Origin: Burkholderia mayonis
GTDB lineage: Bacteria > Pseudomonadota > Gammaproteobacteria > Burkholderiales > Burkholderiaceae
Length of the DNA: 64,000 nt
Direction of reading: 5' to 3'
NCBI RefSeq assembly: GCF_001523745.2
Contig: NZ_CP013386.1
Coordinates: forward strand, 806,001-870,000
Part shown: one piece after another, positions 1 to 64,000 of the stretch
Numbering within the stretch: position 1 is the stretch's first letter
Layout: the number at the start of each line of letters is the position of its first letter
Notes under the pieces: model-generated
Seen by the model: only the letters and a program-made list of their open reading frames with translations
Database searches by the model: none
Told to the model about the DNA's origin: nothing
Position numbers and translations under genes: made by a program

Positions 1-533
1 GCTCCTTTCGGATCGACAAGCACGGTTTTCCCTCGCTTCAGAGCCATTTGCATCATCGTGCGCAAGTGCGCAAGTCCGCCTTTCCCATAATCGGAGAATA
101 CGACGACACTGTACCCGTCCAACGCTGCTTCAAACGACGATACGAGCGGCAACAACAATTCATGATCCGGTCGTTCTTCGAAGTCGGCGCGTACGACTTG
201 TTGCCCCCGTGCGAGCAGACGAAGCTTGATCGTCGTTTGAAACCTTGAATCGCGATGAAAGCCGCATCTGATGTTCGCTTTATGAAGCAACTCCACGAGG
301 TCGTCTCCTGCCGCGTCCGCGCCGACCACCGACATGATCATGGTTTTTGCGCCGAGGTTGGCGACGTTGACCGCGACGTTGGCCGCACCGCCGGGCGTCG
401 TACGAATGTCGCGCACGAGTACGACCGGCACCGGTGCTTCAGGTGAAATGCGCTGTGTGTCGCCGAACCAATATCGATCGAGCATGACGTCTCCGGCAAC
501 CAGAACCTTTGCTGATGAGAAGTTCGCGATCAT
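1..533 (-). CDS. D-glycero-D-manno-heptose-7-phosphate kinase (RfaE1/HldE N-domain, PfkB family), 3' part outside window
   Basis: The first 177 residues of a PfkB-family sugar kinase are present; the rest lies beyond position 1. The N-terminus (AGDVMLDRYWFGDTQRISPE, then GGAANVAVNVANLG) is the typical opening of RfaE1/HldA and the kinase half of HldE, which phosphorylates D-glycero-beta-D-manno-heptose 7-phosphate at C1 on the way to ADP-heptose. The ATG at 533 overlaps the TGA of the upstream glycosyltransferase (ATGA), which indicates translational coupling and membership of the capsule operon. A HldE-type kinase inside a capsule locus, together with the GT9 gene upstream, suggests an ADP-heptose-derived sugar in this polymer. 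Whether it is kinase-only or fused to the nucleotidyltransferase domain cannot be seen. Confidence 0.85.
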   Translation of the reverse strand, partial: MIANFSSAKVLVAGDVMLDRYWFGDTQRISPEAPVPVVLVRDIRTTPGGAANVAVNVANLGAKTMIMSVVGADAAGDDLVELLHKANIRCGFHRDSRFQTTIKLRLLARGQQVVRADFEERPDHELLLPLVSSFEAALDGYSVVVFSDYGKGGLAHLRTMMQMALKRGKTVLVDPKG

Positions 534-1684
534 GAGGCCAACTCCAAAATAAGGTGTTCCGCAATTTCAAAATGTTGTTTCCACGTCGGTGTGCGGAATC
601 TCGCCAATCGGGCGATTTGCGCTTTGCGTTCTTTGGAGTCGTGGCACGTGTAGGCGTCAATGCGGTCCATCCACGCCGGACCGTCGAGTGGGTCCAGATA
701 GTCGGGAATCTCTCCCGCAATTTCTCGAAATACGTCGAGATCGCTGGCAATCACCGGCACATTAGCTGATAGGGCCTCGATAAGCGGCATGCCGTACCCC
801 TCGACCAGCGACGGGAACACCAGCGCTTGCGCGTGATGCAGATATGTGGCCAAGCTCGCGTCATTGCAATGGGCGAGCTCGACGACCTTGGAGTTCAGGT
901 TCTCGCAACGGTCGAGCATGTCGATGGTGTTTTCGCATTCCCATCCGCGCCGGCCGATGATAACGAGCACCGGCGCGCGCTCTTCCAATCGTTCGACCAG
1001 CCGCCTCCAGACGTGGAGGAGGAACCAATGGTTCTTTCGTGGCTCTATTGTGCCTAACACGACGAAATATGGCTCTGCCATCGGGCGAACTGGACTCGGC
1101 TTCGGCAGGCGCGCAGGCGCCAGCGGCGCAACGGCGCAGCGCGGAATCGGCTTTCGATTTTTAGCTGCGTATTCTTTCAGCTCTCGGTGCGTTGCGTACG
1201 AGTTCATAATGATCCCGACTTCCGGCGAGAGCATCGTCTCGAGTCGTCGCCGATGCACGACTGCTTCGCCAGGGCGACAGTATTCGGGATGCGTGACGGG
1301 TATCAGGTCGTGAAGAAACAGAACCAATCGCCAATTGCGGCGTTTTGCCTGTTCGACATAGGCGGGCCGATCGAGCCCGCTATGGCCGGTATTGATCAAT
1401 ATTGATGCAGTGCTCCCGCGATCCCAATTGCATACGTACGCGCTGCCCAGACAGCGACGAACCATACTGGTGAAACCGCTGTCAGGACAATGCAGTGAGT
1501 CGTACAGACGCTGAGATTGCGGGGCGCTCAAGACGACCCAGCGCCCCGCGAACCTCACCACGGCGTGTGCGCGCGCGCGAAAGTGCTCGACGTACTCCAG
1601 GCTCACCCGGTCGACGCCAGTAGGCAGCATTTTTTGAAGGCGGCGATCCACCAGCCTCGTCACATCAATCAATACGTTGCTCAC
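530..1684 (-). CDS. GT4-type glycosyltransferase of the capsule operon
   Basis: A 384-residue GT-B retaining glycosyltransferase. The C-terminal half carries the group 1 pattern: FVVLGTIEPRKNH at about residue 207, then LVFPSLVEGYGMPLIEALS with the E-x7-E motif, and PVIASDLDVFREI. The start is a GTG at 1684 followed by MSNVLIDVTRLV. No in-frame ATG gives a better N-terminus. It lies 18 bp after the Wza-like gene and overlaps the heptose kinase by 4 bp, so it is part of the minus-strand capsule operon. It probably adds one sugar of the capsule repeat from a nucleotide-activated donor on the cytoplasmic face of the inner membrane. Donor and linkage cannot be told from sequence. Confidence 0.85.
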   Translation of the reverse strand: MSNVLIDVTRLVDRRLQKMLPTGVDRVSLEYVEHFRARAHAVVRFAGRWVVLSAPQSQRLYDSLHCPDSGFTSMVRRCLGSAYVCNWDRGSTASILINTGHSGLDRPAYVEQAKRRNWRLVLFLHDLIPVTHPEYCRPGEAVVHRRRLETMLSPEVGIIMNSYATHRELKEYAAKNRKPIPRCAVAPLAPARLPKPSPVRPMAEPYFVVLGTIEPRKNHWFLLHVWRRLVERLEERAPVLVIIGRRGWECENTIDMLDRCENLNSKVVELAHCNDASLATYLHHAQALVFPSLVEGYGMPLIEALSANVPVIASDLDVFREIAGEIPDYLDPLDGPAWMDRIDAYTCHDSKERKAQIARLARFRTPTWKQHFEIAEHLILELAS

Positions 1685-1702
1685 GTGAACGCGTCTCCAC
1701 TG

Positions 1703-2866
1703 CTACCGTGCTGTATTAACCAGGCTGCTTACCGTGAAGATCGACGACGTCAATATGTTGAGGAATTTTTGCAGCTCGGCAGCGGGTGCGTTGGCCACAT
1801 AGAGCACATCCTTGTCGTTGATCGGAAAGTCCTGGGCAACCAGGAAACTGCGAGGATCTTTCAGATCGAGTCGGTAGATAACGGGCACCTTGCCTTCGGC
1901 CGTACGTGGCCACGCCCCAGTTTGCCCTCCAAGGGCACTGGGATCTTCGAAGCGGAATATGAAGAGTCCTTGCGCATCTGCTCGTTGATCGTCCGGTCCG
2001 CCGATTCGTCCAAGCGCTTGCGTCAGGCTGATTCCCTTCGCTTCAAAATCAACTTCCTGATTTTTGCCGGTCGCACCGAGTGCGATGAAGCTCGACGACT
2101 GGTAGATGGCGGTTACGACGTCACCCGGCCGGAGCATGATGTTCTGACTCGGATTCCGGATGATCGAATCGAGCGGCATGGAAAAGTGTTGACCACCCCG
2201 CGTGAGCTGGATCGTTATTTTGCTTACCGCCTGCTTTACGCCGCCCGCTGCTGCCAATGTATCCAGCAGTCGTTCTCCTTTGGCGGTCAGTGGCATTCGC
2301 GTACTTTCGTTGACTTCTCCAACAACGGTTACGTTCGAGCTGGTGTTTTTTATGATTCTTACCAGCACTTGCGGCTGATGGGCTTTGCCAGTCAACCGCT
2401 GGGTGATCGCCTCCTCAATCTCGCGCGGCGTTTTGCCGGCGGCCTTTACAGACCCTGCGAAGGGCACACTGATAGTGCCCTCGGCATTTACCATCTGCTC
2501 TGGAAAAGTCGTGGCCCGGCTTGTGCCCATCTCGTCGCCCAGGTTAATCGATAACTGGCCGAACAGCGTTGCGGGCGGGGCTTCCCAAATGGATACCTGG
2601 AGTACGTCACCTGGGCCGACCAGATACTCGGCTACTGGTTGGCTGGAAAAAACCTGGGCGAAGGTCGTGTTCTTCCGTTCGCTCAACAGGCGTTGTGTGA
2701 CACTTTCATTGATGTCAATGACGGGTATCGGGAGTGCCGCCTTTTGCTCAGTGATGTCCTTCTTGCTTGGCCCGGACGCCGGGAGCCAGGTTGGGGTGGT
2801 GCTGCAGCCTCCCGTCACCAAAACCAGCATCGTAACGGCAATGGCCCGCATTGACGAAGTTGTCAT
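1703..2866 (-). CDS. wcbC: Polysaccharide export outer-membrane lipoprotein (Wza/KpsD/BexD type)
   Basis: A 387-residue protein starting at MTTSSMRAIAVTMLVLVTGG with a lipobox (LVTGGC) and lipidated Cys after about 20 residues. It has the Poly_export domain (YLVGPGDVLQVSIWEAP, then GTISVPFAGSVKAAGKTPREI) followed by SLBB segments (VTVVGEV, MLRPGDVVTA) and a C-terminal amphipathic stretch. Proteins of this family form the periplasmic/outer-membrane channel for capsule export. ATG 2866 is chosen because it places a proper signal peptide 8 bp after the methyltransferase stop; a longer reading from 2908 would add an implausible N-terminus. It pairs functionally with the KpsE-like gene at 7497-8687 and with wzm/wzt. 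The symbol is by position and family, and the assignment is tentative. Confidence 0.85.
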   Translation of the reverse strand: MTTSSMRAIAVTMLVLVTGGCSTTPTWLPASGPSKKDITEQKAALPIPVIDINESVTQRLLSERKNTTFAQVFSSQPVAEYLVGPGDVLQVSIWEAPPATLFGQLSINLGDEMGTSRATTFPEQMVNAEGTISVPFAGSVKAAGKTPREIEEAITQRLTGKAHQPQVLVRIIKNTSSNVTVVGEVNESTRMPLTAKGERLLDTLAAAGGVKQAVSKITIQLTRGGQHFSMPLDSIIRNPSQNIMLRPGDVVTAIYQSSSFIALGATGKNQEVDFEAKGISLTQALGRIGGPDDQRADAQGLFIFRFEDPSALGGQTGAWPRTAEGKVPVIYRLDLKDPRSFLVAQDFPINDKDVLYVANAPAAELQKFLNILTSSIFTVSSLVNTAR

Positions 2867-2874
2867 AATCTCAA

Positions 2875-3909
2875 TCAGAGCGGCTTTTGAACAAATAAGC
2901 CGAAACAAGTAGACGGGAAGCCGTCTACAACAAGTTTCAAGTGCGGATACTGGGGGAACTTTTCCGTGAGATATTCGGGATCTCCTGGAAACGGCGGCAC
3001 ATCGAGGAACCAGTCTACCGGGTGGTCGCCGGTCTCGTAGGAAACAGGTGGAACGTTAAAGCCTTGTCGGGCAAGATGCTCCCGAAGACGTTCGAAGTCG
3101 CTCCGTCTGAAAAGCACCGTGCCCCAGTTGTCAATAGTGTCGGAATCGCTTGCAAAATTGAATTCCGTCGTGTGGACCGCGATACCTCCCGGCTTTAAGA
3201 CTTTCAAAGAGTTTTCAACGAACGACAACCCGCGCTCGATAGAGCCAAGATGTTCAAACGCGCACATAGACCAGCAGAAATCAAACTGTCCGTGCAGGGA
3301 GGACGGTATGTCATTCATATCGACAAACTGAAGCGAAACGTGCTTGTCGAACACGTTGCGTGATACCAAGTCGGGTTTCCAAAGAAGGTCCAAACTGGAT
3401 GCGTGCTGTGCGGTATCTTTCCAGCCAGAAGCCGCAGCCGCTTGTGGCATAAGGTCGGTAGCGACTACCTCAACGCCCTTGCTGGCGAAGAGTGAGGGAA
3501 GCGGTTCTTCGCCACACGCAAAGCCGAGCCCCTTCACGCCATGTCGCAGAAGATCGAAGGAGTGCAGTGTCGATACGACATACGCGAGTTCCCAGACCTT
3601 TCTGTGAAGAATTGGCTCGATATGTAGCTCGTGGCAGACCGTGCGAAACCAGCTTTGATCGAAGTCTTTCAGTTCCGTTGCTTTCCAGTTCCCAGGAAAT
3701 GGAGATTCCTCGACACTAATCGATTTGTGCGAGGGTTCTTTCTCTAGAAGGAGTCGTGCAAGTAGATACCCATACACCTTTAAATTCCAGCGAATTGCAA
3801 GGTCATTTCGCGTTATTTCGGCGAGCGGATTTATGTTGGGTTGGCCGTTCCGTGTAATGAGCGTTATCAATTCTCTCAACTGGGTCTCATCAAGGTTCTT
3901 GTCCGTCAT
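2875..3909 (-). CDS. Class I SAM-dependent methyltransferase of the capsule operon
   Basis: 344 residues. A Rossmann-type methyltransferase core starts near residue 120 with a variant motif I (VKGLGFACGEEPLPSLFA), followed by VEVVATDLMP (acidic end of beta2) and FDFCWSMCAFEHLGSIERG, LKVLKPGGIAVHTTEF (motif III region). A helical N-terminal part of about 115 residues has no recognisable domain. The ATG at 3909 has GAGAG about 10 bp upstream. Located between a glycosyltransferase and the export lipoprotein, it most likely O-methylates a capsule sugar or caps the chain; the acceptor is unknown. The 155 bp separating it from the GT9 gene upstream (3910-4064) are very AT-rich and could hold an internal promoter. 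Confidence 0.75.
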   Translation of the reverse strand: MTDKNLDETQLRELITLITRNGQPNINPLAEITRNDLAIRWNLKVYGYLLARLLLEKEPSHKSISVEESPFPGNWKATELKDFDQSWFRTVCHELHIEPILHRKVWELAYVVSTLHSFDLLRHGVKGLGFACGEEPLPSLFASKGVEVVATDLMPQAAAASGWKDTAQHASSLDLLWKPDLVSRNVFDKHVSLQFVDMNDIPSSLHGQFDFCWSMCAFEHLGSIERGLSFVENSLKVLKPGGIAVHTTEFNFASDSDTIDNWGTVLFRRSDFERLREHLARQGFNVPPVSYETGDHPVDWFLDVPPFPGDPEYLTEKFPQYPHLKLVVDGFPSTCFGLFVQKPL

Positions 3910-4064
3910 GAATAATAACTCTCAATCTTTAAGTTAAAAAATAAATACGAGGCGTAATTAATAAATTGCGGATTCGCTGATGAACTAACCATTTGATGTG
4001 CTGCCGCCGCCATAAATATATGGTTGCTTATGTTCAAATGGTTTCGCAACGCGGGTATGTTCTT

Positions 4065-6023
4065 TTATTCTCTGCCATAGAGGGCCCAGTTTCGAATGCG
4101 AGTCAATATGTTGGTTCTCGGGTTTGGTTGACCGAAGTCTGTTTCTAGAGCTGTTAAAACTCGCTCTGTAGTGATGGAGTGTAAACATATACTTTCGCGG
4201 CCCTTCGTCAGATGACAAGGTTTGTGCTCATTGCGCCAACACGGGGCACATGGGAAATCTGATTTTTTGGGGGTTACGTATTTCACACGAGGATAATAGC
4301 GGCAGAAAACGTGCCCACTAGTAGGACCAAAGATTGCCACCGTTTTGACGCCCAGCGCTGCCGATAGATGAACAAATGCTGAGTCTACAGCAACAAGCCG
4401 TTGGCACTCGGCAAGCAAGGCTACGCTTTTCCTTAAGGGAGTTAATATCTTATGAATATTGGAGGAGGCGTAACCAGAAATGGCTTCATGGTGGAAAATA
4501 AGAACGCAATGATCTCGGCTCAGGTGCTTTGCCAAGTTCTCCATATCTACCCAATTCTTGTAGCTGTCGACAGAAAAGGGCTGAATTCCTACGACGGGCA
4601 GGCCATCGGGGTTAATTTTATTCAGATACGACGTAGCCCATTTCCTTTCTTCGGCAGTAACTCGATAGAAAGGCAAAAATCCAACCGAGCGCCTGACATA
4701 CGATTTTGATGCGCCCATGGCGCGTGCAAAAACTTCAATACGATTGCTCCGAACGTTCGGGTATTGTCTCGCCTCGACGCGTCCCGCCGGGCAGTCCGTA
4801 AGATTGATCCAGCGATTATATTGCGCTAAACTCACGTCGTCGCTGTTTACATCAACGATTCGTATTTCATTTAGTCCCTCGAAGATCGGGTGAAATGATT
4901 TCGGCACAGCAAAATCTATCTGTGCTTTCGGATACTTTTTTGCGAGAGCTCGAAGACCTGCAGTCATCATGAGCACGTCACCAATTCCACCCATCGCCCG
5001 CGTGATCAAAATCCTACGTTTCTGCATCGAGGCGGGGAGGGGAATGCGCCATCGTCTGCTGGCATGATCGGTCTTATGCTGAACGCTGGTCGGCTGGAAT
5101 GTCGCCGACGATTTGGACGAATGAAGCAGATATAACGTACCCAAATAAACCCACCATAGCAGCTTATGAGCGCGTAGGGATCGCACCACTGGACTGGACC
5201 CGGCGAGTCTCGCGACATTGGCCAGGAGAAATGGAAGACGGTAACGTAGTGGAACTTCGTTGCGAAGGAAGGCACGAAGAGCACCTCGGTAGGTCTTAAC
5301 AATTTGCGAAGTAAAACCGATTCGAAGCTGTTCATTCGAATGGAAGCTGCAAATCCCTTTCCAGAGGACGGTTTTATATTCGTCGAGGTGATTGCTCGAC
5401 GCAAGGATATACATTAATTTTTGGTACAGCTTCGGTAATTCCCGGCGATTAGGCAATAGGAAAGGCCTGCGTACTAACCGTAGTGCGACCTCAGACGCCT
5501 GTTCGCGCCGGCCAGCAACGGCATCGAGATATGCGCGATGTAAGCTGATTGATTGAGCAATGCGAGGAAACTTCACCACACCCGTTCGCGATGCTATGTC
5601 GACAACAGCACTCGCTTCGGGTAAGTAATTGTGGTCGGTAAATGTGCCGGCAAGTTGATTAAGGCCTCGAAACCATTCCTCACTATGACTGATAAAACCT
5701 TGAGATAAGTATGAAATGTCGTTCAGTACATCTCTTGTGAATTCATTTGCTTTCTGAAAATCCAGTCGTAGCAAATCTGTCAAATGCTGATCAATGCAGC
5801 ATGCAACGGAAAGAAAAACGTAACGGTCATGCAGCGCTTGCCTACGTTCTTGTTGATTTAACTTCAACCATGCGTGAAAAACAGGCGCATGGTGATTTTC
5901 GTAGGCTATTCCGCTTAGATCGAGCGAGATCATCGAGTCGATTGTCTCGTTCCCGTACTTACCTTCCGGCGTAATGGGCAGGCTCGCGACTACGGCTGAT
6001 GTCGATGTGGTCATTGTCGTCAT
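4065..6023 (-). CDS. Large GT9 (heptosyltransferase-like) glycosyltransferase with a helical-repeat N-terminus
   Basis: 652 residues in two parts. Residues 1 to about 320 are alpha-helical and TPR-like (repeated hydrophobic helices such as [20 protein letters not shown]) and contain no catalytic motif. From about residue 335 there is a GT9 domain: [39 protein letters not shown], then [20 protein letters not shown] and [17 protein letters not shown]9 enzymes transfer heptose or related sugars from ADP-activated donors, which fits the heptose kinase further down the operon. It overlaps wzt by ATGA at 6020-6023. Base composition is clearly poorer in GC than the flanking wcb genes, as expected of transferred capsule genes. 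A four-Cys cluster ([14 protein letters not shown]) lies near the C-terminus and is common in this GT9 subgroup. Confidence 0.8.
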
Positions 6024-6697
6024 TGCCCTAACTCGAGAATATGATGGCTGTAGTGCTCGTATGCTTTGGATACGTCGCCGAAGCGTGTGATTGTACCCTG
6101 GTCAAGAACGGCGGCACTATTACAGTATTTCATAATGAATCCAGCATCATGAGAAACGATGATGAATGCTCGATCTTTGCGTTTTTCGAACAGTTCATAG
6201 ACACATTTCTCATGGAATCTGGCATCGCCGACCGCAATAATTTCATCAATCAAGTAACAATCAAATTCGATGGCGAGCGAAAGTGCGAACGCGAGGCGCG
6301 CTTGCATGCCGCTGGAATATGTCTTGACTGGCTCGCGAAAATATTTGCCAAGCTCTGCAAATTTCTCTACAAATTCACGAATTGATTCGTGATCGATATT
6401 ATAAATTCGAGAGATAAAGCGAAGATTATCGAGACCAGTCAGGCTTCCCTGAAAACCTCCTGCAAAAGCCAAGGGCCAAGATACAGCCATCTTTCGCTGA
6501 ATCAAGCCGCTATCAGGAGATTCCTGGCCGCTGATCAGGCGGACAAGCGTCGATTTGCCGGCTCCGTTTTTCCCGAGTATGCCTACCTTTTCACTGCGTT
6601 CAACAGTTAAACTTATCCCATTGAGCACCGTATGGCTACCGGTCCTCGACTTATATCGCTTCGTAACGTTTCGCAACACGAGCATCTCGATGTCCAT
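6020..6697 (-). CDS. wzt: Capsule ABC transporter ATP-binding protein
   Basis: 225 residues, the usual length for KpsT/BexA-type ATPases that lack the carbohydrate-binding C-terminal domain of O-antigen Wzt. It has Walker A ([15 protein letters not shown]), signature ([14 protein letters not shown]), Walker B ([13 protein letters not shown]) and an H-loop (IIVSHD). It energises translocation of the finished, lipid-linked polysaccharide across the inner membrane together with the permease encoded 3 bp upstream. The ATG at 6697 is used; a second ATG at 6685 would give [11 protein letters not shown] and is also possible. It overlaps the GT9 gene by 4 bp. Confidence 0.92.
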
Positions 6698-6700
6698 GAG

Positions 6701-7504
6701 TTATGTGAGCATCTTCATGCGTCGGTCGCCCATCAACAAGAGCGCAACGAGAGTCATGGAAAGGCAGCAAAGAAATGTATAAGCAACACTGAAATGAAAG
6801 TGATTCGAATATCCCCAATAGCCGGCGCGCATCATTTCAACCGCATTCGTCATCGGAAACCATAGCACTACCTTCTGAAAGGTCTGGGGCAGCCAGTCGA
6901 CCATAAAGAAAGTGCCGCTCACCGCCAGCAAAAAATAACTGCCCGGATGCCACAGTCGTTCGACCAAATCGCTATGTTCGCTGAGGCAGCCAAGAATGAT
7001 GCCGAGACATGCGCTAAACCAGCATAAGAAAAGCCAGCCGATGACGAGCAAAGGCAGATCGGCTGGAAAGTTCATCAAATCGATTCCAACCATCACTATG
7101 ATCAAAAGCACAAACGACGCTGTAACGCCAGCCACTTCCAGCAACATCCGTGCAAAAAAAATGTCCTGGATCTTCACTGGTCTATGGTGCAGCAAACTGC
7201 GATTCGGCTCGATTGCTTTTAGCCCGCGAAACGAGCAAGTTCGCCACAAGAGCAAGCTAGAATAGCCGGTCACGACAAACGGCGTGACCGGGACACGGAA
7301 GCCGTGCAGGCTATGCGTGATGTTCCAGAGGATGACGACACCCACCGTAAAGATGATGGGCTCCAGCAACAACCAAAGAAAGCCAATATTGTGACGGCCA
7401 TAACGTGTGATAATCTCACGCATTAGCAGTGCGCCGATCACGCGCGATTGAATCCTCAATGCGGACCAGATCGATTGGTGCTTGTGTTCAAAATCGTCAT
7501 TCAT
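6701..7504 (-). CDS. wzm: Capsule ABC transporter permease (KpsM/Wzm family, ABC-2)
   Basis: 267 residues with about six transmembrane segments and the ABC-2 signature pattern: ALLMREIITRYGRHNIGFLW at the N-terminus, a central RTCSFRGLKAIEPNRSLLHHRPVK region, and a C-terminal WFPMTNAVEMMRAGYWGY. It is the membrane channel of the capsule exporter. Two in-frame ATGs exist, at 7522 and 7504. The 7504 start leaves an 8-bp overlap with the KpsE-like gene and has ACGAG just upstream, so I prefer it, though 7522 cannot be excluded. The neighbours wzt and the KpsE-like gene complete the inner-membrane export unit. Confidence 0.9.
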   Translation of the reverse strand: MNDDFEHKHQSIWSALRIQSRVIGALLMREIITRYGRHNIGFLWLLLEPIIFTVGVVILWNITHSLHGFRVPVTPFVVTGYSSLLLWRTCSFRGLKAIEPNRSLLHHRPVKIQDIFFARMLLEVAGVTASFVLLIIVMVGIDLMNFPADLPLLVIGWLFLCWFSACLGIILGCLSEHSDLVERLWHPGSYFLLAVSGTFFMVDWLPQTFQKVVLWFPMTNAVEMMRAGYWGYSNHFHFSVAYTFLCCLSMTLVALLLMGDRRMKMLT

Positions 7505-8687
7505 GGTGCTCGTTGATGCCATGAATCAAGAGCGTCAAAATCCCCCAAATTATCAATGAAATAACCAGAGTGATAATGACATTGGTGAAACGATGCGGTT
7601 CGAGAGAGGCATCTGGAAAGCTTGGGCGCGAAATTCTCTCAAGATAAAGTTGCTTGCGCTGTGCTTCGTTGCGAGCCTGCTCGAGCGTGCTCATGGCGCT
7701 GGCCAGCATCTTGTCTGAAAACTCCTTGTCAAGTTCTAGGCGTCGATATTCGGATGCCTTGCTTGCCAGCGAACGGTCTGACGCTCCGGCGATGCGCGCG
7801 GATTCGGTATTGATGGCTTCAGTGAGCAACTGCGCGCGTTGCCTAAATGCCGGTAGCTGTGGACTGTCTTTTGCGAGTTTTTCCAGTAGGGCAATTTGCG
7901 CCTTGGTAGCAACCAATTCGTCCTGCAGTTTTGCGACTTGCTGGAGAGGGATGCCTGATTGTTTTTCGGGGTCTATAACGCCTTGCTTGTCCCGGTAGTG
8001 CGCCAAGGCTACTGCGGCGGCCTTCGACCTTGCTTCCGCCTTTGCAACTTCTTCGGAAGCGAACCGAATCATGTCGAGGCGAGCACGTTCGTTTAGCTTG
8101 TTGACAAGCGCTTCACTCATCTCAAGTAAGCGTTCATTTAACGCATGAGCGTCTTTGGCCGTGAAGGCACTTGTTTTTAAGGTCAAAATCGAAGAAGCCG
8201 ATTCGACTTGTACGTCGACCATCTTCTGGTAATAGCGATAGAATTTTTCGTAGCTATCGTTTCGGCCGAACGGATCGAAGCGACTCACGATGTCGACAGA
8301 CGATGCAGAGAAGGCGGTTTTGATATGTAGATCTCGATCTGCCGAGATGAGTGCGTCGCGAGAAAGAATGAAGTCCTGGATCGTGTAGGCGTCATCCTGT
8401 GACCGGCTGAAACCTGCCTGGTTTAGAAAAAACCCCAACGGTGATGCGCTTTGGCGGTCAGGGCTGCGAACCAAGAATTTGGCCTCGGAGACATAGATAT
8501 CCGATGCTATTAGGCCGTAATAGATCGTGGAAGCTATCGTTGGAACTACAACTATGATCAGGAGCAGAGCGTTTACTCTACTGATCATGCCAAGAGTATG
8601 TTGCAGTTTGATGAAGCCTGCGCGGGACCGCTTCAGGAAGATCTGATTTTCCAAAGCTCTTTCCGGTTGTAACTGAAGACGCTGCAA
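7497..8687 (-). CDS. wcbD: Capsule export inner-membrane/periplasmic adaptor (KpsE/BexC/CtrB type, PCP-3)
   Basis: 396 residues from a TTG at 8687 (an upstream in-frame TAG bounds the ORF). The topology is typical: one TM near residues 34-55 (ALLLIIVVVPTIASTIYYGL), a long periplasmic part with coiled coil (about 180-345), and a C-terminal TM (TNVIITLVISLIIWGILTLL). The PCP-3 motif SEAKFLVRS and the C-terminal FPDASLEPHRF (proline-rich, before TM2) are present. KpsE-type proteins bridge the ABC transporter to the outer-membrane channel. The true start is uncertain: TTG 8687 or ATG 8588, the latter leaving almost no cytoplasmic tail. It is the first gene of the minus-strand operon, whose promoter should lie in the adjoining divergent region. 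The symbol is tentative. Confidence 0.88.
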   Translation of the reverse strand: MQRLQLQPERALENQIFLKRSRAGFIKLQHTLGMISRVNALLLIIVVVPTIASTIYYGLIASDIYVSEAKFLVRSPDRQSASPLGFFLNQAGFSRSQDDAYTIQDFILSRDALISADRDLHIKTAFSASSVDIVSRFDPFGRNDSYEKFYRYYQKMVDVQVESASSILTLKTSAFTAKDAHALNERLLEMSEALVNKLNERARLDMIRFASEEVAKAEARSKAAAVALAHYRDKQGVIDPEKQSGIPLQQVAKLQDELVATKAQIALLEKLAKDSPQLPAFRQRAQLLTEAINTESARIAGASDRSLASKASEYRRLELDKEFSDKMLASAMSTLEQARNEAQRKQLYLERISRPSFPDASLEPHRFTNVIITLVISLIIWGILTLLIHGINEHHE

Positions 8688-9456
8688 GTTTAGCTAGGAA
8701 TCCAACTGTTTGGGGCACTCCAGCGCCGTTCCACGAAGGCCATCCGTCTTGGGGGGGGGGCTTGGGGCTTCCATTAATCTCCAGCTACCTTGCGATCCGC
8801 GGCGTGGCGAGACGATGGGCGCAGCAGCATACTAGCCACAGGTAGGGTCGTTCAAATACCAGATCGGCGACGACCTCGAACTGTTGGGTGACAGGCTTTC
8901 AAGACGGTATGGCGCGTCACTGCATCCTGGGGGCGGTAGGCGCCGTCGTAGGGAAAGACCGTCGGAGGGTGGGGCTGTCTGACATTGCCGAGTCGGTTGG
9001 GTAGTTCGAACATGTCGACCCCGGCGCGGACAACTTTCTGCTCTGGGGGCATAGCGATCTCCTGACAGTTTCATCACGAAGGGGATAGCCGAAGCCGCAA
9101 TGCGTGTCAGCGTGACAAACTGACAACTGCCGGATGATGTCGCCTAATCCGGTACACGCCAAATCAAGACCTCCCACCTATGCGCTACCGCAATCTTTTC
9201 CGTGCCGGTCCATCGGAGAGGAAAGAGCTACATCTCAAGCGACCAGTATACACATGAAAAATATATGGTCGGCAAGCTTCTCCAGGCGGACCTGGTAGTT
9301 CGCGTTGTGAATTTCATACGCTAGACCGGCTGTCGTTGATTTATACTGCCCGCGGCATGTGGTCCGCGAGCGCCGGTGGCATCTTCAAGTCTAGGAGCGC
9401 CGCTGCTGGAACAATTGTTCTCCCTCTGAAGCTTTCTTAATCTTCGTGCTCTTTCG
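8688..9456. promoter_or_regulatory. Divergent regulatory region between the two capsule half-operons
   Basis: 769 bp with no convincing gene. It must hold the promoters of the leftward kpsE-to-hldE-like operon and of the rightward wcbO-T operon. Visible items are a G10 run at 8751-8760, an ops-like octamer GGCGGTAG at 8932-8939 on the plus strand, an inverted repeat TGTCAG...CTGACA around 9104-9125, and a TATACT that could be a -10 for wcbO at 9342-9347 (its -35 is poor). A 66-codon minus-strand ORF (8852-9052), with no recognisable homology to me, sits in the middle and may be debris of a mobile element. Confidence 0.6.
8751..8760 (+). repeat. Poly-G tract (G10)
   Basis: Ten consecutive G residues at 8751-8760, interrupted by CTT and then four more G. 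It lies 64 bp from the first codon of the kpsE-like gene, on the promoter side. Homopolymeric G/C tracts of this length are classic slipped-strand mutation sites, and this one sits where a length change could alter promoter spacing or leader structure of the capsule export operon. A sequencing artefact in tract length is also possible. Confidence 0.75.
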
Positions 9457-10749
9457 ATGAGACGCTCGTTCCTAGTGTTGCAGGGGCCCGCATCGCCATT
9501 TTTTGAGGCGCTATGCACTACGTTGCTTGACCGCCGCCACGTTGTTCGGCGCGTCAACTTTTGTGGTGGCGATTTGGCGTATTCCGGCAAAGAGCCCAAG
9601 TGGAACTACGTTGGGCCGCAAAGTGACCTCGCGCTTTGGTATGGCGATGTGCTGGGCGCTGGGGACTTTAGCGACGTGCTCATGTTCGGCGACTGCCGCG
9701 CGATTCATCGGCCTGCTCATGCCGTTGCGCAGTCGCTTGGTGTTAAGGTGCATGTATTCGAAGAAGGCTATGTGCGACCGGATTGGATTACGCTGGAGCC
9801 ATTTGGCGTCAATGGCCGCTCTATGCTGCCTCTTGATCCGGAGTGGTATAGGGGGCAGCGTGAAACCAATCCTCCGGGGCAGCCAACTGGATATAGTCTT
9901 CAGACTCGAGCATGGCACGACATCCGCTATCGAATGGCTAACGCGTTCCATGCATGGCGTTTCCCGAATTACCAGAGCCATCGCCCATATAATGGCCTCA
10001 TCGAATATGCCGGTCTCACCAATCGTTTTGCCCGGCTCGGCAGGTACCGGGCGGAAGCGCGTCGAGTCACTTCAGCACTCGTCACTGAGCGGCGCCCCTA
10101 CTATCTATTCCCATTGCAACTGGATTCGGATAGTCAGATCATCGAGCATTCGCCGTTCTCTGGAATTCGCGAGGTCATCAGCGAGGTGTTGCATTCGTTT
10201 GCGGATCATGCGTCATCCGATGCGCTGCTTGTGGTCAAAAATCATCCGCTCGATACTGGCCTGATAGGTTTCCGCCACCAGGTCCGATCCCTTGCAGAGC
10301 GACTAGGAGTTGCGGACCGAGTACGTTATATAGAGGCCGGTCACCTGCCGACGTTACTCGAGCATGCACGCGGTGTAGTTGTCGTCAACAGCACGGTCGG
10401 TTTGTCCGCACTCCATCACGATCGACCGCTGATGACACTTGGGACGGCGGTCTATTCGATGCCTGGTATGACCTGGCAGGGAAGTCTGGACAGCTTCTGG
10501 CAACAGGCTGAAGGCCCAGACACGGCGCTGTATCAGGCGTTCATCGACTATGTGATCCGCCATACTCAGATTAACGGTGATTTCTACAGCCGCTCGGGCA
10601 TCGCGATGGCGGTAGCCGGTGCGGTTCGCCGTCTTGAGGCGGCCATGTCTCCGTTTGCTGCCGGACAGACGTCCCTATCCTCCGAGCCAAGCTTTTTGCC
10701 CCAGCAACATATACTGCCTCCTCAATTGAAAGAGGCCGCTCGTGGCTAG
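9457..10749 (+). CDS. wcbO: KpsS-like capsule lipid-linker / beta-Kdo transferase family protein
   Basis: 430 residues of the Capsule_synth (PF05159) family. Key signatures are YLFPLQLDSDSQI (about residue 225), VVKNHPLD (about 260) and VVVVNSTVGLSALHHDRPLM (about 310), matching KpsS/LipB proteins. KpsS and KpsC are retaining beta-Kdo transferases that build the poly-Kdo linker joining group 2 capsules to lyso-phosphatidylglycerol, so this gene probably acts in capsule lipid anchoring. The start at 9457 gives MRRSFLVLQGPASPFF, with a weak ribosome site. It is the first gene of the rightward operon, 24 bp before wcbP. No KpsC homologue is visible in the window; it would be expected nearby, beyond position 1. 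Confidence 0.88.
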   Translation: MRRSFLVLQGPASPFFEALCTTLLDRRHVVRRVNFCGGDLAYSGKEPKWNYVGPQSDLALWYGDVLGAGDFSDVLMFGDCRAIHRPAHAVAQSLGVKVHVFEEGYVRPDWITLEPFGVNGRSMLPLDPEWYRGQRETNPPGQPTGYSLQTRAWHDIRYRMANAFHAWRFPNYQSHRPYNGLIEYAGLTNRFARLGRYRAEARRVTSALVTERRPYYLFPLQLDSDSQIIEHSPFSGIREVISEVLHSFADHASSDALLVVKNHPLDTGLIGFRHQVRSLAERLGVADRVRYIEAGHLPTLLEHARGVVVVNSTVGLSALHHDRPLMTLGTAVYSMPGMTWQGSLDSFWQQAEGPDTALYQAFIDYVIRHTQINGDFYSRSGIAMAVAGAVRRLEAAMSPFAAGQTSLSSEPSFLPQQHILPPQLKEAARG

Positions 10750-10773
10750 TGAACCCGCAGGATACGTCGACCG

Positions 10774-11559
10774 ATGACCGCGCGTTCTTCTCGCTGCATA
10801 GTGATCACCGGCGCCAGCGCGGGGCTCGGCGAAGCGCTCGCCAGGTGTTATGCCGAACGTGGTGTGGTGTTGGGGCTTGTGGGGCGGAACGCGACGCGTC
10901 TCGAAGCCTGCGCGCAGATCTGTCGCGATGCCGGGGCTGAAGTGGTCGCTGCGATCCTCGACGTGCGTGATTCCGAGAAGACGCGGAAGTGGTTATCGCG
11001 CCTCGACCAGTCACATCCAATCGATCTCTTAATCGCGAATGCCGGCGTTGCGAGTACCCTTGCATCGTCTGGCGAATGTGAAGACTTTGCACGAATAAGC
11101 GAAGTCATGGACACGAATTTCTACGGCACGATGCACACGATTTTGCCGGTTCTTGAGCGCATGCGTAGACGTGGGCGTGGCCAAGTCGCACTCGTCAGCT
11201 CGCTCGCCGCGCTGCGCGGCATGGCGATTTCTCCCGCCTATTGCGCGAGCAAGGCAGCGATCAAGGCATATGCCGATTCGGTCCGTCCGTTGCTCGCGCG
11301 CGACGGCGTCCGGCTGTCCGTGATCCTGCCGGGCTTCGTGAAGACCGCGATGAGCGACGTGTTTCCGGGCGACAAGCCGTTTCTGTGGCCCGCCGACAAG
11401 GCGGCCGCCCACATCCGCGCCAAACTCGCGGCCGGACGTGCGGAGATCGCGTTTCCGGGGCTGCTCGCGTTCGGCATGCGTTTGCTGCCGCTGCTGCCCG
11501 CTACGCTCGCGGACGCGATCCTCGGCAGACTGTCGTATCTGCCGCGCGAGGAGCGCTAG
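10774..11559 (+). CDS. wcbP: Short-chain dehydrogenase/reductase
   Basis: 261 residues of a classical SDR: TGASAGLGE nucleotide-binding motif at residues 11-19, NAG (about 89), and the catalytic Ser-Tyr-Lys set (VSSLAAL then SPAYCASKAA). The C-terminal region ends with hydrophobic residues. Neighbours are wcbO (24 bp) and wcbQ (1 bp), so it is co-transcribed. Known wcbP is needed for capsule in the B. pseudomallei group but its substrate is not settled to my knowledge. Given the PKS and the alpha-oxoamine-synthase-like WcbT in the same operon, reduction of a 3-keto long-chain amine (3-ketosphinganine-reductase-like step) is an attractive inference; a nucleotide-sugar reductase role is the alternative. 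Confidence 0.88.
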   Translation: MTARSSRCIVITGASAGLGEALARCYAERGVVLGLVGRNATRLEACAQICRDAGAEVVAAILDVRDSEKTRKWLSRLDQSHPIDLLIANAGVASTLASSGECEDFARISEVMDTNFYGTMHTILPVLERMRRRGRGQVALVSSLAALRGMAISPAYCASKAAIKAYADSVRPLLARDGVRLSVILPGFVKTAMSDVFPGDKPFLWPADKAAAHIRAKLAAGRAEIAFPGLLAFGMRLLPLLPATLADAILGRLSYLPREER

Positions 11560-11560
11560 C

Positions 11561-13096
11561 GTGGGCGGCGGGCTCGCGCTCACCTTCTCGATCGCTGCCG
11601 CGCTGTCGTTCGCCCTCGATGCGCTCGCGATACCGCGCGCGCCGTGGCGCCGGCCGCTGCCGGCCTTCGCACTGCACGTGCTCGCATTCGCGTTCGTCGG
11701 CGGCTGCGTGCTGTTCGTCACTGCGCGCGTGCTGTTCTCGGCATTCGTCGCCGTCGCGCTCGTCGGCCTGATGGCGGTCGTCAGCAACGCGAAGCATGAA
11801 TCGCTGCGCGAGCCGTTCGTGTTCACCGATCTGAGTCTCTTCAGCCAGCTGTTCTCGCATCCGCGCCTGTATCTGCCGTACCTGAGCGCGGGCAAGGTTG
11901 CCGCAATCGCGGTCGGCATCGCGCTGCTCGCGGCCGGCTATCGGGCCGAGACGCCGCTTGCGCCGCGGCCGTTCGCGGCGGCCGCCGCCGCGATCGCCGC
12001 GTGCTTCGTCTGCGGCTGCCTGCTTGCGAAGCGACTGACGCTCACGCTCGACGCGAGCGTCGACCAGCGGCGCAACGGCTTCTTCGCGACGTTCGTCGCG
12101 TATCTGCTCAACGGGCTGCGGCCGGCGACGCTGCGCGCGTTCGAGCGCGCGGCGGCGGCGAGTCCGTTCGCCGACGGCCGGGCCGCCGCGTATCCGGACG
12201 TGATCGTGATCCAGAGCGAATCGTTCTTCGATGCGCGGCGCGCGGTGAGCGGCATCGAGCCTTCGCTCTTCGCGCATTTCGATCGCGCGCGGCGCGAGTC
12301 GATGTTTTACGGCGAGCTTGCAGTGCCTGCGTGGGGCGCCAACACGATGCGCACCGAGTTCGCGATGCTGACGGGGCTCGCGTCAGAGCGCCTCGGCTAT
12401 GCGCGCTTCTATCCTTACGCGTTCCTGCGCCGCGCCTGCGATTCGCTCGCCGGCTGGTTCAGGCGCGGCGGCTACGGGACGGTCGCGATCCATCCGTATT
12501 ACGCGGACTTCTTCGGCCGCGACCGCGTGTTCCCGCTGATGCATTTCGAGCGCTTCCTCGACATTCGGCATTTTGTTCGTGCGCCGCGCGCCGGCCCGTA
12601 CGTGGCCGACGGAGCCGTCGCCGACGCGCTGATCGCCGAGCTCGACGCGCCGCGCGCCAAGCCGCTCTTCGCGTTCGCGATGACGATGGAGAACCACGGC
12701 CCGCTGCATCTGGAGACGGTGGAGCCCGGCGAATCGCGCTCGCGCCATGCATTCGGCGACGGCGCCGAATGGCGCGATTTAACTGTTTACTTGCGTCACG
12801 TCGTAAATGCGGATGCAATGATCGGGCGACTGCTCGAGCATCTGCGCGCTCGACGGCGTGACACGGTCGTGTGCTTTTATGGCGACCATGTCCCGGCGCT
12901 ACCGCATATTTTCGGTAAGCTGGGTGTCGCGCCCGAGCGCAGCGACTACTTTATCTGGCGGAATTTCGGAACCCCGGACGCCTGTCGGCGAGATGCGCGT
13001 GTCGAAGAGCTCGGTTCGATCCTGCTTCGCGCGACCGAAGCGGAAGAGACGGGCAGCCCTGCGACGAATGCATCTGAAAAAACGACACAACGATGA
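11561..13096 (+). CDS. wcbQ: Membrane sulfatase/LTA-synthase-like phosphotransferase
   Basis: 511 residues. The start is a GTG at 11561, one base after the wcbP stop; the reading frame continues further back inside wcbP but that part is an overlap artefact. The N-terminus has about five TM helices (to about residue 160). The periplasmic catalytic domain follows: DVIVIQSESFFDAR (metal-binding Glu/Asp), GANTMRTEFAMLTGL with Thr262 in the nucleophile position of LtaS-like enzymes, ENHGPLH and VVCFYGDHVPALPH (metal ligands). Such enzymes move phosphoglycerol or phosphoethanolamine from a phospholipid to a glycan or lipid. In this operon it may decorate the capsule or its lipid. It overlaps wcbR by ATGA. 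Confidence 0.85.
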   Translation: MGGGLALTFSIAAALSFALDALAIPRAPWRRPLPAFALHVLAFAFVGGCVLFVTARVLFSAFVAVALVGLMAVVSNAKHESLREPFVFTDLSLFSQLFSHPRLYLPYLSAGKVAAIAVGIALLAAGYRAETPLAPRPFAAAAAAIAACFVCGCLLAKRLTLTLDASVDQRRNGFFATFVAYLLNGLRPATLRAFERAAAASPFADGRAAAYPDVIVIQSESFFDARRAVSGIEPSLFAHFDRARRESMFYGELAVPAWGANTMRTEFAMLTGLASERLGYARFYPYAFLRRACDSLAGWFRRGGYGTVAIHPYYADFFGRDRVFPLMHFERFLDIRHFVRAPRAGPYVADGAVADALIAELDAPRAKPLFAFAMTMENHGPLHLETVEPGESRSRHAFGDGAEWRDLTVYLRHVVNADAMIGRLLEHLRARRRDTVVCFYGDHVPALPHIFGKLGVAPERSDYFIWRNFGTPDACRRDARVEELGSILLRATEAEETGSPATNASEKTTQR

Positions 13097-16000
13097 ATGT
13101 AAAGATTGCAATTGTTGGGATGGCGTGTCGCTTTCCCGGTGGCGTGGAGAGTCCGGACGCGTTCTGGAGGCTGCTGTGCGACGAGCGTGACGCGGTCACC
13201 GAGGTGCCTGCGGGGCGATTCGGTACGGACTTCTATCGACATCCGTCGAAGCGCGAACCGGGTAAAAGCTACACGTTTGCCGCAGGCGTCCTGGACAATG
13301 TTGCCGGTTTCGACGCGGCGTTCTTCGGCATTTCGCCGCGCGAGGCGACACAGATGGATCCGCAGCAGCGCCTGCTGCTCGAACTCGCGTGGGAAGCGTT
13401 CGAGGATGCCGGCGTGCGTCCCGCCGACATGCGCGGGCGCAATTGCGGCGTGTACGTCGGCGTCGCGAGCCCGGACTACGGCAATCGCAGCATGGACGAC
13501 CTGAATTCGGTCGATCCGTATTCGGCGACTGGCAATACGCTTAGCATCGCGTCGAATCGCGTGTCCTATTTGTTCGATCTGCGCGGGCCGAGCATGTCGG
13601 TCGACACCGCGTGCTCGTCGTCGCTCGTCGCGTTGCACCAGGCGATCCAGGCGCTGCAATCGGGCGACGCCGAGCTTGCGCTCGCGGGCGGCGTGAATCT
13701 GCTCGCGCATCCGTTCGGCTTCGTCAGTTTCTCGAAGGCGTCGATGCTGTCGCCGCGCGGCCGCTGCCGCGCGTTCGACGCGACGGGCGACGGCTACGTG
13801 CGCGCCGAAGGCGGCGCGTTCGTGCTGCTGAAGCCGCTCGAGCGCGCGCTTGCCGACGGCGACACGATCCACGCGATCATTGCGGGCTCCGGCGTGAATT
13901 CGGACGGCTACTCGCCAGGCGGCATCAGCGTGCCGGGCGCCGCGACGCAGGCCGCGCTGCTGCGCGATGTGTACGGGCGCGCGGGCGTCGATCCACGTTC
14001 GCTCGTCTATCTCGAAGCGCACGGCACCGGCACCGCGGTCGGCGATCCGATCGAGGCGCGCGCACTGATCGAAGTCGCGGGCGCGCAGCGCCCGGCGCAC
14101 GATCCGCTCCTGATCGGCTCGGTGAAGACCAACATCGGCCATCTCGAAACCGCGTCCGGGATGGCGGGCCTCGTCAAGGCCGTGTGCTGCCTCAAGCACC
14201 GCGCGGTTCCGCGCTCGCTGCATTTCGAGACGCCGAATCCCAATATCGATTTCGCGGGCGGGCGGCTGCGCGTCGTCGATCGCTACACGCCGCTCGACGA
14301 ACGCGACGCGCCGCTCACAATCGGCGTCAACTCGTTCGGCTTCGGCGGCACGAATGCGCACGTCGTGCTGATGGAAGCGCCCGCAGCCGCAGCGGACGAA
14401 GGGCCGGGTGACGCGACGAGGCAGAACGCGCCGGATGTCGACGTGGTCCCGCCGCCGCTCGTCTTGACGGCGCGTGCGCCGCAGGCGCTCGCCACGCTGG
14501 CCGCGCGCTATCTGCAGCGCCTCGACGACGGCTGCGCGTGGCACGCGCTCGCCGCCAACGCGGTGCGGCGCAGACAATGGTTCGAAGCGCGCGCGGTCGT
14601 CGCGCCTGCGACCGTTGCAGACGGCCGCGCGGCGCTCGCCGCGCTCGCGCAGCCGGGCGGGGCGTCGGTGCCCGCGTGCGTCGCGCAGGCGCATGCGTCT
14701 GAGCACGAGGCGCGCGTCGCGCTCCTGTTTTCCGGCAACGGCTCGCAGTGGGCGGGGATGGGCCGGGACCTGTACGCGGAAGACGTGGTGTTCCGCGCCG
14801 CGCTCGCCGAAGTCGACGCGCTTTGGTGTGCAGACGGCAGCACGTCGCTCGTCGACGTGATGTGCGCGGGCGCGAGCGCCGAATGGCTCGCCGCGACCGA
14901 GCACGCGCAGCCGCTCCTGTTCGCGATTCAAGTGGGGATCGTGCGCGTGCTCGACGCGCACGGCGTGCGCTTCGACGCGGTCGCCGGCCATAGCGTCGGC
15001 GAGATCGCCGCCGCATGGGCGACGGATGCGCTGTCGCTCGCCGACGCGGTGCGGGTCATCAAGATCCGCAGCCGCGCGCAGGCGCTGACCCGCGGCAGCG
15101 GACGCATGGCCGCGGCGGGCGTCGGCGAGGACGCCGCGCGTGCGCTGATCTCGCAGTTGTCGCTCGCGTCGAGCGTCGAGATCGCCGGCGTGAACAGTCC
15201 GCAGTCGGTGACGCTCGCGGGTTCGCTCGACGGATTGCAGGCGATCGAGGCATCGCTGCGCGCGAACGGTCAGTTCTTCCAGTTGCTCGATCTCGATTAC
15301 GCGTTCCACAGCAAGCAGATGGAGCGGATCGAGCCGGTCGTGCTCGAAAAGCTCGCGGGCGTTGCGCCGCGCGCGGGCACGGGCGGCTTCGTATCGACCG
15401 TCACGGGCGAGCGTTTTCCGGGCGATGCGCTCGGCGCGCGCTACTGGTGGCGCAACATTCGCGAGCCGGTGCGTTTCGGCGATGCGATCGCGCACCTCGC
15501 GGCGGACGGCATTCGTTTGTTCATCGAAGTATCGCCGCATTCGATCCTGCGCACGTACGTGAAGCAGACGCTGACCGCGCTCAAGCTGTCCGGCACGACG
15601 CTGCCGACGCTCAAGCGCCAGCAGGACGGCGCGCAGATGCTGCGCCACGCGATCGCCTCGGCGGTCGCGCACGGCGCGCGGATCGATCCCGACCGCTTCG
15701 CGCCCGACGCGCCGCGCGTCGCGCTGCCGACCTATCCGTGGCAGCGCGAGCGCTACTGGCTCGATCCGAGCCCCGAAGGCTACGGCCTCGTCAATCGCCG
15801 CCGCGCGCATCCGCTCCTGGGCTACCGGCTGCGCGAGCATGCGTTCGCGTGGGAGAACCAGCTCGATCCCGTGCACGTGCCGATGCTCGCCGATCACGTC
15901 GTCGACGGCGGCGTCACGTTTCCCGGCGCGGGCTATGTCGAGATGGCGCTCGCGGCCGCGTGCGCGTTCTTCGGCACGTCGGACTGCGCGCTCGAGAATC

Positions 16001-19000
16001 TCGAGATCCGCGTGCCCGTCGTGTTCCAGGGGCAGCAGGCGAAGCTGTTTCGTTTCACGATCGAGCCGCGCACCGCGTCGTTCAAGATCGAGACGCGCGA
16101 CCGGATGTGCGACGCGCCGTGGATCGAGAACGTCGTCGGCCGGCTGCTCGAGAGCGGCAACACGCTGAATGCGTCGAGCGCCGTGTCGCCCGAGGCGCTC
16201 GCGCATCTCTTCGCCCAGCCCGCGTCGAGCGCCGACGCGCTGTACGACGGCGCGGCCGCGCTCGGCCTCGCATACGGCCCGGCGTTCCGCTGGGTGCGCG
16301 CGCTGAGGATGACGGGCGGCGCGGCGCTCGCCGACGTCGCCGCGCCGCAGGCCTGCGGCGACGCCGCCGAGCTCGCCGCCTACCTGCTGCATCCGGCGCT
16401 GATGGACAGCGGCTTTCATCCGCTCTTCGCGCTGCTCGCGCAAAGCGGCGGCCACGACGCGCGCGCGCCGCACGCGGCATACGTGCCGGTCCAGCTCGGG
16501 CGCATCGATTTCTTGCGCGGCGACGTCGTCGCGCGCGTGCTCGCGCGAATCGAACGGCGCAATCCGCACTCGATCGTCGCGTCGTTCGACTTCCTCGACG
16601 CGAGCGGCGCGATCGTCGCGCGTCTTGCCGCGTGCCGGTTCCGGCGCGTCGACCTCGTCGGCCGCCGGCTGAATCCGCCCGCGCGCTTCGTCTATGCGCT
16701 CGACGCGAAGCCGCTGCCGTCGTCGTTCGACGCGAGCGCGCTGCCCGCGCCCGGGCGGCTCGTCGAGAGCGCGATCGCGACGCTCGCGTCGCGCGAAGAC
16801 TTCGCGCGGCGCACGTGCCACCTGACCGAGATGCTGCCGCTCTTCGACGTGCTCGCAAGCGCGTATGCGCTGCGCGCGCTCGATGCGATCGACGTGTTCC
16901 GGCAGCCCGTGCCGCCTGCGGACGAGCGCGCGGGGCTCGTCGCGCGCCTTGCCGCGATGCTCGTCGAGGACGGGCTCGCGCAATGGGCCGGCACGCGTCT
17001 CGTGCGCAACGATACGGCGTGCGCGGCGATGCCCGCGCTCGACGAACTATGGCGCGGTCTGCTCGCCGAGTCGCCCGCGCACGTCGCGGAGCTGACGCTG
17101 CTCGCGCACTGCGGCGCGGTGCTGCCCGCGGTGCTGCGCGGCGAGACGGCGGCCGCGCAGGCGCTGTCGCCGACGGGCGGCAGTCTCGTCGACCATTTCC
17201 ACGAAGCGTCGCCGACATGGGGCCACGCGCATGCGCTGATCGCAGCCTGCGTAGAGCAGGCGCTCGCCGCCTGGCGCGAACCGCGCCGGCTGCGCGTGCT
17301 CGAGATCGGCGCGCCCGGCCGCGACGTGCTGCAGCCGCTCGGTGTCGCGCCGTCCGCCGCGCGCTGCGACTACACGATCGCAGGCACGCCGCAGCAGCTC
17401 GCCGGCTTCGACGCCGCCGCGCATCCGTCGATGCAGACAGTCGCGTTGCTGACGGGCGAAGGCGCGGCGATCGTCACCGACGACCACACGCCTTACGACA
17501 TCGTGCTGATCGATCGCGCGCTCGCTGCGCAGCACGATCCGCTCGCATTCCTGAGCGTCGTGTTCGAGCGCCTCGCGCCGGGCGGCCTCGCCGTGCTCGC
17601 GGAGACGCGCGGCGGCCGCTTCGCCGACATCGTGTTCGCGCTCGCTGCAAGCGGCGCGAGCGCGTCGCTTGCAGCGCCGCTCGCGCCGGCCGAGATCCAG
17701 TCGCTGCTTTCGCACGCGGGTTTCCGCGATGTCGCGCGCCACCTCGAGCAATCGCTCGATCTCGAAGGCGCGCCGACGTTCGTCGTCGCGCGCAAGCCGG
17801 CCGCGAAGGCGGGCGACGCGCGCGAGGCGCTCGACGGCGGCGTATGGGACAGCCTCGACACCGCCGCGTATGCGGAGCGGTGGCTCGTCGCGACGGGCGG
17901 CGACGGCGACGCGGGCGCGGCGCTCGCCGGCGCGCTCGCGCGCACCGGCTGCTATGCGGAGGCCATGTCGCTGCACCGGATGACCGAGATTGTCGCGGTC
18001 GCGTCGCCCGCGCAGCCGCATCATCTGGTGTTCGTCGCGCCCGATGCGGCGCTCGGCGCCGACGCCGACGGCGCTGCGATGATGCACGCACAGCGGACGG
18101 GCGTCGTCGCGCTCGCACGGCTCGTGCGCGAGCTCGGCGTCGTCGATGCGACGGCGAGCGTGCGGCTGTCTGTCGTCACGCGCGGCAGCGCGCCGTTCGC
18201 GCTCGATGCGCCGCTCGATCCGACGCAGGCGGGCCTCTGGGGGCTCGGCCGCGTGCTCGCGAACGAGCATCCCGAATTGTCGTGCCGGCTGATCGACGTG
18301 CATCCCGATTGCGGCGCCGCGCTCGATGCGCTCGTGCGCGAGCTGCTCGCGCACGACGCGGAAGAAGAGGTGCTCCTCACGCCGCGCGGACGCTTCGTGC
18401 CGCGGATGCTGAGCGCCGCGCAGATCGACGCGCGCGCGGCCGACGCGATCGGCGAGCGGCCGCCCGCGGTGCTCGCGTTCGACGCGCCGGGCTCGCTGCG
18501 CAATCTCGAGTGGTTCCCGCTGCGGGCGGGCGAGCTCGAGCCGGACGAAGTCGAGATCGAGCCCGTGGCGACGGGCCTCAACTTCCGCGACGTGATGTAC
18601 GCAATGGGACTCTTGTCAGACGAGGCGGTCGAGGCGGGCTTCGCCGGCGCGACGATCGGCATGGAGCTCGCGGGGCGCGTCGTGCGCGTCGGCCGCGACG
18701 TCGACGGCTTCGCGGCCGGCGACGCGGTGCTCGGCTTCGCGCCCGCGTCGTTCGCGACGCGCGCGAGGACGCGCGCGGCCGCGATCGCGCACAAGCCGTC
18801 GCGGCTGTCGTTCGAAGAAGCGGCGACGATTCCGACGACGTTCTTCACCGCATACTACGCACTCGCCGAGCTCGCGCGGCTGCGCCGTGGCGAGCGGGTG
18901 CTCGTGCACGGCGCGGCGGGCGGCGTCGGCATCGCGGCGATCCAGCTCGCGCGCCACTTCGGCGCGGAAGTGTTCGCGACGGCGGGCAGCGACGAGAAGC

Positions 19001-20745
19001 GCGAGTTCGTGCGGCTCATCGGCGCCGATCACGTGCTCGATTCGCGCAGCCTGTCGTTCGCGGACGAGATTCGCGCATCGACGGGCGGCGAGGGCGTCGA
19101 CGTCGTGCTCAATTCGCTCGCGGGCGAGGCGATGGTTCGCAGCATCGACACGCTGCGACCATTCGGCCGCTTCCTCGAGCTCGGCAAGCGCGACTTCTAC
19201 GAGAACAGCTACATCGGCCTGCGTCCGTTCCGCAACAACATCAGCTACTTCGGCATCGACGCCGATCAACTGATGGGCGCGCGGCCCGATTTGACCCAGC
19301 GCCTGTTCGGCGACGTGATCGCGCGCTTCGCCGAAGGCGCGCTGCATCCGCTGCCGTATCGCGCGTTCCCGGCCGCGCGCGTCGAGGACGCGTTTCGCTA
19401 CATGCAGCAGGCGCGGCAGATCGGCAAGGTGCTCGTCACGTATCCGGCGGGCACGCCCGCGCCGACGCGCGGCACGGCTTCCACGCACGCCCTCTCGCTG
19501 CGGCTCGATCCGCACGCCGCGTATCTCGTCGTCGGCGGCACGGGCGGTCTCGGCTTCGCGAGCGCGCGCTGGATGGTGTCGCGCGGCGCGCGGCATCTGA
19601 CGCTCGCAAGCCGCGGCGGCGCGCTCGCCGAACCGTTGCGCGAAGAAGTCGGGCGCTGGCGTGACGAATTCGGCGTGCGGACGCACGTCGTCGCGTGCGA
19701 CGTGACCGATGCGGCGGCGCTGACCCGCGCGATCGGCGAGATCGGCGCGCGGGGCGCGCCGTTGAAGGGCGTGCTGCATTCGGCGATGCACATCGACGAC
19801 AGCCTCGTGCGCAATCTCGACGACGAACGCTTCGCCGCGGTGCTCGCACCGAAGGTTGCGGGCGCGTGGAACCTGCATCGCGCGACGCGCGAGTGCGCGC
19901 TCGACTTCTTCATCGTCTATTCGTCGGCGACGACCTATCTCGGCAATCCGGGGCAGGCGAGCTACGTTGCCGCGAACAGCTTCGTCGAGGCGCTCGTCGA
20001 ACAGCGCCGCGCGGCGGGCCTCGCGGGCACGGTCATGGCGTGGGGGCCGCTCGAGGATGTCGGTTTTCTCGCACGCAACGCCGAGACGCGCGAGGCGCTG
20101 CAGGCGCGGATCGGCGGCGTGTCGATCACGTCCGATGAGGCGCTCGCCGCGCTCGAGCGCGTGCTGCTCGCGGGCGACGCGGGCGAGGCCGTCGTGCGGC
20201 TCGACTGGCACGCGGTGTCGCGCGGGATGCCCGCCGCCGGCGCGCGCCGTTATGCGCTCTTGCGCGCGCGCGGCGCGAGCGAGCCCGCGCGCGACGGCGG
20301 CACGCGGCTGCGCGCGCAAGTGGCTGCACTGCCGCGCGACGAGGCGGTCGGCGTCGTCGAAGACAATCTGCGCGCGCAGATCGCGCACATCCTGCATCTG
20401 TCGACCGAGCGGATCGAGCTCGACAAGTCGGTGCTCGAGATGGGCATGGATTCGCTGATGGGGATGGAGCTCGGGATGGCGGTCGAAGAGACGTTCGAGG
20501 TCAAGCTGTCGGTGATGTCGATCGCGGACGGTGCGACCGTGCATTCGCTCGCCGGGCGGATCGCCGACATGATCTCGGGCGCGGCGGCCGGCCCGTCGGG
20601 CTCGGGCGATGGCGACGACGCGCGGCTCGCCGCGATCGCCGCGCAGCATGCGCTCGACTGCGACGCGCGCAAGGTACTGAAAGTCGGGGACGACGGGCCC
20701 GCCGCCGCCGCGGCAGGCGCGCCGAAGACGCTGGTGACCGCATGA
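13093..20745 (+). CDS. wcbR: Highly reducing single-module type I polyketide synthase
   Basis: 2550 residues with domain order KS-AT-DH-(MT-like)-ER-KR-ACP and no thioesterase. KS: about residues 3-430, with Cys174 in VDTACSSSL and the two His motifs EAHGTGT and NIGHLE. AT: about 540-860, GHSVGE with Ser634. DH: about 905-1200, His935 in ADHVVDGGVTFPG. Methyltransferase-like region about 1290-1560 with a degraded glycine motif (LEIGAPGRD). ER: about 1810-2120, HGAAGGVGIAAIQL. KR: about 2140-2400, VGGTGGLGFA. ACP: Ser2454 in GMDSLMG. A full reductive set implies a saturated, fatty-acid-like chain made iteratively. The chain end needs an external release enzyme, for which WcbT is the obvious candidate. 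It overlaps wcbQ and wcbS by 4 bp each. Confidence 0.96.
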   Translation: MNVKIAIVGMACRFPGGVESPDAFWRLLCDERDAVTEVPAGRFGTDFYRHPSKREPGKSYTFAAGVLDNVAGFDAAFFGISPREATQMDPQQRLLLELAWEAFEDAGVRPADMRGRNCGVYVGVASPDYGNRSMDDLNSVDPYSATGNTLSIASNRVSYLFDLRGPSMSVDTACSSSLVALHQAIQALQSGDAELALAGGVNLLAHPFGFVSFSKASMLSPRGRCRAFDATGDGYVRAEGGAFVLLKPLERALADGDTIHAIIAGSGVNSDGYSPGGISVPGAATQAALLRDVYGRAGVDPRSLVYLEAHGTGTAVGDPIEARALIEVAGAQRPAHDPLLIGSVKTNIGHLETASGMAGLVKAVCCLKHRAVPRSLHFETPNPNIDFAGGRLRVVDRYTPLDERDAPLTIGVNSFGFGGTNAHVVLMEAPAAAADEGPGDATRQNAPDVDVVPPPLVLTARAPQALATLAARYLQRLDDGCAWHALAANAVRRRQWFEARAVVAPATVADGRAALAALAQPGGASVPACVAQAHASEHEARVALLFSGNGSQWAGMGRDLYAEDVVFRAALAEVDALWCADGSTSLVDVMCAGASAEWLAATEHAQPLLFAIQVGIVRVLDAHGVRFDAVAGHSVGEIAAAWATDALSLADAVRVIKIRSRAQALTRGSGRMAAAGVGEDAARALISQLSLASSVEIAGVNSPQSVTLAGSLDGLQAIEASLRANGQFFQLLDLDYAFHSKQMERIEPVVLEKLAGVAPRAGTGGFVSTVTGERFPGDALGARYWWRNIREPVRFGDAIAHLAADGIRLFIEVSPHSILRTYVKQTLTALKLSGTTLPTLKRQQDGAQMLRHAIASAVAHGARIDPDRFAPDAPRVALPTYPWQRERYWLDPSPEGYGLVNRRRAHPLLGYRLREHAFAWENQLDPVHVPMLADHVVDGGVTFPGAGYVEMALAAACAFFGTSDCALENLEIRVPVVFQGQQAKLFRFTIEPRTASFKIETRDRMCDAPWIENVVGRLLESGNTLNASSAVSPEALAHLFAQPASSADALYDGAAALGLAYGPAFRWVRALRMTGGAALADVAAPQACGDAAELAAYLLHPALMDSGFHPLFALLAQSGGHDARAPHAAYVPVQLGRIDFLRGDVVARVLARIERRNPHSIVASFDFLDASGAIVARLAACRFRRVDLVGRRLNPPARFVYALDAKPLPSSFDASALPAPGRLVESAIATLASREDFARRTCHLTEMLPLFDVLASAYALRALDAIDVFRQPVPPADERAGLVARLAAMLVEDGLAQWAGTRLVRNDTACAAMPALDELWRGLLAESPAHVAELTLLAHCGAVLPAVLRGETAAAQALSPTGGSLVDHFHEASPTWGHAHALIAACVEQALAAWREPRRLRVLEIGAPGRDVLQPLGVAPSAARCDYTIAGTPQQLAGFDAAAHPSMQTVALLTGEGAAIVTDDHTPYDIVLIDRALAAQHDPLAFLSVVFERLAPGGLAVLAETRGGRFADIVFALAASGASASLAAPLAPAEIQSLLSHAGFRDVARHLEQSLDLEGAPTFVVARKPAAKAGDAREALDGGVWDSLDTAAYAERWLVATGGDGDAGAALAGALARTGCYAEAMSLHRMTEIVAVASPAQPHHLVFVAPDAALGADADGAAMMHAQRTGVVALARLVRELGVVDATASVRLSVVTRGSAPFALDAPLDPTQAGLWGLGRVLANEHPELSCRLIDVHPDCGAALDALVRELLAHDAEEEVLLTPRGRFVPRMLSAAQIDARAADAIGERPPAVLAFDAPGSLRNLEWFPLRAGELEPDEVEIEPVATGLNFRDVMYAMGLLSDEAVEAGFAGATIGMELAGRVVRVGRDVDGFAAGDAVLGFAPASFATRARTRAAAIAHKPSRLSFEEAATIPTTFFTAYYALAELARLRRGERVLVHGAAGGVGIAAIQLARHFGAEVFATAGSDEKREFVRLIGADHVLDSRSLSFADEIRASTGGEGVDVVLNSLAGEAMVRSIDTLRPFGRFLELGKRDFYENSYIGLRPFRNNISYFGIDADQLMGARPDLTQRLFGDVIARFAEGALHPLPYRAFPAARVEDAFRYMQQARQIGKVLVTYPAGTPAPTRGTASTHALSLRLDPHAAYLVVGGTGGLGFASARWMVSRGARHLTLASRGGALAEPLREEVGRWRDEFGVRTHVVACDVTDAAALTRAIGEIGARGAPLKGVLHSAMHIDDSLVRNLDDERFAAVLAPKVAGAWNLHRATRECALDFFIVYSSATTYLGNPGQASYVAANSFVEALVEQRRAAGLAGTVMAWGPLEDVGFLARNAETREALQARIGGVSITSDEALAALERVLLAGDAGEAVVRLDWHAVSRGMPAAGARRYALLRARGASEPARDGGTRLRAQVAALPRDEAVGVVEDNLRAQIAHILHLSTERIELDKSVLEMGMDSLMGMELGMAVEETFEVKLSVMSIADGATVHSLAGRIADMISGAAAGPSGSGDGDDARLAAIAAQHALDCDARKVLKVGDDGPAAAAAGAPKTLVTA

Positions 20746-21656
20746 GCGCGCCGGACGGCTGGCAGGCGCGCGAAGGCACGCTCGCGCGCGAGCTTGCGCT
20801 GTCGGGCCACGGGCTGCACACCGGGCGGCGCGTGCGCGTGCGGATCCTGCCTGCCGACGGACGCGCGTGTGCGCACGGCGTCGTGTTCCGGCGAATGCAG
20901 GACGGCCGCGCGCTCGCGACACTCGCAGCCGACCCCGCGCTGCGCCGCGCGCAGCCGCTTTGCACGATGCTGCGCAACGCGGACGGCGTCGGCGTGCGCA
21001 CGGTCGAGCATTTGCTCGCGTCGCTGCTCGCTTGCGAGATCGATCACGCGACCGTCGAACTCGATGCGGAGGAGGTGCCGATCCTCGATGGCAGCGCGCA
21101 GCCGTGGGTCGACGCGCTGCGCAGATGCGGACGTGCGGCGCTGCCGGCGCCGAAGCGCTTCATTCGCGTGCTGCAGCCCGTCGTCGCAGCGGAAGGCGAC
21201 GGCGCCGCACGCCGTGAAATGCGCATCGAGCCCGCCGCGCACTATGAGCTCAGCGTGCGCAACGACCTGAAAGGCTTCGGCGACATGCACTGGAGCGGCG
21301 TGCTGACGCCCGACGTGTTCGCCGCCGAGATCGCGCCGTCGCGCTCGTACGGGCGCGTCAAATGGGCGATCCCCGCGATCGTCGGCGGCTATCTGCGCGG
21401 CGTGCCGATCCTGCGCGGCGCGCGACCGTCGTGCACGGCGTCGATCGTCGGCTCGCGCGTCGTCGGCGGTTTGCGGCAGCCGGACGAGTTCGTCCGCCAT
21501 CGCGTGCTCGACCTGATCGGCGACCTCGCGCTTGCCGGCGCGCCGCTGCTCGGCCGCGTGTCGGCGTTCAGGCCGAGCCATGAGATGAACTTCCGGCTCG
21601 TCGAGAAACTGCTGTCGACGAAGGGCGCGTGGGAATGGGCCGAGTTCGTCGCGTAA
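20742..21656 (+). CDS. wcbS: LpxC-family deacetylase paralogue of the capsule operon
   Basis: 304 residues of the UDP-3-O-acyl-N-acetylglucosamine deacetylase fold. The zinc and catalytic residues are kept: His90 in TVEHLLASL, His253/Asp257 in HRVLDLIGD, and His280 in RPSHEMN. LpxC removes an N-acetyl group in lipid A synthesis, but this copy sits in a capsule operon directly behind a PKS and differs from housekeeping LpxC elsewhere in sequence, so another N-acyl substrate (amino sugar or lipid amine) is likely. The ATG overlaps the wcbR stop (ATGA). There is a 38-bp gap to wcbT. Confidence 0.88.
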   Translation: MSAPDGWQAREGTLARELALSGHGLHTGRRVRVRILPADGRACAHGVVFRRMQDGRALATLAADPALRRAQPLCTMLRNADGVGVRTVEHLLASLLACEIDHATVELDAEEVPILDGSAQPWVDALRRCGRAALPAPKRFIRVLQPVVAAEGDGAARREMRIEPAAHYELSVRNDLKGFGDMHWSGVLTPDVFAAEIAPSRSYGRVKWAIPAIVGGYLRGVPILRGARPSCTASIVGSRVVGGLRQPDEFVRHRVLDLIGDLALAGAPLLGRVSAFRPSHEMNFRLVEKLLSTKGAWEWAEFVA

Positions 21657-21694
21657 TATGTGGTCTCCATTGACGAAACAGGCGAACGGTTCAG

Positions 21695-23017
21695 ATGGGA
21701 TTGGGTGATCACCTGCGCCAGCAGCTCGCGGCGAAAGCACTGAAGCGGCAACTGGATCGCGTCTCCGACGACGGCGACGCGCGCCGTGCGCCGCCTTCAG
21801 CCACCACGCACGCGACAAGCGATCCGCGAAGCTGGTTCGAGGCGATGCCGCAGTACCAGCAGGTCAGGATCATCCGCGAGATGGGCGAGAAGCTGCGCGT
21901 CGAATCGCCGTTCTTTCGCGTGCACGAGGGCGTCGCCGGCGCGACGACGCACATCGGCGGCCGCGAATACCTGAACTACGCGAACTACAACTACCTGGGC
22001 CTCGCGGGCGACCCCATCGTGTCGGCGCGTGCGAAGGACGCGATCGACCGCTACGGCACGTCCGCGTCCGCGAGCCGGATGGTCGCGGGCGAGCGGCCCG
22101 TGCAGCGCGAGCTCGAGCGCGGCCTCGCGTCGTTCTACGAGACCGACGATTGCGTCGTGTTCGTGAGCGGCCATGCGACGAACGTGACCGTGATCGGCTC
22201 GCTGTTCGGGCCGGGCGACCTCGTCGTGCACGATGCGCTCGCGCACAACAGCATCGTGCAGGGCGCGCAGCTGAGCGGCGCGAAGCGCCTGAGCTTTCCG
22301 CACAACGATTGGCGCGCGCTCGACGCGTTGCTCGCGCGCGTGCGGCGCGAATACCGGCACGTGCTCGTCGCGATCGAAGGGCTCTACAGCATGGACGGCG
22401 ATCTGCCGGACCTCGCGCGTTTCGTCGAGATCAAGCAGCGCTACGGCGCGTTCCTGATGGTCGACGAAGCACATTCGTTCGGCGTGCTAGGCAAAAACGG
22501 CAAGGGCATACGCGAGCACTGCGGTGTGCGTTCCGCGGACGTCGATCTCTGGATGGGCACGCTGAGCAAGGTGCTCGCCGGTTGCGGCGGCTTCATCGCC
22601 GGCTGCCAGCCGCTCATCGATATTCTTCGCCATCTCGCGCCGGGCTTTCTGTATAGCGTCGGGCTGTCGCCCGTGCTCGCGGCCGCGTCGCTCGCCGCGC
22701 TCGAACGCCTGCAGGCCGAGCCGCAGCGGATCGCGACGTTGCGCGAGCGCGGACTGCAGTTCCTCACGCAGGCGCGCGACGCCGGCCTCAATACGGGCAC
22801 GAGCGAAGGCTATGCGGTGGTGCCCGTCATCACGGGCAGTTCGCTGAAGGCCGCGCAATGGGCGAACGCGCTCTTCGACGAAGGCATCAACGTGCAGCCG
22901 ATCTTCTATCCGGCCGTCGAAGAGAAGGCTGCGCGCCTGCGCTTTTTCATCTGTTCGACGCACGAGCCCGGGCAAATCGAGCGCACGATCGCGGCGCTCG
23001 CGCGGCTCGCACGCTGA
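21695..23017 (+). CDS. wcbT: PLP-dependent alpha-oxoamine synthase-like protein (AONS/serine palmitoyltransferase fold)
   Basis: 440 residues. After about 60 extra N-terminal residues the fold-type I core begins: NYANYNYLGLAG, SASRMVAGERPVQRELERGL, VFVSGHATNVTVI, LMVDEAHSFGVLGKNG (PLP-contacting Asp and His) and the Schiff-base Lys292 in GTLSKVLAGCGG. Family members condense an acyl thioester with an amino acid and release CO2, making alpha-amino ketones (serine palmitoyltransferase, KBL, BioF). Known cases use such enzymes to release polyketide chains. In annotated genomes the gene is called an acyltransferase or aminotransferase of capsule I. Its place after the TE-less PKS supports chain release and amination. 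ATG 21695 is preceded by a weak AACGG. Confidence 0.88.
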   Translation: MGLGDHLRQQLAAKALKRQLDRVSDDGDARRAPPSATTHATSDPRSWFEAMPQYQQVRIIREMGEKLRVESPFFRVHEGVAGATTHIGGREYLNYANYNYLGLAGDPIVSARAKDAIDRYGTSASASRMVAGERPVQRELERGLASFYETDDCVVFVSGHATNVTVIGSLFGPGDLVVHDALAHNSIVQGAQLSGAKRLSFPHNDWRALDALLARVRREYRHVLVAIEGLYSMDGDLPDLARFVEIKQRYGAFLMVDEAHSFGVLGKNGKGIREHCGVRSADVDLWMGTLSKVLAGCGGFIAGCQPLIDILRHLAPGFLYSVGLSPVLAAASLAALERLQAEPQRIATLRERGLQFLTQARDAGLNTGTSEGYAVVPVITGSSLKAAQWANALFDEGINVQPIFYPAVEEKAARLRFFICSTHEPGQIERTIAALARLAR

Positions 23018-23024
23018 AGCGCCG

Positions 23025-23756
23025 ATGACGAGGCGGCCTGCCGACGGCGATCGCAGCGATAGCAGCGCGTCGGGCGAAGCCGTGCCGCGCATGTTTTCGT
23101 GGCGTTTTCGCGCGGCCGCCGCGAGCGATGCGCATGCGTGCGCGCCGCTCGTATTCGAATCCGGCGTGAAGGAATTCGGCTACTTCCTCGGCGAGCCGCC
23201 CTCGCGATGCATCGCATTTCTGGCGTTCGCATTTGCATCGAAGTACGGGCGCTTTTCGTGGCGGCGTCATCGCGTCGCGGTCGCCGAGGACGGCGCGGTC
23301 GGCGCCGTTCTCGCCGCGCACGACGGGCGCGCGACCGCCTTCGACGATCTGCACGTCGCGTGGATGCTGCTGCGCTTCTTCGGCCCTGTGCGCACGATCC
23401 GGATGCTGCTGCGCGGGCTCGTGCTCGAAAGCGAGCTGCCCGCGCCGAAGCGCACGCAGACGCTGATCGCGCACTGCGCGACCGACGAGCGCGTACGCGG
23501 CTGCGGCGCATTCAGCGCGCTGTTCGACGATGCGATGCAGGCCGGCACGTTTCGTGCGGAAGCGGGCAGGGATGTCGTGCTCGACGTGCTGACGAGCAAC
23601 GTGCGTGCCCGCGCGCTCTACGAACGCCTCGGCTTCGTCGAGATGCCGCGTTCGCGTCCGCGGTCCGCGCGCCTGCCATGCGAGCTCGCGTCGAATCGGA
23701 TGCGCTTCGGCGGCGTGCCGCGGCAATCCGCGTTGCGTGCGCAGTCGACGCGCTGA
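23025..23756 (+). CDS. GNAT-family acyltransferase following wcbT
   Basis: 243 residues beginning 7 bp after the wcbT stop, so very likely in the same transcript. The GNAT fold is seen at the C-terminal end: LIAHCATDERVRGCGAFSAL (motif A-like, acyl-CoA pyrophosphate loop), FDDAMQAG, then VLTSNVRARALYERLGFVEM (motif B, with the final beta-strand Asn and Tyr typical of GNATs). The first 20 residues may be dispensable, since a second ATG at 23091 (MFSWRF) aligns better with the fold. The substrate is unknown. One idea is N-acylation of the amine made by WcbT, as bacterial ceramide synthases are also GNAT-like; acetylation of an amino sugar is an alternative. Confidence 0.8.
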   Translation: MTRRPADGDRSDSSASGEAVPRMFSWRFRAAAASDAHACAPLVFESGVKEFGYFLGEPPSRCIAFLAFAFASKYGRFSWRRHRVAVAEDGAVGAVLAAHDGRATAFDDLHVAWMLLRFFGPVRTIRMLLRGLVLESELPAPKRTQTLIAHCATDERVRGCGAFSALFDDAMQAGTFRAEAGRDVVLDVLTSNVRARALYERLGFVEMPRSRPRSARLPCELASNRMRFGGVPRQSALRAQSTR

Positions 23757-23931
23757 GCCGGAAAATCGGCGGCGTCCGCGGACGGCGAACGCACGATGCA
23801 GTGTATTCGCCGACGGCAGTCTTCAAGGACAGCCGAACAATCGACACGATCGCGCGATGCCGATGCGCTCGCATCGAAGGCGACGGGTATTGCGTTGTGT
23901 GAACCATCGCGCAAGCGGCGCTGCTCACACG

Positions 23932-23946
23932 GTGCACAGTGTGCAC
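23932..23946. repeat. Perfect 15-bp palindrome (GTGCACA-G-TGTGCAC)
   Basis: A perfect inverted repeat of 7 bp arms around one G, in the 211-bp gap between the GNAT gene and the tail of the beta-helix pseudogene. It is followed by CACGG. There is no T tract, so it is not an obvious intrinsic terminator. It may be an operator half or a remnant of the deleted segment. Confidence 0.4.
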
Positions 23947-23967
23947 ACGGCGCATCGATCGCGTCGC

Positions 23968-24400
23968 TCACTTCAGATTCCAGCAAATTCCGTTGAAATA
24001 CGCATCGACGGGCACGTTCTGCTCGGACGTCACCGCATTGCAAAGATTGCCGCCTGTCGCGAAGCTGGCCGCGCCCTTCGTCGGAATCAGCTTCGGTGTG
24101 TGCCCGTTCCACGTCGGTTTGATCGTGTTGATCTTCGCGCTGCCGGTCAGCATCACGATGGGCGCCGTGTGCACGTCGATTGTTGCGGCGCTCGCGATCG
24201 CCGCGGACGCGGTGTCGATGCCGAGACTCGACGACACGATGCTGTTGCCTGTCGGCGCGCCCGCGACCGGTGTCTTCGAGCCGCTGAAATCGTTGCCGCT
24301 GATGAGCACGCCCGCATTGTCGCCGGCAGGCACGATCCCGTGCTGCGGCGCCGCCTTGAAGAGCCCGCCGCTCGTGTTCTTGGCATGCACTGCATTCGAG
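23968..24400 (-). pseudogene. C-terminal remnant of a right-handed beta-helix (polysaccharide lyase/hydrolase-like) protein
   Basis: The minus-strand frame ending with a stop at 23968 reads about 138 plausible residues: HGIVPAGDNAGVLISGNDFS, then SIVSSSLGIDTASAAIASAA, PTWNGHTPKLIPTKGAASFA, and FNGICWNLK at the end. Short beta-strand/turn repeats rich in Ser, Gly and Asn are characteristic of parallel beta-helix enzymes and tailspike-like proteins. Reading further upstream (24401-24687) gives a nonsense peptide that is antisense to another gene tail, so the N-terminal part is missing. I take it as the tail of a deleted polysaccharide-degrading enzyme, the kind often found next to exopolysaccharide genes. 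Confidence 0.6.
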
Positions 24401-24423
24401 GCCTTCGACGCGTCCGGTCGGCG

Positions 24424-24678
24424 CGCTCGTATCGAGACGGCGGCTGGATGGACGTCACGTGGAATTGCGGCGCGCAGGTGCTGACGCGCTACGACGTGAC
24501 GCCCGGCGAGAAAAACGGGCCGATCGCCGAGTTCGATTTCGAGCTTCCGGCATCGATCAGTGATCTGGATGTTCGCGTGTGGGTGCCGACGGGGGCGAAT
24601 GTGCGCGTCGATACGCTCAGGATCGAGCCGCTCGCGAATCAGCAAGCCGACGCAGGACTCGCGGTGGCCGTCGGCTGA
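24424..24678 (+). pseudogene. C-terminal remnant of an unidentified exported or glycan-related protein
   Basis: On the plus strand, in the frame ending at 24678, about 84 residues look like real protein: RSYRDGGWMDVTWNCGAQVL, YDVTPGEKNGPIAEFDFELP, DLDVRVWVPTGANVRVDTLR. Alternating hydrophobic residues suggest a beta-sandwich domain, such as a carbohydrate-binding or C-terminal accessory domain. The same frame upstream of 24424 is antisense to the beta-helix remnant and shows no protein character. No start codon with a ribosome site is present. The two tails converge and abut near 24400-24424, marking a deletion junction. Confidence 0.5.
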
Positions 24679-24748
24679 GTTCGGCAACGTCCGGCGCGCG
24701 ATGCGCCGGACGTTGCTGCATCGCTCGGCGAAAGGCGCATGCCGCCCG

Positions 24749-25921
24749 TCAACGCGAACCGTTTTCGACGTGCTTCAGCGACGCCGCGTGCCTGAAATCG
24801 CGCACCCGCACGAATGTCACGTAGTTCGAATCATGCTGGCTCTGCGCGCCGCCTTCACTGTCGTCGAACGCCATCCGCACGACCGCGATGATGTCGTCGC
24901 CTTCGAATTGCCAATCCGCGTACTGGAAGCCGTGCCGCAGGCGGTCCGCGCTCTGCAGCAGCACGCGCTCGACGGTCCAGTGGCGTAGATCGGGTGACGA
25001 CGTGAGCGCGAGCGTGTTTCTCACGCGCTCGAGATTCGCCGTGCCGTCTGAGTTCGGCACCGCGTTCGCGAGCGACCAGTAGCGTTCCGAGCGGGGATCG
25101 AACCGGACCGTGAATTTCTTGCCGCCGCCTGGAAAGTCGACGAAGTCGTGCGCGGGATCGAACGACAGCGACCGGCCGTCCGCAAGCACATGGACGAGCG
25201 CTGCCTTCTCCGGGCCGTGCTTCGTGTTCACGCGCAGCACGATCACCGGGTCGCGCTCGCCCGTCGACACGACGCTGCCTTCCTCCCACGTCAGAAAGTT
25301 GTTGTCGAGCCACGAATGGTCGGATGGCAGCGGTTTGGTCGCGCGCCAGTTGCGCGTGTCGAGCAGATCGCGGTCGACGGGCGTGGACAGCACGAGCGAG
25401 CGCAGGTCGCCGCCTTCGATGACTTCGAATGCGCGCCACAAGCGGCCGCGCTCGATGAGCACCGGCACCGGCCCGGTGATGTAGCGTCCGGTAAGCGCAA
25501 AGCGTCCGGTCTGCGCGTCGCTGGGCGTCGTCCATGTCGCGCCGCCGTCGGTCGAGCGGCGGATCACCGGCGTGCCCATCGAGCGATCGGTGCCCATCAG
25601 GTAGAGCGCGCCGTCGACGACGAAGAGCGACGACCAGTATTGACCTGACACGACGCTCAGCTTTTCCCAGGTCTGCCCCTCGTCGTGCGACGCGAACACG
25701 TGCACCTCGTCGGGCAGCGCCGACGGTCCGAACATGTCGTGCGACGCGACGTAGGTGCCGTCCGGCAGGATCGCGAGCGACGGCGAGCCGAGGAACACGC
25801 GCGTCGCCGCCGCGCTGTGCGCGATCACGCTGCCGGGCGGCGCGGCGGGTGGCACTTGAGCGGCCGACGATGCAACGACGGATGCGCAGAACAGGCAGGC
25901 TAGCATCCAGCGGGTTGTCAT
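24749..25921 (-). CDS. Secreted sialidase-fold (BNR/Asp-box) glycosidase-like protein
   Basis: 390 residues starting MTTRWMLACLFCASVVASSA, with a signal peptide cleaved about residue 21; AAAGGAGA 7 bp upstream fixes the start at 25921 rather than the longer reading from 25981. It has the six-bladed propeller look of exo-alpha-sialidases: Asp boxes ASHDEGQTWEKL and RSTDGGATWTT, FLGSPSLAILPDGTYVASHD at the N-terminus, and repeated strand-turn units. It is encoded 43 bp after the Wzy-like polymerase and on the same strand. Because Kdo and sialic acid are both keto-sugar acids, an enzyme acting on Kdo linkages of the neighbouring exopolysaccharide is a reasonable inference. A true sialidase is less expected here. 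Confidence 0.75.
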   Translation of the reverse strand: MTTRWMLACLFCASVVASSAAQVPPAAPPGSVIAHSAAATRVFLGSPSLAILPDGTYVASHDMFGPSALPDEVHVFASHDEGQTWEKLSVVSGQYWSSLFVVDGALYLMGTDRSMGTPVIRRSTDGGATWTTPSDAQTGRFALTGRYITGPVPVLIERGRLWRAFEVIEGGDLRSLVLSTPVDRDLLDTRNWRATKPLPSDHSWLDNNFLTWEEGSVVSTGERDPVIVLRVNTKHGPEKAALVHVLADGRSLSFDPAHDFVDFPGGGKKFTVRFDPRSERYWSLANAVPNSDGTANLERVRNTLALTSSPDLRHWTVERVLLQSADRLRHGFQYADWQFEGDDIIAVVRMAFDDSEGGAQSQHDSNYVTFVRVRDFRHAASLKHVENGSR

Positions 25922-25964
25922 CGATATTCTCCTTTGCGAATCGGCACGCACGCGGCGGCAGGCG

Positions 25965-27176
25965 CTAAGGGCCCGATGCACCCGTCGCGCTCAGCCGGCC
26001 GGTACCGGTACCAGGCCGCTCGCGGCGCTCGGGCGAACGTTCGGCGTGTCCGGCGACGACGACGAACATCAACAGCGTGAGCCACAGCATGCCGTATAGC
26101 GCGTGGAACTTGAAGAGCAGGAGCGGCAGCAGATACAGCAGGTAGCGTCGGCGGCCGCGCCGACGGAACAGCAGGAACAGCGTGCCGAAGAACGCGGCGA
26201 CGCCGACGATGCCGGTGCTGAACAGCAGATACACATAGAACGAACTGTCGCGCACCTGATAGCCGCGCAGATGCGTCTTGCCGACGTTGTTGCGCTCGTC
26301 CCAGAAGAGGCCGTTGCCGAACACGTCGGCGAGCGCGTCGCGCGCGCTCAGCTCGCGCAGCACGAGCGTGCGGCTGCCGACCGCGTCGTAGTCGGCGGAC
26401 TGATTCACGCGCTTGTCGTACACGCCGTACATCGCCGGCGCGATCGCGAGCGCGACGGCGACGATCACGAGCTTGATCCGGATCGACGTGCGTCCTGCGA
26501 GGAAGTGCACGCCGAACAGCAGCGCGCAGATGATGATTGCCGCGATCGAAAACGACAGCAGCGCGGTCGCGAACGCGACGATCGGCGCCGCCGTCATGCG
26601 CCGCTTCGCAAGCAGCAGCACGACGCCCGCGGGGACGACCGTCATCGCGTAGAACGACGGTTCCGAGTAGAGGCCGAGCGCGCGGATCGAGATGAGGCTG
26701 TCGCTCAGCGCTTTCGTCGCGTAGAGCGCTTCCGAATCGCTTTCGCGGATGTAGCTGTCGAAGTCGATGAAATGCCCGGAGATCAGGTAGCAGCCGAGCT
26801 GCACGACGAAGAACGCGGCGTGCACGTAGATCAGCGTTTCGCATGTCCGTTCGAGCGAGCCCATCGACAGCACGCCGCTTGCGAACAACCAGAACGCGAG
26901 CGCAATGTAGGTTTCGATCAGCACGAACTTGACGTAGAAGTTCGCGTAGAAATCGCCGAATGCGGACACGATGAATGCGACGCTCACGCTGAGCATCCAG
27001 TACGCGGCGATGGCGGGTAGACGGCGTTGGCGCGCGAACAGCGTCGGCGCGCGGAACAGTGCGAGGATGGCGAGCAGCGCATAGGCCGCGAAGGTTGCGC
27101 GCACGCTGAACGCGTTCAGCGAGAAGAAGCAGGCGCTGGCGGCGAAGAGCAGGGTGGGAACGCTCGTGCGTCGCAT
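25965..27176 (-). CDS. O-antigen polymerase/ligase-like membrane protein (Wzy candidate)
   Basis: 403 residues with about ten to twelve TM helices and a long periplasmic loop (about residues 245-300: DKRVNQSADYDAVGSRTLVL) typical of Wzy/WaaL proteins. Within this loop GSRTLVLRELSARDALADVF is followed by GNGLFWDERNN, similar to Wzy_C-type sequences (FGNG pattern). The start is set at 27176 (MRRTSVPTLLFAASACFF) because of CGGAGT 8 bp upstream; the frame is open further back but without protein character. It probably polymerises the lipid-linked repeat of the exopolysaccharide made by the plus-strand operon from 30182. Confidence 0.8.
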   Translation of the reverse strand: MRRTSVPTLLFAASACFFSLNAFSVRATFAAYALLAILALFRAPTLFARQRRLPAIAAYWMLSVSVAFIVSAFGDFYANFYVKFVLIETYIALAFWLFASGVLSMGSLERTCETLIYVHAAFFVVQLGCYLISGHFIDFDSYIRESDSEALYATKALSDSLISIRALGLYSEPSFYAMTVVPAGVVLLLAKRRMTAAPIVAFATALLSFSIAAIIICALLFGVHFLAGRTSIRIKLVIVAVALAIAPAMYGVYDKRVNQSADYDAVGSRTLVLRELSARDALADVFGNGLFWDERNNVGKTHLRGYQVRDSSFYVYLLFSTGIVGVAAFFGTLFLLFRRRGRRRYLLYLLPLLLFKFHALYGMLWLTLLMFVVVAGHAERSPERRERPGTGTGRLSATGASGP

Positions 27177-27548
27177 GGAAACTCCGTGGTTCGTGAGCGG
27201 CGCGCGCATCCCCGAACTGCGTCGCTCGAAGGTGGCGCGTCGAACGCGCGTGCGCCGTGCGGCGAGCTGCCGAAGCGAGGCCGTCGGCACGCACGCACTC
27301 GGTGCGGACGCTGCGCCGCTCCGCGTGCCGCCGACGCCTGGCGCGCGCGTCTTCCGCGTGCGTCTTCATATGCGTCGTACGTCGACGGCGGGCTTTGCAT
27401 GACGTGCGAAATACGTCGTCGTCCCGCTTCGGGCATCGATGCGGCGCGGTGCCTGGGAGTATAGCGATGCGTGCGACGGCGCAAGCGCGACTGTCCGATC
27501 GAGACAGGGTTTTGGCGATCGGCGCCTAGCCTTGGGCGCAGCCGCCAG
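27177..27548. other. Leader/intergenic stretch upstream of the polymerase gene
   Basis: 372 bp between PAP2 and the Wzy-like gene. No coding potential that I trust. A minus-strand TATACT at 27458-27463 is the best -10 for the polymerase-sialidase pair; the resulting leader would be about 270 nt, long for a simple promoter. No clear terminator for the PAP2 gene is seen. Confidence 0.5.
27458..27463 (-). promoter_or_regulatory. Candidate -10 element for the wzy-like/sialidase-like pair
   Basis: The minus strand reads TATACT here, with a weak upstream -35-like GCTTGC at 17 bp. It is the only good -10 in the gap. The predicted start of transcription lies about 275 bp before the ATG at 27176. Confidence 0.35.
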
Positions 27549-28130
27549 TCACCATGGGAGTTGACGGCACAGGAACGGCGAATACAGCTCGATCGCCGAC
27601 TGAATCGGCGCGTGCCTGCCGTAGGCAATGGCCAGCACTGCCAGCATCGAAACCGACGCATAAGGCCGCAAGCGTGGCGCTATGGCCGGCGTCCCTTTCC
27701 AACACACGAACGACAGCGTGACGAGCGTGCCGACTGCCCAGCCGGCGATCACTTCGGACGCCGTATGCGCTTCGTCGAACACGCGCGCCGTGCCGATCAG
27801 CGCGGCGAGCGCGAGACCCACCGTCAGCGCGATGTCCGTGCGCACCCATTGCAGGCCGAGCAGGAGCGCCATCGGCCACACCGCCGATGCGAGCATCGTG
27901 TGGCCGCTGACGACGCGGAAGTCGATCGCGCGAATCTGCACGCCGCAGCCCGCATAGAGGATCTTCGTCAATCCGACGACGAGCATGCCCGCCGCGAGCA
28001 ACGCGAGCCACGACATCGCGTGGCGCCGCTCGGGCGACGAGCGGACGAGGCACGCGCAGCAGACGGCGGAAAGAGGAAGAGTCAAGGCGGCATCGCCGAG
28101 ATCGCTGATGGCAGACCACATTGCTTGCAT
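27549..28130 (-). CDS. PAP2-family membrane phosphatase
   Basis: 193 residues with about five TM segments. The PAP2 motifs are recognisable: K in LTKILYAGC (motif 1 region), VSGHTML (motif 2, catalytic His) and DEAHTASEVIAGW (motif 3, His with Glu in place of the usual Asp). Such enzymes dephosphorylate lipid pyrophosphates, notably undecaprenyl pyrophosphate released when polysaccharide repeats are polymerised. It lies within the exopolysaccharide cluster, opposite to the regulator gene, which suits a carrier-recycling role. An ATG at 28121 would also be possible. A TACAAT element at 28152-28157 on the minus strand is a likely -10, giving a short leader. Confidence 0.78.
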   Translation of the reverse strand: MQAMWSAISDLGDAALTLPLSAVCCACLVRSSPERRHAMSWLALLAAGMLVVGLTKILYAGCGVQIRAIDFRVVSGHTMLASAVWPMALLLGLQWVRTDIALTVGLALAALIGTARVFDEAHTASEVIAGWAVGTLVTLSFVCWKGTPAIAPRLRPYASVSMLAVLAIAYGRHAPIQSAIELYSPFLCRQLPW

Positions 28131-28914
28131 TCGCTTGGGAAAAAACGCCTTATTGTAGGGGGATCACGCGAATGACTGTAGTTTCGTGCGGCGAAAGCGC
28201 CTGCAGTGGCCGCATTGTTCGATTGGTGCACATCGTGCTAATTCGCGCGTGTGACGCACCGTAGCGGGTGTAAATGAAATTACCGAGCCGTGACGACCGA
28301 GCCCATTGTGTTCGATGTGAAATTTGCTTCGGCCGTCGATTATCGAAAAGCATGAGATCGATATCGAAAAAATACACAACGGTGATTGGCGGACTGGTAA
28401 TGAAAGATCAATTCTAAATGTAAAAAAACATGCGATATGGGGACAAATTCGATAAAGTCGGCGCCGCGGCGACGTATGCGGCGTACTTCCCGGCGCGCGA
28501 TGCCGTCATATTCCTCCGACACGAAATAACCACGCGGCGCGGTGACGGAAGGCCGCGAAAGTGGCGGACCTGCAGATCCATCGAGCCCGAACGACACGTC
28601 TGATTCGCCCGGACGGCGGTGTGGCGCAGCATCCGCGGTGTCCGCGCTTATCCGTCGTCTTTATCGGCAGCTTAGGATGCCGACGATGGTTCGGTTGCCG
28701 AAAGATTGTCCGAAATCGACTGGCCCGCAAGCGCCTTTCGGATCGAAGTTCGCACCAACTCGAATTGACGCGACGGATAAATGGCGGAATCGGCATCCAG
28801 ATTTAATCCGCCAACATTGCATCGTAATCAGACAGAAAGGTTGTTGCATCTATTTGAAGGAATATGATGCGCTGCAGAATGGACATTGCTGAATGAGTGG
28901 AAAGGGCCGGCGGG
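28131..28914. promoter_or_regulatory. Long AT-richer divergent region between the PAP2 gene and the AraC-family regulator
   Basis: 784 bp, noticeably richer in A/T than the flanking genes (for example 28310-28440). No convincing gene. It should hold the regulator's own promoter and probably binding sites for regulation of the exopolysaccharide cluster. On the minus strand TACAAT at 28152-28157 serves the PAP2 gene. I see no clear long repeats. Confidence 0.5.
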
Positions 28915-29964
28915 ATGGAATGCGCGTTCAACATTGGTCGGATGGGAGCACACGTGAGTCGTGGTGCAGCTTTCGGAGGCGTGTGCTACCGAAAAGGAAT
29001 CGCTGTCGTCTTGTTTGAGGGCTTTTCGTTGATGCAGGCGGGCCGCATGGCGGAAATATTCAATTTCGCCAATCGCATTCGACATGCCGGTGCGGATCCC
29101 AGCAGCGATTACGAGATGCTGCTGCTGTCGGCGAAGGGCGGCGCGGTGTATTCGTCGTCCGGCATACCTGTCTGGACCCGGCCGCTGCATGAGTGCGCGA
29201 TCGAAAGCGTGCATGCGATCTTCGCGATCGGCGAGCCGGATGCGGTCGATCGCGACGACGAGAAGGTATCCGATTGGTTGCGTTGCGCGCGTGCCCATAT
29301 CGGAGCCTCGGGCCGCACGAAGCGCTTGATGGGACTCGTGAACCGAGAGCGCGGCGACGCGGCGGCGGACGACCTGTCGATCGACGCGATGCTCTCCGGC
29401 GCCGCTTCGTCCGGAAAATCCCGTCCGACGGCGGCGGAGCGCGCGGCATTCTCGGCCGCACTGGCGATCATTCGGCACGATTGCGGCGATGGCCCCGCGC
29501 ACGAAGTCGCGGAGTGCCTGTGTCCGGCGATGAACGCACGGCCAGCCGAGCCGGCATTTGCGTCGCGCGAGGCGCGTGCGAGCAAACTGATTCGCACGTC
29601 AGTCCAGCAACTGCGCGACAACAGTGCAAACCGCATTTCGATCGCCGACACCGCGCATGCGGCGGCGATGAGCGAGCGAAATTTCTTGAGGCGCTTCAAG
29701 CAGGAGATCGGCGTGACGCCGTCGGAGTTCGTGCAGAGAGTCCGGCTCGAACACGCACGCCACATGCTCGTGCACACCGATCTTCCGGTCGACAAGATTG
29801 CGCGGCGCACCGGTCTCGGCAGCGGCGATCGACTGGCGAAGCTGTTTCGCCAGCATCTGTCGATGTCGCCGACCGAATATCGCGCGATTGAGCGCAGCCG
29901 CGGCTTGGACGCGGATCTTGCATGCGCCGACTTTGTCTCGCACCTGAGCAGGTCGGTTTCATAA
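28915..29964 (+). CDS. GlxA-type AraC family transcriptional regulator
   Basis: 349 residues. The N-terminal DJ-1/PfpI-like (GATase1-like) domain spans about 20-200 (IAVVLFEGFSLMQAGRMAEI, LLLSAKGGAVYSSSG). Two AraC helix-turn-helix units follow (about 240-340): IADTAHAAAMSERNFLRRFK and VDKIARRTGLGSGDRLAKLF, with the conserved GVTPSEFVQRVRLEHARHML between them and MSPTEYR at the end. The start at 28915 has AAAGGG nine bases upstream; a GTG at 28897 gives six extra residues. Located at the head of the exopolysaccharide operon and after a 784-bp control region, it probably regulates these genes, though the signal is unknown. Confidence 0.85.
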   Translation: MECAFNIGRMGAHVSRGAAFGGVCYRKGIAVVLFEGFSLMQAGRMAEIFNFANRIRHAGADPSSDYEMLLLSAKGGAVYSSSGIPVWTRPLHECAIESVHAIFAIGEPDAVDRDDEKVSDWLRCARAHIGASGRTKRLMGLVNRERGDAAADDLSIDAMLSGAASSGKSRPTAAERAAFSAALAIIRHDCGDGPAHEVAECLCPAMNARPAEPAFASREARASKLIRTSVQQLRDNSANRISIADTAHAAAMSERNFLRRFKQEIGVTPSEFVQRVRLEHARHMLVHTDLPVDKIARRTGLGSGDRLAKLFRQHLSMSPTEYRAIERSRGLDADLACADFVSHLSRSVS

Positions 29965-30181
29965 CGAGCGGTACGCCGCGTCCGTCGCTTCGTCCCCAAC
30001 CCGCGTTTCACCGCACTCGCGTTCGAAGCCGCGGGCGACGCTCGATCGATTTCGGGCGATGAAGGCCGGACCTCTGTCAATTCGGATTCATCGATGAGGC
30101 GATGTGCGAGACGCGCGAACATCGGGCATGAATGTAGAAGTACGAAGCAAATTATTGACGAAGCGCAATTGAGGTTCACCT

Positions 30182-31249
30182 ATGCCAGCGATATTTCCCC
30201 GAGTCGTCGACATTGCATTGATCGTAATCGGCGCGTTCCTCCCGATTCTGATCGAGGCGTCCGGCAGTTCGCACGCGCAGATCTTCGACGGATCGCTGGT
30301 GGCGTTTGCCGCCGCGCTGTCGCTGTCGGTTTTTCCCGCGTGCGGGATCTACGAGACGTCGAAGCGACGCTCGCCGGTGCATCTGATCAGCCGCACCGCA
30401 CTCGCCTGGCTCGTCGTGCAGGGCGGCACCGTTGCGCTGCTATACGTGCTGCGCCGTGCGCAGATCCTGTCGAGCGCGTGGTTCATGTACTGGACGGTGA
30501 CGAGCGGCATCGGGCTGCTGATCTTTCGCGCGGTCACGCTCGCGATCTTCGGCCTTGTCGAGCGCGCGAGCCACAAGGTGAAGGCCGCGACGTTCGACCA
30601 GATGGGGCACGTCGCGCAACGCATGAGGACGTCGGGCGTCGCGAAGCGGATCATCAAGCGTGCGTTCGACGTCACCGCGGCGTCGTGCCTGATCGCCGTG
30701 CTGTCGCCCGTGCTTGCCGTGATCGCGTTTCTCGTCAAGCGCGACGGCGGGCCGGCCATGTTCGGACATGTGCGGATCGGTCGAGACGGCTGCCGCTTCA
30801 AGTGCCTGAAGTTTCGCTCGATGGTGATGAACGCGGACGCCGTGCTGAAGGCGCTGCTCGAGCGCGATCCGCAGGCGCGCGCGGAGTGGGAGCGTGAATT
30901 CAAGTTGAAGCACGACGTGCGGATCACGCGGATCGGCCGCTTCCTGCGTCGCAGCAGTCTCGACGAGCTGCCTCAATTACTGAACGTCGTGAGGGGTGAG
31001 ATGAGTCTCGTCGGGCCGCGACCGATCGTCGAGGCCGAGCTTCCGCGCTACGGCGACGACGTTCGCTATTACCTCGCGGCGAAGCCCGGCATGACGGGGC
31101 TGTGGCAGGTAAGCGGCCGCAACGACACCGATTACGCGACACGCGTTTCGCTCGACGTGTCGTACGTGAAGGAATGGTCGCTTCGCCGCGACCTGTACAT
31201 CCTGTTGAAGACGGTCAACGTGGTCCTGCGCGGATCGGGCGCGTATTGA
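30182..31249 (+). CDS. Undecaprenyl-phosphate sugar-1-phosphate transferase, short form (initiating transferase)
   Basis: 355 residues of the WbaP/WcaJ family. There are four N-terminal TM helices (to about residue 125), a short linker, a fifth membrane helix (VTAASCLIAVLSPVLAVIAF) and the catalytic bacterial sugar transferase domain: KCLKFRSMVMNAD, RFLRRSSLDELPQL, MSLVGPRPIVEAEL, AAKPGMTGLWQVSGR. The usual nucleotide-binding-fold domain between TM4 and TM5 in long members (about 460 residues) is absent, replaced by about 30 residues. It starts exopolysaccharide synthesis by placing a sugar phosphate, likely Gal-1-P or Glc-1-P, on undecaprenyl phosphate. It is the first gene of the large plus-strand operon. 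Confidence 0.9.
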   Translation: MPAIFPRVVDIALIVIGAFLPILIEASGSSHAQIFDGSLVAFAAALSLSVFPACGIYETSKRRSPVHLISRTALAWLVVQGGTVALLYVLRRAQILSSAWFMYWTVTSGIGLLIFRAVTLAIFGLVERASHKVKAATFDQMGHVAQRMRTSGVAKRIIKRAFDVTAASCLIAVLSPVLAVIAFLVKRDGGPAMFGHVRIGRDGCRFKCLKFRSMVMNADAVLKALLERDPQARAEWEREFKLKHDVRITRIGRFLRRSSLDELPQLLNVVRGEMSLVGPRPIVEAELPRYGDDVRYYLAAKPGMTGLWQVSGRNDTDYATRVSLDVSYVKEWSLRRDLYILLKTVNVVLRGSGAY

Positions 31250-31313
31250 GCGCCTTGCGCACGATGATCGGCGGCCGGAACAGGCCAGAACCAGAAAGTG
31301 GATCGAGGTATAG

Positions 31314-32507
31314 ATGGGTAGTCTGGGGGAAGCCGGCGGCGACGTGCCGCCGAGGCGCACGTACGGCGCACGCGTGCGTTTGTTGACGATGTGGGTGCCG
31401 TTATGCGCGGCGCTCGGTGCATGCGGCATCGCGCCCGGCATGCGGATGAAGCAGCCGCCGAACGTGCCGGTATCGAGCGCGGCAGCGGGCGCGCCGGCCG
31501 AGGCCGGCCGCGAGCCGCACGGCGAGCAGTTGCCGATTCCGATTACCGACATCGACCTGAATCTGATCCGGACGCTGCGCGATACGCAGCGCGGCGCGCA
31601 AGCCGCGCCCGATCTCGCGTCGCCGGTGTCCGGCTACACGATCGGGCGCGGCGACGTGCTGCAGATCACGGTCTGGGATCATCCCGAGCTCGCGGCGGCG
31701 CTCGGCACGCAGCAGCAGACGACCGCGCGCGCGGCCGACGCGCCGGCGGGCTTCGTGGTCGATCAGGACGGCACGCTTCAGTATCCGTACGTGGGACGCC
31801 TCGCCGTCGCGGGTCTCAAGCCCGAGCAGGTCCAGGCGCGGCTCGCGCGCAAGCTCGCGGAGACGTTCCGCGACCCGCAGGTGACGGTGCGCGTCGCGTC
31901 GTTCCGCGCGAAGCAGGTCTACATCGAAGGCGAAGTGCGTACGCCGGGCTCGCAGCCGCTCAACGACATTCCGATGACGCTGTACGATGCAGTGGGTCGC
32001 GCCGGCGGCTTCTCGGCGAGCGCGGACCAGAGCCGCGTGATCCTTGTGCGCAACGGCGTCGAGCAGCGGATCGATCTGTCGGGCGCCGCGCAAGGGACCC
32101 ATGCGCCGCGAGTCGTCCTCAAGGACGGCGACCTGCTGCGCATCCCGCCGCGCGACGAGAGCGGCGTGTTCGTGATGGGCGAAGTCAACAAGCCGGTTAC
32201 CGCGCTGCCGATGCGCAACGGCCGGCTGACGCTGAGCGAGGCGCTGTCGCAGGCGGGCAGCCTGAACGCGTCGACGGCCGATGCGGCGCAGATGTACGTG
32301 ATCCGCGGCTCGCTCGATGCGAAGCCGCACGTCTACCGGCTCGACGCGAGTTCGCCCGTTGCGATGGTGCTCGCGAACCAGTTCGAGCTGGAGCCGAAGG
32401 ACATCGTCTACGTCGACGGCAACGGTCTCGTCCGGTTCAGCCGCGTGCTCAGCCTGCTGCTGCCGGCGATCAACGCCGGCCTGACCGCGGCGGTCGTGAC
32501 CAAATGA
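31314..32507 (+). CDS. wza: Outer-membrane polysaccharide export lipoprotein
   Basis: 397 residues. The signal peptide carries a lipobox (CAALGAC, about residue 37). The Poly_export domain begins [20 protein letters not shown] and is followed by two SLBB units ([35 protein letters not shown]) and a C-terminal amphipathic helix region. Wza octamers form the channel through which the polymer leaves. ATG 31314 has GAGG 7 bp upstream (ATCGAGGTATAG). It overlaps wzb by 4 bp and forms the usual wza-wzb-wzc export/regulation set. Confidence 0.92.
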
Positions 32508-32938
32508 TCGAATCGATTCTCGTCGTCTGCGAAGGCAATCTCTGCCGCAGCCCGATGGCGGCCGCGTTCTTTGCCGCGGCGCTGCCGGGCCGCACGGTTA
32601 CGTCGGCGGGCTTCAACGCGCTCGTCGGCATGCCGGCCGCGCCGCTCGCGCAGGACGTGATGCGCGAGCGCGGCATCGATCTCTCCGCGCATCGCGCGCA
32701 GCAGCTCGGCCGCGCGCAATGCGCTTCGGCGGATCTGATTCTCGTGATGGACCGCGGTCAGCGCCGGCTCGTCGAGGATCAGTATCCGCTTGCGCGCGGC
32801 AAGGTGTTTCGCATCGGCGAGCACGAGAACTTCGATGTACGCGATCCCTATCGTCAACCGCGCTTCGTGTTCGAGCGTTCCGCACGGCTCATCGAGCTCG
32901 GCGTGAACGGCTGGCTGTCGCGGCTGCGGCTCGTGTGA
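32504..32938 (+). CDS. wzb: Low-molecular-weight protein tyrosine phosphatase
   Basis: 144 residues. The P-loop is [13 protein letters not shown] (C-x5-R-S), with the catalytic acid in DPYRQP near the C-terminus. Wzb-type phosphatases dephosphorylate the tyrosine-rich tail of Wzc and thereby allow cycles of polymerisation and export. The start is the ATG overlapping the wza TGA (ATGA at 32504). Length and motifs are those of a complete enzyme. Confidence 0.95.
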
Positions 32939-32983
32939 ACGACCGCGCGCACGCGCGGAACCGAATCCCCAAGATCCCGATAC

Positions 32984-35224
32984 ATGAATTCCAATCCATC
33001 CGGTACACAAGCGCCCGCCGAGGGCGACGGCGATACGGATTTCATCGCCATTCTCGACATCCTGATCGAAAGCCGATGGCTGATCGCCGCGATCGCGTCC
33101 GGCTGTCTCGTCATCGGCGGCGCGTATGCGGTGCTCAGCAAGCCGGTCTATCAGGCGGACATCCTGATCCAGGTCGAGGACAGCCCCGACACGTCCGCCG
33201 CGAAAAGCCTGCTCGGCGACGTGTCGTCGCTCTTCGACGTGAAATCGTCGGCGGCGGCCGAGACGCAGATTCTCGCGTCGCGGCTCGTCGTGTCGCGCGC
33301 GGTCGACAACCTGAAGCTCTTCATCGACGCGAAGCCGAAGCGCTTCCCTGTCATCGGCAACTGGCTCGCCCGCCGCCACGAAGGACTGTCGAATCCGGGT
33401 TTCGCCGGCTTCGGCGGCTACGCGTGGGGCCAGGAGCGCATCGACGTCGCGGTGTTCGACGTGCCGCGCTCGCTCGAAGGCGATGCGTTCGAGCTGACGC
33501 TGCTCGATGGGCGCCGCTATCGGCTCGACGGCGGAGATCTCGAGCGCAGCGTCGAAGGCGTCGTCGGCAAGCTCGAACGCTTTCCGGCGGCTGGCGGGGC
33601 GATCGCGCTGCGCGTCGATTCGGTCGCCGCGAAGCCGGGCGCGACGTTCAGGCTCGTGCGCAACTCGCGGTTGCGGACGATCGAGGATCTGCAGGACAAC
33701 CTCGACGTGCAGGAGCGCGTCAAGCAATCGGACGTCGTGGTCGCGAGCCTGCGCGACATCGATCCTGAGCTCGTCAGCAGCGCGCTCAACGAGATCGGGC
33801 GGCAATACATCGCGCAGAACATCCAGCGCAAGTCGGCGGAAGCCGCGCAATCGCTCGAGTTCCTCAATGGGCAACTGCCGATGCTCAAGCAGCAACTCAC
33901 CGATTCCGAAGCACGCCTGACGAAATTGCGCGACGAGCACGGCACGGTCGATCTGACCGAAGAGGCGAAGCTCGCGCTCGCGCAATCCGCCGACGCGAAG
34001 ACGCGCCTGCTCGAGCTGCAGCAGAAGCGGCACGAGCTGCTGTCGCGCTTCACGCCGAAACACCCGGACGTCGTCGCGATCGATCGGCAGATCGCGGCGC
34101 TCGACGGCTATCGCGGCACGGCCGAGCAGCAGATCAGGCGTCTGCCGGACCTGCAGCAGCAGATCGTGCGGCTGATGCTCGACGTGAAGGTCAACACCGA
34201 TCTCTACACGGCGCTGCTGAACAACATGCAGCAGTTGCAGCTCGTGCGCGCGGGCAAGGTCGGCAACGTGAGGCTCGTCGATACGGCCGCAGTGCCCGAG
34301 GTGCCCGTCAAGCCGAAGAAGGCGTTCGTCGCGCTCGCGTCGCTGCTGCTCGGCGTGCTCGCCGGCTGCGGGACGGCGGTCGGCCGGTCGATGCTGTTCC
34401 ATGGCATCTCGGATCCGAACGAGATCGAGCGCCGCCTGGGTTTGAACGTCTATGCGACCGTGCCGCGCAGCGAACAGCAGCGGGCGTTGACCGAGCGCGC
34501 GAAGCGCAAGGAGCACGTGATGTCGCTGCTGTCCGTCGTGCATCCGGACGAGCCGGCCGTCGAAAGCCTGCGCAGCCTGCGCACGGCGCTGCAGTTCGCG
34601 ATGCTCGAAGCGAAGAACAACGTCGTCGTGATCGCGGGTCCCGCGCCCGGCGTCGGCAAGTCGTTCGTATCGGCGAATCTCGCCGCCGTCCTGACGATGG
34701 CGGGCAAGCGCGTCCTGCTGATCGACGGCGACATCCGCAAGGGGCATCTGAACGACTATCTCGGCCTCGCGCGCGGCAATGGCCTTTCCGAGCTGATCGC
34801 GGATACCGTGCGGCTCGACGACGTGCTGCATCGCGACGTGATCGACGGACTCGATTTCATCTCGACGGGCGCGATGCCGAAGAATCCGGCGGAGCTGCTG
34901 CTCAACGCGCGCGTGCCGGCGCTGATCGATGCGTTCTCGAAGCGCTACGATGTCGTCGTGATCGACTCGCCGCCCGTGCTCGCGGTGGCCGATACGGGCA
35001 TCCTCGCCGCGACGGCGGGCACCGCGTTCCTCGTCGCGCTCGCCGGCTCGACGAAGCTCGGCGAGATCGCCGAATCGACGAAACGGCTCTCGCAGAACGG
35101 CGTGCGCCTGAGCGGCGTCGTGTTCAACGGGATCAATCCGCGCCTCGGCCAGTACGGGTACGGATCGAAGTACGGCGGCTATCGCTACGTCGCGTACGAA
35201 TACGGAGCGAAGCAGGATGCGTGA
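32984..35224 (+). CDS. wzc: Tyrosine autokinase / chain-length determinant (PCP-2a)
   Basis: 746 residues. Wzz domain with TM1 near residues 36-55 (WLIAAIASGCLVIGGAYAV) and TM2 near 448-470 (VALASLLLGVLAGCGTAVG), separated by a long periplasmic coiled-coil segment. The cytoplasmic BY-kinase part has Walker A (GPAPGVGKSFVSANLA, about 553), Walker A' (VLLIDGDIRKG) and Walker B (VVVIDSPPVLAVAD). The tail contains a tyrosine cluster (QYGYGSKYGGYRYVAYEYGA) for autophosphorylation. It controls chain length and export of the Wzx/Wzy-dependent exopolysaccharide. It lies 45 bp after wzb. Confidence 0.95.
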   Translation: MNSNPSGTQAPAEGDGDTDFIAILDILIESRWLIAAIASGCLVIGGAYAVLSKPVYQADILIQVEDSPDTSAAKSLLGDVSSLFDVKSSAAAETQILASRLVVSRAVDNLKLFIDAKPKRFPVIGNWLARRHEGLSNPGFAGFGGYAWGQERIDVAVFDVPRSLEGDAFELTLLDGRRYRLDGGDLERSVEGVVGKLERFPAAGGAIALRVDSVAAKPGATFRLVRNSRLRTIEDLQDNLDVQERVKQSDVVVASLRDIDPELVSSALNEIGRQYIAQNIQRKSAEAAQSLEFLNGQLPMLKQQLTDSEARLTKLRDEHGTVDLTEEAKLALAQSADAKTRLLELQQKRHELLSRFTPKHPDVVAIDRQIAALDGYRGTAEQQIRRLPDLQQQIVRLMLDVKVNTDLYTALLNNMQQLQLVRAGKVGNVRLVDTAAVPEVPVKPKKAFVALASLLLGVLAGCGTAVGRSMLFHGISDPNEIERRLGLNVYATVPRSEQQRALTERAKRKEHVMSLLSVVHPDEPAVESLRSLRTALQFAMLEAKNNVVVIAGPAPGVGKSFVSANLAAVLTMAGKRVLLIDGDIRKGHLNDYLGLARGNGLSELIADTVRLDDVLHRDVIDGLDFISTGAMPKNPAELLLNARVPALIDAFSKRYDVVVIDSPPVLAVADTGILAATAGTAFLVALAGSTKLGEIAESTKRLSQNGVRLSGVVFNGINPRLGQYGYGSKYGGYRYVAYEYGAKQDA

Positions 35225-35317
35225 CGCCGACATGCGGGCAAGCGGATGCGATGCCGGTCGCCGTCGGGTCGGAATCGCGTGCGCATCGCACGCGTATTCG
35301 AACGAGGGGGCGCGAAG

Positions 35318-36550
35318 ATGATCCGTGTCCGCGATTCGATCGTGTCGCTGTGCGGCGTCGTCGCCGGGCAGATCGCGCTCTTCGGCTGTATCTCGCTGAT
35401 CGGACGCTTTCAGGGGCCGGAGGCGCTCGGCCACTTCAACTATCTGCTCGCGCTGGCGACGTTCGCTGGCACGTTGTTCGCGTGCCGCTACGAGCTCGCC
35501 TGCGTGAGCGACAGCCCGGCCGATTCGTTCAACGCGTTCGTCAACGTGATGGCGCTGAGCGTCGCGTTCGTCGCGCTCGGCTGCGCGGCGATCTTCATCA
35601 CGGGTCACACGGAGCTGTACGTCGCCGCCGCTTACGGTTTTGCGATGTTCGTCCAACTGGCGGCGGGCGGCTATCTGAACAGCCTGAGACGCTATGGCTG
35701 GATCGCCGCGAGCCGGATTGCCGTGAACGGGTCGTTTCTCGTCTGCATCGCCGCCACGGTGTTCCTGCCGGCGCTCGGGCCGATCGACGCATTCGGCGCA
35801 TATACGGCGGTGACGGCGCTCGTCGCGCTGCTGCTGCTGATCGCAGTCGCGCTGCACGGCAAGCGGCGCGGCTATTCGTTTGCCGTGACGCGCGCGTTCT
35901 TCGTCGAGCACAGCCGGTTCGCGAAGTACATCCTGCCTTCGACGCTCTGCGGTTCGGTGCTGACCTATGCGCTCGCGATCGTGATTCCACATTGGTTCGA
36001 TGCGCAGAGCGCCGGCTATTTCGCGGCCGCGTACCGGCTCGGATTCTTTCCCGTGTCGCTGATCGCGCAGAGCCTGGGCGGCGTATTCCGGCGCGATGCG
36101 ATGGCCGCGATGGCGCGCGACGACGCGCGCGCGATGGTGCCGAAAGTGTTCGGCGCATATGCGCGATCGCTCGCGCTGCTCGCGGCGGGCTATGCGGCAG
36201 GCGGCGCGCTCTTGTTCGGCCCGCTCGTCGAACTCTTTTTCGGCGCGCGCTGGAGCGGTGCGATCGCATTCTTCCAATGCATGATCCCGCTCTTCGCATT
36301 CCAGATGATCTACGTGCCGCTGTCGCAGATCTTCCTTGCGGCGCGCGCGCAGCGCGTCGATTTCCTGTTTCAGCTCGGGTCTGGCGCCGTGCTCGCCGGC
36401 GCGCTGTGTACGGCGAAGCTCGCGAACCTGTCGGTACTCGCGAGCGTGCGCTTGTTCTCGTTTTCCGGCGCCGTGCTGATGATCGCCGGCATCGCGCTGA
36501 CGTTCGGCGTGATGAACGGCAGCGTGTCGCGTCGGCGTGCCGGCGCATGA
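35318..36550 (+). CDS. wzx: Polysaccharide flippase (Wzx/PST family)
   Basis: 410 residues, about 12 TM helices, starting MIRVRDSIVSLCGVVAGQIA. The ribosome site GAGGGGG lies about 9 bp upstream; reading from 35246 would add a non-membrane extension. The family pattern (FNYLLALATFAGTLFACRYE, central ILPSTLCGSVLTYALAIV, and SAGYFAAAYRLGFFPVSLIA) is that of the MOP-superfamily flippases, which carry undecaprenyl-linked repeats to the periplasmic face. With the Wzy-like gene at 25965-27176 and wzc it makes a complete Wzx/Wzy system. Confidence 0.88.
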   Translation: MIRVRDSIVSLCGVVAGQIALFGCISLIGRFQGPEALGHFNYLLALATFAGTLFACRYELACVSDSPADSFNAFVNVMALSVAFVALGCAAIFITGHTELYVAAAYGFAMFVQLAAGGYLNSLRRYGWIAASRIAVNGSFLVCIAATVFLPALGPIDAFGAYTAVTALVALLLLIAVALHGKRRGYSFAVTRAFFVEHSRFAKYILPSTLCGSVLTYALAIVIPHWFDAQSAGYFAAAYRLGFFPVSLIAQSLGGVFRRDAMAAMARDDARAMVPKVFGAYARSLALLAAGYAAGGALLFGPLVELFFGARWSGAIAFFQCMIPLFAFQMIYVPLSQIFLAARAQRVDFLFQLGSGAVLAGALCTAKLANLSVLASVRLFSFSGAVLMIAGIALTFGVMNGSVSRRRAGA

Positions 36551-36582
36551 CGTTTCTTCCATTTTTTTGTTGAGCGCAGATC

Positions 36583-37779
36583 ATGATTGTCGTCGTCGTC
36601 GATTCCATGGAGCGTTATTACTTCGCCGCGCGGCTCGTGAAGTCGATCAGAAAGGAGTTCGATTTTCTGTTCGCGACGAGCGAGCCGGTCGCGCATCTGA
36701 TGGCGCTGGGTGCGGGATTCCGGTCGGTCTATTTGCGGCGCGGCGCGCAGGCATCCGCCGCGCGCGATGCCGCAGGCGCGATCCGTTCCGACGCGTCGAT
36801 CGAAGTGCTGAACGGGCAGATGACGCCCGAGCTCGCACGCGCCGACGCGACGGCGATCTTCGCGGCGATGTCCGGCCTATTTCGCCGCCATCTGATTTCG
36901 CAGTGCCTGATGTGGAACGGTCAGCAGCTCGTCTGCCGCGCGGTTGCGCATGCGTGCGCGGCGCACGGGATTCCGGCGAAGTTCGTCGAAATCTCGAATC
37001 TGCCGGACAAGCTGTTCGTCGACCGGCTCGGCGTCAACGCGCTGTCGTCGATCAGCCGCAACCCGGCTGTGATCGACGCGCTGCCGATGCCGACCGAAGA
37101 CGCGCATCGCCGCTGGCTCGCGCGCTACGAACGATACAAGGCAAGGCCGCTGCCGCAGGCGCGCACGTCGTGGAAGCGCAAGGCGGTATCGGCCGTCAAC
37201 TATGCGCTGAAGCTCGCAACGCGCGGCGTCGCGCGCAAACGTTTGAACACGGTGCGCGCGACGAATGGGACGGTTGCGCCGACTCAGGCGAAAGCGTTGA
37301 CGGTGAAGGAGCTGTCGGCGTTGCGCTACGTGTTCCTGCCGCTGCAAGTGTCCGGCGATACGCAGATCAAGCTGCATTCGGATGTCGACAATCTGAAGGC
37401 GATTCGGCTCGCGTTCGAGCACGCGGCGAACGAGTGCGCGGATCTGATCGTCAAGCTGCATCCGGCCGAGTGCGACACCACGGTGATCGACGAAGTGCTG
37501 CGCATGCAGCGCGTTTATCATTTCGACCTCGTCACGTCGCCGACCACCGATCTCATCAAGCATGCGCATTCGGTCGTCACGATCAATTCGACGGTCGGAC
37601 TCGAGGCGCTCCTGTACGGCAAGCCGGTCGTGTCGCTCGGCCGCTGCTTCTACAAGGAATTCGATCGCACGCGGCTCCTCAAGTACATCCATTCGTTCCT
37701 GATCGACGGAATCGATTATTTCGGCACGGGCGAGATCGCGCCGCGCGCGGCGAGGAACGTGTTTTCGATGAAGCACTGA
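36583..37779 (+). CDS. KpsS/KpsC-family (Capsule_synth) glycosyltransferase, probable beta-Kdo transferase
   Basis: 398 residues. Signatures of the PF05159 family, as also seen in wcbO in this window, are present: YVFLPLQVSGDTQI (about residue 245), DLIVKLHPAECDT (about 287), and VVTINSTVGLEALLYGKPVV (about 328). KpsS/KpsC-type proteins are retaining beta-Kdo transferases. The gene lies in the same operon as kdsA-kdsC-kdsD and as a Wzx/Wzy system, so it is the best candidate for adding beta-Kdo to the exopolysaccharide repeat. It ends one base before the acetyltransferase gene starts. Confidence 0.8.
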   Translation: MIVVVVDSMERYYFAARLVKSIRKEFDFLFATSEPVAHLMALGAGFRSVYLRRGAQASAARDAAGAIRSDASIEVLNGQMTPELARADATAIFAAMSGLFRRHLISQCLMWNGQQLVCRAVAHACAAHGIPAKFVEISNLPDKLFVDRLGVNALSSISRNPAVIDALPMPTEDAHRRWLARYERYKARPLPQARTSWKRKAVSAVNYALKLATRGVARKRLNTVRATNGTVAPTQAKALTVKELSALRYVFLPLQVSGDTQIKLHSDVDNLKAIRLAFEHAANECADLIVKLHPAECDTTVIDEVLRMQRVYHFDLVTSPTTDLIKHAHSVVTINSTVGLEALLYGKPVVSLGRCFYKEFDRTRLLKYIHSFLIDGIDYFGTGEIAPRAARNVFSMKH

Positions 37780-37780
37780 C

Positions 37781-38311
37781 ATGCGCACGACCTTGAAACA
37801 GACGATCGAAGCAATCGTCGACGATTGCCGGCGCAACGCGTTCTTCAAGACGCGCTGCGTCGTCGTGTTCTTCCGGATCGCGAACTATCTCGCGTGCCGC
37901 AGCAAGCTGACGCTCGCGTTTGGCGCGCCGGTGATCGCGCTCTACATCGTCGTCTGCGACTGGATCATGGGCATCGAGATCCCGGTCAAGACGAAAATCG
38001 GCAAGGGTCTCACGCTGTATCACGGCACGGGGCTCGTCATCAACGGCTATTGCAAGATCGGCGAGCGCTGCGTGATGCGGCACGGCGTGACGATCGGCAA
38101 CACGCTGCGGCCCGACGGCACATACAGCGGCGTGCCGACCGTCGGCGACGACGTCGAGTTCGGCGCGCACAGCGTCGCGCTCGGCGAGATTCGGATCGGC
38201 AACCGTGCGCGCGTCGGCGCAGGCGCCGTCGTGCTGCGGGACGTGCCGGACGGCGGCGTCGCGGTGGGCGTGCCGGCGCGCGTGCTCGAGAAGGAGAAGG
38301 GCACAGCATGA
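37781..38311 (+). CDS. Hexapeptide-repeat (serine acetyltransferase-like) O-acetyltransferase
   Basis: 176 residues. A left-handed beta-helix is seen from about residue 65: IEIPVKTKIGKGLTLYHGTG, VINGYCKIGERCVMRHGVTI, GDDVEFGAHSVALGEIRIGN, RARVGAGAVV, ending VGVPARVLEKE. The short helical N-terminus resembles CysE-like colanic-acid/exopolysaccharide acetyltransferases. It probably O-acetylates a sugar of the repeat, in line with the 2-O-acetyl-galactose described for the acidic exopolysaccharide of the B. pseudomallei group. It starts at 37781, two bases after the previous stop, and overlaps the next gene by 4 bp. Confidence 0.88.
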   Translation: MRTTLKQTIEAIVDDCRRNAFFKTRCVVVFFRIANYLACRSKLTLAFGAPVIALYIVVCDWIMGIEIPVKTKIGKGLTLYHGTGLVINGYCKIGERCVMRHGVTIGNTLRPDGTYSGVPTVGDDVEFGAHSVALGEIRIGNRARVGAGAVVLRDVPDGGVAVGVPARVLEKEKGTA

Positions 38312-39252
38312 AGGTATTCATCCTCCACCCTGGCAAGGCGAACTACCCGGAAATCGCCGCGTACCGGGATTTTCTCGGCCAGCGCGGATTCGAGGTGCAC
38401 GACGGCGATGCGAACGCGTATGCGCAGTTCGGCAACCGAAGCAACTGCATCCTGTGGTGCATCATGGGCTTCTATCGTTCGCTGCCGCCCGCGCGGTTCG
38501 TGATTCACGACTACCGATCGCTGTCGGTCGGCCGGCTCGCGGCCGTCAAGGATGCGGTCAAGCGCGCGTTGAACGCGAGGCCGGATCTGCGAATCTTCCA
38601 GAACGAGCGGATGCGCGACGCGATGGCGTTTTGCGACGGCGTGCCGTCGCTGCTGCTGCCGATGGGCGTGCCGGACTGGATCTTCGGGATCGCGAACGAA
38701 CCGGCGGGCGACGGCCCGGCCGGACGCTTCTGCTACATCGGCGAGATGAGCCGCGAGCGTGGCTTTCACGAGGTGCTGGCCGCGTATCGCGACGCGCCGC
38801 GCACGGCGCGCGACACGCTCGTGCTGGTCGGCCAGCCGGAGCCGGAAATTCACGACGCATTCCGGCACGTCGAAGGCATCGAGTTCGTCGGACGCGTGCC
38901 GCAGCGCGACGCGCTCAAGATCGTGCAGCGTTCCGAATATGCGGTCTGCTATTTCCCGTATCATCGTCCGCACTGCTATCAGACGCCGACGAAGCTGCTC
39001 GAATACGCGGCGCTTGGCAAGAAGATCGTCTGCAACGATGCGCCGTCCAATGTCGAGGCGGTGAAGGCGCTCGGCATCCGGTCTCACGTCACGGGTGCAT
39101 CGATATTCGACGAGTTGCTGCCGTTGGCGCAGCTCCACGCGCAGCGCAACGATCCCGCGCGGCTGAAGCGGCTCGGATGGACCGCGGTGATCGCGCAATC
39201 GGGCGTGTCCGCGCATCTCGACGCGGTGTCTTCGATGCGAGGTGCGCGATGA
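38308..39252 (+). CDS. GT4-like glycosyltransferase (first of two)
   Basis: 314 residues from the ATG at 38308, which overlaps the acetyltransferase stop; GAGAAGGAGAAGG upstream is a very good ribosome site. The frame extends back to 37825 but that is antisense-free shadow of the previous gene. GT-B features: FCYIGEMSRERGFHEVLAAY, LVLVGQPEPEI, VEGIEFVGRVPQRDALKIVQ, then TPTKLLEYAALGKKIVCNDA with the acceptor-sugar nucleotide Glu. It likely adds a galactose residue of the repeat. It overlaps the following transferase by ATGA. Confidence 0.82.
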   Translation: MKVFILHPGKANYPEIAAYRDFLGQRGFEVHDGDANAYAQFGNRSNCILWCIMGFYRSLPPARFVIHDYRSLSVGRLAAVKDAVKRALNARPDLRIFQNERMRDAMAFCDGVPSLLLPMGVPDWIFGIANEPAGDGPAGRFCYIGEMSRERGFHEVLAAYRDAPRTARDTLVLVGQPEPEIHDAFRHVEGIEFVGRVPQRDALKIVQRSEYAVCYFPYHRPHCYQTPTKLLEYAALGKKIVCNDAPSNVEAVKALGIRSHVTGASIFDELLPLAQLHAQRNDPARLKRLGWTAVIAQSGVSAHLDAVSSMRGAR

Positions 39253-40415
39253 CGGCCGACGTCGCGGAAAAACGGTGCCGCGCGATGCCGTCGAAGGATG
39301 GTGCGACGCGAGGCGGGCGCGCGCGGATGAAGATCGTCCAGGTTCTCGAATCGAGCGCGACGGGCACGTTGTCGATGGTGTGCCTGATCGCGAATCGCTT
39401 CGCGCGCGAGGGACACGACGTGCACGTAGTCTATTCGATCCGGCCCGATACGCCCGCGGATTTTCATGCGCTGTTCGACGCGACGGTCAAGTTGCGCCAC
39501 ATCCAGATGAAGGGTGTGCCGCTGCTGCCGGCATTGCTCGAACTCCGGCGCACGCTAATCGGCATCGGGCCGGACGTCGTGCATCTGCATTCTTCGTTCG
39601 CGGGATTCCTCGGGCGAATCGCGTCGCTGTTCGCGTTGCGGCAGGCGGCGTTCTTCTACAGCCCGCACTGCATCTCGTTCATGCGCCGCGACATTTCGGC
39701 GCTGAAGCGGCTGGCGTTCGTCGCGCTCGAACGGATCGCGTGCGTGAAGCGTTGCCTCTATATCGCTTGCTCGGACAGCGAACGCGATGCGGTTCGCGCG
39801 CACTTGCGGCAGCCGGTCGTGGTGGTCGAGAACGCGGTCGGCGCAATGCCGTCGCCCGCGAACGCCGATTCGGCCGATACGCGCGAGCCGGTGATGCGGG
39901 TCGCGACGGTCGGCGGCATCCGCCCGCAGAAGAATCCGCGGCTGTTCGCCGAGATCGCGCGCCGCTTGCAAGGCTCGAGCATGCGTTTCATCTGGATCGG
40001 CGACGGCGACGCCGCGCTCAAGACGGAACTGCGCTACGCCGGCGTCGAGGTCGCCGGCTGGCTCGGCCGAGCGGAAGTCGTCGCAGGATTGCGGCGCGTG
40101 GACGTATATTTGTCGACGTCGTCATGGGAGGGCATGCCCGTGTCGGTCATCGAAGCGATGCTGCTCGGCTTGCCTGTCGTCGCGTCGGCATGCGCGGGAA
40201 ACGTCGATGTCATACGGCATTTGCAAACTGGCGCGATATTTCGCGGCGCCGAAGACGCGGTCGAACTGCTCGCGTCGATCGAGCGCGATGCGGCGCTGCG
40301 CGCGCGCCTTGCCGTCGCGGCGCGACGCGAAGCCCGCGAGCGCTTCGGCGAAGAACGCTTTTTCCGGCAACTGGCGCCAGTCTACGCGGCGCATCTTGCG
40401 CGCGCGTCTCGATGA
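39249..40415 (+). CDS. GT4 glycosyltransferase (second of two)
   Basis: 388 residues from the ATG at 39249 (ATGA overlap). The conserved protein begins at MKIVQVLESSATGTLSM, residue 27, so ATG 39327 may be the real start. The N-terminal Gly-loop region, DVVHLHSSFAGFLGRI, VGGIRPQKNPRLFAEI, FIWIGDGDAALK and VYLSTSSWEGMPVSVIEAML (E-x7-E) define a group 1 family enzyme. It is probably a galactosyltransferase of the exopolysaccharide repeat. It is followed by 79 bp before kdsA, the longest gap in this part of the operon. Confidence 0.85.
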   Translation: MTADVAEKRCRAMPSKDGATRGGRARMKIVQVLESSATGTLSMVCLIANRFAREGHDVHVVYSIRPDTPADFHALFDATVKLRHIQMKGVPLLPALLELRRTLIGIGPDVVHLHSSFAGFLGRIASLFALRQAAFFYSPHCISFMRRDISALKRLAFVALERIACVKRCLYIACSDSERDAVRAHLRQPVVVVENAVGAMPSPANADSADTREPVMRVATVGGIRPQKNPRLFAEIARRLQGSSMRFIWIGDGDAALKTELRYAGVEVAGWLGRAEVVAGLRRVDVYLSTSSWEGMPVSVIEAMLLGLPVVASACAGNVDVIRHLQTGAIFRGAEDAVELLASIERDAALRARLAVAARREARERFGEERFFRQLAPVYAAHLARASR

Positions 40416-40491
40416 TTCGCCGTCCCGAACGCGGGCCTGCCGTGCGAAATCGCCGCGCAGCGCGTACGGGACGATTTATTCGGAGATTTGA

Positions 40492-41885
<1,394 letters not shown>

Positions 41886-41993
41886 TCTCGCGGCGCGGTA
41901 CGTTGCCGCTCCGGTGTGCTGCGCCAAGTCCACGAATGCGGACTCGCTCGAATACATCCAATAACACGGCTCATGGCCTTCGATTGCTCTCCG

Positions 41994-42929
41994 ATGAACC
42001 ATCACAACTATCTTGATTCCGCGCGACAAGTCTTCGACATCGAATCGCGGGCGCTCGCGGGCTTGTCCGCTCGCATCGGCGAGTCGTTCGGCGACGCAGT
42101 CGACGCGATCCTGCATTCCAGCGGCCGCGTAGTCGTGTGCGGGATGGGCAAATCCGGAATCATCGGGCGCAAGATCGCGGCGACGCTCGCGAGCACCGGC
42201 ACGCCGAGCTTCTTCATGCATCCGGGGGAGGCGTATCACGGCGACCTCGGCATGGTGACGTCGGCCGACACGTTTCTCGCGATCTCGTATTCGGGCGAAA
42301 CCGATGAGGTGATCAAGCTGATTCCGTTTCTGAAGAGCAACCGCAACCATCTCGTCGCGTTGACGGGCAACGCGCGATCGACGCTCGCGAAGGCGGCGCA
42401 CAGCCATCTCGACGTCGGCGTCGAGCAGGAGGCGTGTCCGCTTCAGCTCGCGCCGACGTCGTCGACCATGGCGGCGCTCGCGATGGGCGACGCGCTGGCC
42501 GTCACGCTGATGAAGGCGCGCGGCTTTCGGCCGGAGAACTTCGCGCGGTTTCATCCGGGCGGCTCGCTTGGCCGCCGCCTGCTGTCGAAGGTCGACGACG
42601 AAATGGCCGCGCACGACTTGCCGTTCGTCGACGCGAACGCGCAGGCGATCGACGTGCTGCAGGCGATGACGCGTGGCCGGCTCGGGCTTGCGATCGTTCG
42701 ATGCGAAACGGGCTGGGGGATCATCACCGACGGCGACATCCGGCGCGCAGTCGAGACACATGGCGATGCGTTGTTTCGCCGTGTCGCGGCGGATCTGATG
42801 TCGATCGATCCGGCGATGGTGCGCGTCGGCACGCGCGTCGAGGACGCATTGCTGCTGATGGAGGCGCGGCACATCAACGCGCTGCTCGTGTTCGACGGCG
42901 ACGACGTCGTCGGCGTGTTCAAGAAGTAG
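41994..42929 (+). CDS. kdsD: D-arabinose 5-phosphate isomerase (KdsD/KpsF type)
   Basis: 311 residues. An N-terminal SIS domain (VVVCGMGKSGIIGRKIAATL; HPGEAYHGDLGMV; ISYSGETDEVIKLIPFLKSN) is followed by two CBS units from about residue 200 (FVDANAQAIDVLQAMTRGRL; MVRVGTRVEDALLLMEARHI). It converts ribulose 5-phosphate to arabinose 5-phosphate, the KdsA substrate. The start is uncertain between 41994 (MNHHNYLDSARQVF, best fit to the family) and 41973 (seven extra residues). It is the last gene of the operon. No kdsB is in the cluster, so CMP-Kdo activation probably uses the LPS enzyme. Confidence 0.94.
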   Translation: MNHHNYLDSARQVFDIESRALAGLSARIGESFGDAVDAILHSSGRVVVCGMGKSGIIGRKIAATLASTGTPSFFMHPGEAYHGDLGMVTSADTFLAISYSGETDEVIKLIPFLKSNRNHLVALTGNARSTLAKAAHSHLDVGVEQEACPLQLAPTSSTMAALAMGDALAVTLMKARGFRPENFARFHPGGSLGRRLLSKVDDEMAAHDLPFVDANAQAIDVLQAMTRGRLGLAIVRCETGWGIITDGDIRRAVETHGDALFRRVAADLMSIDPAMVRVGTRVEDALLLMEARHINALLVFDGDDVVGVFKK

Positions 42930-42947
42930 CGAAATTAACGGGCAATG

Positions 42948-42982
42948 GCCGGACATTTCGCGATCCGTATGAAACGTCCGGC
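42948..42982 (+). terminator. Hairpin behind kdsD
   Basis: Inverted repeat GCCGGAC-A-TTTC / GAAA-C-GTCCGGC: arms of 12 with one mismatch, loop of about 11 nt, starting 18 bp after the kdsD stop. No U tract follows, so it may terminate weakly, protect the mRNA end, or be a rho-dependent pause. Confidence 0.4.
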
Positions 42983-43114
42983 GCTTCATGGAACGATGAA
43001 TGCATGAGCGATGCAGAATTTTCTCATGCGGGAAGCCGCGGTTCGTTCGTCGAGCGTCGTCGCTGCAACGGATGCGCGCGCTTCGCTTGTGAGCCGCCGA
43101 CGGGCGGCACGTAA

Positions 43115-43195
43115 GGCACATACGGCACATACGGCACATACGGCACATACGGCACATACGGCACATACGGCACATACGGCACATACGGCACATAC
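43115..43195. repeat. 9-bp tandem repeat (GGCACATAC x9, VNTR)
   Basis: Nine perfect head-to-tail copies of GGCACATAC at 43115-43195, flanked by degenerate copies (GGCACGTAA at 43106, GGCGCGCCG at 43196). The unit is three codons. A minus-strand 68-codon ORF (43024-43230, GTG start, no ribosome site) would encode a run of Tyr-Val-Pro repeats ending in a basic tail. A plus-strand ORF (43011-43235) reads His-Thr-Ala repeats. Neither has family support. The array lies 51 bp beyond the galU stop and is likely to vary in copy number between strains. Confidence 0.95.
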
Positions 43196-43245
43196 GGCGC
43201 GCCGTCGCGCCGCATCCGCCGCTCGCGCACAATGAACGCAGCGCG

Positions 43246-44130
43246 TTACGCCGCGACGAGCTCGGGAAAGCGCTCGCTCAGATACTGCTCGAATTCGGTC
43301 GCGACTTCCGGATGACGCAGCGCGAACTCGACGGTCGCCTTCAGATAGCCGATTTTGCTGCCGCAATCGAAGCGCGCGCCGTCGTACCGATAGGCGAGCA
43401 CCTGCTCGTCCTTCAGCAGCGACTGAAGCGCGTCGGTCAACTGCAGCTCTCCGCCGGCGCCGGGCTTGAGCGAGCGCAGATGATCGAAGATCCGCGGCTT
43501 CAGCACGTAGCGCCCGACGACGCCGAAGTTCGACGGCGCAACCGCAGGCTCGGGCTTTTCGACGATTCCCGACAGCTTGAAGAGGTCGTCCTCCCAACGC
43601 TTGCCGTCGATCACGCCATACGATTTCGAGTGTTGCAACGCGATCTCTTCGACGCCGACGACCGACGTGTGATAGTGATTGAACACGTCGATCATCTGCC
43701 GCAGCACGGGCGGGCGGCCGTCGAGCAGATCGTCCGCGAGCACGACGGCGAACGGACTGTCGCCGACGAGCTTCTCTGCGCACAACACCGCGTGGCCGAG
43801 GCCGAGCGCTTCGGCCTGGCGCACATAGAAGCAGTCGACGTTGCGCGGCTTGATGCTGCGCACGAGCGACAGCAGCTTCTCTTTGCCGCGCGCTTCGAGT
43901 TCTGCCTCGATCTCGTACGACTTGTCGAAGTGATCCTCGATTGCGCGCTTGCTTCGGCCGGTGACGAAGATCATCTCGGTGATGCCGGCCGCGATCGCTT
44001 CCTCGACCGCGTATTGGATCAGGGGTTTGTCGACGACCGGCAACATTTCCTTCGGACTCGCTTTCGTCGCGGGCAGAAAGCGGGTGCCGAGGCCGGCAAC
44101 GGGAAATACGGCTTTTGTGACTTTCAGCAT
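43246..44130 (-). CDS. galU: UTP--glucose-1-phosphate uridylyltransferase
   Basis: 294 residues. Nucleotidyltransferase motif AVFPVAGLGTRFLPATKASP (uridylyl binding), KEMLPVVDKPLIQYAVEEA, catalytic region PFAVVLADDLLDG, and GIVEKPEPAVAPSNFGVVGR. It makes UDP-glucose, the precursor of UDP-galactose for polysaccharides and LPS. It is transcribed toward the exopolysaccharide cluster, with its promoter presumably in 44131-44400. The size is normal and no lesions are visible. Confidence 0.96.
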   Translation of the reverse strand: MLKVTKAVFPVAGLGTRFLPATKASPKEMLPVVDKPLIQYAVEEAIAAGITEMIFVTGRSKRAIEDHFDKSYEIEAELEARGKEKLLSLVRSIKPRNVDCFYVRQAEALGLGHAVLCAEKLVGDSPFAVVLADDLLDGRPPVLRQMIDVFNHYHTSVVGVEEIALQHSKSYGVIDGKRWEDDLFKLSGIVEKPEPAVAPSNFGVVGRYVLKPRIFDHLRSLKPGAGGELQLTDALQSLLKDEQVLAYRYDGARFDCGSKIGYLKATVEFALRHPEVATEFEQYLSERFPELVAA

Positions 44131-44833
44131 CGAGCGTCGAACCTTCCATCGAAGAAGTTAAACGTTTGCGCGCGAGCCGGCGGGACGCTCTTATGAACGA
44201 ACGACGCCGACGACTTGTGCGTGGTAAAGCGATGGTAGGGCCGTTCGAATTGTTTGGCTACGCTAAATATAGGTTCAATCGGACAAACTTCTCGCGATGT
44301 CGATTCAATCAAATCTGCGAAGGGATTTGCGAAGCGAAACGTTGTAGGACGCAACGGCGTGTGCGATGCGCGTGTTCGGTGCGAGGATGTCGCGAAGTGT
44401 GCGGCTCGATGCGAACGAAAAAAAGGCCCGCCTGCAACGGCGCGTGCAGGCAGGCCAATTCCGAACTATCGGAAGGTTCGCCGCCCGGGGGAGCGGCTGA
44501 CCAGGAGCGAGTATGACGGTGGACGCGCAAGCACGCCTATCGATCTGTCTGATTCGGCGTAGCAATTGACCGATGGTTACTGCAAGTCGGTCGCAGACGA
44601 CATGTCGATGCGGGGCGCACGTTGTATCGATGACGTCTTCGGGCGGCCCATGAGACGCCATGGCGTCTCGGATGCGCTAGCGACTCGCCATTTGTCGGAG
44701 CGCGGCGGCATTTTGTCGGATGGCCGCGATCCGCATGCGTTAGTCTGCGCTTGCGGACGTGCATTGGATAAACCATCGCGTCTGCGCGAACGTTTGCGGC
44801 GTCGTGCGCGTTCATCATCGAAACGGGGCAGGC
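44131..44833. other. Intergenic region between galU and the FlhD-like gene
   Basis: 703 bp with no credible coding gene. On the minus strand it holds a strong intrinsic terminator (44418-44456) pointing toward galU and, 5' of that terminator, 100-300 nt of non-coding sequence that may be a small RNA. TATATT (minus strand, 44266-44271) is a possible -10 for galU, with a poor -35. A second small hairpin (CCGATAGTTCGG) lies just ahead of the terminator. Confidence 0.5.
44418..44456 (-). terminator. Strong intrinsic terminator on the minus strand without an obvious gene upstream
   Basis: On the minus strand: GGCCTGCCTGCA, an 8-nt loop, TGCAGGCGGGCC, then seven T. The stem is 12 bp with one mismatch and the T tract is uninterrupted, which is textbook form. 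The nearest upstream gene on the minus strand is tRNA-Met, 1.6 kb away, so an unannotated transcript (sRNA) probably ends here. Confidence 0.8.
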
Positions 44834-45067
44834 ATGGAAGGAAAAAGGGACGTGCTCGAAGAGATCGCGGAATTCAATCAGCGGTATCTCCGGCTCGCGC
44901 AGCGTCTGCTGAACGAGAACGGCGAGCGAGGCCAGTCGATGCTGGGCATATCGGACGAACTGGCGGCGCGTCTTGTCGCGATGACGCGTGCCCAACTCGA
45001 ACAACTCGCTGAAGGCGGCGAGCTCGTTTGTCAATTTCGTCTGGATGCGATGCCCGGGCGGGCGTGA
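44834..45067 (+). CDS. Short FlhD-like orphan regulator
   Basis: 77 residues from ATG 44834 (GGGGCAGG 5 bp upstream): the body reads IAEFNQRYLRLAQRLLNENG, then MLGISDELAARLVAMTRAQL, EQLAEGGELVCQFRLDA. This follows the FlhD pattern over the first two thirds of that protein (INLSYLLLAQRLI..., LGI..E.A..L..LT..Q...LAE...LVC.FR.D), including the Cys that forms the intersubunit disulfide in E. coli FlhD. It stops about 40 residues before the end of normal FlhD, lacking the C-terminal helices, and no flhC is adjacent. It could be an independent modulator of flagellar genes or a truncated paralogue. Confidence 0.7.
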   Translation: MEGKRDVLEEIAEFNQRYLRLAQRLLNENGERGQSMLGISDELAARLVAMTRAQLEQLAEGGELVCQFRLDAMPGRA

Positions 45068-45598
45068 GCCGATTCGCGGTGGGAGGGGGCGCTGGGACCG
45101 CGCTTTGGCGTCGTCAAACGTCTTCACGATTCGGTGTGCACGTATGCGTGCTGGACGGTGTGATGTCCATTGCGCGCGGCATGCTTCGGCGTGGATGTTC
45201 TGATGAACCGTCGCAGCCGCAGCGCGCTTCGCGACTTTGCATGAGATCCGATTGGCTCCGTTGCGGCGACCCTCGACATTTTCGTCAATCGGCGGCTTTT
45301 TTCGCGATGCGCATGATCGCGCGCTCGCAAACCTAGGGTCTGTTCACATTCGATGAATTGTGTTTAGCCTCTGTTGAAATCCGAGTGGGTGGTATCGTCC
45401 GGTTTTGCGCATAACAAGACGAAGGGAACTCATGCATAGCCAGTTGTTCGAAGCCGCATCTCGCGGAGACACGTCGGCTGAATCCGGTTGCGTGTCTCGA
45501 AAATGGCGGTGTTAGCAGTGGATGATTGGGGCTGGTTGCGTTTCCTGACGCGGGCCAGTAGCGGTCAAAACGGCCGCGAATCTAGGGGGAGCACGACG
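45068..45598. other. Non-coding stretch, possible insertion-element debris
   Basis: 531 bp without a credible gene. GGTCTGTTCACATTCGATGA at 45335 and a following ATG (45433) with AAGGGAAC in front, encoding only 27 residues (MHSQLFEAASRGDTSAESGC...), look like the broken left end of an insertion element plus the first codons of its transposase, but I cannot place the family. The rest is featureless. Confidence 0.35.
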
Positions 45599-45979
45599 AT
45601 GGACAAGCAGCTTTTCGATGAGCTGGTGCATAGCTCGGGCGAAGCTCGTGACATTGCACAGGGTAAGGTGGAGCCATCGCGCTCGTTCATCGTCGAGCGT
45701 CATACGGACAACGAGAAGTGGGGCGCGGGCCTTTGCCGTGCTCGTGTCGTCTACGACTACCCGAAGGACGAGCTGATCGGGACAGTGCTGACGACCGGCG
45801 AAACCTTCGTTACCAGCGATCCCAAACAGATGGCCGAATGGCTGTTTGCGGCGGGCGTCCTGCACGGGCAGGTATCGATGCCCGATTGGCGTGAAGGGGA
45901 TATTTCACCGGCTACGGGTGACAAGATCTCGTTGCATCATCGCCTGATGCAGCTTGGGCGGCAGGAGTCTGGCGAATGA
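45599..45979 (+). CDS. Small protein with an antitoxin-like N-terminus
   Basis: 126 residues, ATG 45599 with a strong AGGGGGAG ribosome site. The first 33 residues (MDKQLFDELVHSSGEARDIA, then GKVEPSRSFIVE) match the opening of NadS/HigA-type antitoxins, in which the dimer/toxin-binding helix is followed by an HTH domain. Here no HTH follows. From residue 34 on there is a different, unrecognised sequence (GAGLCRARVVYDYPKDELIG, then QMAEWLFAAGVLHGQVSMPD). It may be a chimera formed by rearrangement or a distinct small family. It is followed by a good terminator, so it is probably expressed. No toxin gene is next to it. Confidence 0.5.
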   Translation: MDKQLFDELVHSSGEARDIAQGKVEPSRSFIVERHTDNEKWGAGLCRARVVYDYPKDELIGTVLTTGETFVTSDPKQMAEWLFAAGVLHGQVSMPDWREGDISPATGDKISLHHRLMQLGRQESGE

Positions 45980-46020
45980 GTAGAACGGCGAGCTGATAGG
46001 CTGTTGCCCGCTAGATGTGA

Positions 46021-46056
46021 CAAGGGCCTAGCGCGAACGCTAAGCCCTTGTTTTAT
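46021..46056 (+). terminator. Intrinsic terminator after the small ORF
   Basis: CAAGGGCCTAGCG - CGAA - CGCTAAGCCCTTG followed by TTTTAT. A 13-bp stem with one mismatch and a tetraloop. It ends the 45599-45979 transcript and lies directly at the 3' side of the convergent tRNA gene. Confidence 0.85.
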
Positions 46057-46057
46057 A

Positions 46058-46134
<77 letters not shown>

Positions 46135-46329
46135 AATAGAAGGCGAATTATGGAGATCGGTGCGGGAGGTGTCAAGCCCTTTTTGCCGATTTCTCCCAAA
46201 AGGGCCGGCACATCGCGGGGGCTTCATTCTCGACCGTTCCGCGAACCGGGCAGTCCGCCTGCGACTGCCTGCCGACCACCCCGCCACCCGCCCGCCGTCA
46301 GCCGGACGATCCGCCCGCGACACGCTCCG

Positions 46330-47988
46330 TCAATCCTGCGCGTAGATATTCGAATCCTTGGTTTCCTTCACGAACAGCAGCCCGATGACGAACGTGACGA
46401 GTGCGATCACGATCGGATACCACAGCCCCGAATAGATGTCGCCCCTCGCCGCGACGATCGCGAACGCGGTCGCCGGGAGAAAGCCGCCGAACCAGCCGTT
46501 GCCGATGTGATACGGCAGCGACATCGACGTATAGCGGATCCGCGTCGGGAACATCTCGACCAGCATCGCCGCGATCGGGCCGTAGACCATCGTCACGTAG
46601 ATCACGAGGATCGTCAGGATCGCGATCGTCATCGGCCAGTTGAGCTGCGCCGGATCGGCCTTCGCCGGATAGCCTGCGGATTTCAGCGTCGTGGCGAGCG
46701 TCTTGTCGAACGCCGCGCCCTTTGCCTTCGCGTCGGCGGCCTTGCCGTCATACGACTCGATTACAGTGTCGCCGACCTTGACTTGTGCGGTCGTTCCCGC
46801 GGGCGCCGCGATGTTCTCGTAGTTGAGGCCCGCTTTCGCCAGCGCGCTCTTCGCGATGTCGCAGGAGTCCGTGAACTTCGACGTGCCGACCGGGTTGAAC
46901 TGGAACGAGCAGGTCGACGGATCGGCCACGACGGTGATCGGCGCCTTCTGCGTCGCTACTTCGAGCGCCGGGTTCGCGAAGTGCGTGAGCGCCTTGAACA
47001 GCGGGAAGTAGGTGAGCGCGGCGATCAGGCAGCCGGCGAGGATGATCGGCTTGCGGCCGATCCTGTCCGACAGCGAGCCGAAGAACACGAAGAATGGCGT
47101 GCCGATCAGGAGCGCGATCGCGATCAGGATGTTCGCGCTTGCGCCGTCGACCTTCAGCGTCTGCGTGAGGAAAAACAGCGCATAGAACTGGCCCGTGTAC
47201 CAGACGACGGCCTGGCCGGCCGTCAGGCCGACGAGCGCGAGGATCACGAGCTTCAGGTTCTTCCACTGGCCGAACGCTTCGGTGAGCGGCGCCTTCGAGG
47301 TCTTGCCTTCGGCTTTGATGCGCAGGAACACCGGCGATTCGTTCAGTTGCAGCCGGATCCACACCGATACCGCGAGCAGCAGGATCGACGCGACGAACGG
47401 CACTCGCCAGCCCCACGCGCCGAACGCCTCCTCGCCGATGGAGGTCCGCACACCGAGAATCACGAGCAGCGACAGGAACAGCCCGAGCGTGGCGGTCGTC
47501 TGGATCCAGGCGGTGTAGAAGCCGCGCCGGTGCGCGGGCGCGTGCTCGGCGACGTAGGTCGCTGCGCCGCCGTACTCCCCGCCGAGCGCGAGGCCTTGCA
47601 GCAGCCGCATCCCGATGAAGATCACCGGCGCCGCGATGCCGATCGTCGCATAGCCGGGGAGGAAGCCGACCACGAAGGTCGAGATCCCCATGATGACGAT
47701 CGTGATGAGGAACGTGTGCTTGCGGCCGACGAGGTCGCCGAGGCGTCCGAACACGATTGCGCCGAACGGCCGGACGGCAAAGCCCGCCGCGAAGCCGAGC
47801 AGCGTGAAGATGAACGCCGCGGTTGGATTGACGCCCGAGAAGAAGCTCTTGCTGATGTAGGCCGCGAGCGAGCCGGCCAAATAGAAGTCGTACCACTCGA
47901 ACACGGTGCCGAGCGACGATGCGAAGATCACGCGCTTTTCGTCGCCTGTCATCGGCGCGTGCGCAATTTGTCCGCCTACCGTTGCCAT
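46330..47988 (-). CDS. MFS metabolite:H+ symporter (MHS/ProP-like family) with a large periplasmic insertion
   Basis: 552 residues, 12 TM helices. Start MATVGGQ at 47988 is backed by TTGGAGAC. MHS features: FASSLGTVFEWYDFYLAGSL, GRLGDLVGRKHTFL (loop 2-3 motif), RLLQGLALGGEYGGAATYVA, and FPTRIRYTSMSLPYHIGNGW. An additional periplasmic segment of about 110 residues lies at about 330-445 between TM9 and TM10 and includes two Cys (STCSFQF, DSCDIAK) that could form a disulfide. The substrate is unknown; relatives carry osmolytes, dicarboxylates or aromatic acids. It lies beside tRNA-Met and downstream of a TctD/E-like two-component system that could control it. Confidence 0.88.
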   Translation of the reverse strand: MATVGGQIAHAPMTGDEKRVIFASSLGTVFEWYDFYLAGSLAAYISKSFFSGVNPTAAFIFTLLGFAAGFAVRPFGAIVFGRLGDLVGRKHTFLITIVIMGISTFVVGFLPGYATIGIAAPVIFIGMRLLQGLALGGEYGGAATYVAEHAPAHRRGFYTAWIQTTATLGLFLSLLVILGVRTSIGEEAFGAWGWRVPFVASILLLAVSVWIRLQLNESPVFLRIKAEGKTSKAPLTEAFGQWKNLKLVILALVGLTAGQAVVWYTGQFYALFFLTQTLKVDGASANILIAIALLIGTPFFVFFGSLSDRIGRKPIILAGCLIAALTYFPLFKALTHFANPALEVATQKAPITVVADPSTCSFQFNPVGTSKFTDSCDIAKSALAKAGLNYENIAAPAGTTAQVKVGDTVIESYDGKAADAKAKGAAFDKTLATTLKSAGYPAKADPAQLNWPMTIAILTILVIYVTMVYGPIAAMLVEMFPTRIRYTSMSLPYHIGNGWFGGFLPATAFAIVAARGDIYSGLWYPIVIALVTFVIGLLFVKETKDSNIYAQD

Positions 47989-48204
47989 GAATGTCTCCAA
48001 TTTTGATATAAGGGCGCGCGCCCCTCGGGGCGGCTCCGTGTCGATTATTGGAGGGCAAACTTACGGCGCACTGACTCGGCGAGTCAAAATGGCGCAACGG
48101 CAATTTGCGCGCTATGTTGCGCTTCGCCTTTCTTTTTCCTTTATTTTGTTGGCAACGTGCGTTTTCGTGATTTTTTGAACGGCGCGTGAAGCGGCTCTTA
48201 AGGG

Positions 48205-49764
48205 TTATTCCGGGGCTTCTTGCCGTAAGCCAAGGCTCACGCGCACGAGCGTGCCTGCAAGGCGCGGCGACATCTGATACACGTTGTCGTCGATCGTCAG
48301 CGTGCCGCCGTGCTGCGCGACGATCTCGCGAACGATCGCGAGGCCGAGGCCGCTGCCGTCGCCTTCGCGGCCGAGGATCCGATAGAAGCGCTCGACGACG
48401 TGCTCTCGCTCGTTCGCCGGAATGCCCGGGCCCGTGTCCTCGACTTCGAGATGCACGACGCCCGCCGCGCGGTCGGCGCGTACGCGCACGGTGATGCGGC
48501 CGCCCGTCGGCGTGTAGCGGATCGCGTTGTCGATCAGGTTGCCGAGCATCTCGCGCAGCATCACTGGATGGCCGTCGATGCGAAGCGGCCCGGCGTCGTT
48601 GTCCGGGCCTTCGTAGCCGAGGTCCATCTGCTTCGCGAGCGCGGCCTGCACCCAGTCGCGCACGGCCTGGCGCGCGAGCGGCGCGATTTCGACGGGCTCG
48701 AACATGAGCCCCGTCGCGCGGTTTTCCGCGCGCGCGAGCGCAAGCAGTTGCGTGACGAGCCGCGCGGCCTGCTCGGAGCTCGTCGCGATCTGTTCGAGCG
48801 AGCGCGCGACGTCGTCCGGCACTTCGTGGCGCAGCGCGAATTCGGCCTGCGTGCGCAATCCGGCGAGCGGGGTCTTCATCTGGTGCGCGGCGTCGGCGAT
48901 GAAACGCTTTTGCAGCGTGATGTTCTGTTCGAGGCGCGCGAGCAGGTCGTTGAACGATGTGACGAGCGGCTCGATCTCGGGCGGCGCGCGCTGCGCTTCG
49001 ACGGGCGATAGGTCGTCCGGGCGCCGGCCGCGGATGTGCGCCTGCAGCGCGGTGAGCGGTGCGAGCCCTCGCGACAGCCCGAACCAGACGAGCAGGATCG
49101 CAAGCGGCAGAATCACGAATTGCGGCAGGATCACGCCCTTGATGATGTCGTTCGCGAGCGCGTTGCGCTTGTCGAGCGTCTCGCCGACCTGCACGAGCAC
49201 GGGCTGCGAGCCCGTCGCGCCCGGCAGTGCGACGGTCGTGTACGCGACGCGCACGTCGTTGCCGCGCAGCAGGTCGTCGCGGAACACGACGACACCGGGC
49301 GGCGGGCGGTCGTCGTCGCGCGGCAGCGGCAGGTCGGCTTCGCCCGCGACGAGCTCGCCGCGCGTGCCGAGCACCTGGAAGTACAGGCTGTCGACATTGT
49401 CGGCGCGCAGGAAGTCGAGCGTCGTCTGCGGCAGCTTCAGCTCGGCGACGCCGTTCACGGGCGTGATCTGCCGAGCGAGCACGTACGCGTCGGTCTCGAG
49501 CGCACGGTCGAACGGGCCGTTCGCGATCGTCTTCGCAACGAGGTAGGTGACGGCGATGCTCATCGGCCATAGCAGCAGGAGCGGCGCGAGCATCCAGTCG
49601 AGAATCTCGCCGAACAGCGAGCGGGGGCGGGGGCCTTCGGCGGCGTCGCCTTCGTCCGGCGGCGCGAACGGGTTTTCGTAGCGCGCGTCGCGCGCGGCGT
49701 CCGCATCGGTCGCGGCGGTGGCCGGACGGTGCGCGGTGTGCGCGGAATGGGCCGGCGTGGCCAT
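48205..49764 (-). CDS. Sensor histidine kinase (TctE-like)
   Basis: 519 residues from ATG 49764, with AAGGAGC 6-10 bp upstream. After a 50-residue low-complexity head come TM1 (WMLAPLLLLWPMSIAVTYLV), a periplasmic domain of the 2CSK_N type (FDRALETDAYVLARQI to ALANDIIKG), TM2 (VILPQFVILPLAILLVWFGL), a short HAMP-like piece, HisKA with His294 (AAHQMKTPLAGLR), and HATPase_c (LIDNAIRYTPTGG, DTGPGIPANE, GSGLGLAIVREI). The 2CSK_N domain is typical of TctE, the sensor for tricarboxylates. It is 23 bp downstream of its regulator gene; the transporter at 46330-47988 may be a target. Confidence 0.92.
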   Translation of the reverse strand: MATPAHSAHTAHRPATAATDADAARDARYENPFAPPDEGDAAEGPRPRSLFGEILDWMLAPLLLLWPMSIAVTYLVAKTIANGPFDRALETDAYVLARQITPVNGVAELKLPQTTLDFLRADNVDSLYFQVLGTRGELVAGEADLPLPRDDDRPPPGVVVFRDDLLRGNDVRVAYTTVALPGATGSQPVLVQVGETLDKRNALANDIIKGVILPQFVILPLAILLVWFGLSRGLAPLTALQAHIRGRRPDDLSPVEAQRAPPEIEPLVTSFNDLLARLEQNITLQKRFIADAAHQMKTPLAGLRTQAEFALRHEVPDDVARSLEQIATSSEQAARLVTQLLALARAENRATGLMFEPVEIAPLARQAVRDWVQAALAKQMDLGYEGPDNDAGPLRIDGHPVMLREMLGNLIDNAIRYTPTGGRITVRVRADRAAGVVHLEVEDTGPGIPANEREHVVERFYRILGREGDGSGLGLAIVREIVAQHGGTLTIDDNVYQMSPRLAGTLVRVSLGLRQEAPE

Positions 49765-49787
49765 CGGCCGCTCCTTCCTTGGTGGCG

Positions 49788-50531
49788 TCAGCGCAGCGAC
49801 TGGCTCGCGGCGGCTTCGGCCGGTTGCGGCGCGGTTGCGTTCGGCGCGTCGTTCGCCGGGGCGGGCGCGGCCTTCTCGAGGCAGTAGCCGAGGCCGCGCA
49901 CGGTCGTGATCCGCACGCCGCTCGGCTCGATCTTCTTGCGCAGCCGGTGAACGTAGACTTCGATCGCGTTGTTGCTGACTTCCTCGCTCCATTCGCACAG
50001 ATGATCGACGAGCTGTTCCTTCGATACGAGCCGGCCGATCCGCTGCAGCAGCACTTCGAGCAGGCCGAGTTCGCGCGCGGACAGGTCGAGCACGCGGTCG
50101 TTCGCGTAGGCGATCCGGCCGACCTGGTCGAACGACAGCGAGCCGTGCCGCACGACGGTCGGCCCGCCGCCCGCGCCGCGCCGGGTCAGCGCGCGCACGC
50201 GCGCTTCGAGCTCGTTCAGCGCGAACGGCTTCGCCATGTAGTCGTCGGCGCCGAGGTCGAGCCCCTTCACGCGCTCGTCGACGCTGTCGGCGGCCGTCAG
50301 GATCAGCACGGGCAGGTTCGAATTGCGCGCGCGCAGGCGGCGCAGCACGTCGAGGCCGGGCATCTTGGGAAGGCCGAGATCGAGGATCAGGAGGTCGAAC
50401 GTCTGCATAGACAAGGCCGTATCGGCCTCGGCGCCGTTCCTCACGTGGTCGACGGCATAGCCCGATTGGCGGAGTGACCGGGTGAGGCCGTCCGCGAGTA
50501 TGCTGTCGTCTTCGGCGATGAGAATTCGCAT
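49788..50531 (-). CDS. OmpR-family response regulator (TctD/QseB-like)
   Basis: 247 residues. Receiver domain: MRILIAEDDS, phospho-acceptor Asp51 in LLILDLGLPKMPG, PVLILTAADS and MAKPFALNELEAR. The winged-helix output follows (LSARELGLLEVLLQRIGRLV; EVSNNAIEVYVHRLRKKIEP; TTVRGLGYCLEK), then an Ala/Pro-rich tail of about 25 residues. Start 50531 is chosen by homology; the open frame up to 50663 runs into the recA promoter. It is transcribed divergently from recA and pairs with the sensor gene 23 bp downstream. Confidence 0.93.
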   Translation of the reverse strand: MRILIAEDDSILADGLTRSLRQSGYAVDHVRNGAEADTALSMQTFDLLILDLGLPKMPGLDVLRRLRARNSNLPVLILTAADSVDERVKGLDLGADDYMAKPFALNELEARVRALTRRGAGGGPTVVRHGSLSFDQVGRIAYANDRVLDLSARELGLLEVLLQRIGRLVSKEQLVDHLCEWSEEVSNNAIEVYVHRLRKKIEPSGVRITTVRGLGYCLEKAAPAPANDAPNATAPQPAEAAASQSLR

Positions 50532-50618
50532 GATGCGCAACCGGTTGCCGTCCCGCGGCGATGGCGCTGCGCGCGGCTGTCTCCGAAATATGGGGCGATG
50601 CCTGCCCGCAACGCGGGC

Positions 50619-50647
50619 TTGCACAAACCACTGTTTTTTTATACAGT
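50619..50647 (+). promoter_or_regulatory. recA promoter with LexA (SOS) box
   Basis: -35 TTGCAC (50619-50624), 17-bp spacer, -10 TACAGT (50642-50647). The LexA box CTGT-N8-ACAG (50631-50646) is perfect and lies across the spacer and -10, so bound LexA would block RNA polymerase. The recA start is about 90 bp downstream. The divergent response regulator gene starts at 50531. Confidence 0.88.
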
Positions 50648-50736
50648 ATCTGCATTCGCGCACCTAACGGCTTGCTGGCCGTGTCAAAGCCGGTGCGTCC
50701 GTATCAGACGCTGCTCATCATAGCAAAGGACGATTC

Positions 50737-51806
<1,070 letters not shown>

Positions 51807-51807
<1 letters not shown>

Positions 51808-52760
51808 TGCGCAAGCACCGGGAGGGCGCGGATTCGCAGCAGGTAGGGCACAGCGCGCGGACAAGGTCCGCCGACGAGGCCCGCATCGAACGCGAAGCGC
51901 GCGCGCCGGTTTCGAGCGAGGGGCGGCCGGCTGGCCGCCCGGCAGCGGGGGCATCCGATGATGCCCTCGTTTCGTTTGGGCGATCGGTTGCGTTCGAATC
52001 GGACGATCCGTTCGATTCGAACGAGTCGTTCGACGCGCACGACGTCGCGCGGCGGCGTGCGTCGGCCGGTGTAGCTGGCGCGAACGACGATGCGTCCGGC
52101 GGTGGCCGGGCGTTCGGCGGTTTGCGCGCCGGCGGCCGTTCGCGTGCATCGGCGGCATTTTCGGCGGCGGCGGGCGGGGATGAAGCGGCGAGCGACGTCT
52201 ATACGCGCACGAGCCAGGCCGGGGGCCGGTCGAAGCGGCGGACATCGCCTTTCCGCTTCGATTCGTCCGCGCCCGAAGACGCAGAGCGTTCGTCGGCGTC
52301 GCAACGTCCCGCGCGCTCACTGAAAGGGCGTGCGACCGCGTATCTGTCGCGCCGCGAGTACAGTCGCGCGGAACTCGCGCGCAAGCTCGCGCCGTACGTC
52401 GAAGAAGGCGACGATCTCGAGTCGCTGCTCGACGCGCTCGAACGGGAGGGCTGGCTGTCCGACGCGCGGTTTGCAGAAAGCCTCGTGCATCGGCGCTCGG
52501 CGCGCGTCGGCTCGGCGCGCATCGTCAGTGAGCTGAAGCGACATGCGGTCGGCGACGCGCTCGTCGAGGCCGTCAGCGCGCAATTGCGCGAGAACGAGTT
52601 CGAGCGGGCGGAGTCGGTCTGGCGCAAGAAGTTCGGCGCGGCGCCGCAAACACCCGCGGAGCGCGCAAAGCAGGCGCGCTTCCTCGCGATGCGCGGTTTT
52701 TCGAGCGTAACGATCGCGAAGCTGCTGAAAGGCGACGTCAACGAATTCGGCGGCGATTGA
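51807..52760 (+). CDS. recX: RecX regulatory protein with a long disordered N-terminal extension
   Basis: 317 residues, twice the normal RecX length. The RecX domain takes the C-terminal 150 residues: RATAYLSRREYSRAELARKL, LDALEREGWLSDARFAESLV, RVGSARIVSELKRHAVGDAL, and RAKQARFLAMRGFSSVTIAK. Residues 1 to about 165 are rich in Ala, Arg, Ser, Gly and Asp and have no detectable fold. The ATG at 51807 overlaps the recA stop, and the same frame is open throughout, so the extension is probably real. RecX caps and disassembles RecA filaments; the tail's function is unknown. Confidence 0.9.
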
Positions 52761-52861
52761 GCGCGGCGAGCCGGTCTTGCGCGCTCGCGTCCGGCATCGA
52801 GCCGACGCTGCAAGCTCAAATGCCTTGCGATAGCCCGGCGAATCAATCGTTACATTGCCAT

Positions 52862-52896
52862 CCGACCACCGACCACCGACCACCGACCACCGACCG
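52862..52896. repeat. 7-bp tandem repeat (CCGACCA x5)
   Basis: Four perfect CCGACCA copies and one ending in G, in the 254-bp gap between recX and the DUF2889 gene. A similar GAACCACC tail follows. It is likely polymorphic in copy number. It lies about 75 bp upstream of a TAGAAT -10-like element for the next gene. Confidence 0.85.
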
Positions 52897-53014
52897 CGAA
52901 CCACCCCAATCCAGCCCCTCAAAATCCCCCGAAGCCCCGCGCGGGGCCAGACCGGGACCGTGCGGCCGGTATGTTAGAATCCACGAGTTTCCCTCTTCGG
53001 CTTCACCTTCCCGC

Positions 53015-53626
53015 ATGCCGCTACCCGAGCCCGTACCCCGACAGTTGCGCCATCGCCGCGCAATTCGAGCGGAAGCCTACGAGCGCGCCGACGGCTTGTG
53101 GGACATCGAAGCCTGCCTGACCGATCACAAGCCGCGCGACGTCACGCTGGCGTCGGGCGTCAGACCGGACGGCCTGCCGATCCACGAACTCTGGTTGCGC
53201 GTGACGATCGATCGCGAACTCACCATCGTCGACGCCGACGCGTCGTCTGACTGGGTGCCCTATCCCGGTCAATGCGAAACCGCCAAACCCGCCTACCGCG
53301 TCCTCATCGGACTCAATCTCTTCCGCCATTTCCGTCGCGACGTCTCCCGGCTGCTGTCGGGCGTCGCCGGCTGCTCGCACCTGACCGAGCTGTGCGGGGT
53401 GTTGCCGACGGCCGCGATCCAGGCGTTCGCGGGCGACGTATGGGATGTGCGCGAGCAGTTGGGCGGCGAAGCCGACGGGCGCGATCGCGCGGCGGCCGAG
53501 CCGCCGTTCCAGCTCGGCCGCTGTCACGCGCTGCGGTTCGACGGGGAAGCGGTTCGGCAGTTCTATCCGCGTTGGTACGGCGCGAGCCGCCCCGCGCGCG
53601 AAGGCTCGGACGGTGCGAAGGAATGA
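53015..53626 (+). CDS. DUF2889 family protein
   Basis: 203 residues starting MPLPEPVPRQLRHRRAIRAE. The family pattern is clear: GLWDIEACLTDHKPRDV, GLPIHELWLRVTIDRELTIV, SLLSGVAGCSHLTELCGVLP-like RLLSGVAGCSHLTELCGVLP, and AIQAFAGDV. DUF2889 proteins are cytosolic and of unknown function. ATG 53015 is favoured because the upstream frame (52757) crosses the tandem repeat. It is 78 bp before sucC with a possible shared transcript. Confidence 0.85.
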   Translation: MPLPEPVPRQLRHRRAIRAEAYERADGLWDIEACLTDHKPRDVTLASGVRPDGLPIHELWLRVTIDRELTIVDADASSDWVPYPGQCETAKPAYRVLIGLNLFRHFRRDVSRLLSGVAGCSHLTELCGVLPTAAIQAFAGDVWDVREQLGGEADGRDRAAAEPPFQLGRCHALRFDGEAVRQFYPRWYGASRPAREGSDGAKE

Positions 53627-53704
53627 GAGCGGACGCTTAAATCGTAAGAAGAAGCGATCGTCAATCGACTTTTTTAGCCAACTCACAGACTGAAGGAATC
53701 ACGC

Positions 53705-54871
53705 ATGAAGATTCACGAGTACCAGGGTAAGGAAATCCTGCGGAAATTCGGAGTCGCGGTACCGCGCGGCAAGCCGGCGTTCTCGGTGGACGAGGCCGTC
53801 AAGGTGGCGGAAGAGCTGGGCGGCCCGGTCTGGGTCGTCAAGGCCCAGATTCATGCGGGCGGCCGAGGCAAGGGCGGCGGCGTGAAGGTCGCGAAGTCGC
53901 TCGAGCAAGTGCGCGAATACGCGAACCAGATTCTCGGCATGCAGCTGAAGACGCACCAGACCGGTCCGGAAGGCCAGAAGGTCAACCGTCTGCTGATCGA
54001 AGAAGGCGCGGACATCAAGAAGGAGCTGTATGTCGGCATCGTGATCGACCGCGTGTCGCAGAAGGTCGTCGTGATGGCGTCGAGCGAAGGCGGCATGGAC
54101 ATCGAGGAAGTCGCGGAAAAGACGCCGGAAGCGATCCACAAGGTCGCCGTCGAGCCGTCGACGGGCCTGCAGGACGCGGAAGCCGACGATCTCGCGAAGA
54201 AAATCGGCGTGCCGGACGCATCGATCCCGCAAGCGCGCGAAATCCTGAAGGGCCTGTACAAGTCGTTCTGGGAAACGGACGCGTCGCTCGCCGAAATCAA
54301 CCCGCTCGTGCTGACGGGCGATGGCAAGGTGATCGCGCTCGACGCGAAGTTCAACTTCGATTCGAACGCGCTGTTCCGCCATCCGGAAATCGTCGCGTAC
54401 CGCGATCTGGACGAAGAAGATCCGGCTGAAATCGAAGCATCGAAGTTCGACCTCGCGTACATCTCGCTCGACGGCAACATCGGCTGCCTCGTGAACGGCG
54501 CGGGTCTCGCGATGGCGACGATGGACACGATCAAGCTGTTCGGCGGCGAGCCGGCGAACTTCCTCGACGTCGGCGGCGGCGCGACGACCGAGAAGGTCAC
54601 CGAAGCGTTCAAGCTGATGCTGACGAACCCGGGCCTGAAGGCGATCCTCGTGAACATCTTCGGCGGCATCATGCGCTGCGACGTGATCGCGGAAGGCGTG
54701 ATCGCGGGCTCGAAGGCCGTGAACCTGAACGTGCCGCTCGTCGTGCGCATGAAGGGCACGAACGAAGACCTCGGCAAGAAGATGCTCGCCGAATCCGGCC
54801 TGCCGATCATCTCGGCGGACAGCATGGAAGAAGCGGCGCAGAAGGTCGTCGCCGCGGCTGCGGGCAAGTAA
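53705..54871 (+). CDS. sucC: Succinyl-CoA synthetase beta subunit
   Basis: 388 residues. ATP-grasp domain at the N-terminus ([32 protein letters not shown], DKxLVEINPL-like [12 protein letters not shown]) and the CoA-ligase domain ([40 protein letters not shown]). It makes succinate and ATP/GTP from succinyl-CoA in the TCA cycle. GAAGGA precedes the ATG. It is followed by sucD after a hairpin-containing 142-bp gap. Confidence 0.98.
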
Positions 54872-54915
54872 CGAGCGCCCGCGCCTGGCGCTGCGCGCCG
54901 GGCCCCGATGGGGGC

Positions 54916-54946
54916 AAGAAAACGCGGGGCAGCCCGGCGTTTTCTT
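54916..54946. terminator. Perfect hairpin between sucC and sucD
   Basis: AAGAAAACGC - 11-nt GC-rich loop - GCGTTTTCTT: a perfect 10-bp inverted repeat within the sucC-sucD gap. Because both arms contain A4/T4 runs it resembles an intrinsic terminator readable in either direction. It could partly stop transcription after sucC or act as an mRNA processing/stability site. Confidence 0.6.
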
Positions 54947-55013
54947 GAGCGCATCATTGAAACGCATGGCGGCGCGGTTTTTCTCGCGACGCCGATCGAA
55001 CAGAGGTCAATAC

Positions 55014-55895
55014 ATGTCGATTCTGATCAACAAAGACACGAAGGTCATCACGCAGGGCATCACCGGCAAGACCGGCCAGTTCCACACGCGCGCCTGCCGT
55101 GAATACGCAAACGGCCGCGAAGCGTTCGTCGCGGGCGTGAACCCGAAGCGCGCCGGCGAAGATTTCGAAGGCATTCCGATCTACGCGAGCGTCAAGGAAG
55201 CGAAGGCCGAAACCGGCGCGACCGTGTCGGTCATCTACGTGCCGCCCGCGGGCGCCGCTGCCGCGATCTGGGAAGCGGTCGAAGCCGATCTCGATCTCGC
55301 GATCTGCATCACGGAAGGCATCCCTGTCCGCGACATGATCGAAGTGAAGGACCGCATGCGCCGCGAAGGCCGCAAGACGCTGCTGCTCGGGCCGAACTGC
55401 CCGGGCACGATCACGCCGGACGAACTGAAGATCGGCATCATGCCGGGTCACATCCACCGCAAGGGCCGCATCGGCGTCGTGTCGCGCTCGGGCACGCTGA
55501 CGTACGAAGCGGTTGCGCAACTGACGGCGCTCGGCCTCGGCCAGTCGTCGGCAGTCGGCATCGGCGGCGATCCGATCAACGGTCTGAAGCACATCGACGT
55601 GATGAAGATGTTCAACGACGATCCGGATACGGACGCGGTCGTGATGATCGGTGAAATCGGCGGTCCGGACGAAGCCAACGCGGCTCAGTGGATCAAGGAC
55701 AACATGAAGAAGCCGGTCGTCGGCTTCATCGCGGGCGTCACGGCGCCTCCGGGCAAGCGCATGGGCCACGCCGGCGCGCTGATCTCGGGCGGTGCGGACA
55801 CGGCCGAAGCGAAGCTGGAAATCATGGAAGCGTGCGGCATCACGGTCACGCGCAATCCGTCGGAGATGGGCCGCCTGCTGAAGGCAGCACTGTAA
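55014..55895 (+). CDS. sucD: Succinyl-CoA synthetase alpha subunit
   Basis: 293 residues. CoA-binding domain ([20 protein letters not shown]) and ligase domain ([33 protein letters not shown]); the phospho-histidine loop is in [12 protein letters not shown] and [13 protein letters not shown] (His near residue 247). AGAGG precedes the ATG at 55014; the open frame back to 54945 covers the hairpin and is not expected to be translated. It forms the heterotetramer with SucC. Confidence 0.98.
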
Positions 55896-55915
55896 GCATC
55901 GGTTTCATCGCCACG

Positions 55916-55943
55916 AAAAACGCCGGTTCTGCCGGCGTTTTTT
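55916..55943 (+). terminator. Intrinsic terminator after sucD
   Basis: AAAAACGCCGG - TTCTG - CCGGCGTTTTTT: stem of 11 bp (six G-C plus A-T pairs) with a short loop and T run. It is 20 bp past the sucD stop. The A-rich left arm makes it usable from the opposite strand as well. Confidence 0.9.
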
Positions 55944-56044
55944 GTTATGCTCGCGCAATCGTTTCGTAAGCCCCGCCCGGACGGCCGGGCGCGATTGGAA
56001 CGCACGCATTGGCCCGCCCGTCTTACTTCCTTTGCTTCGCTCTC

Positions 56045-56758
56045 ATGCTTGAATTCTTCGCCTCGCTCCATTGGGGCGCCGTCGTTCAGATCATCGTCAT
56101 CGATATCCTGCTCGGCGGCGACAACGCGGTCGTGATCGCGCTCGCTTGCCGCAACCTGCCCGTGCAGCAGCGCGTGCGCGGCGTGCTGTGGGGGACGGCC
56201 GGTGCGATCGTGCTGCGCGTCTTGCTGATTGCGTTCGCGGTGCTGCTGCTCGACGTGCCGCTGCTCAAGTTCGCGGGCGGCGTGCTGCTGCTGTGGATCG
56301 GCGTGCGGCTGATGACGCCCGCCGCCGACGCGCACGACAACATCAAGCCTGCCGACAGGCTGTGGGAGGCGGTGAAGACGATCGTGATCGCCGACGCGGT
56401 GATGAGCCTCGACAACGTGATCGCGATTGCGGGCGCGGCCGAGCAGGCGGATCCGGGGCACCGGATCGCGCTCGTGATCTTCGGCCTGATCGTCAGCATT
56501 CCGATCATCGTCTGGGGCAGCACGCTCGTCCTCAAGCTGCTCGACCGTTTCCCGATCTTCATCACGCTCGGCGCGGCGCTCCTCGGCTGGATCGCCGGCG
56601 GGCTGATGGTCAACGATCCGGCGGGCGATCGCTGGCCGCTTCTCGACACGCCTGCCGCGATCTACGGCGCGAGCGTGGCGGGCGCGCTCTTCGTCGTGAT
56701 CGCCGGGTATGCGCTGAAGAAGCGCCGAGCGATGTCCAGGGCGGCGAATTCGCATTGA
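56045..56758 (+). CDS. TerC-family integral membrane protein
   Basis: 237 residues, about seven TM helices. Signature acidic motifs in the membrane: LLGGDNAVVIALA (TM1) and VMSLDNVIAIAG (TM4), typical of TerC/YjbE/YkoY proteins, which are linked to metal export (Mn2+) and tellurite resistance. The ATG at 56045 (MLEFFASLHWGAVVQ) is used as family N-termini start there; an ATG at 56009 would add 12 residues. I see no yybP-ykoY riboswitch in front of it. The tail KKRRAM is cytoplasmic. Confidence 0.88.
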   Translation: MLEFFASLHWGAVVQIIVIDILLGGDNAVVIALACRNLPVQQRVRGVLWGTAGAIVLRVLLIAFAVLLLDVPLLKFAGGVLLLWIGVRLMTPAADAHDNIKPADRLWEAVKTIVIADAVMSLDNVIAIAGAAEQADPGHRIALVIFGLIVSIPIIVWGSTLVLKLLDRFPIFITLGAALLGWIAGGLMVNDPAGDRWPLLDTPAAIYGASVAGALFVVIAGYALKKRRAMSRAANSH

Positions 56759-56828
56759 CTGACACCGGCGCTTCGCGGCATCGGCCGTCCGGCCGACTGC
56801 CCGCGTTGCCGCCCGCTGGCTACGATCG

Positions 56829-56864
56829 ACACGCCTGCCGCTTTCGGCGGGCGTGTTTCGTTTT
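56829..56864 (+). terminator. Intrinsic terminator between the TerC and pilin genes
   Basis: ACACGCCTGCCG - CTTT - CGGCGGGCGTGT followed by TTCGTTTT. Twelve-bp stem (one G-T-type mismatch) and a tetraloop, 70 bp after the TerC stop and 12 bp before the pilin ATG. Confidence 0.85.
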
Positions 56865-56875
56865 CGGAGCCTGTC

Positions 56876-57499
56876 ATGAGCGAATTTCTTTCCGTTTTAT
56901 CGCCGTTTGCGTCGCTTTTGCTGCCGCGAGCGGGTGGCGCGCACGGCCTGCGCCGGGTGTGGCGCCCGTCGAAGCGTGCGGTGCGCGGCCGCGGTTTCAC
57001 GTTGATCGAATTAATGATCGTGCTCGCGATCGTCGGCGTCGTCGCTGCGTACGCGATTCCCGCGTATCAGGACTATCTCGCGCGCAGCCGGGTCGGCGAA
57101 GGTCTTGCGCTCGCCGCGTCCGCGCGGCTCGCGGTCGCGGAGAACGCGGCGAGCGGCAGCGGTTTTTCGGGCGGCTACGTGTCGCCGCCGGGCACGCGCA
57201 ACGTCGAGTCGATTCGCGTCGACGACGACACCGGGCAGATCGTCGTCGCGTTTACGTCGCGCGTCGCGGCGTCGGGCGCGAATACGCTCGTGCTCGTGCC
57301 GTCGGCGCCGGATCAGGCGGAGACGCCGACGGCGCGCGTTGCGCTGTCGAAGGGCGCTGTACAGACGGGGGCGATCACGTGGGAGTGCTTTGTCGGCGGC
57401 AAGACGTCGTCGTCGCTGCCCGCGCCGGGCGCCGGGCCGATGCCGAGCGATGCGCCGACGCTGGCCGGCAAGCTCGCGCCGCCGGAGTGCCGAGCGTGA
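56876..57499 (+). CDS. Type IV pilin-like protein with an unusually long leader
   Basis: 207 residues. Prepilin peptidase site [20 protein letters not shown] with Glu5 at residue 45 and a hydrophobic N-helix; a pilin-like C-terminal domain follows, with one Cys pair candidate (WECFVGG, PPECRA). The leader from ATG 56876 would be about 40 residues ([16 protein letters not shown]...), far longer than the usual 5-15. A GTG in the sequence [10 protein letters not shown] at residue 36 could be the real start with a normal short leader, but it has no good ribosome site. It is directly upstream of pglL, the O-oligosaccharyltransferase gene, so it is a candidate substrate. Confidence 0.85.
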
Positions 57500-57643
57500 C
57501 GTTCGGCGGCCAATAGTGGCGAATAGCGGCGAAGTGGCGGGGCGGGCGCGGGACATGCTTGGAGCATGGCTGCCGGACGATGAACTGTCTGGCATTCGTG
57601 CACCGCGATGGTGCGTCGCATGACGGCCCTGCGCAACCGGCAC

Positions 57644-57673
57644 CCCGCGTCCGCACAGCGGGAGGTTTTTTTT
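57644..57673 (+). terminator. Possible terminator between the pilin gene and pglL
   Basis: CCCGC - 9-nt loop - GCGGG followed by AGG and eight T. The stem is short (5 bp), but the T tract is excellent. It lies about 140 bp after the pilin stop and 36 bp before the pglL ATG, overlapping the likely pglL promoter region (TATAGT at 57675). Confidence 0.5.
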
Positions 57674-57708
57674 GTATAGTGCGCCGGTTGCTGACATCCG
57701 GTTCGCTC

Positions 57709-59496
57709 ATGCCTCCCTCTTTTCTGCGTTCTTTGTCGCTGATCGCGCTTGCAGTCGCCCTGATCCTGCCGTATGCGGTCACGAACCACACGTATCCGAT
57801 TCCGACGTTCTATTCCGAATTCGCCGCGTTCGCGATGTATTGGGTGCTCGGCGCGACCGTCGTCCTGCTCGTGAAAGCCGAGCGGCCCGCGCAGCCGTTC
57901 GTGGTGCCGGCGGCGCTCGTCGCGCCGCTCGGCTTCGGTGCGGTGCTGCTCGCGCAGGTCGCGCTGCTGCCGTTGCGTCAGCCTTCGATGAACTGGCTCG
58001 CGACGGGCTACCTGCTCGGCGCGCTCGTCGCGATGCAGTCGGGCTATGCGCTCGCGCGCGCGAACATGGTCGACATGGTCGCGAGGATGATCGCGGGCGC
58101 GACGATCGTCGGCGGCGTCTTCGCCGTCGCCTGCCAGTTCGTGCAGCTGTTCCATCTGGAGACGACGTTCTCGCCGTTCGTCGTGTCGTACGGCGTGACC
58201 GTCGATCGCCGGCCGTACGGCAACATGGCGCAGGCGAACCACCTCGCGACCTACATCGCGTTCGCGCTCGCGGGTGCGCTGTATCTCGTGCAGACGCGCC
58301 GCATGCCGCTGCTCGCGTGGGCGGTGCTGTCGGCGTTCCTGTCCGTCGGGCTCGCGCTCACCGTGTCGCGCGGGCCGTGGCTGCAGGTCGCCGTGATGGT
58401 CGTCGCCGGCTTCTGGATGGCGTTCGCGCAGGCGCGGCGCGATCCGGCTGCGAGCCGCATGCGCGCATGGGCGATTCCGATCGTGCTCGGCGCGTTGTTC
58501 GTCGCGGTCAATGTCGCCGTGCGCTGGGTGAACGTGCACTACCACCTCGGCCTTGCCGAGTCGGCCGCCGACCGCATGCGCGACGCCGGCCAGATCGCGC
58601 CGCGCCTCGCGCTCTGGAAGTACGGCCTGACGATGTTCCGCGAGCATCCGCTGCTCGGCGTCGGCTGGGGCGAATTCCCGATCCATCAGTTCGAACTCGT
58701 GCGCAAGCTGGGCGGCGTCGAGATCGCGAACAACTCGCACGACATCTTCATCGATCTGCTCGCGAAGTCCGGCTTGCTCGGCCTCGGCGTGCTGGTCGTC
58801 GCGCTCGTCGCGTGGTTCGTGCGCGCGCTGCGCGTGCCGCATACCGAGAGCCGCGTGTTCGGCTTCGCGCTCATCGGCATTCTGCTGATGCACGCGCTCG
58901 TCGAGTACCCGCAGCAGTACACGTTCTTCCTGTTGCCCGTGATGTTCGTGATCGGTCTGCTCGAGACGAAGCCGCTGCGCGTGCTGCCGAGCCGTGCGGC
59001 GTTCGCGCTGTTCGCTGCGCTGTCGGTTGCGGGGCTCGCGTCGCTGTACCCGGTGCTGCGCGACTACCAGCGCGCGGAAGTGCTGTACTACGGCACGAAT
59101 CCGGCCGAGCAGTACCGCGAGGATCCGTCGTTCCTGTTCGGCGCGTGGGGCGACTATGGCGCGGCGACGCTGCTGACGATTTCGCGCGACAACCTGCAGG
59201 CGAAGCTCGCCGCGCACGAACGGGCGATCGCGCTCTTGCCGGGCGAAACCGTGCTGCGCCGCTACGCGGTGCTGCAGGCGCTCGACGGCCGCGAAGCCGA
59301 TGCGCTCGACACGGTCGAGCGGCTGCGCGTGTTCGCGCAAGAGCTGCGCGACTGGCCGGTGCAGCTCGCCGCGTTGTACAAGCTGCTTGACGACCAGCCG
59401 TCGCTGAAGTCTTTCAAGGCGTCGCTCGTGTCGAAGTACGGGACGCCGGCAGCCAACGTATCCGCCGACGACGAGGAAGACGACAGCGACGATTGA
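57709..59496 (+). CDS. pglL: Protein O-oligosaccharyltransferase (PglL/PilO type)
   Basis: 595 residues, about 13 TM helices with the Wzy_C domain in the middle (TVSRGPWLQVAVMVVAGFWM; LALWKYGLTMFREHPLLGVG, with the family WGEFP and NNSHDIFIDLLA motifs; His in NNSHD is the catalytic-region His). A soluble C-terminal periplasmic part follows (residues 470-595: YYGTNPAEQYREDPS...), ending in an acidic tail DDEEDDSDD. PglL transfers lipid-linked oligosaccharides to Ser/Thr of pilins and many envelope proteins, a general O-glycosylation system described in Burkholderia. ATG 57709 gives the normal start; the frame extends further upstream without membrane character. Confidence 0.9.
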   Translation: MPPSFLRSLSLIALAVALILPYAVTNHTYPIPTFYSEFAAFAMYWVLGATVVLLVKAERPAQPFVVPAALVAPLGFGAVLLAQVALLPLRQPSMNWLATGYLLGALVAMQSGYALARANMVDMVARMIAGATIVGGVFAVACQFVQLFHLETTFSPFVVSYGVTVDRRPYGNMAQANHLATYIAFALAGALYLVQTRRMPLLAWAVLSAFLSVGLALTVSRGPWLQVAVMVVAGFWMAFAQARRDPAASRMRAWAIPIVLGALFVAVNVAVRWVNVHYHLGLAESAADRMRDAGQIAPRLALWKYGLTMFREHPLLGVGWGEFPIHQFELVRKLGGVEIANNSHDIFIDLLAKSGLLGLGVLVVALVAWFVRALRVPHTESRVFGFALIGILLMHALVEYPQQYTFFLLPVMFVIGLLETKPLRVLPSRAAFALFAALSVAGLASLYPVLRDYQRAEVLYYGTNPAEQYREDPSFLFGAWGDYGAATLLTISRDNLQAKLAAHERAIALLPGETVLRRYAVLQALDGREADALDTVERLRVFAQELRDWPVQLAALYKLLDDQPSLKSFKASLVSKYGTPAANVSADDEEDDSDD

Positions 59497-59527
59497 TCAC
59501 GGGCGGGCTCGAAACGGAACGATCGAA

Positions 59528-59554
59528 GAAACCGCCGCTTTTTGCGGCGGTTTC
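59528..59554. terminator. Hairpin behind pglL
   Basis: GAAACCGCCGC - TTTTT - GCGGCGGTTTC, an 11-bp perfect stem starting 31 bp after the pglL stop. The A/T ends of the arms give short T runs in both directions. Confidence 0.75.
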
Positions 59555-59927
59555 TATTGGGAGGGTGCGGCGGCGTCGCGATCGAACGATGCGGCGGGCG
59601 TGGTGCGCGATGCGTGATGCGCGCCGGCATTTCGTCATGCGGGCGGCACGAGGCGCGTTGCGTCGCCTCGGCATCGCACCGTGTGCAAGGCAGGTGTCGA
59701 CGGCGCTTTGCCAATACATGCGCAGATGAAGCAAGCAGCCGCCGCAAGAAACCGCCGCAAGCAGCCGCTTTCCCCGCCCCGCCCTGGCAGGCGACGTTAA
59801 ACAGTGTCAAATCGCGCCGCATTCGCGCACGACGAGCCGGCACGAGCGGATGCGCGTCGCATCGTTCGGGTATGCTTGGGCGCGGTATTCATCGACTGGA
59901 ATGAATCCTTGCCCTGAGAGGAAGCCC
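59555..59927. other. Non-coding stretch before the DUF2501 gene
   Basis: 373 bp, no gene I can support. It holds purine-rich short repeats (GCAAGCAGCCGCCGCAAGAAACC, 59731-59770, two imperfect copies of CCGCCGCAAG) and the promoter region of the next gene. Confidence 0.4.
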
Positions 59928-60392
59928 ATGAAAACGCGTACCCATCATATTGCCGCGGCAGGCATCCTGATTGCCAGCATCGCGTCGTTCTCGACCGCGC
60001 ACGCGCAACTCGGCGACTTGCTGAAGCAAGGCACCGACAGCGGCGCGGGCGGCGTCGCGAGCGCGCTCGGCAATCTCGGTGGCGCGGGCGGCACCGCGTC
60101 GGCCGGCTCGCTGCTGTCACCCGGCAGCACCGGCAACGTCGCGGGCCTGCTGCAGTTCTGCATCAAGAACAACTATCTCGGCGGCGGCGGTGCGTCGTCG
60201 GTCAAGGACGCGCTGATGAGCAAGCTGGGCGGCGGCGTCACGTCGGATAGCAGCTACGCGAGCGGCGCGAACGGGGTTGTCGACGCCGGCAACGGCCGCA
60301 CGCTCGACTTGAGCGGCGGGCAGAGCTTCAAGCAGCAGTTGACGAAGCAGGTCTGCGACAAGGTGCTGTCGCAGGCGAAGTCGCTGCTGTAA
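59928..60392 (+). CDS. DUF2501 family exported protein (YjjA-like)
   Basis: 154 residues. Signal peptide MKTRTHHIAAAGILIASIAS with cleavage after AHA. The mature part is Gly/Ser-rich, followed by the family signature LLQFCIKNNYLGGGGASSVK, ALMSKLGGG and the C-terminal LTKQVCDKVLSQAKSLL. Two conserved Cys (FCIKNNY, QVCDKVL) could pair in the periplasm. The function is unknown; E. coli YjjA belongs to the same family. ATG 59928 has GAGAGGAAG 5-10 bp upstream. Confidence 0.85.
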   Translation: MKTRTHHIAAAGILIASIASFSTAHAQLGDLLKQGTDSGAGGVASALGNLGGAGGTASAGSLLSPGSTGNVAGLLQFCIKNNYLGGGGASSVKDALMSKLGGGVTSDSSYASGANGVVDAGNGRTLDLSGGQSFKQQLTKQVCDKVLSQAKSLL

Positions 60393-60620
60393 GCGGGACG
60401 CCGGCGCCGTGTCGCCGGAGCGGGTGGCCCGCGATCGAGGCGCGCTGCCGACGCGATGCGCGTCGGCGGACGCCCGGAATCGCGCGCGGCGCTCGGTATT
60501 GGGCGCTGGTGCGAATGAAGCATGGATAAGAAGCGGGGTGCGGAATCGCGCGGCGTGCGTAACGCGGGCGCTGACGAATGACGCAATCGACGGCGCGGAC
60601 TGACCAGAACCAGAACGAAC

Positions 60621-60986
60621 ATGAAGACTGATTCGACGTACCTGACGCTTCCTCTTGCCGCGTCGCTGCTCGCCGGCTGCGCGGCGTTCGCGCCGCGGGA
60701 CACGGCGAAGCTCGAATGCACGATGCCCGTCGCAGTGTATCCGGGCAGCGCGAAGCCGCTCGAGCGCCGGGCGACCGTGCTCGTGCGCGCGATGATCACG
60801 GCGTCTGGCAATGCGGAGAACGTCACGGTCACGACGAGCAGCCGGAATGCCGCCGCGGACCGTGCGGCCGTGGAAGCGATGTCGAAGGTCGCGTGCTCGC
60901 AGACGCCCGCGCGCGGCGGCGAGCCCTATCCGTTTACGCTGACGCGGCCGTTCGTATTCGAGCCGACGGCGAAGGCCGCGCGGTGA
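60621..60986 (+). CDS. TonB C-terminal-like lipoprotein
   Basis: 121 residues. Lipobox LLAGC near residue 20. The rest resembles a TonB C-terminal domain (beta-strand VAVYPGSAKPLERRATVLVR, then MITASGNAENVTVTTSSRNA and AAVEAMSKVACSQTPARGGE), as found in small 'TonB family' periplasmic proteins without the N-terminal TM anchor. Its role is not known; it could be a periplasmic scaffold rather than an energy transducer. It is 228 bp behind the DUF2501 gene and probably separately transcribed. Confidence 0.7.
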   Translation: MKTDSTYLTLPLAASLLAGCAAFAPRDTAKLECTMPVAVYPGSAKPLERRATVLVRAMITASGNAENVTVTTSSRNAAADRAAVEAMSKVACSQTPARGGEPYPFTLTRPFVFEPTAKAAR

Positions 60987-61146
60987 CGCGCATCGAGTGC
61001 GCCGGCACGGGCGGCAACGAGCGCGCCTCGATGTGCATCGTCGTTCCAACCCGAAGCACCTTGCCGAGTGAAGCTTCGATAGCCGCTTGACGCGTACCCA
61101 CCCGGATTCGGCGGTGCGCTGGCTGACGGTTTTCGGCAGGTCGGCG

Positions 61147-61635
61147 TTATGCGCCGGCCTCGCCGGTCTTCCAGTCCCCCGACTTCCCGCCGCGCTTTTC
61201 CCTGACGCTCACGTCGGTAATCGTCATCCCCCGGTCGACTGCCTTGCACATGTCGTAGACGGTCAGCAGCCCGACCTGCACCGCGGTCAGCGCCTCCATC
61301 TCGACGCCCGTGCGTCCGAACGTCTCGACCTGCGCACTGCAGCGCACGCCGGGCAGCGCGTCGTCGAACTCGAACTCGACCGCGACGCGCGTGAGCGCGA
61401 GCGGGTGGCAGAGCGGAATCAGATCGGCGGTGCGCTTCGCCCCCTGGATCGCCGCGATCCGCGCGACGCCGAGCACGTCGCCTTTCTTCGCGCGTCCTTC
61501 GCGAATCAGCGCGAGGGTGTCGGGCAGCATCCGGATCGCGCCGCGCGCCACCGCGATGCGCTTTGTTTCCTGCTTGTCGCCGACGTCGACCATGTGCGCG
61601 TGGCCGGCAGCGTCGAAGTGTGTGAATCCAGACAT
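61147..61635 (-). CDS. moaC: Cyclic pyranopterin monophosphate synthase
   Basis: 162 residues, starting [20 protein letters not shown] with ACGGAGC 5-9 bp upstream. Catalytic and substrate motifs: [20 protein letters not shown] (conserved His), [31 protein letters not shown] (catalytic Asp/Lys region) and a basic tail. It converts the cyclic GTP derivative made by MoaA into cPMP in molybdenum cofactor synthesis. It is divergent from the M48 protease gene (153-bp gap). Confidence 0.97.
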
Positions 61636-61788
61636 GTCGTGCTCCGTTAGAGGGCGCCTATCATAGCAGCGCGGTTCGTCGAGCGATTCGAGCGGCGTGC
61701 GTCGGCGTCGCGCGAACGGCGGCCGGCGCGCCGTTACAATGACGCAGCTCCATCGATCATTAAGCCACGGCCGCCCTGATCCTTGTCC

Positions 61789-63507
61789 ATGCGCGTCAAA
61801 CCGTTGCTCGTCATGTCGCTGTCCGCGGCGCTCGCCCTGCCGCCCGGCGGCTACGCTCAGCCGCGCGCCGATGCTCCGCCGCTCGAATCCGCTCCCGCCA
61901 CCGGCGCCGCCGCGGCCGCGCCGCTCGCGCCCGGCGCGATCTCGACCGTGCCGTCCGGCATCGCGGCCGGCGTGTTCGGCACGTACGGCGGCGCGGAGAG
62001 CCGGCTGTCCGATCCGGCGTCCGGCACGCCCAGTTTGCGCGCGCCGCTTCGATCGCTGCAACTGCCGGATCTCGGCGACGGCTCGGGCGGATCGCTGACG
62101 CCGCAGGCGGAGCGCCGTCTCGGCGAGCGCGTGATGCGCGAGGTGCGGCGCGATCCCGACTATCTCGACGACTGGCTCGCGCGCGACTACCTGAATTCGG
62201 TCGCGGCGAAGCTGTCGGCGGCGGCCGCCGCGCAGTTCATCGGCGGCTACATGCCCGACTTCGATCTGTTCGCGATGCGCGACCCGCAGATCAACGCGCT
62301 CTCGCTGCCGGGCGGCTTCATCGGCGTCAACAGCGGGCTCGTCGCGACGACGCAGACGGAATCCGAACTCGCGTCGGTGATCGGCCACGAGATGGGGCAC
62401 GTGCTGCAGCGGCATATCGCGCGGATGATCATCGCGAGCGAGAAGAGCGGCTATGCGGCGCTCGCGACGATGCTGTTCGGCGTGCTCGCGGGCATCCTCG
62501 CGCGCAGCGGCGATCTCGGCGGCGCGATCGCGATGGGCGGCCAGGCGTTCGCGGTCGATAGCCAGTTGCGGTTCTCGCGCACGGCCGAGCGCGAAGCGGA
62601 CCGCGTCGGCTTTCAACTGCTCGCGGGCGCGGGCTACGATCCGTACGGGATGCCGGGCTTCTTCGAGCGGCTCGAACGCGCGTCGATGAGCGACGCGGGC
62701 GTGCCCGCGTACGCGCGCACGCATCCGCTGACGGGCGAGCGGATCGCCGACATGGACGATCGCGCGCGCCGCGCGCCGTACAAGCAGCCGCGGCAGTCGC
62801 CGGAGTACGGCTTCGTGCGCGCGCGCCTGCGGATGCTGCAGAACCGCTCGCCGACCGATTACGCGAACGAGGTGCGGCGGATGCGCGCCGAGCTCGACGA
62901 CAGAATCGCGCCGAACGTCGCGGCGAATTGGTACGGGATCGCGCTGGGCGAGATGCTGGGCGGCCGCTACGACGACGCGGACCGCGCGCTCGCGGCGGCG
63001 CGCGACGCGTTCACGCGCGTGGCCGCGAGCGAGGGCGACTCGGCGCGCAGCTCGCCGAGCCTCGACGTGCTCGCGGCGGAGATCGCGCGCCGCGCGGGCC
63101 GCACCGACGACGCGGTGCAGCTCGCCGCTACCGCGCAGCGGCGCTGGCCGGGCTCGCACGCGGCGATCGCCGCGCATCTGCAGGCGCTCCTTGCCGCGCG
63201 TCGCTACGCGCAGGCGCAGGCGCTCGCGCAGTCCGAAGCGAGCGCCGATTCCGGCCAGCCGGATTGGTGGAATTATCTCGCGCAGGCTAGCCTCGGCAAC
63301 GGCGATGCGGTGACGCAGCGCCGCGCGCTCGCGGAGAAATTCGCGCTCGAAGGCGCGTGGCCGTCGGCGATCCGGCAACTGCGCGAGGCGCGCGACATCA
63401 AGTCGGTCAGTTTCTACGAGCAGTCGATCATCAGCGCGCGGCTGCACGAGTTCGAGGCGCGCTACAAGGAAGAGCGGAAAGAGGACAAGGACGACAAGCG
63501 CAGCTGA
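61789..63507 (+). CDS. M48-family periplasmic metalloprotease (BepA-like) with TPR region
   Basis: 572 residues with a signal peptide ([20 protein letters not shown]). Zinc motif [13 protein letters not shown] (HExxH) at about residue 205 and the third ligand Glu in [13 protein letters not shown]-terminal half of TPR-like helices (for example [40 protein letters not shown]) ends in a Lys/Glu/Asp-rich tail. BepA proteases help assemble or degrade misassembled LptD and other outer-membrane proteins. ATG 61789 is chosen over a TTG two codons earlier. A terminator follows. Confidence 0.9.
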
Positions 63508-63520
63508 CGCGCGGCGCCGC

Positions 63521-63562
63521 GGCCGGCCCGCCCGGCGTTCGCTCCCGCAGCCGGCCCTTTTT
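63521..63562 (+). terminator. Terminator after the M48 protease gene
   Basis: GGCCGGC - about 22-nt GC-rich loop - GCCGGCC followed by CTTTTT, 14 bp past the stop. The stem is 7 bp. It lies in the gap between convergent genes. Confidence 0.6.
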
Positions 63563-63613
63563 CCCGACGACGTCGAACGACGCGCCGCGCGCGGACGCGA
63601 ACCTTCCCGCGCG

Positions 63614-64000
63614 TCAGTCCGCCGCCTGACCGCCCACGCGCGCGGCCGGGCTCGCGACGAACCGGAACCGCCGCGCGACGTCGTCGCGCCGGATCGGCGC
63701 GAGCGGCAGGTCGACGCCGCCGCCGAGGTGCAGCACGCCGTGCGCGCCGTCGTCGTCGAGGTCCGCATGATCGGCGAAGAGCCCGAGATCGTGATCGTGC
63801 AGCGCGGCGACGCGCGGCGGCGTCGACGCGTCGGCGAACAGCACGCCGCCCGCATCGTCGAGCCACGCGCGCGCCGGCTCGAATGTGCGGCCCGTATGGT
63901 CGGTGAGCGCGACGCGCGCCGGATCGTCGCGATCGGCCGCGAGCCGGACGATCCACGGCGTGTACGCGAGCTCGACGTACACGCGCTGCGGCCCGTTCTG
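63614..64000 (-). CDS. 3' end of an unidentified CDS (5' part beyond the window)
   Basis: The open minus-strand frame runs from the window edge to a stop at 63614, about 128 residues: [60 protein letters not shown] and [14 protein letters not shown] at the end. It has a beta-rich look with many Asp and His and I cannot assign a family. GTG at 63982 would be an internal start only if the gene is short; reading continues upstream without a stop, so I take it as the tail of a longer protein. It converges on the M48 protease gene. Confidence 0.65.

What the first reader, a model, noticed from the sequence alone, without database searches (positions are those of the whole stretch)
9457..23756. Capsule operon encodes a possible polyketide-to-sphingoid (ceramide-like) lipid pathway
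Seen: a fully reducing single-module PKS without thioesterase (WcbR), an alpha-oxoamine-synthase-fold PLP enzyme with Schiff-base Lys292 (WcbT), a classical SDR (WcbP), an LpxC-fold deacetylase with all ligands (WcbS) and a GNAT acyltransferase 7 bp behind wcbT, together with KpsS-like WcbO and an LtaS-like phosphotransferase (WcbQ). Known: oxoamine synthases release thioester-bound chains as alpha-amino ketones, serine palmitoyltransferase works this way, SDRs reduce 3-ketosphinganine, and bacterial ceramide synthases are GNAT-like. Inference: a PKS-made sphingoid or N-acyl sphingoid lipid could serve as, or modify, the capsule's membrane anchor, in place of or in addition to the phosphatidylglycerol-Kdo anchor expected from KpsS.
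Basis: partly seen in the sequence, partly recalled or inferred. Interest (0 to 1): 0.85.

Follow-up and report, generated by a model that had tools for sequence, protein, structure and literature searches.

The report
Sphingolipid-anchored capsule gene set (proposed)
A bacterial capsule operon carries a polyketide-type factory for sphingolipid-like fat molecules, and comparison of many genomes suggests that this fat is what holds the sugar capsule on the cell, in place of the ordinary phospholipid.

Summary
9457-23756 encodes KpsS-like WcbO, SDR WcbP, LtaS/GacH-like WcbQ, a KS-AT-DH-ER-KR-ACP synthase without thioesterase (WcbR), LpxC-like WcbS, an alpha-oxoamine synthase (WcbT, Lys292) and a GNAT protein. 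That paper does not mention capsule. New here is the link. In 369 genomes drawn across the class, WcbT-like and WcbQ-like genes co-occur (8 of 9 each; p=1e-14), and 7 of 9 WcbT genomes carry full-length KpsS against 16 of 369 overall. In a tree of 28 KpsS proteins, 19 PKS-AOS-linked ones plus one exception separate from 8 canonical ones with 100/100 support. Three Pseudomonadaceae genomes have PKS-AOS beside WcbQ, WcbP, WcbO and KpsC genes. Best reading: WcbR-WcbT-WcbP make a sphingoid, WcbQ adds phosphoglycerol, and WcbO/KpsC build the capsule on it. The ceramide part (GNAT, WcbS) is not shown: the slot after WcbT holds unrelated acyl or formyl transferases, or none, in other taxa. No lipid was measured; WcbQ topology and a published wcbR phenotype leave doubt.

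The parts
9457..10749 (+). WcbO, KpsS-like transferase (PF05159): proposed to put the first sugar (Kdo) on the lipid acceptor; belongs to a KpsS branch that goes with PKS-AOS
   Evidence: (NF050054 285.8 bits)
10774..11559 (+). WcbP, classical SDR: proposed 3-ketosphinganine reductase, counterpart of PfSgaC
11561..13096 (+). WcbQ, membrane protein with an LtaS/GacH-type catalytic domain: proposed phosphoglycerol transferase to the sphingoid
   Evidence: PF00884; GacH 5u9z E=5.6e-13; E220, T262, H379, D442, H443 invariant in 8 of 8 aligned; N-terminal hydrophobic segments and start
13093..20745 (+). WcbR, iterative-type PKS KS-AT-DH-(degraded MT-like)-ER-KR-ACP, no thioesterase: proposed long-chain acyl-ACP builder
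20742..21656 (+). WcbS, LpxC-fold deacetylase; accessory, not in the conserved core
   Evidence: (PRK13187 563.9 bits); a higher-scoring LpxC elsewhere in the genome
21695..23017 (+). WcbT, alpha-oxoamine synthase, K292; proposed release of the PKS chain with L-serine as 3-ketosphinganine
23025..23756 (+). GNAT-fold transferase; accessory N-acylation candidate
530..1684 (-). GT4-type glycosyltransferase of the capsule locus
1703..2908 (-). KpsD/Wza-like outer-membrane export protein (PF02563)
2875..3909 (-). methyltransferase-like protein of the capsule locus
4065..6023 (-). PF01075-containing glycosyltransferase of the capsule locus
6020..6697 (-). KpsT-like ABC ATPase
6701..7522 (-). KpsM-like ABC permease
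7497..8687 (-). KpsE-like protein (named by gene order and length; no Pfam match)

Best explanation
wcbO-wcbT is the lipid-anchor branch of an ABC-exported capsule. (1) WcbR builds a saturated long acyl chain from malonyl units on its ACP. (2) WcbT releases it by decarboxylative condensation with L-serine, giving a 3-ketosphinganine. (3) WcbP reduces it to a sphinganine. (4) WcbQ moves phosphoglycerol from phosphatidylglycerol to its hydroxyl, giving a sphinganine-phosphoglycerol: the sphingoid counterpart of the (lyso)phosphatidylglycerol that canonical KpsS uses. (5) WcbO puts Kdo on it, KpsC extends the Kdo linker, the glycan is made on it and KpsMTED exports it. WcbS and the GNAT protein trim or acylate the amine (or an anchor sugar), mainly in the Burkholderia group. 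Shown elsewhere, for a pair of the same make-up: the products of steps 1-3, the serine-specific enzyme of step 2, and a phosphoglycerol sphingolipid assigned by mass. Inferred here: that these enzymes do the same, the assignment of step 4 to WcbQ, and step 5.
For: Chemistry: P. fluorescens PfSgaA/PfSgaB makes C24/C26/C28 sphinganines and +154 Da lipids assigned as phosphoglycerol sphingolipids; PfSgaB condenses acyl-CoA with L-serine, almost none with Ala or Gly; an SDR (PfSgaC) is nearby; 6,101 homologous clusters, mostly Burkholderia (PMC12134224). Same module: a PKS match in 79 of 80 AOS loci; AT motifs GHSVG in 70 and DYAFHS in 69 of 70 complete PKS (malonyl meaning recalled); AOS residues H184, D257, H260, T289, K292, R416 in 35 of 35 chosen. 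Phosphoglycerol: the best solved match of WcbQ is GacH, a phosphoglycerol transferase, with its active-site residues kept. Capsule link: class draw of 369 genomes (tests): AOS (at least 55% identity) and WcbQ (E<=1e-80) 8/9 and 8/9, p=1e-14; AOS and full-length KpsS 7/9 and 7/16, p=2e-9; with all 12 AOS genomes p=5e-8; by family (183 labels) p=5e-11 and 3e-7. KpsS or KpsC lies 1.4-11 kb from AOS in 6 of the 7. KpsS tree: 8 AOS-less proteins against 20 (19 from AOS genomes plus G314), support 100/100. Of 43 genomes behind my AOS loci, 31 have PF05159 proteins, and 8 of the other 12 have kps export genes starting within 0.7 kb after AOS. Three Pseudomonadaceae genomes carry PKS-AOS with WcbQ, WcbP, WcbO and KpsC.
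Against: No lipid or capsule terminus was measured. WcbQ has N-terminal membrane segments and an LtaS-type domain, which normally faces outward (recalled), whereas KpsS works in the cytoplasm (recalled): a phosphoglycerol lipid made outside would have to flip back. A review passage says that loss of a capsule region including wcbR reduced but did not abolish capsule (PMC7858667), so the anchor may not be essential or another lipid can stand in. G314 has WcbO, WcbP and WcbQ but no PKS-AOS found. G289 has PKS-AOS-SDR without KpsS. In G332 AOS and KpsS are on different contigs. 12 of 43 PKS-AOS genomes lack PF05159 at E<=1e-15, and 4 of them (L047, L073, L074, L079) show no capsule export gene in the stretch held either. 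Asn52 of SPT, recalled as binding the serine carboxylate, is Tyr in WcbT (35 of 35). In MYb115 the phosphoglycerol sphingolipids are free lipids, and sphinganine overproduction did not raise them. PfSgaA/B sequences are not held, so orthology to WcbR/WcbT was not tested directly. Thresholds in the association tests were set after seeing the lists.
Confidence: 0.62

Rival explanations
1. The capsule keeps the ordinary phosphatidylglycerol-Kdo anchor, and the PKS-AOS sphingolipid is a separate surface lipid or secondary metabolite that travels with capsule genes as one mobile surface-glycolipid locus.
For: KpsC and KpsS are present. Sphinganines and phosphoglycerol sphingolipids act on a host in P. 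fluorescens. A capsule deletion including wcbR is reported as reduced, not absent, capsule. The cluster occurs on plasmids.
Against: KpsS itself splits by presence of PKS-AOS, which plain linkage does not predict. WcbQ goes with PKS-AOS, not with canonical KpsS: 1 of 9 AOS-less KpsS genomes has it (whole genomes) and the same one has WcbP beside KpsS (stretches of 5-19 kb). In 8 genomes without PF05159 the PKS-AOS pair still sits against kps export genes.
Confidence: 0.2
2. WcbT joins the PKS chain to an amino acid other than serine, or to an amine-bearing sugar precursor, and WcbS and the GNAT protein make an acylated amino sugar, i.e. a diacyl-hexosamine anchor like that of Vi antigen.
For: LpxC-like WcbS and the GNAT protein lie next to wcbT. 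Vi antigen is attached to a diacyl-HexNAc (PMC12220298 passage). SPT Asn52 is Tyr in WcbT.
Against: WcbS matches are found in only 2 of the 37 loci L046-L082, and GNAT follows AOS in none of them. The alpha-oxoamine synthase catalytic residues are kept, and an enzyme of the same kind is serine-specific.
Confidence: 0.08
3. The sphingoid is made as proposed and anchors the capsule, but WcbO glycosylates it directly; WcbQ works later, outside, adding phosphoglycerol or a similar group to exported glycan or to free sphingoid.
For: Topology: WcbQ has N-terminal membrane segments and an LtaS-type domain; its nearest solved relative GacH decorates a surface polysaccharide (name; role recalled).
Against: P. 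fluorescens has phosphoglycerol sphingolipids as free lipids, as a KpsS acceptor would be.
Confidence: 0.25

Closest known systems
PfSgaA/PfSgaB/PfSgaC sphingolipid cluster of Pseudomonas fluorescens MYb115 (PMC12134224)
   Same: Single-module iterative PKS with an alpha-oxoamine synthase, and an SDR nearby; the paper lists Burkholderia as the main genus with homologous clusters.
   Different: The paper describes a secondary metabolite acting on a worm host; 'capsul' and 'wcb' do not occur in its main text and the passages read name no phosphoglycerol transferase. Its sequences are not held here, so kinship was judged through unnamed Pseudomonadaceae genomes.
ABC-transporter-dependent (KpsMTED/KpsC/KpsS) capsules
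   Same: Export genes, KpsC-like and KpsS-like proteins.
   Different: Canonical anchor is phosphatidylglycerol with a Kdo linker (PMC12220298 passages); here KpsS belongs to another branch that travels with a lipid-making module.
Fungal fumonisin FUM1/FUM8/FUM13 and sphingofungin pathways
   Same: PKS released by an alpha-oxoamine synthase, then SDR reduction; KDSR kinship of FUM13 and SphF is stated in PMC12134224 section 8; the domain order of FUM1 and lack of a thioesterase are recalled.
   Different: Free toxins in fungi; no capsule genes.
Canonical bacterial ceramide pathway (SPT, bacterial ceramide synthase, ceramide reductase)
   Same: Serine and acyl-thioester condensation by an SPT-type fold.
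   Different: WcbT is below the cut-off of the three SPT equivalog models it matched; chain made by a dedicated PKS.
Vi antigen anchor (VexE, diacyl-HexNAc)
   Same: An ABC-exported capsule with a non-phosphatidylglycerol lipid.
   Different: Lacks KpsS and KpsC (PMC12220298 passage).

Membership tests
PKS-AOS sphingolipid cluster (SgaABC type) | Monomodular reducing PKS next to an alpha-oxoamine synthase | tested here: met
   PKS match in 79 of 80 relatives' loci. In the window wcbS lies between the two
PKS-AOS sphingolipid cluster (SgaABC type) | KDSR-type SDR in the cluster | tested here: inconclusive
   SDR WcbP present and found near the AOS gene in distant taxa and Pseudomonadaceae, but KDSR kinship itself was not tested
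PKS-AOS sphingolipid cluster (SgaABC type) | L-serine condensation and sphinganine product | not testable with these tools
   shown for PfSgaB only
ABC-transporter-dependent capsule | KpsM, KpsT, KpsD, KpsC and KpsS homologues in one locus | tested here: met
ABC-transporter-dependent capsule | beta-Kdo-phosphatidylglycerol terminus | not testable with these tools
   needs capsule mass spectrometry
KpsS equivalog NF050054 | Score over curated cut-off 600 | tested here: inconclusive
   WcbO 285.8; proteins of the canonical branch reach only 305-456 (7 of 8 scanned) and WcbO-branch ones 264-302 (3 scanned), so the cut-off does not separate them
Canonical serine palmitoyltransferase (NF047600, NF047599, NF047603) | Score over curated cut-off | tested here: not met
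   287.5/640, 282.5/500, 227.7/670
BioF (TIGR00858) | Score over curated cut-off | tested here: not met
   339.2/426.45
LtaS/GacH-type phosphotransferase | Active-site Glu, Thr nucleophile, Asp-His and His | tested here: met
   E220, T262, D442, H443, H379 invariant in 8 of 8 aligned WcbQ; Thr aligned with a GacH Thr; residue roles recalled
LpxC | Curated equivalog score | tested here: inconclusive
   PRK13187 563.9/423 met, TIGR00325 168.2/187.25 not met; a second LpxC with the higher family score lies elsewhere in the genome
GNAT-like bacterial ceramide synthase | Sequence or fold kinship to bCerS | not tested

The most novel reading that the evidence does not exclude
A widespread class of Gram-negative capsules, in Beta- and Gammaproteobacteria and at least one Desulfobulbus, is built on PKS-made sphinganine-phosphoglycerol instead of glycerophospholipid. 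It comes in two forms: one with a dedicated KpsS branch (WcbO) and KpsC, and one without KpsS in which the PKS-AOS genes sit in the kpsDMTE operon (e.g. Nitrosomonas europaea). WcbQ is the missing phosphoglycerol transferase, and the phosphoglycerol sphingolipids of P. fluorescens are capsule-anchor precursors.
Probability: 0.5. Interest if true: 0.9.

Novelty: new variant of a known kind. Interest (0 to 1): 0.76.

Why it matters
It would give a function to thousands of PKS-AOS clusters known so far as a source of host-active sphingolipids, name a candidate for the enzyme that makes phosphoglycerol sphingolipids, and show that the lipid end of ABC-exported capsules, treated as conserved in the review passages read here, has a sphingolipid version. 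It also makes a question directly testable in existing mutants: are the capsules of sgaA and sgaB deletions detached?

Tried and rejected
GNAT and WcbS as core parts: rejected, absent from nearly all of the distant loci L046-L082. Naming the GNAT substrate by fold: model pLDDT 88.4; the fold search gave many small-molecule and protein N-acetyltransferases, so substrate undecided; no ceramide synthase was among the rows listed, which excludes nothing. WcbT as canonical SPT or BioF: below cut-offs. PADLOC on two flanking ORFs and the GNAT protein: nothing. Promoter and terminator scans at 8600-9500 and 23600-24800: nothing. A Pseudomonadaceae ORF right after the AOS gene (L135 15170-15907) was first read as a slot gene and as part of an exact match to the MYb115 locus-tag spacing; it looks spurious, so that claim was withdrawn (the notebook entry still holds it).

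Rows dropped from the KpsS tree: L083 (copy of the window), L085 (a second, partial PF05159 protein of the same genome), L110 (same locus as L075), L050 and L064 (long-branch Bordetella PF05159 paralogues, kept), pieces under 370 aa (L080, L090, L128), and the G781 copy, split between two stretches. Three rows (L113, L115, L117) count as AOS-linked because AOS lies elsewhere in the same genome. Many AOS-linked rows were fetched because they hold AOS; the unbiased rows are the 16 KpsS genomes of the class draw, all in the tree. Three weak WcbQ matches (30-35% identity, E 8e-36 to 5e-48) were not counted as WcbQ.
Full report
Observation. Searches confirm the seven ORFs and their domains at the given coordinates. 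correct the wcbQ start (GTG 11561) and show tight coupling (P/Q 1 nt apart, Q/R and R/S ATGA overlaps, T to GNAT 7 nt). Searches place the operon in an ABC-export capsule locus with KpsD, KpsT, KpsM, a KpsE-like protein (by order only) and a KpsC-like protein just outside the window. The genome is 6.59 Mb in two contigs. Its species is not told; the nearest named relatives of WcbT found are Burkholderia singularis (90%) and Burkholderia sp. TSV86 (89%).

Chemistry. The decisive precedent is PMC12134224 (abstract, sections 7, 8 and 15 read; passages of 2, 6, 9, 13, 18, 29 and the references). PfSgaB has SPT activity with almost exclusive preference for L-serine; the PKS/AOS pair makes C24, C26 and C28 sphinganines; lipids 154 Da heavier are assigned, by mass, as phosphoglycerol sphingolipids; an SDR (PfSgaC) lies nearby; 6,101 homologous clusters were found, dominantly in Burkholderia. 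The words 'capsul' and 'wcb' do not occur in its main text.

Anatomy against that precedent. WcbR has the reducing domains with their motifs, an AT of GHSVG/DYAFHS type shared by 70 and 69 of 70 complete PKS, an ER signature HGAAGGVG in 38 of 70, most of the others reading HGGAGGVG, and a degraded methyltransferase-like stretch. WcbT keeps the catalytic residues of the fold, as do all 35 capsule-clade sequences chosen. These 35, including three Pseudomonadaceae, are one side of a branch (99/91) against 8 other PKS-AOS enzymes and 4 reference rows; the reference rows are long branches, so this speaks for the clade, not for the deeper order. WcbQ resembles the phosphoglycerol transferase GacH, with the active site intact. 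This is the natural candidate for the phosphoglycerol step, for which the passages read name no enzyme.

Capsule link, unbiased sample. In 369 genomes drawn evenly from the class, 12 have WcbT at E<=1e-90, 9 of them at 55% identity or more. 43 have any PF05159 protein, 16 of them a full-length KpsS at E<1e-60. 12 have a WcbQ match at E<=1e-30, 9 of them at E<=1e-80, the window's own at 2.5e-90. AOS and WcbQ share 8 genomes, AOS and KpsS share 7; Fisher p=1e-14 and 2e-9. Counting families instead of genomes, p=5e-11 and 3e-7. KpsS or KpsC lies 1.4 to 11 kb from AOS in 6 of the 7. Of the 9 KpsS genomes without AOS only G314 has WcbP and WcbQ beside KpsS in the 5-19 kb examined, and only G314 has WcbQ anywhere; a relaxed search found only a 32% AOS-fold protein there.

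KpsS has a branch of its own for this module. In a tree of 28 proteins the eight canonical KpsS separate from 20 WcbO-type proteins, 19 from AOS genomes plus G314, at 100/100 (an earlier version had 100/99 and 99/97, with two Bordetella paralogues outside both). The enzyme that receives the lipid thus tracks the presence of the lipid-making genes, as expected if the acceptor differs.

Other capsule types. Of 43 genomes behind my AOS loci (45 of the 80 asked for, 2 of them not held), 31 have PF05159 at E<=1e-15. Of the 12 without, eight (L020, L024, L027, L058, L066, L076, L077, L081) have kps export genes starting 12 to 653 nt after the AOS match; the other four are L047, L073, L074 and L079. 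So PKS-AOS also belongs to exporters without KpsS.

Pseudomonas. A 16S pattern gave a Pseudomonadaceae centre, 1 of 369 genomes. 4 of 298 genomes of that family have the AOS, three of them at 57-58%. All three carry PKS-AOS with KpsC-like, WcbQ, WcbP and WcbO genes close by. The MYb115 locus tags (SgaB 19800, SDR 19775) are compatible with this order but I could not read that genome.

Accessory genes. After the AOS gene come GNAT (37 of 80), a formyltransferase (10), a PF00198-type acyltransferase (4), kps genes (12), other (15) or a contig end (2) (Pfam run on one formyltransferase, and three PF00198 proteins; the rest by similarity). This hints at interchangeable amine modification, unproved. 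WcbS-like genes are seen in 44 of 80 loci, 42 of them among the close relatives L003-L045.

Phenotypes in print. Review and Tn-seq passages: wcbR is described as involved in fatty acid synthesis of the capsule, a frameshift in it was seen in a chronic isolate, and a deletion including it reduced but did not abolish capsule (PMC7858667); wcbQ, wcbS and wcbT insertions scored in a lung screen (PMC4631991). These fit a capsule role but argue against an absolute need for the PKS lipid.

Print searches. No held paper joins sphingan*, capsular polysaccharide and polyketide synthase; none of the 11 papers holds both sphingolipid and KpsC; some searches listed three papers in all, seen as listings only and by title on other subjects. 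The library lacks most subscription papers, including the two asked for.

Verdict. A PKS-to-sphingoid module dedicated to a branch of ABC-exported capsules: pathway likely (about 0.85), anchor role more likely than not (0.62), exact order of the WcbQ step open.

Noticed in passing
L046 12203-12781 and 508-1878; L047 11186-11770; L053 12176-12730 and 13041-13658: In Thiotrichaceae/Cocleimonas loci the PKS-AOS-formyltransferase set has an Rv2949c-like chorismate lyase next to it (Pfam run on the L047 copy), with a P450 (L046) or an LRAT-like protein (L053): possibly a hydroxybenzoate-started lipid.
   Followed up: no
L141 (G671), L133, L134, L125: A second PKS-AOS subfamily (43-46% to WcbT), without WcbQ or KpsS matches in the stretch held; in L141 it lies beside LolA-like and MMPL exporter genes: probably another amino-lipid system.
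   Followed up: partly
L076, L077, L081, L060, L066, L058: PKS-AOS directly followed by kps export genes; in five of the six genomes (not L060) no PF05159 protein was found at E<=1e-15: a capsule type with PKS-AOS but no KpsS/KpsC.
   Followed up: partly
window 30182-37656: A second polysaccharide locus: PF02397 sugar transferase at 30182-31249, an ORF at 31314-32507 that clusters with KpsD, and another PF05159 match near 36937-37656 (G000:C1:842937).
   Followed up: no
window 24749-27369: Minus-strand BNR-repeat (sialidase-like) protein and a 483-aa ORF with no Pfam match, just after the GNAT gene.
   Followed up: no
NZ_LR699556.1 and NC_021295.1 (plasmids): The PKS, LTA-synthase-like, AOS and LpxC-like genes are on plasmids of Paraburkholderia dioscoreae and Caballeronia insecticola (75-77% DNA identity).
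   Followed up: no
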